A stretch of DNA of 36,803 bases from a virus. Below, in pieces: positions 1-36,803 of this stretch; positions within the stretch are counted from its first letter, which is position 1; each line of letters starts with the position of its first letter. A program made the position numbers and the translations under genes. Where the stretch lies: IMG/VR virus record IMGVR_UViG_3300020601_000030, positions 1 to 36,803 of that record. One strand, given 5' to 3'. The notes beneath the pieces are model-generated. The model was not told the DNA's origin and ran no database searches. It was given only the letters and a program-made list of their open reading frames with translations.

Positions 1-306
1 AGATTAGAATCTTTTTCTAATAGATTAAGCCTTAACGGTCTTATTGAAAATGATCCCGAAAGTGATCTTAATATATACATAGATGACGGTGTTATATCTT
101 GGAAAAAAGGACAAACATTTAAAATAGTATTTGACACGATAAACATGTTAGGTAATAATATTAAAATTTGGACTAGCACTACTACTAACTATGACGTGTT
201 AGTGGCTGATATAAACCCTAGTCAATTAATAACAAATAAACCATATATTGAATTAGTATGTATTGATCCTGCTAATTATCAATTTGAAGCTGATATTTTA
301 AGATAA
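1..306 (+). CDS. 3' end of a virion structural protein (partial)
   Basis: An open frame runs from the first base to a TAA at 304-306 and gives the last 101 residues of a protein whose start lies outside the window. The visible part is beta-rich in composition (alternating hydrophobic/polar stretches, many Asn, Asp, Thr and Ile) and has no motif I recognise. The next gene starts one base after the stop, so the two are almost certainly co-transcribed. Its position directly upstream of several large virion proteins suggests a tail or baseplate component, but that is inferred from context only. Confidence 0.6.
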   Translation, partial: RLESFSNRLSLNGLIENDPESDLNIYIDDGVISWKKGQTFKIVFDTINMLGNNIKIWTSTTTNYDVLVADINPSQLITNKPYIELVCIDPANYQFEADILR

Positions 307-307
307 T

Positions 308-3300
308 ATGAACACTAATAACTCTATTTCTAATTCGCTCAAGAAACTACTTGAAATTAACTCTAATTCCTTAAAGACATTTGAGAGAATTAATGAGGCG
401 ATCACGACTGATCAAAAGGATGTACCTCTTGAGATACTAACAGATGAAGGCTCTAAAACAGTATATGTGCCCTCATTCGGTTATATGAAAAGAGAATTAG
501 AGAGATTAGATACTAATTTAAAATCTCTCTCTGGTTTAGGCAAAGGTAATACTAGAATTAAATTACCGGATGGTACATACCAAAATATCATAACTTCTAC
601 ACTAAAGACTCCAGCGAATGATATTACTTCATTTAATAGACCTATAAATTTTTCAACAAAGCCAAATTACTTTTTTGAAGATTTTTTAAATCCTATATTA
701 ACAACGAGTATAAATGTTAGTGGTCAAATACCAAATAACACTGAGAGAATTTTAGTTAAAAGGATTGTATTTAATTCTTCTAATGCAACAACTGTTGAAT
801 ACTTCAATACTAATTTTAAAAACCAGGATGGTTTAGATTATGAAACTGTAATTAGAGATATTGCAAATAATAATTTATCATATACTTTAGACGAAGACAC
901 AAGAGACTTGCCATATAGGAGCGCTCAATTTACGGGTAAATTTGATGTTTTAAAAATCAATAATTCTAAGAGAGAAGTAACTGTTGATGGTGTTGTTAAA
1001 AATAGAGCTATTAAATTATACACACTAGATAAATTAACGTATACTGATTCTACTAAAGATCTTATGGAAACTGAGATGCTTAGAATAGGAGATGAGTTGA
1101 TGGTTCAGAGTGGATCTAAAAATACTAGATATAGAATAACTAGAGTTGATGGTTCTACTAATCAAGTTGAATTATTGGTGGTAGAAGGATATGAATCTAT
1201 TAAAGTAGGTTCTAATCAATTAGGCATATATAAAAATGATAACTCTAATTTAAATATTAATATCAATGTTGGCTTTAATGAAAGATTATTGGTATTTGTT
1301 AAAGCGATTGATCCTGATTCAAAAATATTGGCTGAAAACTGGTCACCTGGAATTGGCCTATATACTAATGAATTAACACTCATTCAAGAAGATGGTTCTC
1401 AAATAAGATTAGATGATTATTACAAAGCTGAAGTTGCAGACTTTGGTAAATATATTTCAGCACTTAAAGAGGATTCTATTCCTCCGGCAACCCAGGGTAT
1501 CACACCTGATGCTCCATTGTTAGACGTTAACAACTTTAAGGTTGTGCAAATCAATGCTCACCTGACAGCTAATGATACTGCTGATAAGATTAAAAAATTA
1601 TCTGCTGATAAAGTTAATGTAGAAGAGAATATAAAAAAATTAGACGAGACTATTGTTAAAAAGAGGTCAGAAATGTCTACTAAGAAATATGATTCTACTA
1701 TTCAAAAAGATAAAGATAGAAACGAATTAAATTCTTTAATTACTCAAAGAACAAGTGAGACTAGTTTATATAATAGTATTGTAAATCAAATACAATCTTT
1801 AGCATCTGGTTCAAATGTAACTAAGATTGCACCTAAATACAGAGTTAGAGGATTTTGGGAAATACCATCATCAAAGAAAACTGCAGATACACTAGATCAA
1901 AATATTGTTCAATTCGTATTACAATATAGATATCTTTCAACTAGTGGTAAAGCTAGTGAAGTAACACAATTACCTTTCACTGAAGGTACTAGACAAAAAA
2001 CTGCAGTATTTTCTAATTGGAATGAAATTAAAACTAAGCCAAGAGATCGCTATAGAAATTCTGAAACTGGTAAATTTGAATGGCAAGATAGTTTAGTAGA
2101 AGATGCACAAGAAGTTAATTTTAATCAATTAGATTTACCTATTAATGAAGGTGAACTAATAGAGATTAGAGTCAAGTCTGTCTCTGAAGCAGGTTATCCA
2201 ACTAGTCCAATATACTCTGATTGGTCAGAAGCTATTACCATAGATTTCCCTATTACTGAAATAGACACTTCTAATGTAGAGACTTTATTAATGTCAAATT
2301 CAGCTGAAACAGCAGCAGTTAAAATATCTGAAGAATTAATTTCTAAAGGCGTATTTTCACATATTGACGATTCATTTAGCGCTAATGAAAAATATTACGC
2401 GCATAGTGCGACAAGTATCGCATCAGGATTTTTATCTAATGAACAAAAACCCATTTCAGTATATGATAAGATTGCTCAATTAGAAGCTCAAATAGCTGAA
2501 CTAAAAGGTACTGTAGAAGTTGAATTAGGTGAACTGGTCGTTAAAGTAATGGATGAAGATGGAACAGTAACCGTGATTAACAACGGTACTAAGAACCAAA
2601 TCTTTGCAGGGTATTATACAGATGAGGTTGCAAGTTTAACGGTTAAAAAGGGTCATATTGTCACTAAGACATTTAAGCTTTTATTAGAAAACACTAAAGC
2701 AACTAAATTAGAATTAGTGGCTAGATTAGTCGGTGACAGAAACTTACCGGCGTATAAATCCAGCGCAGCTGGAGATGCTATTACAGATAATGGATTTGGT
2801 GTAATGGTAAATGATTCTGGGACAGCAAACATAGATCCTAAGGTTGCATCTGATAACTATTATACATCTGAAGGTAAATACGATTTGGCTCCAATACAAT
2901 ATCAAAATATAGATACTTCATCTATTACATCATATGATTTATTAGCTGAGGCACCATATCAATCCGCACAAAGACGTGGACAATTTGTATATTCTAGATT
3001 TATGGATATTGCAAATCAAAATCCATTGTATGTTACCGAGTCATTATTAGAACCTGGTGTATCTAAATTAACTAATTATGAGTATGCATTAAGTTATGCT
3101 GATATGAATGTAGATAGTAATACTATTTCAATATTGTCGCATACTGGTAATGGTGAATCTGTTGATTTTATATGGACTGGAACATTTGGTAGAAATAACG
3201 GTAGCAATTTAGATCCTGAATTTTCACAATCAATGGTAGACGTGTGCAGCACTGCTACGGTAGGCGCTGCAAATTATAATAATGGACTATTTATACATAA

Positions 3301-4021
3301 AAGTCATCCAGATTTAGAAAACTTATATGTTGACTTTTTAGATAATGTTGCTGATCAAAACAATGTAACTGATGCTGAACAGAAAAATAACATTAAAACA
3401 CTCGTTGATAATGCTATTTATACAATGCCTATTACATCAACATATGCAACTGGAACAACATTTGTATACAGCGGTGTTAATTCATTGATTGGTAATTCTT
3501 TTTCTACTTCAGCTGTAAATTCTACTAAAGCAACACAACAGTTAGCATTCCAAAAAACATCTGAATTAATATCATTAGGTGGAGACAGAACATTTAAAAT
3601 GTCCTTTGATGCAAACGATCAATATCTATTAGGTGGAAGATCTTGTGGAGCATTTTTGTTTTTATCACCAATTAACTTAAATACATTAAGAGTTTCTGGA
3701 GATACTAAACAGAGTAATAAGATTATAGAAAAACGTGTCGGCGATTTAGATAATTCTAACGCTATTTCGGTAGATATTATATTCCAATATAGAATGACAG
3801 ACTATTTTGGTAATGATCCTGATTCAGATGTAGGTAGAATAGGCGGACAAGCTAAATTAAGATTTCCTAATCTAACATATACTAAAAAAATAGGATTGGA
3901 TATATTTGATAAACACGATCAACAGTTTTCATTTGATTTAGAAGTATTTGCTAAATATAGTCCTAAAGGTAAAAATTTAAATTCTATTAGAGCTGCTAAG
4001 TTGACCAGATACGGTGACTAA
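308..4021 (+). CDS. Large virion structural protein with FN3-like domain (1237 aa)
   Basis: A long protein of mixed beta and coiled-coil character. Residues about 428-500 are Lys/Glu-rich heptad-like helix. Residues about 508-655 look like a fibronectin type III-like domain, with the typical ending 'IEIRVKSVSEAGYP...SDWSEAI'. A second short coiled coil (KIAQLEAQIAELKG) lies near residue 720-740. The rest is Asn/Thr/Asp-rich beta structure typical of phage fibres and baseplates. No enzymatic motif was seen. The start ATG follows the upstream stop by one base and has no clear Shine-Dalgarno sequence, as in most genes here. It is probably a tail or baseplate-associated structural protein; the exact T4 counterpart cannot be assigned by eye. 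Confidence 0.7.
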   Translation: MNTNNSISNSLKKLLEINSNSLKTFERINEAITTDQKDVPLEILTDEGSKTVYVPSFGYMKRELERLDTNLKSLSGLGKGNTRIKLPDGTYQNIITSTLKTPANDITSFNRPINFSTKPNYFFEDFLNPILTTSINVSGQIPNNTERILVKRIVFNSSNATTVEYFNTNFKNQDGLDYETVIRDIANNNLSYTLDEDTRDLPYRSAQFTGKFDVLKINNSKREVTVDGVVKNRAIKLYTLDKLTYTDSTKDLMETEMLRIGDELMVQSGSKNTRYRITRVDGSTNQVELLVVEGYESIKVGSNQLGIYKNDNSNLNININVGFNERLLVFVKAIDPDSKILAENWSPGIGLYTNELTLIQEDGSQIRLDDYYKAEVADFGKYISALKEDSIPPATQGITPDAPLLDVNNFKVVQINAHLTANDTADKIKKLSADKVNVEENIKKLDETIVKKRSEMSTKKYDSTIQKDKDRNELNSLITQRTSETSLYNSIVNQIQSLASGSNVTKIAPKYRVRGFWEIPSSKKTADTLDQNIVQFVLQYRYLSTSGKASEVTQLPFTEGTRQKTAVFSNWNEIKTKPRDRYRNSETGKFEWQDSLVEDAQEVNFNQLDLPINEGELIEIRVKSVSEAGYPTSPIYSDWSEAITIDFPITEIDTSNVETLLMSNSAETAAVKISEELISKGVFSHIDDSFSANEKYYAHSATSIASGFLSNEQKPISVYDKIAQLEAQIAELKGTVEVELGELVVKVMDEDGTVTVINNGTKNQIFAGYYTDEVASLTVKKGHIVTKTFKLLLENTKATKLELVARLVGDRNLPAYKSSAAGDAITDNGFGVMVNDSGTANIDPKVASDNYYTSEGKYDLAPIQYQNIDTSSITSYDLLAEAPYQSAQRRGQFVYSRFMDIANQNPLYVTESLLEPGVSKLTNYEYALSYADMNVDSNTISILSHTGNGESVDFIWTGTFGRNNGSNLDPEFSQSMVDVCSTATVGAANYNNGLFIHKSHPDLENLYVDFLDNVADQNNVTDAEQKNNIKTLVDNAIYTMPITSTYATGTTFVYSGVNSLIGNSFSTSAVNSTKATQQLAFQKTSELISLGGDRTFKMSFDANDQYLLGGRSCGAFLFLSPINLNTLRVSGDTKQSNKIIEKRVGDLDNSNAISVDIIFQYRMTDYFGNDPDSDVGRIGGQAKLRFPNLTYTKKIGLDIFDKHDQQFSFDLEVFAKYSPKGKNLNSIRAAKLTRYGD

Positions 4022-4030
4022 TAAATCTGG

Positions 4031-4040
4031 ATATATAATA
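4031..4040 (+). promoter_or_regulatory. Recurrent ATATATAATA element, candidate phage promoter
   Basis: The 10-mer ATATATAATA, preceded by GG, lies in the 57-base gap between the 1237-aa and 2509-aa genes. The same 10-mer recurs at four other gene boundaries in this window. It resembles the T4 late promoter core TATAAATA. The promoter role is inferred. Confidence 0.4.
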
Positions 4041-4078
4041 CAGACATGAGTACTGTCTATATAAAAAGATTTAAATAA

Positions 4079-7000
4079 ATGGCAGCAACACCTACGGCAA
4101 TATTGATTAAAGTTAACGGTTATAATGACGGTCAAACGTCATGTGATAATAGATTAACAGATTCTTCAATTTCATTATATTACGATGCTTCTATAACACC
4201 ATCAATAGAAGTCGGTACAATATTATATGAGATATTTGACAGTGCAGTATTTGATGGTGGAGGCTTATGGCATGTCATTGATGGTGATACATTTTCTTTA
4301 CTAATAGGTGGAGATGGTACCGTAAGTGAAATATATGAATGTGCTACACCTTCTGCAACTCCAACACCTTCTCCAACGCCAACGCCAGAACCAACAATAG
4401 AACCAACTGCGACTGAAGTTGAGCCTACGCCAACTGAAACTGAAGTTGAGCCTACACCAACTGAAACTGAAATTGAGCCTACGCCAACTGAAACTGAAAT
4501 TGAGCCTACGCCAACTGCGACTGAAGTTGAGCCTACGCCGACCCCCACACCAGAGCCTACGGCTACTGAAATACCCCCAACTGCAACACCTACACCAACT
4601 GCAACACCTACACCAACTGCAACACCTACACCGACTGCGACACCTAATGGTGCGCCGTCTGCGATAGATGCAACATATGATATTAATTGGGGTGCTACTG
4701 AAGATATTACGTTATTTGGAACAGATGATCAAACTGATCAAGATAATTTAATTTATGTTATAGTTGATCAACCTACTAGAGGTATAGTTAGTCTTACTGG
4801 TAGAATAGCAACATATACACATACTTCGTCCACTATTGGTAGTGATTCTTTTACATATACTGTAGAGGATGAGGGCGGACAAATTTCACCAGAGGGTACA
4901 ATAACAATAAATCCGCTAAACGCAGCGCCAGTAATTCAAAATCCTGGAACTATTTTAGTAACTCAAAATGGATTTGTTAATTTTACGATTGAGGTAATTG
5001 ATACAGATAATGATAGTGTTTCAATAACTACAATATCTGATGTAAATAACGGTGTAATAGAATTTACTGGTGAAAATAACAATATTTTTAGTTATAAGTA
5101 TACACCATTATTAGGTTATTCGGGTGTAGACAATTGGATTATAAAGGCAACTGATTCTAAAGGCGCAGAGTCTACTCAATTAACAGTCTCTATAGATGTA
5201 GAGAGTGCTCCATGGATTTCTGTAAATTCAGGTTCATTTGGAAGTGATATAGATTCTATTTGTTTTGCACCTAAAAATAACATATCATACATATCTACAG
5301 AGGATGCAAATAACGTGTCACAAGTAGAAATAGGTATGTCAATATATAGTGACGTTAATTTAACTAATACTATAGTACCATCAAGCAGTATTAATAATTT
5401 ATTCCCAATTTCTGATAATTCAGCATCTGTTATATTGACAATAGATTCTAGTGGTAAAATTATTAAAATTAATGATTGTGGACCAGTTTCTACATCTAAA
5501 TCGACAGTTGTAAAATATTCTGTAAATTCTATTGCTTACTGTGACAATGATTTCCAATACTTAACGGTATGGTATCGCGGTGATATTGAAACATCGCCTC
5601 TATCATCATTAATAAGTGATGGAATTGAATTATTTAGCAGTGAATATGCTTCGAATTTATATCAAAGTACTAACGGATCTACTGTAACAGGATTAATAGA
5701 TAGCGGTATTTATAGCGACATTGATAGTGAAGTATATTACAAAAGATCTACGCTTAATACTTGGGGTGAAAATCCTGAAGGTGGATTAGAATGGGAATGT
5801 GGAGAAGCTGAAGAAACTTCAGTATTTAGTATAGTCGTTGATAGACCTCATTTAGATGGAACTGATATAAATAAATTTTGTAATTCGGATGTATACGAAA
5901 CTACTTTATGGTATACTAGACCATTGGGTTCTACTCCATTTGATAACTTATTAGATCTAGCAAAAAATAATACACCTGTTTATAAAACAGCATTAGGTGC
6001 AAGCACATTTGATCCTATTGATTTACACGAATCTAACATATTTAGTGTAGACTCAAATTATTTAGTTTGGGAAAACCAAGGAGACGATGTTAATTTATCG
6101 TGGTATGGTTATGATCTTACTAGTTTTGTAAGCGGTTCAAATATAACAGAGTATGGTACATGTGATGCATACCAAATACCCACTATTACGGAGAACGAAA
6201 TACAAAGAGAGGTTCCTAATGTAAATGATACGAATGTATTCTATGGGTTTATGTCTCTTAATCCTGAGATAGAATTAGGTAGTCAATATAATAATTTTAC
6301 TAAAACACTTTATTGGCCAATATATGTGATCGATGGATTACATACAGTCAATTCAGGAGACACTGGTAGTTATATTAAAACCTTTATAGATGAATTATCG
6401 TATGGTAATGTAATCCAACCAGAATTGACGGGTGAATGTTTAACATACGCTTATAAAATTACTGCAGAAGATTTAGACGATGCTGTTTATATTTTAAATG
6501 AATTTTTAATAAATAGTCAACAAAGGCCTACTATAACCGATGGTATTAGTTTAGGACTAAGCAGTGAGTCTTCAGTTCTTATATTTGAAAGTGATAAAAC
6601 TAGTCAATGTATAATTGGTGATAATGATCAATCTATTAATACCTACACATTTCCTATCGTCGATGGTTATGAAACTATTAATGCAGGTCCTAATTTTAAT
6701 ACACAATCTAATTATAATTTAGACAATGTTGCTAAGCCATTGTTAAGAACTAATCCAAAACTATCTGGAAATATTAAAATAGTTACTACTTCTAGTGATG
6801 AAGTTTATTTAGAAAGCATAAGTGCATCTAAAGAGTTGTCTAATATTAAATATAAAAAAAATAGTATTAATCCTGATGGCAATTACGGCGTTGATGTTTC
6901 TAGATTTTTTAAAGGTAATAAAACACCTTCTGATTTGATATATGAAACGTATAGGTCTCAATCTGATTTATCAGTATTAGATTCATATGAGAAACAAATA

Positions 7001-10000
7001 GAAGAAGCATATCAATACGGAACATCGTATAATTATTCTAAGAATTACGAAGAAGACTATAGAATATTTGCACCAATATGGGCAGATCAAAACATGCCCA
7101 ATAATTTTGTAATATTTAAAGTTAAGAATCCTTCTAATCAAACGCAGGTTTATGATAATAATACTGATAGAATATCTGATATTCTTAAAAACGCTGAGAT
7201 TGTTAAATCATTTGATTTGACTAAAAAATCAGCTCTCGGTAAATATATTAGAAATCACATTCAACAGGAAACTTTCCCTAAATCTCCAATAACTGTTTCT
7301 TTTGGTAAAAATGAAACTACTAAATTCAATGGTATCGACTTAAAGTCAGGAGAAATTACAAGCAAAGGGGAATACATCTATAAAGATTTTGTACAAGCTG
7401 ATAAGCCTATTATCGAGGCTAATGACTTTATTACAGATGGGTTCAGAAGAAATGATATATTATGTGCTAATTTACTAAATTTAGAATTTTTATTTGACGA
7501 TGATAATGCAAGTGAATATAGTGTAAATCGTTATTTCGGATTATACGTTGATGATATAAATTCAGGTATAGGTGAGATTAACTCTATTAATAATAATATA
7601 ATTAAATTTAGTGAGGTTTCTTCAATAGTAGATCCAGAAAAACCATTTACAGCAATACCTTCTCAAAAACAAATGACAACATCGCCAACACTTGGTTATG
7701 TAAAAATAAATGATGTTTATTATAAAATTTCTAACTCTGGTGTTTATGATACTGAAAAGTTTGAAGTTAAAATAGACAATACATCTGGAGAAATAGAAAA
7801 AAGTATTGGTATCTCACATACTGGTAGATCAATTTCTTTAACTAATACAAATGAAAGAGGATTTGATTTTGTTAAGATGTCTATTATTTCAAACCCAGAA
7901 AGTGCTGATAAAATAGCATTATTAGATTCTAGAGAAGAATCATATAAGTTTACCTTTATTAAACATGTTCCAGGTGAAACTGTTAATATAAACATAGGTG
8001 ACTCTACTGGAAATTATGCGCTTACGTTCAATAATGGTAATAATTTTAGTGAAACTAAAGAAAATATAGAAAATTCCTGGGAATTAATGTCTATTAAATT
8101 TTATCTAAATTTAGAAATAGATGAAAATGATGAATCTTTTGTTATTACAGAAAAACAAACCAATTTAGGAGATCTAAACATGTATGTCTATGGTACATTG
8201 GGTACTATAATTAGAGTTGATCAATTACAGACTAACGTTAATATTCAAAAAGGTACATATATTGCTAATTATACTTTACCAAAAGGCACATATAAAGGTC
8301 AGCAATACTCTTCACAGGGTAGTTTAGGTGAAGTTGCATCTGCATTAGCCGGAGCGATTGATCAAAATAGCGAAACATTAGATGCATATAACATAGGGTC
8401 AGATATCTGGGTCAAGAGTAAGGTGCCTGGTTATAAACTACTACAACATGCTGTTTTAGTTAATCTTCAAAATGTTATCGATTTTGTTAAAGTAGAAAAT
8501 CAAGATATTAATAACTTATTAAAACTTAGATCTGGAGAAAATACAATTCTCTCTCAATGGAGAGCACATTATTTATCAGGTGGTAATTCTACTGGAAAAT
8601 CTATTTTGGTAGATAATAATACATTAAGCGAAATTAGTGTAGGAGATTATTTAGAAACTAATTATAAAAATATATTTAATAAGGTCATAGATATCGTCGA
8701 GGATATTACTACACCTAATTCGGATAAATCTAAAATTATATTAGATAAAAAGTCTTCTTTGAAAAATGGAGAAGCTAGAGTATTCAATCAAAATATAGTA
8801 CAAATAGGCCTATTTTCTGCATATAACATATATGATATGAATTTTGATTTTTATGATAAATCAAATTCTGACTTAAAGGAATTAGTGTATGAAACTTTAG
8901 AAAATATAGATTATGAACCATATACGAATGCTATAAATAATATAGACAGTATAACTGGTGAATTTAACACTAAATTGGCAGCAACTGATATATTTGATGA
9001 TAATTTCGCACTTAACCCTGAAGATTATTTCTCTAATTTATCAGGTATTTTAAAAGAAGAGTCTAATGATGATGATGTTGCTGATAAAATAGAAAGTGAG
9101 TATGATAGATTAAAGGAGAATCAACTAAAAGAATTTGCTACTAATTCTAGAGTAGTTCCTAATATAAATAAGTGGGTTTTAAAAGATTCTTTAACTGTTA
9201 GAGATCAACCATATTATTTGAATGCTAATGAGGCTTTTGGTAGAACTAATTTTTCCCCAGATATAACTTCAACTTCTAGAAATAAAAATGATATGACCCA
9301 TGAGTGGTTCTATATGGATAAAATTCCAAAATATTTAAGATATGATCAATTAAATAGTACGTTCTCATATATTAATTATATCGAGGATTTTGAATTAACT
9401 CCAGATTTATTTAAAAGTGTTAAAAATGATTATTTTGATAAGTTTATGATTACCGAAGGTTTTGAAAAGAATCTAACGGTAGATGATCTAAACTTAATGA
9501 GAAACGATATTGGTAATTATAGTTTTATACAAAATATAGAGGACGACTTTAATAACACATTCTTTAAAACAGAATTAAAGAAAAAATATACATTAATAGA
9601 TGGCGGAGATACAAGCTCATTTGCTAGTACAATATTTAAAGGTCTTAAAGTTATTTTAAAAAATAGAAAGGAATTTATTAATAAAACAGCATTAGATTTT
9701 GTAAAAAGTAGCGAATTTAATGGATATAAATTTAGTATTTTATTAAAGACTAAAACAGATGTTAATGCAAATGACATAGATTTTGAGGTTATTCAAAATA
9801 AAAAATTCAAATTTGTAATATTCTTTATTACTGTAGATATTAGTGATTATTGGATTAAGGGTAACATGAATAGAAAACTCTTGTATGAATTAAATCATAA
9901 GATATTATATAATCACAGTGAAGGGGATTATGAATATGCTAATACTACATTCGACGGTGCACTTAATTGGAATCAAGCTGATTTTACAGGTAATACACCA

Positions 10001-11608
10001 TATTCAATAGAAGGTATAGATCACTTTGATGGAAGTCAACCTAATTTTGATAATCAAATATTATTAGGTGAGAATGGATTATACGGAGACGTATTAATGG
10101 ATATTTACCCAAATACACCAGGAAATAGCATATATAAATTTTCAATTGCTTCTGTAGAAAATTCTAATCTTATTAAAATTCAGTCTTTACCTGTTAACGT
10201 GTCTGATCCTACCGATGTATTAGATGTTACATATATGCCAAACTATATACAAAGACAAATTAAATATTATTATGTCAACGGTGGTACTGGTATACACAGG
10301 TCGTTATTAGAAAAACTATCTATTAATAATGTAGCAAATATGATAAACTTAAATGACGATAGTGTGTCATATACTACGGTTGAAGAAGATGGTACTGAAA
10401 ATAAAAATAGATTTACTATTAATTTCGAAGATGGTACCGAGATAGTTAAATATGCATCTATTGGTATAGAAGAGGACAATGATAAGCCCAAGAGTTATAA
10501 ACTATTTAAAGGTATCATTGGATATAATTTAGTTAATTCTGAAGAACCTGAATATTATCCATTTTTGATTAGACACAATGGAGATTATACTGTTGATTTT
10601 AAACCTGTCATTATATTCACAGATATGTATACTCATTTTAAATCAAATAGATTACAATCTACAACTGATATTAATGAGTCTAAATTAGAGTCAATTTTAT
10701 ATAGACATTCTTTAAATAGTGTTAAAGAACTAGAGACTGCGAAATCATATTATGAAAGATATAATAGATGCGGAACTACGTTTAATGTAGGTTTTATTAA
10801 AGATGGTAATATACATGATAATAATTGGGGTATTATTAAAAATCACTTCTATCACAAAGTGAATGAAATTAATCCAGAGGGTGTTACTAAATTATCTGAG
10901 TCTAGTGATAAACTACCGTTATATCCATTAATTGATGAAATTGCAATTTCTAAAAAAGATGTAAATGTTTTTAAATCTTCATGGGATAAAGATTATTATA
11001 CTAGATCTTTTTCTTCAGGAGAATCTCAAGATATTCCTGGAACTATAAATAACGCAGAAGAAAAATCATATCTTTCTTCTACCACGATGAAAATAAATGA
11101 TTCGTACGATGTTATTTCATTTACATCTCAACACGTAAATAGCCAAGAGGATTTAGATCTTATTTTAAAGAATGCGACAAATCAAAGCGAAGTAATAATA
11201 TTTGAAGATGAAGATCAACTCGTAGCGGATTTTTATATAAGCGATTCTGTTGTTAGATTATTAAAAAATGATGGAGTTTTAAATAGAATTAAAAGTTATG
11301 TAAATGCTATTGATTCTGCGGGTGATAAAACAACATTAGAAGATGATGCAGAGTTTTATATAAATAGAAATATTATTAAGAAATTTGTAGTTGATTCTAT
11401 ATCTTTGTACACTCGCAGATTTAAAGGTTCTGAATCGAATATAATTGACATCGCGGATGTTGATAATCCAGGTGAAAATGGATTTTCCCCCGACAATAAC
11501 TTTACGTTTAAACCGCACAAACAAAAGCCTATGAATTTTAGGTTGATATATAATAAAAGATTAGGATATTCTTACGACATCAAACCTATGATAAAAATAA
11601 AGTCATAA
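4079..11608 (+). CDS. Giant virion/adhesin protein with Pro/Thr linker and cadherin-like repeats (2509 aa)
   Basis: Domains in order: an N-terminal Cys-flanked module (about 1-90; C22 and C88); a Pro/Thr/Glu-rich linker (about 90-189) of tandem EVEPTPTET and ATPTPT units; two cadherin-like/bacterial Ig-like repeats (about 191-376, with the 'DSFTYTVEDEGG' and 'VDNWIIKATDSKG' signatures); then more Cys-bounded modules of similar layout (about 380-470, 484-573, 598-692). Beyond about residue 880 is a long Asn/Asp/Tyr/Ile-rich body with no domain I can name, whose style matches structural proteins of Bacteroidota phages. The shape suggests a baseplate- or tail-anchored fibre with an extended stalk and surface-binding modules. 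It is followed after one base by the collagen-like fibre gene. No catalytic motif was recognised. Function is inferred from architecture and neighbours. Confidence 0.75.
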   Translation: MAATPTAILIKVNGYNDGQTSCDNRLTDSSISLYYDASITPSIEVGTILYEIFDSAVFDGGGLWHVIDGDTFSLLIGGDGTVSEIYECATPSATPTPSPTPTPEPTIEPTATEVEPTPTETEVEPTPTETEIEPTPTETEIEPTPTATEVEPTPTPTPEPTATEIPPTATPTPTATPTPTATPTPTATPNGAPSAIDATYDINWGATEDITLFGTDDQTDQDNLIYVIVDQPTRGIVSLTGRIATYTHTSSTIGSDSFTYTVEDEGGQISPEGTITINPLNAAPVIQNPGTILVTQNGFVNFTIEVIDTDNDSVSITTISDVNNGVIEFTGENNNIFSYKYTPLLGYSGVDNWIIKATDSKGAESTQLTVSIDVESAPWISVNSGSFGSDIDSICFAPKNNISYISTEDANNVSQVEIGMSIYSDVNLTNTIVPSSSINNLFPISDNSASVILTIDSSGKIIKINDCGPVSTSKSTVVKYSVNSIAYCDNDFQYLTVWYRGDIETSPLSSLISDGIELFSSEYASNLYQSTNGSTVTGLIDSGIYSDIDSEVYYKRSTLNTWGENPEGGLEWECGEAEETSVFSIVVDRPHLDGTDINKFCNSDVYETTLWYTRPLGSTPFDNLLDLAKNNTPVYKTALGASTFDPIDLHESNIFSVDSNYLVWENQGDDVNLSWYGYDLTSFVSGSNITEYGTCDAYQIPTITENEIQREVPNVNDTNVFYGFMSLNPEIELGSQYNNFTKTLYWPIYVIDGLHTVNSGDTGSYIKTFIDELSYGNVIQPELTGECLTYAYKITAEDLDDAVYILNEFLINSQQRPTITDGISLGLSSESSVLIFESDKTSQCIIGDNDQSINTYTFPIVDGYETINAGPNFNTQSNYNLDNVAKPLLRTNPKLSGNIKIVTTSSDEVYLESISASKELSNIKYKKNSINPDGNYGVDVSRFFKGNKTPSDLIYETYRSQSDLSVLDSYEKQIEEAYQYGTSYNYSKNYEEDYRIFAPIWADQNMPNNFVIFKVKNPSNQTQVYDNNTDRISDILKNAEIVKSFDLTKKSALGKYIRNHIQQETFPKSPITVSFGKNETTKFNGIDLKSGEITSKGEYIYKDFVQADKPIIEANDFITDGFRRNDILCANLLNLEFLFDDDNASEYSVNRYFGLYVDDINSGIGEINSINNNIIKFSEVSSIVDPEKPFTAIPSQKQMTTSPTLGYVKINDVYYKISNSGVYDTEKFEVKIDNTSGEIEKSIGISHTGRSISLTNTNERGFDFVKMSIISNPESADKIALLDSREESYKFTFIKHVPGETVNINIGDSTGNYALTFNNGNNFSETKENIENSWELMSIKFYLNLEIDENDESFVITEKQTNLGDLNMYVYGTLGTIIRVDQLQTNVNIQKGTYIANYTLPKGTYKGQQYSSQGSLGEVASALAGAIDQNSETLDAYNIGSDIWVKSKVPGYKLLQHAVLVNLQNVIDFVKVENQDINNLLKLRSGENTILSQWRAHYLSGGNSTGKSILVDNNTLSEISVGDYLETNYKNIFNKVIDIVEDITTPNSDKSKIILDKKSSLKNGEARVFNQNIVQIGLFSAYNIYDMNFDFYDKSNSDLKELVYETLENIDYEPYTNAINNIDSITGEFNTKLAATDIFDDNFALNPEDYFSNLSGILKEESNDDDVADKIESEYDRLKENQLKEFATNSRVVPNINKWVLKDSLTVRDQPYYLNANEAFGRTNFSPDITSTSRNKNDMTHEWFYMDKIPKYLRYDQLNSTFSYINYIEDFELTPDLFKSVKNDYFDKFMITEGFEKNLTVDDLNLMRNDIGNYSFIQNIEDDFNNTFFKTELKKKYTLIDGGDTSSFASTIFKGLKVILKNRKEFINKTALDFVKSSEFNGYKFSILLKTKTDVNANDIDFEVIQNKKFKFVIFFITVDISDYWIKGNMNRKLLYELNHKILYNHSEGDYEYANTTFDGALNWNQADFTGNTPYSIEGIDHFDGSQPNFDNQILLGENGLYGDVLMDIYPNTPGNSIYKFSIASVENSNLIKIQSLPVNVSDPTDVLDVTYMPNYIQRQIKYYYVNGGTGIHRSLLEKLSINNVANMINLNDDSVSYTTVEEDGTENKNRFTINFEDGTEIVKYASIGIEEDNDKPKSYKLFKGIIGYNLVNSEEPEYYPFLIRHNGDYTVDFKPVIIFTDMYTHFKSNRLQSTTDINESKLESILYRHSLNSVKELETAKSYYERYNRCGTTFNVGFIKDGNIHDNNWGIIKNHFYHKVNEINPEGVTKLSESSDKLPLYPLIDEIAISKKDVNVFKSSWDKDYYTRSFSSGESQDIPGTINNAEEKSYLSSTTMKINDSYDVISFTSQHVNSQEDLDLILKNATNQSEVIIFEDEDQLVADFYISDSVVRLLKNDGVLNRIKSYVNAIDSAGDKTTLEDDAEFYINRNIIKKFVVDSISLYTRRFKGSESNIIDIADVDNPGENGFSPDNNFTFKPHKQKPMNFRLIYNKRLGYSYDIKPMIKIKS
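4415..4636 (+). repeat. In-frame tandem repeats coding Pro/Thr/Glu linker
   Basis: Four copies of a 27-base unit (4415-4441, 4442-4468, 4469-4495, 4496-4522; protein unit EVEPTPTET or variants) are followed by three copies of an 18-base unit (4583-4600, 4601-4618, 4619-4636; ATPTPT). All units are multiples of three, so copy-number change would alter stalk length without a frameshift. Confidence 0.9.
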
Positions 11609-11609
11609 A

Positions 11610-13535
11610 ATGGCAATTAACATTCAAGAGATATTACATCCAAGCGATTCAGACTCTATAAAGTTTGAAAAGATTAACTATAATTTTGATCAAATTTTAG
11701 CAAATGGAGGAGGACCTGCTGGTCCCAAAGGTCAAAAAGGTGATCAAGGACAGGTTGGTTTAACAGGACAAAAAGGTGAAAAAGGAGATATCGGTAATAC
11801 TGGTCAAAAGGGTGAATCTGGTGCTACTGATAGCCCATGGTATAAAGTCGAAGTAGATTCTAATAATGACGGTAGAAACGAAATTACCATTTTAAAACCC
11901 AAAATAGGCACTGATTTAAATATGCCTATTATTTGGTTAGGTGATCCTAGTTTTGAAGAAGGTTTAACGGATGGTGATATTGATACTAATTCTAGATTGA
12001 CAATTGCAAAAGATATAACATTTGAAAGTTATATTAAATTACAGCACAATGTAGACAAAACAATAGTATTAACTAGTACTGAATCTGGTGCATATTCTAA
12101 ATTTAATTTTCAAAATTCATTTGGTAGTACTAATATAGAATTTGGTGCCACAACAGATAAAATTACATTCTTAGCCAATACTTCTTTTTTTAGTGCTACC
12201 GGTGCGGGTGTAAATCTAAAATCTATAGGAGACACTAATATAAAACTAGAAACTTCTGGTAATGGTATATTAGATGTTGATATAAATGCAGAGTTTAAAG
12301 GATATTTAAGATTACCTGCAGGTTCTACTGGAGAAAGACCAGTAACACCACAGTATGGTATGATTAGATATAATACCGATTTAAATATTGTAGAAGCTTA
12401 TTATAACGATAACACTTGGAAAGAATTATGTACTGATTGTGGTTCTCCGGTAGGTGATAGTATAGGTATTTCTGGAGGAGATATTAATGCTAACGCAGAT
12501 GGATCACCTGCTACAGATACTATTTCTATATCTGGAGGAGATATTGATGCTAACACTGATGGATCACCCACCGGTAATGCATCTATTTTTATAGATCCAT
12601 TATATACTACAGGTGACAGTGATACTGTAGCCGATTTATATTACGTATACAATAAAGTTGAGACTTTATATTTAAATTATGTAATTACTCCAGCAAATAC
12701 AGAATTAGACTATTCAGATATTTCTGTTAATGAACCTGGTTTAAATATCACTGTAGATTCTGTTAATAGTAGAGTTATTATAGAAACTGCACTTAGAGCA
12801 ATAGGTACACCATGGGTTGTTAGAATAAGTCATCCTCAAGATGTTAATAAGTATGTTATTTGGAATATACACCCGATTGCAGAAAATAATCCAACTGCAA
12901 CGCCTGCTCCAACTGCAACGCCATTGCCTACAGTGGCATATACACCGGCACCAACTGCGGTTCCAACTGCAACGCCATTGCCTACAGTGGCATATACACC
13001 AGCACCAACTGCGGTTCCAACTGCAACGCCATTGCCTACAGTGGCATATACACCAGCACCAACTGCGGTTCCAACTGCAACGCCAGTTCCAACACCAGTG
13101 CCTACAGTAGCTGCAACGCCAGTTCCAACACCAGTGCCTACAGTAGCTGCAACGCCAGTACCAACACCAGTGCCTACAGTAGCTGCAACACCAGTGCCTA
13201 CAGTAGCTGCAACACCGGTTCCAACACCAGTGCCTACTATAGCGGCAACGCCAGTACCAGTTACTTCTTATAGTCATAGATTAAGTTTTAATTCCAGTTC
13301 TAGCAGTTCAGCATGTGGTGAATTATCTATAAAATATACATTATGGAGTAATGATGCTATACTATCTACTTCTTCAGTCTTTTGGACTGATATGAATTTA
13401 ACAACATGGGATAGTCTTATGCCATTCGGATGGTATTCTAATGGGTCTATATCATGGTTAATCACAAGTTCTTCGGGTGGTAGTACTACTGCTTCTGAAT
13501 TATGTGGTACAGGTGGAGGAAGCCCATCATCATAA
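11610..13535 (+). CDS. Tail fibre protein with collagen-like segment and Pro/Thr stalk (641 aa)
   Basis: Residues 1-32 resemble the N-terminal anchoring helix of phage fibres (SIKFEKINYNFDQIL). Residues 35-71 are twelve Gly-X-Y triplets (GPAGPKGQKGDQ and onward), so a collagen-like trimeric stalk is likely. A beta-rich fibre body follows, with an 'RLPAGSTGERP...GMIRYNTD...W' segment common in trimeric phage fibre proteins. A short tandem duplication ('SGGDINANADGSP', then 'SGGDIDANTDGSP') is coded at about 12470-12568. After an Ig-like stretch comes a long Pro/Thr/Val/Ala repeat region (about 429-551). The last 90 residues form a Cys-flanked module (C near 567 and 630) like the N-terminal module of the preceding protein. 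Likely role: host-surface-reaching fibre or fibril. Confidence 0.8.
   Translation: MAINIQEILHPSDSDSIKFEKINYNFDQILANGGGPAGPKGQKGDQGQVGLTGQKGEKGDIGNTGQKGESGATDSPWYKVEVDSNNDGRNEITILKPKIGTDLNMPIIWLGDPSFEEGLTDGDIDTNSRLTIAKDITFESYIKLQHNVDKTIVLTSTESGAYSKFNFQNSFGSTNIEFGATTDKITFLANTSFFSATGAGVNLKSIGDTNIKLETSGNGILDVDINAEFKGYLRLPAGSTGERPVTPQYGMIRYNTDLNIVEAYYNDNTWKELCTDCGSPVGDSIGISGGDINANADGSPATDTISISGGDIDANTDGSPTGNASIFIDPLYTTGDSDTVADLYYVYNKVETLYLNYVITPANTELDYSDISVNEPGLNITVDSVNSRVIIETALRAIGTPWVVRISHPQDVNKYVIWNIHPIAENNPTATPAPTATPLPTVAYTPAPTAVPTATPLPTVAYTPAPTAVPTATPLPTVAYTPAPTAVPTATPVPTPVPTVAATPVPTPVPTVAATPVPTPVPTVAATPVPTVAATPVPTPVPTIAATPVPVTSYSHRLSFNSSSSSSACGELSIKYTLWSNDAILSTSSVFWTDMNLTTWDSLMPFGWYSNGSISWLITSSSGGSTTASELCGTGGGSPSS
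12915..13244 (+). repeat. Tandem Pro/Thr-coding repeats in the fibre gene
   Basis: Three near-identical 54-base units (12915-12968, 12969-13022, 13023-13076; unit ATPLPTVAYTPAPTAVPT) are followed by three 36-base units (13077-13112, 13113-13148, 13149-13184; unit ATPVPTPVPTVA), a 24-base truncated unit (13185-13208) and a further variant 36-base unit (13209-13244). All keep frame. The 36-base unit recurs in the next gene near 14390-14440. Confidence 0.92.
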
Positions 13536-13574
13536 AAATAAAAACAAGATAAATATAAAAACATAAATATAAAA

Positions 13575-15125
13575 ATGGCAGCAAACGAATACATAAGAAC
13601 AGTGAATATCACACCCTTAGGGACTTCATATTCATGGGATACACCACCTGATTGGATTACAATCGTAAGGGTGGGAACTACTGATGATTGGACGATTACA
13701 GTATCGCCTAATTCGGGTGTTGCCAGAAACGCAACGCTTACTGTTAGGCATGCTAACACAAGTACAATTGATACTATTGAAGTGACTCAAGCTGGTAATA
13801 CAGTTATTGCGCCGACTGCAACGCCGGCTCCAACTGCGGCTCCGACTGCAACGCCGGCTCCAACTGCGGCTCCAACTGCGGCTCCAACTGCGGTTCCAAC
13901 TGCAACACCAGCACCTACATCAGCTGTAACACCAGTTCCAACACCAGTGCCTACTGCAACGCCATTCCCTACGATACCTGTAACACAGGCTCCAACGCCT
14001 GTACCGATTCTATCGGTCGTTATTAATGATAACGGTATCAATGTCACGAGCGTTACGTTGGATGATTTTAATAACGGTCCAGGGTCTTCAGTAACTAAGA
14101 GCTTTAGTTACACAGATACGGCAACAACTACCAATCAAGTACCTACTATAATATCTAAGGATTCCAGATATAGTGTACAATTTGTATACGGTACTAATAT
14201 AAATGGAAATGTAGTAGGAAGTTGTATAATCACTAGTCTTGACGGAGGAGCAAAATTCCCTACAAGTATTATTCTAGAACCTCTTGTTATTGCACACCCA
14301 GATGATAGTAATATTAGATATACTTTAGGTGTAACTTTAACACAAGGTACATCACCAGTAATAGAGCCAACGCCAACGGCTACAGTAGCTGCAACGCCGG
14401 TTCCAACACCAGTGCCTACAGTAGCGGCAACACCGGTTCCAACACCTATTGCTACACTAAGTGCAACGCCTTTTGCTACACTAAGTGCAACACCTATTGC
14501 TACACTAAGTCCAACGCCTTTTGCTACACTAAGTCCAACGCTAGTTCCAACAGCAACTACTTCGTATACCGGAGGCGGCGGAGGCGGCGGCGGATGTCAC
14601 ATAGCTGGTGAAATGATTACATTAGCAAATGGCGAAACTAAAGCAATTGAAAACATACAACTGGGTGATATGCTGTTATCTTATAATATCAATGGTTATG
14701 ATGGTTCTGAAGAGGCATATAGAGAATGGACTTCTCATGTAGATAATCTTGAAGGTGAATTTACATCAGTAGAAGTTACTAATGTCACAGTGGACACATA
14801 TTCTTCTTATTATAATTTCAATGAAGGTTCTCTTAAAATAACATTTGAACATCCTGTTTTAATTAAAGATGTCAATAATATGGTTTCTTGGAAAAAGGCA
14901 AGTGACGTAAACGTAGGAGAATTTATGTTAAATGAAGATTCTCAATGGATTTTAGTTAACACTAAATCGTTGGTAAAAACTGCACAACCATTTTCAACAT
15001 GGTCAATTGACGTAGAATCTGAAGATGTTTATTTCGCTAACGGTATATTAGTACATAATGCAGAAACTGATTTTGTTATTGATAATAAAGACGGTGGAGA
15101 CCCTACACTTGAAGAATTTTTATAA
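13575..15125 (+). CDS. BACON-domain, Pro/Thr-stalk protein ending in a Hint (intein-like) domain (516 aa)
   Basis: Residues about 1-75 match the BACON pattern seen in Bacteroidota surface proteins: 'PPDWITI', 'SPNSG', 'RNATLTV' and the closing 'IEVTQAG'. Two Pro/Thr-rich linkers (about 80-143 and 262-328) flank a beta domain (about 145-260). Residues 333-340 are eight glycines, followed at once by Cys341, which starts a Hint domain: 'CHIAGEMITLANGETKAIENI', 'ITFEHPVL' (block B-like Thr423/His426) and 'VYFANGILVHN' (His494-Asn495). A 21-residue tail starting with Ala496 follows. The domain has the residues for N-S acyl shift and Asn cyclisation but lacks a Cys/Ser/Thr at +1, as in bacterial intein-like domains. 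Probably a virion adhesin that self-cleaves or ligates. No homing endonuclease region is present. Confidence 0.82.
   Translation: MAANEYIRTVNITPLGTSYSWDTPPDWITIVRVGTTDDWTITVSPNSGVARNATLTVRHANTSTIDTIEVTQAGNTVIAPTATPAPTAAPTATPAPTAAPTAAPTAVPTATPAPTSAVTPVPTPVPTATPFPTIPVTQAPTPVPILSVVINDNGINVTSVTLDDFNNGPGSSVTKSFSYTDTATTTNQVPTIISKDSRYSVQFVYGTNINGNVVGSCIITSLDGGAKFPTSIILEPLVIAHPDDSNIRYTLGVTLTQGTSPVIEPTPTATVAATPVPTPVPTVAATPVPTPIATLSATPFATLSATPIATLSPTPFATLSPTLVPTATTSYTGGGGGGGGCHIAGEMITLANGETKAIENIQLGDMLLSYNINGYDGSEEAYREWTSHVDNLEGEFTSVEVTNVTVDTYSSYYNFNEGSLKITFEHPVLIKDVNNMVSWKKASDVNVGEFMLNEDSQWILVNTKSLVKTAQPFSTWSIDVESEDVYFANGILVHNAETDFVIDNKDGGDPTLEEFL
13812..13871 (+). repeat. Two copies of a 30-base Pro/Thr/Ala-coding unit
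   Basis: Two identical 30-base units (13812-13841 and 13842-13871) code PTATPAPTAA. Shorter derivatives of the unit follow to about 13915. They lie in the first linker of the BACON/Hint protein. Confidence 0.85.
14451..14546 (+). repeat. Four 24-base tandem units (ATLSATPF type)
   Basis: Units at 14451-14474, 14475-14498, 14499-14522 and 14523-14546 code ATLSATPF, ATLSATPI, ATLSPTPF and ATLSPTLV. Just upstream (about 14390-14440) are units nearly identical to the 36-base repeat of the previous gene. Confidence 0.88.
14595..15059 (+). other. Hint (intein-like self-processing) domain within the BACON protein
   Basis: This segment codes residues Cys341 to Asn495 (155 residues). It carries an N-terminal Cys, the 'G..I.L.NG....IE.I..GD..LS' block, a block-B-like T..H, and the C-terminal 'YFANGILVHN' block. 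It is preceded by a G-rich tract (14571-14594) coding eight Gly. The length fits a mini-intein or bacterial intein-like domain without an endonuclease. Confidence 0.82.
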
Positions 15126-15145
15126 ATTTAAAGGAAAAATAGAAA

Positions 15146-15949
15146 GTGATAAATTTTAAAAACATATTAAGTAATAAGAACACCCTTACGTTTGTATTGG
15201 GTGCTCTTTTTGTTTTATTGTTTTTAAGACAGTGTAATCAAACTGAAAATTTAAAACAAGAATTAGAATTAGTTCAAGAAACTTCTGATCGTAATTTTAA
15301 TAATTATTTAGCATCAAAAGATTCTGTTAATCAATTAATAGCAGAAAACGGTAATTTAATATCTAAGATAAGATCTTATGAATTTGATATAAATGATTTA
15401 AAGGATGATCAAAATGAATTGGTTTTAAAATACAGAAAGGCTCTTAATTTAAATAAAGATTTAAACAAGGTTAATACTCTTTTATCAGCTGATATAGATA
15501 TCAAAGATAGTTTATTGGCTAACGTAACATCATCTGAGGTGGATTCAACAACAACTAAATTAACATTTTCTAAGTTTGATGATTTTGGTAATGGTAATTC
15601 TAGAAATTTAATGGGTGATATGTTAATAACAAGGCATGATACTGGATTAAATTATGGAAATGCTTCTTTTGATATCGAACATACAATTAGTCTGTTAGCA
15701 GCCATAGAAAGAATAAACGGAGCAGATCAATTAAAAATTTCTACGTCATATCCAGGATTAACTTTTAGTAATATAGAAAATATAAACCTTATAAATACAA
15801 GATTAAATCAAAAACCTAAAATGAAAGGAGGATGGTCAGTAGGTATTGGTATCGGTTATGGAATCAATCTAAACAACAATCAAGTAATAAGTACTGGTCC
15901 ATCAATCGGATTAGGATTATATTATTCTCCTAAATGGTTAAGATTTTAA
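15146..15949 (+). CDS. Membrane-anchored coiled-coil protein with OMP-like C-terminus (267 aa)
   Basis: The start is a GTG at 15146; AAGGA lies 11 bases upstream of it and no ATG fits better. Residues about 13-28 (NTLTFVLGALFVLLFL) form one transmembrane helix near the N-terminus. A long coiled coil follows (about 30-130; Leu/Lys/Asn heptads), then a beta-rich domain. The C-terminus is Gly-rich with alternating hydrophobics (GGWSVGIGIGYG, then GPSIGLGLYYSPKWLRF) and ends in Phe, as outer-membrane beta-barrel strands do. A helix anchored at one membrane and an OM-like strand at the other end, joined by a coiled coil, would suit an envelope-spanning (spanin-like) protein. A structural role is also possible because it sits among virion genes. 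No homologue was recognised with certainty. Confidence 0.7.
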   Translation: MINFKNILSNKNTLTFVLGALFVLLFLRQCNQTENLKQELELVQETSDRNFNNYLASKDSVNQLIAENGNLISKIRSYEFDINDLKDDQNELVLKYRKALNLNKDLNKVNTLLSADIDIKDSLLANVTSSEVDSTTTKLTFSKFDDFGNGNSRNLMGDMLITRHDTGLNYGNASFDIEHTISLLAAIERINGADQLKISTSYPGLTFSNIENINLINTRLNQKPKMKGGWSVGIGIGYGINLNNNQVISTGPSIGLGLYYSPKWLRF

Positions 15950-15963
15950 AATTAATATAAACA

Positions 15964-18027
15964 ATGGCACAATCATCTAGATATTTTTACTTAGATTCTG
16001 ATATTCTTTTAGAATTTATTTACCACGACCAATCAAATCCTTCTAAATACCAAATAGAAGTGGATGACAATGGTAGCGAGGTAAAATTCTTAGACACAGT
16101 TAAGGGTAATCCATTTGCAAAAAGACATTTAATAAATGAATTAGGAAGTGCTGTTGTTAATTTTGATGTTACTGAAAATTCAGGTTACATATCTGTAGAA
16201 AACTTTGCTGCAAGAACTCTTTTATTACAGAGCGGTAAAACTTATAAGTTTAATTTAAGTGAATTAACTAATCCAGAATTATTTCAAATTAGCGGTGCTT
16301 TAGGAATTTATTCTTATTCAAATGTTACTAAGATTGGTCAGTTTACGCCTAATCAAACTGGCACAATCGAATACACGTGCGGGGATTTAATAGGTGGTAA
16401 AATTATAATAGACACTAGAGCAAATCCATTATTTGCAAATCCAGATGAAAATACCGGTAATGATATCAATCAAACTATAGGTAGATATCATGCAGTACAA
16501 TCAGATGCAAGCGGTACTAGATATGCCTTATTAGGATATGATTCTACGGGTGATTATGAAATGTTCAATTATATTAATAGTAATGTAAGTTGGACTGGTG
16601 GTAATGAAACAGATCTTTTAAATTATCAAACTGAAGCTACTGCTAATATTAATTATATTAAATATGATAGTATTAGATTACACTTTAGGAGTGGTTATAA
16701 TTTTTCTGCCAGAGGTTATGAAGGATTTTTATTTGAAATAGCGGCGAAGAGATCTTCTAATGTAAGAAATAATTTAACTCAACTTGTTTATTTAAATACT
16801 AGTAATTATGAATATGCTAATCCTAAGCCATTTATTTTAGGGGAAACACTGTATAGCAAATTTATAGATCTTAAAATACCCACATTAGTTCAACAAAATG
16901 AAGAATTTAATGATAGGTTTTATGGAGATGGTACAATAGGTTCAAGTGATTTAGATCCTTCTTCTAATTATGAACTAACGTTTAAATTAATTGATCAATT
17001 AGAAACCTTTAATGGATATGATTATTTTATTACAGGGGAGGAAAATAAGTTTACAATTTCAAGAGAAGATGAATTTCAAGATTTTACAGTAGTCGTAGAA
17101 GACGCTGATGATGGAGATTATTTTAGAATATACGGTGAAAAGGATAATTCTATAGGTGCGTTTGAAGCATATGTATTAAATCAAATAAACACGACTTCAG
17201 ATGATATTATAGTAATGTATGACATAGATGTTTTTGAAACTATAGGTGCATCTGAAATTAAAACATTCCAAACTTCATATACACAATATGAGGACTTTAA
17301 CACACCTATTGTGTTTAGACCTGTTATTATGAATAGTAGTACAGCTTCTAGTTTTTCTATTGATGTTATAATGAGAATATGGAATCAAACTGATAATACA
17401 CAAATTGTAAAAATGGCTAGTTTAACAGTTAAACAAGCTGCTAAATATGGTAAGAGATTAAATAAACTAAAAATTAATTCTCCTAATCAATTAACCGAAG
17501 TATACAATGTATTACCTCAACTGGCATCTAACAAAATAATAAATGGCATTTTTACTGACAACATGCCTAAAAGTACTAAGTATGTCCCTACGTTTTTAGA
17601 GAGACACAATGTAATTGCTTCCAAGTCAAAAATTGTATTCGAATCTAACACTGACGATATTACAAGACAAGATATTAGTGAAGTAGATACTTCTGATTTT
17701 AAATCTGAAGGTGATTTGCTCATTAAAATTCCGCCATTCACATCATATTATAAATTTGTAATAGCTAAAAGAAAAGGAGATGATGTAGAATTCATATCAT
17801 TTACTAATATAGAAAATGTAATTATGACATTTGGAGATGGTAAACAAAAATTAAAATTTAATAATATATTCAATAAGGATATTAATATGGGTGAAGGTGA
17901 AGTACTCTTTAAAATAAGTGAAGCAAATGCTAACACAATAAGGGGTATGAAAAACAATACATTCTATATTAGTGTTAATAATGGTATAGATGAAAATATG
18001 ATTTTATCAGGTAAATTTGAAATCTAA
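15964..18027 (+). CDS. Virion structural protein (687 aa), unknown
   Basis: The product starts 'MAQSSRYFYLDSDILLEFIYHD' and is rich in beta-strand-forming and Asn/Asp/Thr residues throughout. The first 130 residues contain 'LLLQSGKTYKFNLSEL' and 'FTPNQTGTIEYTCGD', a pattern reminiscent of cupredoxin-like beta sandwiches, though no copper ligand set is evident. No signal peptide, membrane segment or enzyme motif was seen. It follows the membrane protein by 14 bases and precedes the tail-tube-like gene by two bases, which places it in the tail or baseplate operon. Likely a baseplate or tail component. The exact T4 counterpart is unknown. Confidence 0.65.
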   Translation: MAQSSRYFYLDSDILLEFIYHDQSNPSKYQIEVDDNGSEVKFLDTVKGNPFAKRHLINELGSAVVNFDVTENSGYISVENFAARTLLLQSGKTYKFNLSELTNPELFQISGALGIYSYSNVTKIGQFTPNQTGTIEYTCGDLIGGKIIIDTRANPLFANPDENTGNDINQTIGRYHAVQSDASGTRYALLGYDSTGDYEMFNYINSNVSWTGGNETDLLNYQTEATANINYIKYDSIRLHFRSGYNFSARGYEGFLFEIAAKRSSNVRNNLTQLVYLNTSNYEYANPKPFILGETLYSKFIDLKIPTLVQQNEEFNDRFYGDGTIGSSDLDPSSNYELTFKLIDQLETFNGYDYFITGEENKFTISREDEFQDFTVVVEDADDGDYFRIYGEKDNSIGAFEAYVLNQINTTSDDIIVMYDIDVFETIGASEIKTFQTSYTQYEDFNTPIVFRPVIMNSSTASSFSIDVIMRIWNQTDNTQIVKMASLTVKQAAKYGKRLNKLKINSPNQLTEVYNVLPQLASNKIINGIFTDNMPKSTKYVPTFLERHNVIASKSKIVFESNTDDITRQDISEVDTSDFKSEGDLLIKIPPFTSYYKFVIAKRKGDDVEFISFTNIENVIMTFGDGKQKLKFNNIFNKDINMGEGEVLFKISEANANTIRGMKNNTFYISVNNGIDENMILSGKFEI

Positions 18028-18029
18028 TT

Positions 18030-18581
18030 ATGGTATTAAATAGCAGAAATAATTCATTCGATTTTAGGTTTCCTAGGGGATTTATACCTAAAGAGGTTGC
18101 AGATAAGTATAAAAAATATTTAAATAAAATACCTGGAAGTTTACTATCAGAACCTGTAGATTTTATTAATTACAGTATACAAGGTGTTAATATACCAGGC
18201 GTATCGTTTGATCCATTATCACAAGAAGATAACGACGGTACTAAGAGATATCACAGAGGTGCATTGCCAATTCAAAATGTAATTAATAGAGAATTTACAG
18301 TTAGTATGCAATTGTTGGATGGTTTTATTAATTATTGGATTATGATGGATACTCTTTTGTGGTATTATGCTAGATCAACTAAGCAAGCATATATAGATCC
18401 ATTGAGTTTAAGAATATTAGATGCTGAAGGTGCATCTGTAGCATATATGGAATTTACAGATTGTATTATGAATTCTATTAACGAGTTAAATTTAAACTTT
18501 GCGGAAAACGTGGCATCCTTTAATACATTTGAGGTTACATTCTATTATAATAAATTAAATCTTAGATTAGAGGTAGAATAA
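18030..18581 (+). CDS. Tail-tube-like (gp19-fold) or baseplate tube protein (183 aa)
   Basis: The length fits the T4 gp19 tail tube protein (163 aa) and related tube-fold baseplate proteins. The layout agrees: an N-terminal arm; an early 'YSIQGVNIPGVSF' strand pair; a central 'NREFTVSMQLLDGFINYWIMM' segment (conserved 'ft.tv..d.....w' position); and a closing 'INELNLNFAEN...FNTFEVTFYYNKL', like the 'LQLDWDSNNEIQTFEVTLALDY' ending of gp19. It could be the tube protein, a gp48/gp54-type tube initiator, or a paralogue. It starts two bases after the previous stop. Recognition rests on pattern, not alignment. Confidence 0.5.
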   Translation: MVLNSRNNSFDFRFPRGFIPKEVADKYKKYLNKIPGSLLSEPVDFINYSIQGVNIPGVSFDPLSQEDNDGTKRYHRGALPIQNVINREFTVSMQLLDGFINYWIMMDTLLWYYARSTKQAYIDPLSLRILDAEGASVAYMEFTDCIMNSINELNLNFAENVASFNTFEVTFYYNKLNLRLEVE

Positions 18582-18590
18582 AATAAATTG

Positions 18591-18600
18591 ATATATAATA
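18591..18600 (+). promoter_or_regulatory. ATATATAATA element abutting a start codon
   Basis: The recurrent 10-mer occurs here as GATATATAATAC and ends one base before the ATG at 18602. If it is a -10 box, transcription would start inside or at the beginning of the next ORF, so it may instead serve downstream genes or a leaderless message. Confidence 0.35.
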
Positions 18601-18601
18601 C

Positions 18602-18970
18602 ATGAAAACATTTAATAAATACTTAATCGAGAACACTATCACTGAGAATGATATGAAACTTGTTAACGAAGGTCTTCAAGAAGAATGGACTCCTGAATTA
18701 GAAGCTAAAATAGATGAGGCTTTAGAATTATTCGAAAAGGAATACATGAAAGAGGATGGTACATACGACCTAGAGAGACTTAATGAAGAAATAACAAATG
18801 AAGGTTTCTTTGGTTCTATTATAGGCGGTTTAACGGGATTTGCATTAGGTAAATCAGTTGGTAAAATGGTAGCAAAAGTTTTAGGTATTCAAAAGGGTAT
18901 CTTTTATGATCTATTAACTTCGAGACTTGTAGGTGCCGCTCTAGGTGCTAGTCTTGGTAAAAAACTATAA
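18602..18970 (+). CDS. Probable internal head protein with T4-type capsid-targeting N-terminus (122 aa)
   Basis: The protein begins MKTFNKYLIEN, close to the capsid-targeting sequence of T4 internal proteins (MKTYQEFIAEA). Sites fitting the T4 prohead-protease rule ([LI]-x-E or [LI]-x-x-E) follow at LIE10, ITE15 and LVNE23. The middle is acidic and helical (about 25-70). The last 50 residues are Gly/Ala-rich hydrophobic (GFFGSIIGGLTGFALG, LVGAALGASLGKKL), resembling glycine-zipper membrane-inserting segments. A packaged, membrane-active protein is a plausible reading, but this is inferred. It lies between the tail genes and the recombination genes and is directly abutted by the RuvC-like gene. 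Confidence 0.6.
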   Translation: MKTFNKYLIENTITENDMKLVNEGLQEEWTPELEAKIDEALELFEKEYMKEDGTYDLERLNEEITNEGFFGSIIGGLTGFALGKSVGKMVAKVLGIQKGIFYDLLTSRLVGAALGASLGKKL

Positions 18971-19621
18971 ATGAATTACCTCGCAGTAGATTTTTCTCTA
19001 AATTCACCAGGTATATGTTTATATAATGATAAAGGTAAGAAATATCATTTTATTAGTTATATAAAACCTAAAACTGGAACAAAGGCTGAACAAAAACTAC
19101 AAGAAGAAATATCCTTATTAGAGGATGTTACTTTGGTTGATCAACCTGATTTTACTAATAATGAAGCTTTCTCAAGTGCTGAACTCTTAAAGGTTAAGCG
19201 CTATGATAAAATGGCAGCCGACATTATAAATCTTGTCTTACAAAACTCATACGATGGTGATGGGTTTATTGTTTCATTTGAAGGAACTTCTTATGGTTCT
19301 AAAATGGGAACTAATAATATGATAGACATGGCAGCAGGTGCTGCAATTCTAAAACTCAAACTCTTAAAGACCTTAAATCCTGATGACATCTTGACTGTGG
19401 CTCCAACTACTATTAAGAAATTTGCTGGTAAAGGTAATATGAATAAGCTTCAGTTGTTTGAGTCCTTTCAAAAAAATGTGAACGAAGACCCAATCTTAGC
19501 TAAAAGTCCTTTGTGGAAAATAGTTAAAGACCTTGAAATTGGGAAAAAGATCCCGAAGCCCCTTGACGATCTTGTTGACGCTTATTTTCTCGTTGCATAC
19601 GTTGCAAGCCTCCAAGCCTAA
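18971..19621 (+). CDS. RuvC-like RNase H-fold nuclease, putative Holliday junction resolvase (216 aa)
   Basis: The N-terminal strand 'LAVDFSLNSPGICLY' supplies the first acidic residue (Asp7) in the RNase H-fold beta1 context. 'FIVSFEGTSYG' supplies Glu104. The C-terminal 'PLDDLVDAYFLV' gives Asp199/200 and Asp203. These fit the D-E-D-D layout of RuvC-type resolvases. The 'MIDMAAGAAILKLKLL' and 'VAPTTIKKFAGKGNMNKLQLF' segments match the family pattern of helix, 'P...K...G.G...K'. T4 itself uses endonuclease VII (gp49), so a RuvC-type enzyme here probably replaces that role in resolving recombination and packaging intermediates. The ATG follows the previous stop directly. A different nucleic-acid substrate cannot be excluded. 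Confidence 0.7.
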   Translation: MNYLAVDFSLNSPGICLYNDKGKKYHFISYIKPKTGTKAEQKLQEEISLLEDVTLVDQPDFTNNEAFSSAELLKVKRYDKMAADIINLVLQNSYDGDGFIVSFEGTSYGSKMGTNNMIDMAAGAAILKLKLLKTLNPDDILTVAPTTIKKFAGKGNMNKLQLFESFQKNVNEDPILAKSPLWKIVKDLEIGKKIPKPLDDLVDAYFLVAYVASLQA

Positions 19622-19670
19622 TCTATCTTCTGGCTTAACTAACATTTGTTATATGCAAGTTGTATAAAAC

Positions 19671-19717
19671 TGTTTCATTTTAAATTAAAAAAAAATAATT
19701 TAATCTCTGGTGAAACA
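19671..19717 (+). other. Long AT-rich inverted repeat downstream of the RuvC-like gene
   Basis: TGTTTCA (19671-19677) pairs with TGAAACA (19711-19717). Inside, TTAAATTA (19680-19687) pairs perfectly with TAATTTAA (19696-19703) around a loop of eight A. The two stems are separated by an asymmetric bulge (TT against TCTCTGG). It may act as a transcript end or processing structure. It has no T-tract, so it is not a classic terminator. Confidence 0.5.
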
Positions 19718-19730
19718 AATTCAAATGTGG

Positions 19731-19740
19731 ATATATAATA
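19731..19740 (+). promoter_or_regulatory. ATATATAATA element upstream of the 58-aa ORF and gene 32
   Basis: Another exact copy of the recurrent 10-mer, preceded by GG as at 4031. It lies 36 bases before the ATG of a 58-aa ORF and about 300 bases before the gp32-like gene. The 412-base stretch 19622-20033 holds the inverted repeat, this element, the 58-aa ORF and an A-rich leader for gp32. Confidence 0.42.
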
Positions 19741-19776
19741 AGTATATTAACAAAAGCTAAGATATTAGTCAATTTT

Positions 19777-19953
19777 ATGTTGTGTACTACTGAAATCATG
19801 AACCTGAACAAAGCTCTCATTATAATGGTGCGAGAGCAAAAGATCACGACACAAGAGCGTGAAGACTTACTTCGTAAAGCTGGTTTACAAAAACTAGAGA
19901 GCAACAGGTGGCAAGATTCAGAAGGTGCTATACTTACAATGCAAAATATTTGA
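19777..19953 (+). CDS. Small protein (58 aa), unknown
   Basis: ATG at 19777 to TGA at 19951-19953. The product is charged and mostly helical (for example 'MVREQKITTQEREDLLRKAG'), followed by 'RWQDSEGAILTM'. The amino-acid pattern and codon use look like a real gene rather than a chance frame: few rare residues and a balanced charged helix. A second ATG at 19798 (MNLNKALIIM) is an equally good start. It sits just before gene 32. No function is recognised. Confidence 0.5.
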   Translation: MLCTTEIMNLNKALIIMVREQKITTQEREDLLRKAGLQKLESNRWQDSEGAILTMQNI

Positions 19954-20033
19954 AACCTTTTGTAATATACATTTATAAGAACTGAAAGTAATTTCAAGGT
20001 AAACAAATTTAACAAATTAAACAATTTAAAGGT

Positions 20034-20951
20034 ATGAGTGATTCATTTGACATTTTTAACTTGGGTGTAGAAGACGTAGAAACGCATCAGGCACCCACAA
20101 GTACAGCTTCAAACGAAGTGTACAAACCAACCGCAGACGACGGTAAAGACGGAACTTACAAAGCATTAATTCGTTTTGTACCAAATCCAGAAAACCCTCG
20201 TAATTCCCTAATCCAAAAATATGTACACTGGTTGACAAACTCAAGTGGTGATGGTAAACTAGTTGATAGTCCATCTACTATCGGTGAGAAGTGTCCAATT
20301 GCAGACGTATTTTGGAAACTACGTAAATCAGATTCAGCTGTAGATCGTAAATCTTCAGAGAAACTGAAAAGACGTCAACAATACTATTCTCTAATTAAGA
20401 TCATTAAAGATCCACAGAACCCAGAATTAGAAGGTACTTACAAAGTATTCAAATTCGGTTACAAAATTAAAGAGAAAATTGACGCTGAGTTGAAACCAGA
20501 CTTTGGTGAACCAACACAAGTATTTGACCTTTTTGAAGGTAAGAACTTTGAGTTGATCATTACACGTCAAGGTGAATACAATAACTATGATAAGTCTAAA
20601 TTCTCTGCTAGTCAATCTGCAATCATTATGGGCGATGCTCCAGCAGAAAGAACAAAAGAGACTATGACGTCTATCAAAGAAGAATTAGAGAATGCGCCTT
20701 CATTGAAAGGGTATGATTATCAAGCATGGGACGAGGACACTCGATCATTCGTAAACGATGTATTGAGAATGTACTTAAATCCAGGTGATTCTATCGCAGA
20801 AGTTACTACAAAGACTACTAAGAAAACTGCACAAGCTACAAATACATCTGCACCAACAGCTGTAGCTGAAGCTCCAGTAACAACAGAGTCAACTTCAAGC
20901 GTATCGTCAGAAGATGATCTAGATTCTTTCTTGAATGATCTCGACATCTAA
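20034..20951 (+). CDS. 32: T4 gp32-like single-stranded DNA-binding protein (305 aa)
   Basis: The length is near T4 gp32 (301 aa) and the layout matches: 'KALIRFVPNPENPRNSLIQKYVHWL'-type core start, 'RRQQYYSLIKIIKDPQNPELEG' (compare T4 '[23 protein letters not shown]'), 'YKVFKFGYKIKEKI', 'GEYNNYDKSKFSASQSAI', and an acidic tail ending 'EDDLDSFLNDLDI'. It would coat ssDNA and recruit replication and recombination proteins through its acidic C-terminus. The zinc-binding Cys cluster of T4 gp32 is absent: only one Cys remains ('EKCPIADVFW' where T4 has 'SCPVCQY'). The start is preceded by AAAGG, one of few Shine-Dalgarno-like sites here. Arg codons are often CGT, unlike the AGA of the tail genes, which fits high expression. 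Its 3' end overlaps the primase start. Confidence 0.9.
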   Translation: MSDSFDIFNLGVEDVETHQAPTSTASNEVYKPTADDGKDGTYKALIRFVPNPENPRNSLIQKYVHWLTNSSGDGKLVDSPSTIGEKCPIADVFWKLRKSDSAVDRKSSEKLKRRQQYYSLIKIIKDPQNPELEGTYKVFKFGYKIKEKIDAELKPDFGEPTQVFDLFEGKNFELIITRQGEYNNYDKSKFSASQSAIIMGDAPAERTKETMTSIKEELENAPSLKGYDYQAWDEDTRSFVNDVLRMYLNPGDSIAEVTTKTTKKTAQATNTSAPTAVAEAPVTTESTSSVSSEDDLDSFLNDLDI

Positions 20952-22011
20952 TATACAACTTACTGAAGAGTTAAAGGATAAAATAAGATATGCACTTAAA
21001 CAAGTAGTATCTCAAGTACATCCTGAACCTAATAAGAAGCTACTAAAGGACATGCATGGGCGAATAACCTGTGCATGTCCCTATTGTGGTGATTCCCACT
21101 CGGACGATACTAAAAAACGAGGTAATATCTTTTGGGACACTCTACAATATCACTGCTATAATTGTAGTTATCACACTAATTTATATTCCTTTTTAAAAGA
21201 TCATGAAGTTAAATTAGCCACAAGTGATGATTCATTTATGGTTATAGATTATATTAAACAGAATAAGATACAGGTTAATTCAGAATCTGTACTGAAGCAT
21301 GATGCATTAAGAAAGGTTCAAGAATTATCAATTGATATAGATACGTTTAAAGCTAAATTTAAGGCAAAGGTAATAGAACCAGGCGATTGGATTTGGTTTC
21401 AATTAAAAGATAGACTACTACACAATAGAGTAGATGATTTCTTGTATTCTGAAAAAGAACATAGACTTTGGATTCTTAATTTTGGTGCAGATAATAAAAT
21501 TATAGGTGCACAAACACGTAGAATGAAGGGTTATGGACAAAGATATCTAACATATGATTTACCAAAATTGTATGAAGAGATGGGACAACCTTTAGAATTA
21601 TCTAACGAAGAACTAACATCCCTTACCAAAGTATCAACACTATTTGGAATTATGCAATTAAATTTTCAAAGGCCTATTACTATATTTGAAGGCCCGTTAG
21701 ATGCTAAATTTATGGCAAATTCCCTCGCCCTTGCAACTGCCGGCAGATCAACTGATGACTTTGATGAAATTCCAACAGTTAGATACATGTTTGATAATGA
21801 TAAAACCGGTAAAAAGAAGATGGCAGAGAAGCTTAAAAAGGGTCGACCCGTCTTTATGTGGTCCAAATTTCTTAAAGAAAATGGGTTAGATACATATAAT
21901 ATTAAAGATCTGAACGACTTGATATTGAAATGTTTTGAGCTTAAAATCGATGCTCATAAAAAGATCGATCAATATTTCACCTCTAGTCAATTAGATCTAT
22001 GGTACGTGTAG
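20935..22011 (+). CDS. 61: DNA primase, T4 gp61-like (358 aa)
   Basis: The N-terminal zinc-binding domain has CPYC (Cys48/Cys51) and CYNC (Cys74/Cys77), with 'GDSHSDDTKKRGN' between. The Toprim-type catalytic region includes 'TIFEGPLDAKFM' (Glu252, Asp256) and 'FDNDKTGKKK' (Asp287, Asp289). The length is close to T4 gp61 (342 aa). The enzyme makes RNA primers for lagging-strand synthesis with the replicative helicase (not in this window). The ATG lies inside the end of gene 32 in another frame (17-base overlap), implying translational coupling between the ssDNA-binding protein and primase genes. Confidence 0.88.
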   Translation: MISTSNIQLTEELKDKIRYALKQVVSQVHPEPNKKLLKDMHGRITCACPYCGDSHSDDTKKRGNIFWDTLQYHCYNCSYHTNLYSFLKDHEVKLATSDDSFMVIDYIKQNKIQVNSESVLKHDALRKVQELSIDIDTFKAKFKAKVIEPGDWIWFQLKDRLLHNRVDDFLYSEKEHRLWILNFGADNKIIGAQTRRMKGYGQRYLTYDLPKLYEEMGQPLELSNEELTSLTKVSTLFGIMQLNFQRPITIFEGPLDAKFMANSLALATAGRSTDDFDEIPTVRYMFDNDKTGKKKMAEKLKKGRPVFMWSKFLKENGLDTYNIKDLNDLILKCFELKIDAHKKIDQYFTSSQLDLWYV

Positions 22012-22220
22012 AAGATATTAGTATAATGGTTGAAGACAACTTCGAAGAATTTCAAAAAGACAGTGATAGGTTTAAAGGTATGAAACTTTTGATAGATTTC
22101 AAACCATTAGATCTAAGTATTGAGTCACCTGACATTGAAATGCCAAAACCCAAATTTAAGAAAAGACAAATAACGTCCAAGTTCATCAAGCCTAATCCCA
22201 ACAAGAAATCATTATTTTAA
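21999..22220 (+). CDS. Small protein between primase and UvsY (73 aa), unknown
   Basis: The ATG overlaps the primase end by 13 bases and the stop lies one base before uvsY. The first half is acidic (VEDNFEEFQKD); the second half is Lys/Pro-rich and basic (MPKPKFKKRQITSKFIKPNPNKK). The position among T4 replication/recombination genes and the acid-then-base layout could suit a small adaptor such as a late-transcription or replisome accessory protein, but no similarity to T4 gp33, gp59 or DsbA can be seen by eye. An alternative start at 22026 (MVEDNFEE) would remove the overlap. Confidence 0.7.
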   Translation: MVRVEDISIMVEDNFEEFQKDSDRFKGMKLLIDFKPLDLSIESPDIEMPKPKFKKRQITSKFIKPNPNKKSLF

Positions 22221-22221
22221 T

Positions 22222-22644
22222 ATGAGTAAAGAAAATATTTTAGCATTGGACCGCAAATTAAGTGGCCAAAGAACAGAGTGGACTAACAACATTAAAGGAT
22301 TAGCACAAAGTTTAAGAAATTTAAACACCATGGAGGAAACTATTGCTGAAGTATTATCTTCTAGACAATCTCTCGTTGAGCAGATGTCTTATTTAAATAT
22401 GAAAGTAAAAGAACAGAAAAATAAAGTAGCAGTTAGATATAGAGAAGCTTATATTAGATATTATGAATATGATTATAAGTTAGGAGAAAAACAAAAAGAG
22501 AAGTTTATTGAAACTGATCTAGCTGATGAAAACATGATATTATCTCATTTAGAAAATCAAGTGGAATTCTTTAGAGATTCGGTAAAAACCCTAGATAACA
22601 TGGGCTTTGCCATTCGTAATAGACTTGCATTAAAAGATCTATAA
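22222..22644 (+). CDS. uvsY: UvsY-like recombination mediator (140 aa)
   Basis: The size equals T4 UvsY (137 aa), and the second half follows it: 'KVAVRYREAYIRYYEYDYKLG' against T4 'KKVALKARLDYYSG', then 'FIETDLADENMILSHLENQVEFF' against 'VLSADKDVLKVDTSLQYW', and 'LDNMGFAIRNRLALKDL' against 'IKSRGFAIKHIQDMRAF'. UvsY loads the UvsX recombinase on gp32-coated ssDNA. The protein is helical throughout with no other motif. It is immediately followed by uvsW, as in T4, which strengthens the call. No UvsX is present in this window. Confidence 0.82.
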   Translation: MSKENILALDRKLSGQRTEWTNNIKGLAQSLRNLNTMEETIAEVLSSRQSLVEQMSYLNMKVKEQKNKVAVRYREAYIRYYEYDYKLGEKQKEKFIETDLADENMILSHLENQVEFFRDSVKTLDNMGFAIRNRLALKDL

Positions 22645-22669
22645 CGACAAATAAAAATGCTCTAACAAT

Positions 22670-24178
22670 GTGGAGCTTACGTTAACTGAAAACAAACAGT
22701 TGTTACGCATTGATGCAGCAACTGAATTAGAATTGGAACAACTTAATATTTCTTTAAATAGAAGAATTGAGTCTTGGCGTTTTAACCCTTTGGTCAAAAA
22801 GGGTTTATGGGACGGTTATGTTTCGTATATTAAGGATGATAAATGGATTCCTTCGGGTTTATGGCGAGAAGTCATGGGCATATGTAAAGAATATAAATTT
22901 GAATTTAAGTTAAATGGTATTACAGACATATTTGATACCAACATAAATCAAGAAAAGTTTACTCAATGGGCGTTAGATTTTTTCGAAAAATCAGAAATAA
23001 CACCCAGAGATTATCAAATAGAAGCAGCTTTTAATATTTTAAAATTTAAAAGATGTCTAAGTGAATTAGCAACTTCAGCTGGTAAAACATTAATTTCGTT
23101 TTTAACAGTTGCTTATTTATTAGAACATGAAAAGGCTAAAAAAATCTTATTTATAGTTCCTAATGTTTCTTTAGTAGTACAAGCAAGTGAAGATTTTTTA
23201 GATTATAACTATAGAAATGCAGTAGACATAAAAGTACAACAGATATATTCTGGTCAAAAAATAAGACCGGGAAGAAATGTAGTCGTAGGAACTTATCAGT
23301 CTCTAGTTAAAAAAGATAAATCTTATTTTAGTGAATTTGATGCTATAATTGTGGATGAAACACATAAGGCAAAATCAGCGTCTATTAAAACTATCCTTCA
23401 AAAATGTGTTAATGCAGATTACAAATATGGATTATCGGGTACTATACCAAAAGAAGGTACTTTAGATAGATTGACATTAATGGCATATACTGGACCTCTT
23501 ATTACTGAAATAAGTGCAAATTACTTACAAAATGAAGGACACATTGCTGGTTGTAAAGTAAAAATAATTAAAATGGATTATGCTCCTCAATCTACAAAGG
23601 ATGCATTTAGAGAAATGTCACAAAATAGATATGAAAGTAAAGATGTTTTTAAATTTGAACAAAACTATGTCATTAATTCACCAGGCAGGCTTAACTTTAT
23701 TACAAGTATTATTTCCAGAGTACGCGGTAATAGTTTGGTCCTTTTCCACAGGATTGAACATGGTAAAAAAATATATGAAAAACTTCGCAGAGACAGTGAT
23801 AAAACTGTTTATTATGTTGACGGTGGAATTGATAAAGATATACGAGAAGAACATAAAAAGAAAATGGAAGCAGGTGAAGAAGTTGTTATCGTTGCTTCTT
23901 ATGGTACCTTCTCAACAGGAATCTCAATCAAAAAAATTCACAATATCTTTTTTACAGAATCGTTTAAATCAGAAGTAATAATTAGACAATCAATCGGTCG
24001 AGGATTACGCCAACATAAATCCAAAGATAGCGTAAATATTATTGATTTCGTAGATGATCTAAGTTCATCTGATTGGGATAACTATTTAATAAGACATGCT
24101 AAAGAACGCCAAAGAATCTACAGAGAACAGAAGTTCAAATACGATATTAAAAATGTAGATTTTGAAGGAGATATATAA
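22670..24178 (+). CDS. uvsW: UvsW-like SF2 DNA helicase (502 aa)
   Basis: The protein has the ordered motifs of an SF2 helicase: 'TPRDYQ' (about 111-116), Walker A 'ATSAGKTL' (134-141), 'VGTYQSL', DETH (229-232), 'GLSGTIP' (motif III), and C-terminal 'IIRQSIGRGLRQH' (motif VI). The N-terminal about 90 residues correspond to the UvsW N-terminal domain, and the length equals T4 UvsW (503 aa). UvsW remodels branched DNA, drives fork regression and removes R-loops late in infection. The start is a GTG at 22670; the ATGs at 22657 and 22668 open frames that stop within a few codons. Confidence 0.9.
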   Translation: MELTLTENKQLLRIDAATELELEQLNISLNRRIESWRFNPLVKKGLWDGYVSYIKDDKWIPSGLWREVMGICKEYKFEFKLNGITDIFDTNINQEKFTQWALDFFEKSEITPRDYQIEAAFNILKFKRCLSELATSAGKTLISFLTVAYLLEHEKAKKILFIVPNVSLVVQASEDFLDYNYRNAVDIKVQQIYSGQKIRPGRNVVVGTYQSLVKKDKSYFSEFDAIIVDETHKAKSASIKTILQKCVNADYKYGLSGTIPKEGTLDRLTLMAYTGPLITEISANYLQNEGHIAGCKVKIIKMDYAPQSTKDAFREMSQNRYESKDVFKFEQNYVINSPGRLNFITSIISRVRGNSLVLFHRIEHGKKIYEKLRRDSDKTVYYVDGGIDKDIREEHKKKMEAGEEVVIVASYGTFSTGISIKKIHNIFFTESFKSEVIIRQSIGRGLRQHKSKDSVNIIDFVDDLSSSDWDNYLIRHAKERQRIYREQKFKYDIKNVDFEGDI

Positions 24179-24180
24179 TA
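24171..24180 (+). promoter_or_regulatory. ATATATAATA element at the end of uvsW
   Basis: Exact copy of the 10-mer, preceded by GGAG. It overlaps the uvsW stop codon and lies 33 bases before the ATG of the 499-aa gene, a spacing that suits a promoter with a short A-rich leader. Confidence 0.45.
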
Positions 24181-24213
24181 AAATAATAACATTCAAAAAA
24201 CAAAAACAATATT

Positions 24214-25713
24214 ATGCAAAAATTAAAATCTTTTCAACAATTTGCTACGGAAGTTCAAATTTCTAATACTAGAAAAATTGAAGAAGAAGCAATCGCAAAA
24301 AGAAGCAATGAAGCAGAAACGTTTAAAAACTTACTCTCTGAATTTAATGTCACTTCTGTTAAAGAATTAACTGAAGATCAAAGATCAGAATTTTTTACCA
24401 AATTAAGAGGTGCTGAAATTAACGAAGCAGTTACACTTATCGAAGAAGGCACAAGAGGGCAATTTGGTAAGATTGATAAAAAAGGAAATATTGTTTCTGT
24501 TTATACTCACTATGATTCTTACCCAGAGAATATGTTGCCTTTGATCAAAAAAGGTTACAAAGGCGGTAAAAACGTAGATGATGTAATTGCTAAAGGCGAT
24601 AGCTCTGGTTTAGAGGCTTCTGTAGATAAAATGAATTTCTACGGAGATAAAAATGCAATGACACCGTCAAAGGGTTCGATCTCAGATGTTTCTAAATATT
24701 TAAGAGATGTAGCTAATAACGGTGGAGCAGAATTTGTTTACCTTTGGGACGAAGCTAACAAAGAATGGTTAATGGCAGACATTTATGGTAATGGTTACGA
24801 TGAATTAGTACCAGCATTTGAATCTGTTTCAGTTTCTGTAAACGAAGCTATTGCAGTACAATTTAAAAGAGACGCTAAGAAAGTTGTTACAGTTTACAAT
24901 AATCTATTTGCAAAAAAATTAACTGACTTTGGTGCAATGTCTAACGAATCGGTGTTAGGTTGTATTAAGTACTTATTTGAAATGGCAATGGAAGACGCAA
25001 ACTTCTCAAGAGAAGGTTTTGCAATTTCTAAAAACATTAAAGGTGCAATTTCTTCATATGAAGTAAAAATGCCAGGATTAGGTGGATACTACATTAAAAT
25101 AGGAGCAACTACAACAAAGAGAATTTTAGATCAATACTATTCAGATATCGCTAATGCAGCAGGATGGTCGGGTATTGGTATCGTTGAAGGTACTGCACTT
25201 TATTTACAACAAATCAAACAAGAAGCTGCAGGGCAATCTTTGTTAAACGCATTTAACATGTTTAATGAATCTACTGTCGTAGAAGATGGTGAACTACTTT
25301 GTGAAGCAACAGTTGAAATGGATGCAATGAACCCTGAAGATAAGGACTTTTTAAAATTCTTAAAAAAGAATAAAGTTGAAATCATAGATACAATGATGGA
25401 CGGTCCAGCTGGAGGTCATCCAGTTATTACAATGCAAGGAAAGAGAAAAGATCTTGAAAAGGTTCTTGCTGATGGCGAATACGGATGGGACGATCCAAGT
25501 TTAGCTGAATATATCGAAGAGTCTAAAGTAAACGAAGCTGAAGTTAATTCTGATGAAGAATTTAATGAATATGCAATAACAGTTTTACAAAAAGCATTTG
25601 GTGAAGATTATGATGAGGCTAAAGCAAAAAAAGTAATTGATGGAATTTTAGCTAAAGCTGATGGAGATTATGGCGTAGCAGTAGGTATGTTGACTAGCTC
25701 ATTAGGATCATAA
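24214..25713 (+). CDS. Capsid-targeted or prohead-core-like protein (499 aa)
   Basis: It starts MQKLKSFQQFATEV, which fits the K-x-aromatic-x-x-F-x-x-E capsid-targeting pattern, followed by [LI]xE-type sites (IEEE25 and, further on, LIEE). The middle contains 'GKIDKKGNIVSVYTHYDSYP' and 'FVYLWDEANKEWLMADIYGNG', which look like a small beta fold, and then a helical region. A long acidic helical region ends in 'AFGEDYDEAKAKKVIDGILAK' and 'DYGVAVGMLTSSLGS', a C-terminal pattern I associate with phage head/core-type proteins. The most likely role is an internal head or prohead-core component. The enzymatic content, if any, is unknown. The gene follows uvsW and heads a run of tagged genes. Confidence 0.62.
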   Translation: MQKLKSFQQFATEVQISNTRKIEEEAIAKRSNEAETFKNLLSEFNVTSVKELTEDQRSEFFTKLRGAEINEAVTLIEEGTRGQFGKIDKKGNIVSVYTHYDSYPENMLPLIKKGYKGGKNVDDVIAKGDSSGLEASVDKMNFYGDKNAMTPSKGSISDVSKYLRDVANNGGAEFVYLWDEANKEWLMADIYGNGYDELVPAFESVSVSVNEAIAVQFKRDAKKVVTVYNNLFAKKLTDFGAMSNESVLGCIKYLFEMAMEDANFSREGFAISKNIKGAISSYEVKMPGLGGYYIKIGATTTKRILDQYYSDIANAAGWSGIGIVEGTALYLQQIKQEAAGQSLLNAFNMFNESTVVEDGELLCEATVEMDAMNPEDKDFLKFLKKNKVEIIDTMMDGPAGGHPVITMQGKRKDLEKVLADGEYGWDDPSLAEYIEESKVNEAEVNSDEEFNEYAITVLQKAFGEDYDEAKAKKVIDGILAKADGDYGVAVGMLTSSLGS

Positions 25714-25734
25714 TAAAAACAAGATACATATCTT

Positions 25735-27021
25735 ATGAAGATCTACAATAATTTTGAACAGTTTGTAACTGAGAGATTACATTCAAATATAAAAGAAGCT
25801 TTAATTTTAGAAGGTGGAGCTGCCGGTCACATGGCACATCCATTTGATGATAAGTCATTAACATTCGCAGATTTTAAAGCTCTTATAGAAGCTGGTTTAA
25901 GCGGTGAACTTAATTTTGAAGAGGACGCTACTGAAAAAACTGACGGACAAAATGTATTCGCAACTATTCAAGATGGTGAAGTTAAGTTTGCTCGTAATAA
26001 AGGTGAACTTATAGCACCAATGGATCTTCCAACATTTAAACAAAAATTCGACGGCCATGCATCTGCAATGGTTGAAGAAACTTTTAAATTTGCTGCAGAA
26101 GATTTAGCCAATGCATTAATTAAATTACCAGCTAAAGTTCAACAAGAAGTATTTGAAAATGGTCTTAATTGGATGAATATGGAATTGATCTATTCTAAAA
26201 ATCCAAACGTAATCTATTATGACAGAGATATTATTCAATTTCATGGTATAAAAAAGACAGATGGCAATGGTAATATAATTGGTGAAGATAGTAAACCTGC
26301 ATCAGTAATAGCAAAAGCGTTAGAGTCTGTTAAAGCAAATGTCGGTAAAACATTTACTATAATTCCGCCTCAAATAATTAAATTAGGCAAGGATCTTAAT
26401 TTTGAAGAAAATAAAAATAAATTTATCAAGAAGGTTGAAGCACTCCGCGACAGATATAATTTGACAGACGCTGATGAAGTTAGCCGCTATCATGAAATGT
26501 GGTGGAGAGAAACTATAGATTCAAATTTTCCAGATTTAACACAAGATCACAAAGAAGGTTTATTATTAAGATGGGCATATGGTGATAAAAAGACTCTAAA
26601 TCTAAGATCATTAGATAAAGATCTTGGTAAAGAAAAAGCATCTTTAATTAAAAAGTTTGACAAAGAGGATGTGAAAAAGAAATATAAAGAGAACATTAGA
26701 CCGTTTGAAGATCTTTTCTTAGAGTTAGGTTCTATTATTTTAAAAAATGCATCTAATTTTGTTGCGGCCTCACCAGACGCTGAAATGCAAAGATTACATA
26801 ATCAAATTAGAACTGAGGCTGAAAAAATTAAAAAAGGCGGATCAATTGATCAAATACAAAAAGTCGAAGCTGAATTAGCTAGATTAGAAAGAATAGGTGG
26901 AATTGATTCAATTATGCCAACCGAAGGTATTGTCTTTGTATATAAAGGTAAGACTTTTAAATTAACAGGAACATTTGCTGCAATTAACCAGCTTATGGGT
27001 ATTATTAAGTACGGAAGATAA
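25735..27021 (+). CDS. Ligase-like nucleotidyltransferase with capsid-targeting N-terminus (428 aa)
   Basis: The N-terminus MKIYNNFEQFVTERL fits the capsid-targeting pattern, followed by a good protease-type site at LILE26/GG. Ligase-superfamily motifs are then present: motif I 'EKTDGQNV' (Lys68-x-Asp-Gly71, the adenylylated lysine), 'ARNKGEL' shortly after, 'NMELIYS' (about 148-154), motif IV 'EGIVF' (Glu397-Gly398) and motif V 'KTFKLTG' (Lys409). This is the layout of ATP-dependent RNA/DNA ligases and related nucleotidyltransferases; RNA ligase seems likelier because no OB-fold domain follows motif V. The domain has a long helical insertion (about 215-380) between motifs III and IV. The next gene carries a second, degenerate ligase-like domain. 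Confidence 0.7.
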   Translation: MKIYNNFEQFVTERLHSNIKEALILEGGAAGHMAHPFDDKSLTFADFKALIEAGLSGELNFEEDATEKTDGQNVFATIQDGEVKFARNKGELIAPMDLPTFKQKFDGHASAMVEETFKFAAEDLANALIKLPAKVQQEVFENGLNWMNMELIYSKNPNVIYYDRDIIQFHGIKKTDGNGNIIGEDSKPASVIAKALESVKANVGKTFTIIPPQIIKLGKDLNFEENKNKFIKKVEALRDRYNLTDADEVSRYHEMWWRETIDSNFPDLTQDHKEGLLLRWAYGDKKTLNLRSLDKDLGKEKASLIKKFDKEDVKKKYKENIRPFEDLFLELGSIILKNASNFVAASPDAEMQRLHNQIRTEAEKIKKGGSIDQIQKVEAELARLERIGGIDSIMPTEGIVFVYKGKTFKLTGTFAAINQLMGIIKYGR

Positions 27022-27031
27022 ACAATATAAC

Positions 27032-28879
27032 ATGGCATTACAAAACTTAAGAACATATTTTCAATCTACCAATATCAATGATTTCCAATCAATGTTAGAT
27101 TTACCATGTGTAGTATCTGAAAAAATACAAGCATCTTCTTTTCATGTAAAGAAAACATCGACAGGATTCCAGTATTATAAAAGCGGCTCTAAGCAGGCTA
27201 TGGATAAAGTAGATAGAACGATGGTTAAATACTATGAAAATGCTATCAATTATTTTGGAACTATCATAAAGGAAGTGACAGAAGACATGCCACTTGATTG
27301 GAAGTTTGGATTTGATTACATGATAGACAATAAAACAGTGGATATAGAATATGAAGCTCTGCCAAAAAACAACTTAATATTAACACATATTCAAATATTA
27401 AATCCTAATAACGATACTCAAATTAAAAAAGTAATTAGAGATCCACAAATTTTAAATAAGTGGGCAGATAAATTGGGTGTACAGAGACCTCCAATTATTT
27501 TCCAAGGTAAATTACAAGAAAATCAAAAGAAAGATTTAGTAAATCTTTTAGCCATATCAGATTCTGATTTTTCTATTAAATATAAAGATCAATCATTTAC
27601 TAGAACAATATATAATATTTTTAATAATGGCCTTACTAATCCAGCATTAAACACATCTTTTGATGATGATATAGATGGATTAATAGTTAATTTTTACGAA
27701 GGTAAAAATCCAAAGAGTTTTAAATTAGAAAGATTTGATAGAAAACCAGCTGAAGATAGAAAACCTTCAGACATGTATCAAATATCTCTATTAGATTTAG
27801 TTGAATATTTAGAAGATTTTGATATATCAAGTGTTAGTTTAGAAGAAGAGGAAGCAGATCTACGATATATTGAATTGATTTCTAGTATATTTAATGCATA
27901 TGTAGAAAAAAACGCATCGAAATACATAGGTACTAATTTTGATTCTGCAGACTTCTCAGATAATAAAGGATTTCAACTCAACACTGTTTTTATAAAAAAC
28001 GAAAAAACAATTTCACTTGTACAAAATAAAGTCCTATCTGAATTATTTAAAATTGCATTAGGCAGTTTTAGAAAGAGAAGAAACAGAGAAACAGACATTA
28101 TTAATAAAGATTTAATGAAACAAATCAATGATATAGTAGATGTTATTGAATCTATAGTAATGTCAAAAACTAATGAAAACGACGTTATGAACTTTAAAAC
28201 ATATTTACTTAATCAAAAATTACAATATACTGAAAGCCCTATATTAGAAGGACTTACAGTTAAATATCCAGAACATGGTAAAACACCAGTTAACATGTTT
28301 GTTGGTCGTTTCCAACCATTCACTTTGGGTCATGCTAAAGTAGTTGAGACTATTCACAAACAAAACGGATATCCAGTAGTAATCTTATTAGTGAAATCAA
28401 AAACTAAGAAAAAAGAAGATGCATTTTCTAGACCTTATGATGAAGAAACTCAGGTTGAGATGTTGAATAGTTTAAAATCTAAATATCCAATTGAAGATGT
28501 TTTTGTAATTCCAACGGGCGGCATTGACACTATGTTTAATGCTATGAGGCCTAAATACGAACCAGTACTTTGGGGAACAGGAACAGATAGAATGAAGAGT
28601 TATGGATTTCAAGTTAACAACCCAGAATATAGAGAAGATTTAGGATGTAGAACCGATTTTGGTCTATTTGAAATTCCAAGAAGTGGTAAAAACATTTCAG
28701 CAACACAGGTTAGAAATGCAATGTTAGATGGCGATGAGAAGCTGTTTAAGAAATTAACTCCTAAAGAAATACATCATATGTATGGTGAGTTAAAGTCTAA
28801 ATTAGAAGACTCTATGGGTGTTGTAGCAGAATCAGATTCTAACACGATGACTTTCGATCAATTTTTAAAGAATATATAA
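27032..28879 (+). CDS. Fusion of degenerate ligase-like domain and NMN adenylyltransferase (615 aa)
   Basis: The ATG at 27032 is chosen, 10 bases after the previous stop; an in-frame ATG at 26975 would add 19 residues inside the upstream gene. The N-terminal half resembles a nucleotidyltransferase: 'VSEKIQASSF' (Lys31, but Ala34 where KxxG has Gly), 'FGFDYM', 'DDDIDGLIVNFYEG' and 'SFKLERF'. The C-terminal half is an NMN adenylyltransferase of NadM/NadR type: 'VGRFQPFTLGH' (about 424-434, the [HT]xGH nucleotide-binding site), 'VLWGTGTDRM' and 'ISATQVRNAM' (555-564, the ISxxxxR site). It should make NAD+ from NMN and ATP. The extreme C-terminus 'TMTFDQFLKNI' resembles the capsid-targeting motif placed at the other end. 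The fusion suggests coupled RNA and NAD metabolism. Confidence 0.75.
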   Translation: MALQNLRTYFQSTNINDFQSMLDLPCVVSEKIQASSFHVKKTSTGFQYYKSGSKQAMDKVDRTMVKYYENAINYFGTIIKEVTEDMPLDWKFGFDYMIDNKTVDIEYEALPKNNLILTHIQILNPNNDTQIKKVIRDPQILNKWADKLGVQRPPIIFQGKLQENQKKDLVNLLAISDSDFSIKYKDQSFTRTIYNIFNNGLTNPALNTSFDDDIDGLIVNFYEGKNPKSFKLERFDRKPAEDRKPSDMYQISLLDLVEYLEDFDISSVSLEEEEADLRYIELISSIFNAYVEKNASKYIGTNFDSADFSDNKGFQLNTVFIKNEKTISLVQNKVLSELFKIALGSFRKRRNRETDIINKDLMKQINDIVDVIESIVMSKTNENDVMNFKTYLLNQKLQYTESPILEGLTVKYPEHGKTPVNMFVGRFQPFTLGHAKVVETIHKQNGYPVVILLVKSKTKKKEDAFSRPYDEETQVEMLNSLKSKYPIEDVFVIPTGGIDTMFNAMRPKYEPVLWGTGTDRMKSYGFQVNNPEYREDLGCRTDFGLFEIPRSGKNISATQVRNAMLDGDEKLFKKLTPKEIHHMYGELKSKLEDSMGVVAESDSNTMTFDQFLKNI

Positions 28880-28881
28880 TA
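28872..28881 (+). promoter_or_regulatory. ATATATAATA element before the 531-aa gene
   Basis: Exact copy of the 10-mer overlapping the stop codon of the NMNAT fusion gene, 20 bases before the next ATG. This is the same arrangement as at 24171. Confidence 0.42.
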
Positions 28882-28901
28882 AAACATATCACACGTAAAA
28901 A

Positions 28902-30497
28902 ATGGATAATAATCAACCACTAGAAGAAAGATATATTACAGTAAAAAGAAAATATACTGAAAATCACCCTGAAAAAACAGTCGGAAAAGCAGCTAAAATT
29001 AGAAATAAAGTTTTAGAGGCTATTAAAGATGGTAAATTAACAAAGGATGAATTTGAGTCAATCGTTAGAGAAATGACTGTAGATTCTACGAGATGGTTGA
29101 GAAGAAACTCCACATATTTCAATGTTAGTGAAGATGGTATTACACTTTCTAAAACAGGTAAAAGAGTTTTAAATGAATTAGCACCCTCTAAAACTGAACT
29201 AGAAATTAATGAAAAAGCTTCGGCATTTAAACAAGCAAATGTTATGGCTGAAGAAATATTCGGTGAATTTGGAATCGCAACACTGGACTATGATCAAATA
29301 TCAAGAGTTATTGATATTAAGAGAGCTGATAAATTAGCTAAGAAATATGGAGAAGATAGTTTTATGGCTTTAACTGAATTAGACATGGAAGAACTTCTTA
29401 ATAAGAACCCAAGATTAGTAAAAGAAAATAAATCAAACAATATGAAATCAAAATTAGTATTTGAAAGTTTCAGTGAATTCGTAGAATCACTATCAACTTC
29501 AACGAACGAATCGACAGAGATGTTAACTGAAGCATTTAAGTCTTCTTTGTTAGCTAGCTTATTTAATAATAAATATGGCAAATTCGATAAAAATTTAGCT
29601 AAAGCATTCTATGGTACAGCTAAAGTAAAAATGGACTTAATTGAAGATGAAGATCTTTTAACAGTTGATCCTCAAACGGCTTATAAAAACAAACAGGCTG
29701 ACACAATTATTTTCTATTTATCAGATACACCTAAAGAGAATCCTCATGCACCTAGCGATGCATGGACCGATCATAAGTGGATCCCAGGTGAAGGCTACTT
29801 ATTAGCGGTTGCTTCTGGTGATAATGCATTCTATACTTCTGTATGGGGTGGAGGCCATTTTAGTCGCGGTAACAGAGAAAGGGCACTGAAAAAAGTAGAC
29901 AATGGTTCAACTGACTCTATTGGTATTTCTAAGAAGTACAAAGGATGGGACGGAACAGGTCTTTATAACGTAAAAAGAATTGCTGAAGTTGCAGATAGAG
30001 CTATTATTTTAAATATGGCACTTTTAAGACAAAAGTATTCTTCTGATGGTCAAAGAGACGCAAGAGCTGCTGCTAAAAAGGGTGCAATTGCATTTAAGTC
30101 ACATAAAGACTTTAAGAAAGAAAACATGGACAGATATCACCAAATTTTAGCTAATAAGGCGGCTTCTTTACCATTAGATGAAATGGTTGCAGGCGCTATT
30201 GAATCTCTAACTACTCAAATTAAAGACGGTTTAACTAAAGGTGAAAAAGGACGTTATGATGATATTATCATTGGTCGTAAAGCAAATGGTAGCGAAGCTA
30301 GATTAAGAGATGCTTCTAATCATATGTCAAGCATCTTAGACGATTATAATAGATATGTTAGTTATATTGCACAGGCTGAAGAGTCAGAAAAACAATATGG
30401 TGACAGAGAGTCTTACTACGAAAGAGAATCTAAGAACTATGCTAAGAACATTAAAGATAAGATCAATCAGATTGAATCATTTGACTATGTCTGGTAA
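28902..30497 (+). CDS. Two-part protein with internal capsid-targeting motif (531 aa), unknown
   Basis: Residues 1-180 form a basic helical region (KRKYTENHPEKTVGKAAKIRNK and onward) that looks like a small DNA-binding or scaffold domain. At Met181 the text restarts as 'MKSKLVFESFSEFVESL', a capsid-targeting-like motif, followed by a protease-type site at MLTE/AF (about residue 210). The remainder has 'ADTIIFYLSD', 'WIPGEGYLLAVASGDNAFYTSVWGGGHFSRGNRERALKKV' in parts, and a helical, Lys/Glu-rich C-terminus ending 'NQIESFDYVW'. The arrangement looks like a fused pair, or one gene with an internal start that makes a tagged shorter product. No function is recognised. The bounds of the ORF are firm. 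Confidence 0.6.
   Translation: MDNNQPLEERYITVKRKYTENHPEKTVGKAAKIRNKVLEAIKDGKLTKDEFESIVREMTVDSTRWLRRNSTYFNVSEDGITLSKTGKRVLNELAPSKTELEINEKASAFKQANVMAEEIFGEFGIATLDYDQISRVIDIKRADKLAKKYGEDSFMALTELDMEELLNKNPRLVKENKSNNMKSKLVFESFSEFVESLSTSTNESTEMLTEAFKSSLLASLFNNKYGKFDKNLAKAFYGTAKVKMDLIEDEDLLTVDPQTAYKNKQADTIIFYLSDTPKENPHAPSDAWTDHKWIPGEGYLLAVASGDNAFYTSVWGGGHFSRGNRERALKKVDNGSTDSIGISKKYKGWDGTGLYNVKRIAEVADRAIILNMALLRQKYSSDGQRDARAAAKKGAIAFKSHKDFKKENMDRYHQILANKAASLPLDEMVAGAIESLTTQIKDGLTKGEKGRYDDIIIGRKANGSEARLRDASNHMSSILDDYNRYVSYIAQAEESEKQYGDRESYYERESKNYAKNIKDKINQIESFDYVW
29442..29495 (+). other. Possible internal start with capsid-targeting motif
   Basis: An in-frame ATG at 29442 codes MKSKLVFESFSEFVESL. 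The upstream sequence (AAATAAATCAAACAAT) is A-rich, like the leaders of genuine starts in this window. Initiation here would make a 351-residue product starting with the tag. Confidence 0.35.
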
Positions 30498-30549
30498 ATT
30501 TAAAAAAGTATTCTTTGAGTATTGGATTAAACCATGGTACTCATTATAA
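30487..30549 (+). CDS. Possible 20-aa micro-ORF
   Basis: ATG at 30487 overlaps the end of the 531-aa gene and the frame stops at 30547-30549, giving a short basic/aromatic peptide (MSGKFKKVFFEYWIKPWYSL). The peptide is amphipathic and aromatic-rich. It could be real or chance, and no leader signal supports it. Confidence 0.2.
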   Translation: MSGKFKKVFFEYWIKPWYSL

Positions 30550-30565
30550 TTAAAAGATAAAAATT

Positions 30566-30859
30566 ATGAAACACATAAAACTATTTGAACAATTCATTAA
30601 CGAAGAAAAAATCAACGTTAAGAAAGAAGTTAAGAGACTTAAAAAAATGGGATACGATGCTTCAGAATGGGGCGATGGTATCATGATTGATGGCGTAGAT
30701 GCTCCAAACTCGAATTACGATGGAAAGGTAACAATGTCTTGGGATTCTGAAGAAGGTATTTATAGCGATGATAACAGATACGCTGGAGACGATCATAGTT
30801 ATGATAAATTTTTGGATATTGTTGAATACCCAACAGACACTGAAGGTGAGTGGGAATAA
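30566..30859 (+). CDS. Small acidic protein with capsid-targeting-like N-terminus (97 aa)
   Basis: It starts MKHIKLFEQFINEEK, very close to the pattern MK-x-x-x-F-x-x-F-I-x-E, with an INE13 protease-type site. The remainder is acidic (Asp/Glu/Ser/Tyr-rich) with 'MGYDASEWGDGIMIDGVDAP' and 'TMSWDSEEGIYSDDNRY'. There is no enzyme motif. A small internal head protein is the simplest reading. The ATG is preceded by an A-rich leader (AAAAGATAAAAATT). The following gene starts 14 bases downstream. Confidence 0.6.
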   Translation: MKHIKLFEQFINEEKINVKKEVKRLKKMGYDASEWGDGIMIDGVDAPNSNYDGKVTMSWDSEEGIYSDDNRYAGDDHSYDKFLDIVEYPTDTEGEWE

Positions 30860-30873
30860 AATAAAAGCAAACT

Positions 30874-31680
30874 ATGCCAAGTACGAGTAAATCACAGCAA
30901 CGACTAATGGGACAAGCTTACGCTTATAAAAAGGGTGAGTTAAAGTCTAGTGAAGTTAGTGCTGAAATAAAAGAATTGGCAGATAGTATGACACTTAAGC
31001 AACTAAAAGACTTTGCAAGCACAAAACATGATGGTTTACCAGAAACGGTAGACGAAGCATTTATCGGACCGTTTGTATTTAATGATAGTATGTCAGATGA
31101 AGAATTACTAGGAATGTATAACGGAGCATTAGATGGTTATGCTAATTATGCTAAAGGAATGCACTATGCTAAATCCGATTATAAGAAAGCTTATCAAGAA
31201 ATTGAAAAGATCTTAAAGAAGAGAGGTGTTGCAGTAGACGAAAACATAACCCCTGCTAATTTAACAGGTATGGGTCCAGTAGTTTTACCAAATAATGGTA
31301 CAGTTGGATCGGGCGATGTACCAGCTGGATCAGGCGACGCAGAAGAAGAATACAAGAAGAAGAAAAAGAAAAGAAAAGAAATGAAACATTTAACTACATT
31401 TGAAGCATTTACATTTGACTATCAAGGTACAGATATTAGAAATCCTTTTACAGACGAGACTGCAAGAATGGATGTAGATCCAAATAGCTATTATGGAAAA
31501 GACTACGCGAAATCGGACATTAAAAAGATTGTCGATGCAAGTGAAGCTTTTATTGCTAAATACACTGAGTGGAAAGATTATGCACCATTAGACGCTGACG
31601 AAGATTTACATGCAGATTTTAGCGATTATGTTAAATCATCACTTGATGAATTAGTGAAAATAGTTAAAAAACACGGATAA
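30874..31680 (+). CDS. DUF3008-like N-terminus joined to a capsid-targeting-like segment (268 aa)
   Basis: The N-terminus 'MPSTSKSQQRLMGQAYAYKKGEL' in parts matches the small basic phage/bacterial family DUF3008 (SKxQQRxMGxAxAxKxGE), and 'KQLKDFASTKHDGLPETV' is the usual continuation in phages. A helical part (about 70-130), a Gly/Pro-rich linker (NNGTVGSGDVPAGSGDAEEE) and a run of Lys/Arg (about 159-168) follow. Met170 then starts 'MKHLTTFEAFTFDYQG', a capsid-targeting-like segment, and a helical C-terminus. An internal start at 31381 could make a separate 99-residue product. It is the last gene before a strong terminator, so it ends the tagged-gene operon. Function unknown. Confidence 0.6.
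   Translation: MPSTSKSQQRLMGQAYAYKKGELKSSEVSAEIKELADSMTLKQLKDFASTKHDGLPETVDEAFIGPFVFNDSMSDEELLGMYNGALDGYANYAKGMHYAKSDYKKAYQEIEKILKKRGVAVDENITPANLTGMGPVVLPNNGTVGSGDVPAGSGDAEEEYKKKKKKRKEMKHLTTFEAFTFDYQGTDIRNPFTDETARMDVDPNSYYGKDYAKSDIKKIVDASEAFIAKYTEWKDYAPLDADEDLHADFSDYVKSSLDELVKIVKKHG
31381..31413 (+). other. Possible internal start with capsid-targeting-like motif
   Basis: In-frame ATG at 31381 after an almost pure A/G leader, coding MKHLTTFEAFT. The purine-rich upstream run (AAGAAAAGAAAAGAA) could favour ribosome binding but also codes the Lys tract, so the evidence is ambiguous. Confidence 0.3.
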
Positions 31681-31703
31681 CTTAAAACTTTTTAAAAATA
31701 ATT

Positions 31704-31734
31704 AAGCCCGCATTTTTTTATGTGGGCTTTTTTT
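31704..31734 (+). terminator. Rho-independent terminator after the tagged-gene operon
   Basis: Stem AAGCCCGCAT (31704-31713) pairs with ATGTGGGCTT (31720-31729), one G-T wobble, loop of six T, followed by seven T ending at 31734. It ends the operon that closes with the 268-aa gene. Confidence 0.88.
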
Positions 31735-31769
31735 GGTATATTAGTAGAGTATTTAAAAGGTAAAAGATA
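31719..31769 (+). repeat. Terminator-leader cassette, copy 1 (51 bp direct repeat)
   Basis: The 51 bases from the terminator 3' arm through GGTATATTAGTAGAG and AAAAGGTAAAAGATA are identical to 31945-31995. The repeat spans a terminator arm, an AT-rich candidate promoter and a Shine-Dalgarno-like AAAAGG, so each copy appears to end one transcript and start the next. Confidence 0.9.
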
Positions 31770-31774
31770 CAGAT

Positions 31775-31912
31775 ATGAAAAAGCAAGAACATAAATTACA
31801 ACAAACTCAGTTTACTATACAAGAGATATGGCAAGCTATGAGAGGTAATGTGTATAAGAGTAAGAAGCATTATACTCGAAAAAATAAACATAAGAATAAA
31901 GATTGTTCGTAA
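31775..31912 (+). CDS. Small basic protein (45 aa) between two terminators
   Basis: ATG at 31775, stop TAA at 31910-31912. The product starts MKKQEHKLQQTQFTIQEIW, continues with AMRGNVYKSKKHYTRKNK, and ends with CS. It is strongly basic with a short helical N-half, as in small nucleic-acid-binding phage proteins. AAAAGG lies 12 bases upstream of the ATG, in the repeat cassette, and supports the start. Both sides are bounded by terminators, so it is a one-gene transcript, perhaps early-expressed. Function unknown. Confidence 0.7.
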   Translation: MKKQEHKLQQTQFTIQEIWQAMRGNVYKSKKHYTRKNKHKNKDCS

Positions 31913-31930
31913 CTTCTTTAAAAATAATAG

Positions 31931-31960
31931 AGCCCACATTTTTTTATGTGGGCTTTTTTT
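31931..31960 (+). terminator. Rho-independent terminator after the 45-aa gene
   Basis: Stem AGCCCACAT (31931-31939) pairs perfectly with ATGTGGGCT (31946-31954), loop of six T, then seven T to 31960. Near-copy of the terminator at 31704. Confidence 0.9.
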
Positions 31961-31995
31961 GGTATATTAGTAGAGTATTTAAAAGGTAAAAGATA
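31945..31995 (+). repeat. Terminator-leader cassette, copy 2 (51 bp direct repeat)
   Basis: Identical to 31719-31769 and offset by 226 bases. Here the cassette runs directly into the ATG at 31995, with AAAAGG 8 bases before it, which suggests the repeat includes the ribosome binding site. Confidence 0.9.
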
Positions 31996-32258
31996 TGTAT
32001 AAAAATTTTAACAGACATGATTGTTTCACCTCAGAAATGATGGAAATGACACGCGAAGTTATTGAAGAGGCTCAAGGTAAAGATTTTGGTTTGGTAAATA
32101 TGGTCTATGGTTTGTATGACGGCTATCTCTATGATGACTTACTTAAACAAGCTCGTATTGCTGGAATTAATGAACTTACGATGAATAAACTCAAAGGGCT
32201 TAAAAAAGCCATTGAAATGTACATTCAATTAACAGGAAACTCAAAAACTCAAATATAA
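31995..32258 (+). CDS. Small protein (87 aa), unknown
   Basis: It starts MYKNFNRHDCFTSEMMEMTR and is mostly helical, with 'LVNMVYGLYDGYLYDDLLKQAR' and 'MNKLKGLKKAIEMYIQLTGN'. No motif is recognised. It is the first gene of a new transcript behind the second terminator-leader cassette and has a Shine-Dalgarno-like AAAAGG. The next gene begins one base after its stop, so the pair is co-translated. Confidence 0.75.
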   Translation: MYKNFNRHDCFTSEMMEMTREVIEEAQGKDFGLVNMVYGLYDGYLYDDLLKQARIAGINELTMNKLKGLKKAIEMYIQLTGNSKTQI

Positions 32259-32259
32259 T

Positions 32260-32577
32260 ATGGAAATTTACGAAAAAATTCAAGTAGTAAAAGGTATTGT
32301 TGAACAATATGTAAATGACAATATCAGTTCGGTTCAAGGCGTAGTAACAGTAGAAGACATTAATCACATTGTTAATATAGGTACTTCTATCCTATGTACT
32401 AAGTGGAACATTGGCATCCAAAGCGGTGGATTTGTTGAAGCTGTGGTAAATAACAATCTATCACAGGCCGTTAGTAGAGCAGATGGCACAAATATCAAAG
32501 CTCTCAGGTTATACTGTCAAATGATGTATAACACATCTTTGCCCAGTGAATTATATGATACATCAATTGTTGGATGA
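32260..32577 (+). CDS. Small protein (105 aa), unknown
   Basis: A helical protein starting MEIYEKIQVVKGIVEQYVND, with a central 'EDINHIVNIGTSILCTKWNIG' and ending 'LPSELYDTSIVG'. No domain is recognised. It follows the 87-aa gene by one base and looks like its operon partner. The ATG is well supported by that spacing. No signal peptide or membrane segment. Confidence 0.72.
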   Translation: MEIYEKIQVVKGIVEQYVNDNISSVQGVVTVEDINHIVNIGTSILCTKWNIGIQSGGFVEAVVNNNLSQAVSRADGTNIKALRLYCQMMYNTSLPSELYDTSIVG

Positions 32578-32617
32578 TACTAATAGGACTCACCGATGTG
32601 ATCCCAAACTAATCCTA

Positions 32618-32627
32618 ATATATAATT
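32618..32627 (+). promoter_or_regulatory. Variant (ATATATAATT) of the recurrent element
   Basis: In the 92-base gap before the 100-aa gene there is ATATATAATT, one base from the recurrent 10-mer, 43 bases before the ATG at 32670. The same gap has an imperfect AT-rich hairpin (AATCTATATTTGTGTGTATA). Confidence 0.3.
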
Positions 32628-32669
32628 AAACAAATCTATATTTGTGTGTATAACTATTAAACGTTTTAT

Positions 32670-32972
32670 ATGTCAATAAATAATATTCTAGAAGAAGCAA
32701 ATAAGATCGTCAATGAGCGATCAGAAGAAAAAGAACGCATGTACGGTCCTTTCGAAGAGGGTATGCGTAGAGCGGCAATGATCTTTAACGGCATGACAGG
32801 TAAAGAACTTAACGGTTCTGACATGTATGCTGCACTAGTTGCCTTAAAATTAAGTCGTCATTCATATAACTATAAACAAGATAATTTATTAGACGCTGTT
32901 GCATATTTAGGTGCATTAGACAATTATGTTGTAAAACACGGTTACGCAGAAGACGAAGATCCACTTAAATAA
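32670..32972 (+). CDS. DUF6378-like phage protein (100 aa)
   Basis: The pattern 'NERSEEKERMYGPFEEGMRRAA', then 'MTGKELNGSDMYAALVALKLSR' and 'DNLLDAVAYLGALDNYV' in parts matches the small helical family DUF6378, found in many phages. The conserved E-R-x-x-YG, K-L-x-R and D-x-x-DA-Y positions suggest an all-helical, metal-site-containing fold like MazG-type or HD-type helices, but no activity is established as far as I know. It lies 7 bases before the GDSH protein gene. Confidence 0.7.
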   Translation: MSINNILEEANKIVNERSEEKERMYGPFEEGMRRAAMIFNGMTGKELNGSDMYAALVALKLSRHSYNYKQDNLLDAVAYLGALDNYVVKHGYAEDEDPLK

Positions 32973-32979
32973 TTAACAC

Positions 32980-34053
32980 ATGGCAGAATTAAATTATCTT
33001 TCAGACTATATTACCGACAAGTCGTCTCGAATAGGCATCGCAGCACTAGTTGGTAAATTAAGCCCTAAAACCAGTTCACATAAATCTGGATGGGCTTATC
33101 ACTTAGCAAATCAATGTTTAAATGCTGGTTTTGAAAATGTAGAAGTAATTACTAATACTGAAACTGATTGGAATCAATTTGATGCTATTTTAATAGAACA
33201 TGGCATGGAATTTAAAGGTACTTTCAATATTTTTGGAGGTGCTAATGACGATTTATATCATCAAGTGATGAGAATTTTTAGTAAGACTAAAATGTTTAGT
33301 CTACATCATGATATGCCATGTGTTGGTACTATGGTTCAACAAAGACTTCACACTGGTACAGATTTATTTAAAACTATCGAAGATAAAATTGAAAGGATTA
33401 AAGAGATTTGTGCAACTGAAATTCCTAAAATTGATTCAATCGAGAAAACTACTAAACTTTGTTTTGGTGATAGTCACTCTTTTAGTCAATATACACCCGG
33501 TTATATGACCCAACGCCACGATGGTTTGACTATGCACGGTGCACTTAAAAGAGGACTTGATAGTTATGTATATCCATGGATAGAGTCTCTTAGAGTTTAT
33601 ATGGGTAATATAGATGTTCGTCACCATTTAATGAGACAAGATAATCCATCTGCAGCAGTTAAAACACTTTTAAAAAATTATGAAGCTGAGCTTTTAAAAC
33701 TTCAAGAAAACGGTGTCAAAGAAATCGAAGTAGTTCATACACTTCCTATTGAAAACGAAAGTAGATCATTACCAAAAACAGGTTATTATAAAGGCACACC
33801 GTTCACCGGAACTTGGGCACAAAGAACAGCATTAGTTAAAGAGATCAATGCAGGTATCGATGAAATGTGTGAAAGAAACGGTTGGCAAGCATATAAACAC
33901 CCAGATGTTTATTTCAATACACTTGGAGAATTAACATTCGATGTAATGGAAAAACCTAAATCAGTTCACATCGCACGAGAGTATTATCGTTGGGATTTGG
34001 TAAAGAATGAACCTAACAAAAAATTAATTAAACAAACTTTAGCACTTTTTTAA
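32980..34053 (+). CDS. GDSH-motif protein, possible SGNH-type hydrolase/transferase (357 aa)
   Basis: 'LCFGDSHSFSQYTPG' gives Gly163-Asp-Ser165-His, as in block I of SGNH enzymes (Ser nucleophile). 'VYMGNIDVRHH' gives Gly209-Asn210 (block III), and 'FDVMEKPKSVHIA' (Asp321...His330) could be block V, though the spacing is not the usual DxxH. The N-terminal 150 residues ('IGIAALVGKLSPKTSSHKSGWAYHLANQCLNAG') look like a separate Rossmann-like domain. The enzyme could act on a sugar, lipid or base-linked ester; the substrate is unknown. It heads the cluster with two helical proteins and a LOG-like gene. There is no signal peptide, so it would act in the cytoplasm. Confidence 0.5.
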   Translation: MAELNYLSDYITDKSSRIGIAALVGKLSPKTSSHKSGWAYHLANQCLNAGFENVEVITNTETDWNQFDAILIEHGMEFKGTFNIFGGANDDLYHQVMRIFSKTKMFSLHHDMPCVGTMVQQRLHTGTDLFKTIEDKIERIKEICATEIPKIDSIEKTTKLCFGDSHSFSQYTPGYMTQRHDGLTMHGALKRGLDSYVYPWIESLRVYMGNIDVRHHLMRQDNPSAAVKTLLKNYEAELLKLQENGVKEIEVVHTLPIENESRSLPKTGYYKGTPFTGTWAQRTALVKEINAGIDEMCERNGWQAYKHPDVYFNTLGELTFDVMEKPKSVHIAREYYRWDLVKNEPNKKLIKQTLALF

Positions 34054-34054
34054 T

Positions 34055-34219
34055 ATGTCACTTACAACTACTTACAATATTAGAATCACTCCAACTAATA
34101 TTAAAAATGCAGCATATGATATCGAAATTACTACGGGTGATTTGGATTGGTCTATGTCACAATATCAAAGGAACAGAGATGCTTTTACATGGGAAATAAT
34201 TTCAAAAAATGAAAATTAA
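34055..34219 (+). CDS. Small protein (54 aa), unknown
   Basis: ATG at 34055 one base after the previous stop; TAA at 34217-34219, overlapping the next gene's start by 11 bases. The product starts MSLTTTYNIRITPTNIKNAAY and ends 'REIISKNEN'-like after a 'DLDWSMSQYQRNRDAFTWE' stretch. Tight spacing on both sides and good amino-acid texture support a real gene. It is predicted as a small beta-plus-helix protein with no motif. Confidence 0.6.
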   Translation: MSLTTTYNIRITPTNIKNAAYDIEITTGDLDWSMSQYQRNRDAFTWEIISKNEN

Positions 34220-35417
34220 AACAACCAAATATTACGATGAATTTTTAAGATACTTTGATTTAGCTAATAAGCAACAAATTTCAAGTAACTTGGGTCAAAT
34301 TCCTCATGCTGAATCTAATTTAGGCGATGAACTAATGCACCATATAGAATTATATGATGTAGTAGAACGCAAATATGCTGGATTTAGTCAAATTATAAAT
34401 GATTGTTTTTATGGATGGACTCAAGACCATCCATATTGGGAACACATGCAAGCAGGTAATGTATTTCCACAAAGAGAAGAAGTGGCTAAAAATTGGACAG
34501 GTAAAAGAGATAAATTTGGTCTAGAAGAATGGCTCTATATTTTTATTTTACATAGAGTTTGTGGATCTGCGATTAATTATGCAACCAAACCTTCAGGGTA
34601 CCACAATACTATTCTGTTCAATTTACACGAGTGTGAAACGATTGAAGAAATGTGTGAAGTGATCAAATATCACCCAACGCCGTTTTACACTTCAGTTGGT
34701 TACCAATTTCCTGCCTTTCCAAAACCACCAGCACCAAAAGTTAATGAAGATGTATTCGTTGGTATGGCAGACTTCACAGAGCCAGAATATGTTTACAAAC
34801 GAGGTGGAGATTATTTCTTATGTGAATTTGCACCAAGAATGGCCAGAGACATGGCAAACTATTTAAGACAGGGTGGTAAAAAAGATTTACGTGAACTTGG
34901 TGAATGGATGTTTCAGTGGAATGCTGATAATGGCTTAAGAGCTTATAGATTCCAATATGCTGCAGTCATTGCAGATGTATGTGATTGGTATCCAGAATTC
35001 ATGAATAGAGAATCAATGTTCTATTATGGCACGAACGCAGTAGAATGTATTGGTTATCTTGCAGATCCAATCGAAGGTGGTGGTAAAAAGTCAGAGGCTT
35101 TTTTAGATGCAGTAATGACTAAGATTTATGAGGACACTGGTTCACTACCATACAATGCAGAAGATGTTGCATGTGACTTTATTAGATGGATCGAAAACTA
35201 CTTAAGACCAGGTGCAGACTATGCACATATCGATATGGACACTTTGTGGAATTCATCTTCGATTACAGATCATCCATTTGGCCGTCAAAAAGCAATGTTA
35301 GATCTTGGACTAGTCAAAACATTTAATGGTATGACTTCATTCCCATCAGATGACAAGATATTGCAATCTGCTGGCTTAACAGTAGAAGAGTATAAAAAAA
35401 TGGTTAAATCGTTATGA
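34209..35417 (+). CDS. Helical His/Trp-rich protein, function unknown (402 aa)
   Basis: Conserved-looking motifs: 'ILHRVCGSAINYATKPSGYH', 'TSVGYQFPAFPKPPAP', 'CEFAPRMARDMANYLRQGG', 'NGLRAYRFQYAAVIADVCDW' and 'MFYYGTNAVECIGYL'. The all-helical texture with a clustered His/Trp/Tyr core recalls the helical enzymes predicted in phage DNA base hypermodification (alpha-glutamyl/putrescinyl-thymine pyrophosphorylase or amino-acid:DNA transferase types), but I cannot match it with certainty. The stop overlaps the next gene's ATG by four bases, so the pair is translationally coupled and probably works together. The function should be regarded as unknown. Confidence 0.45.
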   Translation: MKIKTTKYYDEFLRYFDLANKQQISSNLGQIPHAESNLGDELMHHIELYDVVERKYAGFSQIINDCFYGWTQDHPYWEHMQAGNVFPQREEVAKNWTGKRDKFGLEEWLYIFILHRVCGSAINYATKPSGYHNTILFNLHECETIEEMCEVIKYHPTPFYTSVGYQFPAFPKPPAPKVNEDVFVGMADFTEPEYVYKRGGDYFLCEFAPRMARDMANYLRQGGKKDLRELGEWMFQWNADNGLRAYRFQYAAVIADVCDWYPEFMNRESMFYYGTNAVECIGYLADPIEGGGKKSEAFLDAVMTKIYEDTGSLPYNAEDVACDFIRWIENYLRPGADYAHIDMDTLWNSSSITDHPFGRQKAMLDLGLVKTFNGMTSFPSDDKILQSAGLTVEEYKKMVKSL

Positions 35418-36547
35418 GTAATCAAGACTTAATTAGAGATCCTCAATGTGAGATTGAATTCAATCCCAAAACTGGCTCTAAAAATGTAGATTTTCTACAA
35501 AATAAATTATTTGAATTCGAAGGAGAAATGAGCAATTACAAAAATATACTATATCCAAACACAGCTGATATTGCTATGAAAAATGGTAAGCCAAAAGAAA
35601 GTTGGATGAAGGATTGGACACAAGAAGAGCGCTTTGATAAATTCTTTGAATTTTGTCATGAATTTGATAAACGACAAGATCAATTGTTATTAGAAGATTA
35701 TCAAATATTTTCCCACCGACTACACTGGCATGAACATCCATATTGCTATATGATGCAACACGAAACTGATTTAGAAAAACTTTTGTATTATACAATTATT
35801 TTCTCTTTTAGTAATGAACATTGGGGAACTATTATGAAATTGATCAATGATGGTGAAGAAAAGACACGTGAACACTTTAAAGAGAATCGACATGCACGTA
35901 ATGATCTATTTCAGATTTATTACCCTAAAGGCACTCAAGTAAAAGATTGGTTATTAGAAGGTCCTAAAAAAGCAGCGAAAGATATGGTTCATATTCTTGA
36001 AGACTTAGAGAGACCATATACGATGATGGAATTTGCTAAATTATTAGAAGCTTATTTTAAAGAACATCAAGGATTTAGATCACCACTGTATCCATGTAAA
36101 AACACGGCACGATATGTTGCGATGAGTCGACCAGATTTAGTAGATCCCGAATCAATCCTATTCGGTGGTACGGGTCACTTTGATGGTATGATGCAAATCT
36201 TTGGTGGACCTAATTTAAATGGTAAAGTAAAATATTCTATCGATAAAGAAGGTCAATTTATAGCAGAAAATAAATACGCAGAGTCTTGGTTGGAACAAAT
36301 GAATATTTTAGCTAATCACCCTAATAATCCAATGACTAGTCAAAAGATGTTAAACGTAGAAGATAAAACATGTTTCTTTTATAAGCACATAGCAATTAGT
36401 CATGGCATTAAATCACCTACAAAAAGAATTCCATATACTTGGATTTTTGATGGAGAGTTTAATTTAGCAAAACATCCAACTGAAAATGTAATTGTAAATG
36501 CTGAAACCACACGCCATATGTGGGGTAGAGATTATCCTAACGAATAA
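35414..36547 (+). CDS. Helical partner protein of the preceding gene, function unknown (377 aa)
   Basis: ATG overlaps the previous stop (ATGA type). Motifs: 'HRLHWHEHPYCYMMQHETDL' (dense His, possible metal site), 'EHWGTIMKLIN', 'RSPLYPCKNTARYVAMSRPD', 'ILFGGTGHFDGMMQIFGG', 'YKHIAISHGI' and 'TRHMWGRDYPNE' at the end. This texture resembles its neighbour (helical, His/Trp/Tyr-rich), so the two may be complex subunits or act in sequence on one substrate. It resembles predicted nucleobase- or amino-acid-transferring enzymes of phage hypermodification systems only in general texture. Function unknown. Confidence 0.45.
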   Translation: MSNQDLIRDPQCEIEFNPKTGSKNVDFLQNKLFEFEGEMSNYKNILYPNTADIAMKNGKPKESWMKDWTQEERFDKFFEFCHEFDKRQDQLLLEDYQIFSHRLHWHEHPYCYMMQHETDLEKLLYYTIIFSFSNEHWGTIMKLINDGEEKTREHFKENRHARNDLFQIYYPKGTQVKDWLLEGPKKAAKDMVHILEDLERPYTMMEFAKLLEAYFKEHQGFRSPLYPCKNTARYVAMSRPDLVDPESILFGGTGHFDGMMQIFGGPNLNGKVKYSIDKEGQFIAENKYAESWLEQMNILANHPNNPMTSQKMLNVEDKTCFFYKHIAISHGIKSPTKRIPYTWIFDGEFNLAKHPTENVIVNAETTRHMWGRDYPNE

Positions 36548-36558
36548 ATTAAATTATA

Positions 36559-36803
36559 ATGAAAAACAAAGCAGATGACGCATGGCAAATCCTAAGAATT
36601 CAAGGAGAATTCACCAAGGGTTTTGATACATTTAATGAACTTAACACTCCATGTATTAGTGTATTTGGAAGTGCAAGAACTAAGGTTGGAACTAAATGGT
36701 ATGAAGAGGCTAAATTATTTGGCAAGCTAATTGCTTGTGAAGGATTTGGAGTGATTACTGGAGGAGGACCTGGAATTATGGCCGCTGCAAATCATGGCGC
36801 CAA
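36559..36803 (+). CDS. LOG-family (TIGR00730) nucleotide phosphoribohydrolase-like protein, 5' part
   Basis: ATG at 36559; 81 codons are present before the window ends. The visible part shows the family start: 'CISVFGSARTKVGTKWYEEA' and 'GFGVITGGGPGIMAAANHGA', the Rossmann-like 'GSAR' and 'GGGPGIMxAAN' motifs of LOG/YgdH-type proteins, which cleave nucleoside monophosphates to base and ribose 5-phosphate. The second catalytic motif (PGGxGTxxE) would lie beyond the edge. It follows the helical pair by 11 bases and may supply a free base or remove a toxic nucleotide. Confidence 0.75.
   Translation, partial: MKNKADDAWQILRIQGEFTKGFDTFNELNTPCISVFGSARTKVGTKWYEEAKLFGKLIACEGFGVITGGGPGIMAAANHGA

Follow-up and report, generated by a model that had tools for sequence, protein, structure and literature searches.

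Capsid-targeting-like tags and repeated candidate protease junctions mark a putative injected-cargo locus in a distant relative of phage T4

We found that several genes in the analysed window (the whole 36,803-nucleotide stretch of IMG/VR record IMGVR_UViG_3300020601_000030) encode proteins with a short common tag and candidate protease junctions, which probably mark a locus of packaged, protease-processed and injected cargo (Table 1). The source is an uncultured marine phage distantly related to T4; a search of genome contigs for relatives, aimed at the host, found none, and the most probable hosts of the clade are marine Bacteroidota. What the sequence itself shows is the tags, the junctions, the shuffling of modules, the equivalence of tag and junction, a common promoter-like octamer and scaffold repeats, from which we infer packaging, cleavage, injection and function in this clade.

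The tag core in the window proteins is [F/Y]xx[F/Y][ILV]xE. The first-pass annotation had placed such a motif at the N-termini of the 499-, 428-, 97- and 122-aa proteins, and the open reading frames and motifs (KSFQQFATE, NNFEQFVTE, KLFEQFINE and KTFNKYLIE, respectively) are indeed there: four genes, against 0.13 expected from the internal rate or 0.07 from shuffled N-termini. The sites that it named for cleavage (LILE26, LVNE23 and MLTE210) are likewise present, as is MTFDQFLKNI at the C-terminus of the 615-aa protein, which lacks the E and is conserved (T607 is invariant in 31 orthologs and F608 is kept in at least 90%, while the preceding linker varies). The motifs said to follow an internal Met in the 531- and 268-aa proteins (MKSKLVFESFSEFVES and MKHLTTFEAFTFDY) are internal but degenerate (PWM score below 5); their aromatic pair recurs in relatives.

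Six long relatives carry 72 more N-tagged genes (7-15 each), which with the window makes 76 genes of 36 unrelated families. The offset of the tag in these genomes peaks sharply at residue 7 (39 hits) and residue 4 (9 hits). A tag PWM gave 73 N-terminal matches against 0.6 expected, a result that is optimistic for N-termini because the matrix was trained on the same tags. Moreover, IMG/VR loci yielded 109 exact matches to the tag pattern in 65 body clusters, and in 106 of the 109 the open frame extends no more than 30 aa ahead of the match. In the 400 of its 462 kb that were read, the huge phage LR756500 encodes 19 proteins with an N-terminal tag. A chance origin of the tags is ruled out by the offset, shuffle and PWM tests.

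Table 1. Features of the locus (positions in the window; a slash marks a predicted cut)
Feature	Position	Strand	Remarks
GATATATA octamer	18590..18597	+	promoter-like; 12 bases before 122-aa gene
122-aa protein	18602..18970	+	directly after tail-tube-like gene; N-terminal tag MKTFNKYLIE
GATATATA octamer	24170..24177	+	44 bases before 499-aa gene
499-aa tagged polyprotein	24214..25713	+	leader, phrog_1987 domain (79-190), further modules, 58-aa C-terminal module
499-aa N-terminal tag FQQFATE	24232..24252	+	aa 7-13
499-aa candidate junction VNE211/A	24838..24849	+	ES-type site
499-aa candidate junction SKVNE441/A	25522..25539	+	before C-terminal module
428-aa tagged protein	25735..27021	+	KTDGxN nucleotidyltransferase-like motif (EKTDGQN)
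428-aa N-terminal tag FEQFVTE	25753..25773	+	
428-aa candidate cleavage site LILE26/G	25801..25815	+	E26-G27-G28 invariant in 14 orthologs
615-aa predicted fusion	27032..28879	+	RNA ligase (Rnl2-like) and nucleotidylyltransferase (NMNAT/PPAT-like); C-terminal tag
615-aa candidate site ESPILE406/G	28232..28252	+	separates ligase and nucleotidylyltransferase domains
615-aa candidate site GVVAE600/S	28817..28834	+	before C-terminal tag; low-confidence 598-605
615-aa C-terminal tag MTFDQFLKNI	28847..28876	+	short helix 608-614
531-aa protein	28902..30497	+	polyprotein family, two modules
531-aa degenerate internal tag MKSKLVFESFSEFVE	29442..29486	+	
531-aa candidate junction EMLTE210/A	29517..29534	+	
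97-aa solo tagged protein	30566..30859	+	consensus tag MKHIKLFEQFINE; top PWM score, 30.2
268-aa protein	30874..31680	+	DUF3008 domain (PF11450), Lys-rich linker, internal tag, C-terminal module
268-aa internal tag MKHLTTFEAF	31381..31410	+	C-terminal in some orthologs

The codons of the tag are saturated (same-codon value 0.576 versus 0.574 expected), and because they are randomised in this way the tag is, on the evidence of codon usage, selected as a peptide. Alternatively, the common N-terminus might be a nucleic-acid element (a translation start or promoter extension) or recently copied DNA, as might be suggested by the position of the motif at gene starts with A-rich leaders and by a common octamer, GATATATA, which precedes 29 of 73 tagged but 106 of 922 other genes in the window and six relatives (Fisher P = 5e-9). 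This explanation is highly improbable, since the choice among synonymous codons varies just as expected from the codon usage of the genome and the motif also occurs at C-termini and inside proteins; the codon test rules out a DNA or translation element. The octamer is strand-specific and promoter-like, and the tagged genes share it with head genes. Neither the T4 late promoter TATAAATA nor a Shine-Dalgarno motif is enriched before tagged genes.

As a T4-type capsid-targeting sequence (CTS) requires, the leader is common to otherwise unrelated proteins, and its spacing is identical to that of the T4 CTS: the aromatics are three apart, with a hydrophobic residue at +1 and E at +3 after the second. 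In T4 IPIII, mutation has assigned targeting to residues 4 and 7 and processing to residues 8 and 10 (PMC9026906); the tag occupies positions 4, 7, 8 and 10 in the 122-aa protein and, shifted by three, 7, 10, 11 and 13 in most genes. In relatives, a tagged protein lies between the portal and the S77 prohead protease, i.e. in the position of T4 gp67/68. The coiled-coil protein encoded after the capsid gene is also tagged, and the scaffold contains [FY]xx[YH][VIL]xE repeats, mostly at multiples of 7 residues (5-9 copies versus 0.4-0.5 in shuffled sequences). The S77 protease is not encoded on the 36.8-kb window; it is present in relatives, and in 12 of the 14 tag-bearing contigs of at least 120 kb. 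The T4-type capsid-targeting reading is supported by the unrelated families, the peptide-level selection and the IPIII-like spacing, as well as by the tagged core protein beside S77, the motif in the scaffold, the octamer common with head genes, and homologues with such tags recorded as cyanophage virion proteins.

The tagged gp67/68-position and coiled-coil proteins, together with the scaffold motif, would also be expected if the tagged proteins were parts of the prohead core or scaffold, degraded or expelled before DNA packaging and delivering no payload. We consider this unlikely, because enzyme-like domains (ATP-grasp, GNAT, AAA/zeta-like kinase, CTP_transf, Acb1/2H) are found in many of the tagged families, and homologues are on record as constituents of mature cyanophage virions. 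The majority of tagged bodies have no family assignment, which would suit a tag directed elsewhere (membrane, replication site) or to another partner, with the ES..E/ stretches acting as flexible linkers or host-protease sites. The exact CTS spacing, the motif common to the scaffold, the co-occurrence with S77 and the T4-like junctions described below render such a destination quite improbable.

Another feature of this presumed packaged cargo, its polyprotein organization, was overlooked in the earlier reading and constitutes the larger novelty. The 499-, 531- and 268-aa families are, in relatives, modular polyproteins joined by a repeated ES[VI][VI][TN]E/[AG] site. Strict junctions numbered 144 in 1,984 proteins versus 1 after shuffling, and 110 of them fall within 43 multi-site proteins, almost all of cargo families; PTm1 and LR756500 (in the same 400 kb) contain none. 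The hydrophobicity of the junctions and their [LIV]xE/[AG] form match T4 sites, e.g. SFLTE/A of gp23. With regard to an embedded peptidase domain for release, a Pfam scan of the 1016-aa and 349-aa members returned no family, and most modules have no assignment. The [LIV]xE rule itself is short, and chance occurrences are expected.

The modules (clustered at 75% mutual coverage, since single linkage at low coverage had merged most of them) are shuffled between genes, each in many contexts; the C-terminal module of the 499-aa protein, M0, has 23 copies in 15 contexts. Orthologs of this protein are polyproteins of 4-10 modules with ES..E/ junctions; many retain the aromatic pair of the tag but have lost the E, so that their processing may differ. 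One and the same module stands behind ESVITE/ in a polyprotein and behind FITE/ in a solo gene, where the module of the tagged protein begins exactly after the E/. The module behind the internal tag of the 531-aa protein has a solo N-tagged relative (L074:12845-13855). The junction is conserved at the DNA level, whereas the tag is not. Its conservation as both DNA and peptide suggests that it is probably also a seam for module exchange. The broader proposal, to which we give even weight for and against, is that the 21-base junction (consensus GAATCAGTAGTTACTGAAGCT) is a prohead-protease site as well as a seam for domain swaps among polyproteins and between these and tagged solo genes, yielding an evolvable, auto-processed injected payload.

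As regards the ligase-like cargo proposed in the earlier reading, the best-supported ligase-like domain forms the N-terminal half of the 615-aa protein and has a predicted Rnl2-type RNA ligase fold (Foldseek match to T4 Rnl2, 2hvr, 1.2e-7), in which E30 and the candidate motif I lysine K31 of SEKIQAS are invariant in orthologs. The C-terminal domain has a predicted NMNAT/PPAT-like nucleotidylyltransferase fold (PF01467, 2e-8; PPAT Foldseek match, 3e-5; GRFQPFTLGH motif). The predicted cuts fall in two linkers modelled as disordered; E406 and L408 are invariant in 31 orthologs, and the site at E406 lies within low-confidence residues 380-406. The 428-aa family consists of a tag, a variable linker and a conserved L[IVL]xE26/GGAAGH, with an invariant KTDGxN motif. 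Its match to T4 RNA ligases is weak and non-significant, its structure model (pLDDT 61, too poor for a fold) gave no significant structural match, and comparison with the sequences of solved structures gave chance matches only. Microcystis phage Mel-JY01 and LR756508 encode homologues without tags, though S77 is present. The 122-aa protein, whose N-tagged orthologue occurs in each of the six long relatives as well as in the window, has candidate sites LVNE23/G and ITNE/G ahead of a Gly-zipper hydrophobic tail.

In cyanophage S-SCSM1, the NMNAT is tagged (MKSFLQFLKE) and the DUF3008 homologue of the 268-aa protein bears its tag at the C-terminus; both are annotated as virion proteins, the former being named also in the virion proteome paper. 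Cyanophage NMNATs carry MKSFxxFLxE/[AT], and all seven examined have a T4-type N-terminal tag. The first-pass annotation had thought NMNAT as cargo new, but an NMNAT in virions is already known from cyanophages (PMC9602691). The virion NMNATs of S-SCSM1, S-CBWM1, S-SZBM1 and S-CREM2 resemble the window domain as nucleotidylyltransferases found in virion proteomes; they differ in having no Rnl2-like ligase fusion, in an N-terminal rather than C-terminal tag, and in identity (only about 24%). Across S-SCSM1 as a whole, N-terminal tags among detected proteins were not enriched (1/48 versus 2/231, P = 0.43), a comparison of little power with only three tags. The authors of the S-SCSM1 proteome noted that abundant enzymes may co-purify.

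We propose that the tagged genes form a late cargo locus, in which a CTS-type peptide, usually N-terminal and sometimes C-terminal or between modules, would dock cargo into the prohead core by mimicry of the motif that recurs throughout the scaffold portion of a protease-scaffold protein. After shell closure, the S77 protease would cut behind [LIV]xE, removing tags and scaffold, and would split large cargo at ES[VI][VI][TN]E/[AG] junctions (probably doubling as module-exchange seams) into small domains, which would remain inside the head until they pass into the host together with the DNA. RNA ligase and nucleotidylyltransferase may act at entry, plausibly countering host defences by repairing tRNA and resynthesising NAD.

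If this is true, the cutting of polyprotein cargo by the head protease would give DNA phages a new route for delivering many small proteins together. With the recognisable tag, a large share of the uncharacterised genes in abundant marine T4-like phages can be predicted to encode injected payload, as can the positions at which each protein is cut, while the motif common to tag and scaffold offers a concrete residue-level hypothesis for capsid targeting. For the three internal proteins of T4, now recognised as anti-restriction factors, assignment was a matter of decades.

The phages analysed here share with T4 IPI-III an aromatic-x-x-aromatic-[ILV]-x-E leader, unrelated bodies, candidate sites that follow the [LI]xE cleavage rule and an S77 protease. 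Unlike T4, they tag larger enzyme-like proteins and core proteins, some of them C-terminally, repeat the motif in the scaffold and have presumed polyprotein cargo. We know of no description of a conserved C-terminal CTS-like motif in T4 Alt. Alt is similarly a large packaged and injected enzyme, processed by gp21 at both termini, although a different enzyme from the cargo considered here, and IPI resembles the 428-aa family in that a linker separates the aromatic pair from the [LI]xE site (PMC9026906). Internal proteins number three in T4 and at least ten among related T-evens (PMC12373910). The ejection proteins of the giant phages SPN3US and phiKZ are also packaged with leaders processed by a prohead protease (PMC5694885), but these propeptides often exceed 100 residues, compared with a tag of 10-13 residues, and no module arrays have been described for them. 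Finally, phages and conjugative elements encode polyvalent proteins, for which packaging and injection have been predicted and which combine disparate activities in one polypeptide, as do the polyprotein modules and the 615-aa fusion; release by embedded peptidases, present in part of that class, has been proposed for them (PMC5512222), whereas here candidate sites of a separate prohead protease are repeated, together with CTS-type tags and a DNA-conserved junction.

We found that the tag resembling the T4 capsid targeting sequence (core [F/Y]xx[F/Y][ILV]xE), which the first-pass annotation had noticed at the N-termini of proteins of the window, is real and lies far above chance. Its offset is sharply fixed (residue 7, or residue 4), and in the window and six long related phage contigs (123-212 kb each, covered at full length) it heads 76 genes of 36 families, which with the tag masked have nothing else in common by BLAST. 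A degenerate DNA pattern gave 109 exact matches at 80 loci of IMG/VR, 106 of them with an upstream open frame of at most 30 aa; the bodies behind these matches formed 65 clusters. The densest tag cluster seen was in the contig L194 (14.8 kb), with eight exact-pattern genes on one strand within ~5 kb. For synonymous codons of tags within one genome the same-codon value was 0.576, against 0.574 expected from codon usage. Tag codons are therefore as free as usage predicts and, as judged from sequence, selection is acting on the peptide. The huge phage LR756500 carries 19 N-tagged genes in 400 kb, and no enrichment was found in Tenacibaculum phage PTm1 (2 versus 0.9-1.3 expected).

The 36.8-kb IMG/VR virus fragment comes from a T4-like phage and encodes a tail-tube-like protein, a RuvC-like resolvase, a UvsW-like helicase and, as recognised by eye, a gp32-like protein. 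In IMG/VR, 239 relatives of its 428-aa protein were confirmed. For the capsid protein encoded by a 212-kb relative, the nearest counterpart is that of LR756500 (50%), followed by those of Tenacibaculum phages and Prevotella Lak phages. Since gene leaders are A-rich and a Shine-Dalgarno-like motif occurs in only ~1% of genes, a Bacteroidota host is likely. Big tail/fibre-like proteins were also observed in the window.

In the 428-aa family the tag and LILE/GGAAGH (the slash marks a predicted cut) are conserved, but the intervening linker differs in both sequence and length. The C-terminal tag of the 615-aa protein recurs in its family behind a variable linker, and the internal tag of the 268-aa protein follows a lysine-rich stretch, several orthologs ending at the tag. 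In the 122-aa protein, a terminal hydrophobic stretch of Gly-zipper type directly follows the candidate site ITNE/G, and cleavage there would release a possibly membrane-active peptide.

Most tagged proteins lack a Pfam family match; others match the ATP-grasp, GNAT, PGA_cap, AAA/zeta-type kinase and Acb1/2H families, some below Pfam cut-offs. The model of the 615-aa protein (pLDDT 80) matches T4 RNA ligase 2 and PPAT-type nucleotidylyltransferases; the corresponding activities are predicted. Its low-confidence stretches include residues 380-406 and 598-605, into which the candidate sites ESPILE406/G and GVVAE600/S fall; E406 and L408 are invariant among 31 orthologs. In Microcystis phage Mel-JY01 a domain like the 428-aa protein follows a cytidylyltransferase-like domain within one untagged fusion; the ligase-like/nucleotidylyltransferase partnership therefore recurs in another order. 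LR756508 encodes a 915-aa fusion without a tag.

In the relatives, the 499-, 531- and 268-aa families are module strings of up to 1,111 aa. The strict junction between modules, ES[VILAM][VILFM][TNSA]E[AGS], occurred 144 times in 1,984 proteins (once in shuffled sequences), and 110 of these sites lay within 43 multi-site proteins, nearly all of the three families. With boundaries set by regular expression, in silico cutting of 64 junction-bearing proteins yielded 49 recurring module families, two of which appeared in 8 copies in 8 different contexts (M1) and 23 copies in 15 contexts (M0). A tagged solo homologue was found for 44 of 209 internal modules. In the clearest pair, ...ESVITE/GKWSNIMKGV matches MKKVKLFEAFITE/GKWSKIMTGV; the glutamates of tag and junction therefore mark the same boundary. 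The codon for the second valine of the junction is identical in 82% of pairs versus 40% expected (74 sites, unrelated flanks), and 81 of the 82 DNA matches keep the reading frame. The junction is thus conserved as DNA, in contrast to the randomised tag codons, which suggests that modules recombine at it. Strict junctions were absent from PTm1 and from the 400 kb of LR756500 examined. No account of polyprotein cargo being cleaved by a prohead protease turned up in the open-access literature, which does not prove that none exists.

The octamer GATATATA, strongly strand-specific in the clade, precedes 40% of tagged genes versus 11% of others (P = 5e-9), as well as the portal and protease-scaffold genes. 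It looks like the late promoter of the clade, and its distribution is consistent with late co-expression of tagged and head genes.

Positions of features in the window and, where an L-number is given, in other loci
Feature	Position	Remark
GATATATA	window 4030, 11545, 18590, 19730, 24170	frequently placed exactly 12 bases upstream of the start codon
Tail/fibre-like proteins	window 4079-15125	long Pro-Thr-rich repeats (PTPTPTATP, VPTPVPTVAATP)
ORF	window 13575-15125	its end looks similar to an intein/Hedgehog-type (Hint) domain (CHIAGEMITLANGETKAIENIQLGDMLLSY ... VHNAE)
122-aa protein	window 18602-18970	
Entry of Mel-JY01 and LR756508	L159:3311-5230; L161:4504-7251	
Other S-SCSM1 cluster virion proteins	L304:732-1703; L304:4436-5998	different leader (MDSKTFNSLSEAYAAVY, MTHLNDISKVYMEKV)

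Independent experimental support comes from virion proteins of cyanophage S-SCSM1. One cluster encodes an NMNAT, a DUF3008 protein (51% identity over 63 aa to the N-terminus of the 268-aa protein) and three more, all annotated as virion proteins. In the passages of the S-SCSM1 paper on virion proteins, mass spectrometry of CsCl-purified virions detected 45 proteins, NMNAT being named; the authors caution that co-purification is possible, and these passages mention no tag. We read the NMNAT N-terminus as MKSFLQFLKE/A (cut predicted) and the DUF3008 C-terminus as RTFKEFLEYIE. Six other cyanophage NMNATs start similarly (MKSFFQFLSE/A, MKSFSQFLTE/T, MKSFTSFFTE/A, MKSLFQFLSE/A, MKNFLAFITE/A, MRSFLTFLTE/A). 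Tags are too few across the S-SCSM1 genome for enrichment among virion proteins to show. Other virion proteins of the cluster carry a different leader; a further type of tag may exist in cyanophages.

The suggested search near the prohead protease gene revealed a small acidic tagged protein between portal and protease, the position of T4 gp67/68, in all six relatives (the tag being weak in two). The S77 protease, present in 12 of 14 tag-bearing contigs of at least 120 kb, forms with the scaffold a single protein of 640-820 aa (relatives L099, L108, L116, L123 and L150), whose PTm1 equivalent is annotated as prohead core scaffolding protein and protease. The scaffold part holds 5-9 copies of the tag-like repeat [FY]xx[YH][VIL]xE (0.4-0.5 in shuffles), mostly 14, 21 or 28 residues apart, i.e. 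heptad multiples; T4 gp22 has zero copies. We infer that the tag imitates this repeat. Packaging, cleavage and injection of the tagged cargo are predicted for this clade.

In T4, targeting of IPIII requires residues 4 and 7 (both aromatic) and processing requires residues 8 and 10, gp21 cleaves after [LI]xE, and both ends of Alt undergo processing (PMC9026906). The tags of this clade have the same spacing as these IPIII targeting and processing residues, and the tag-linker-site layout of the 428-aa family resembles that of T4 IPI.
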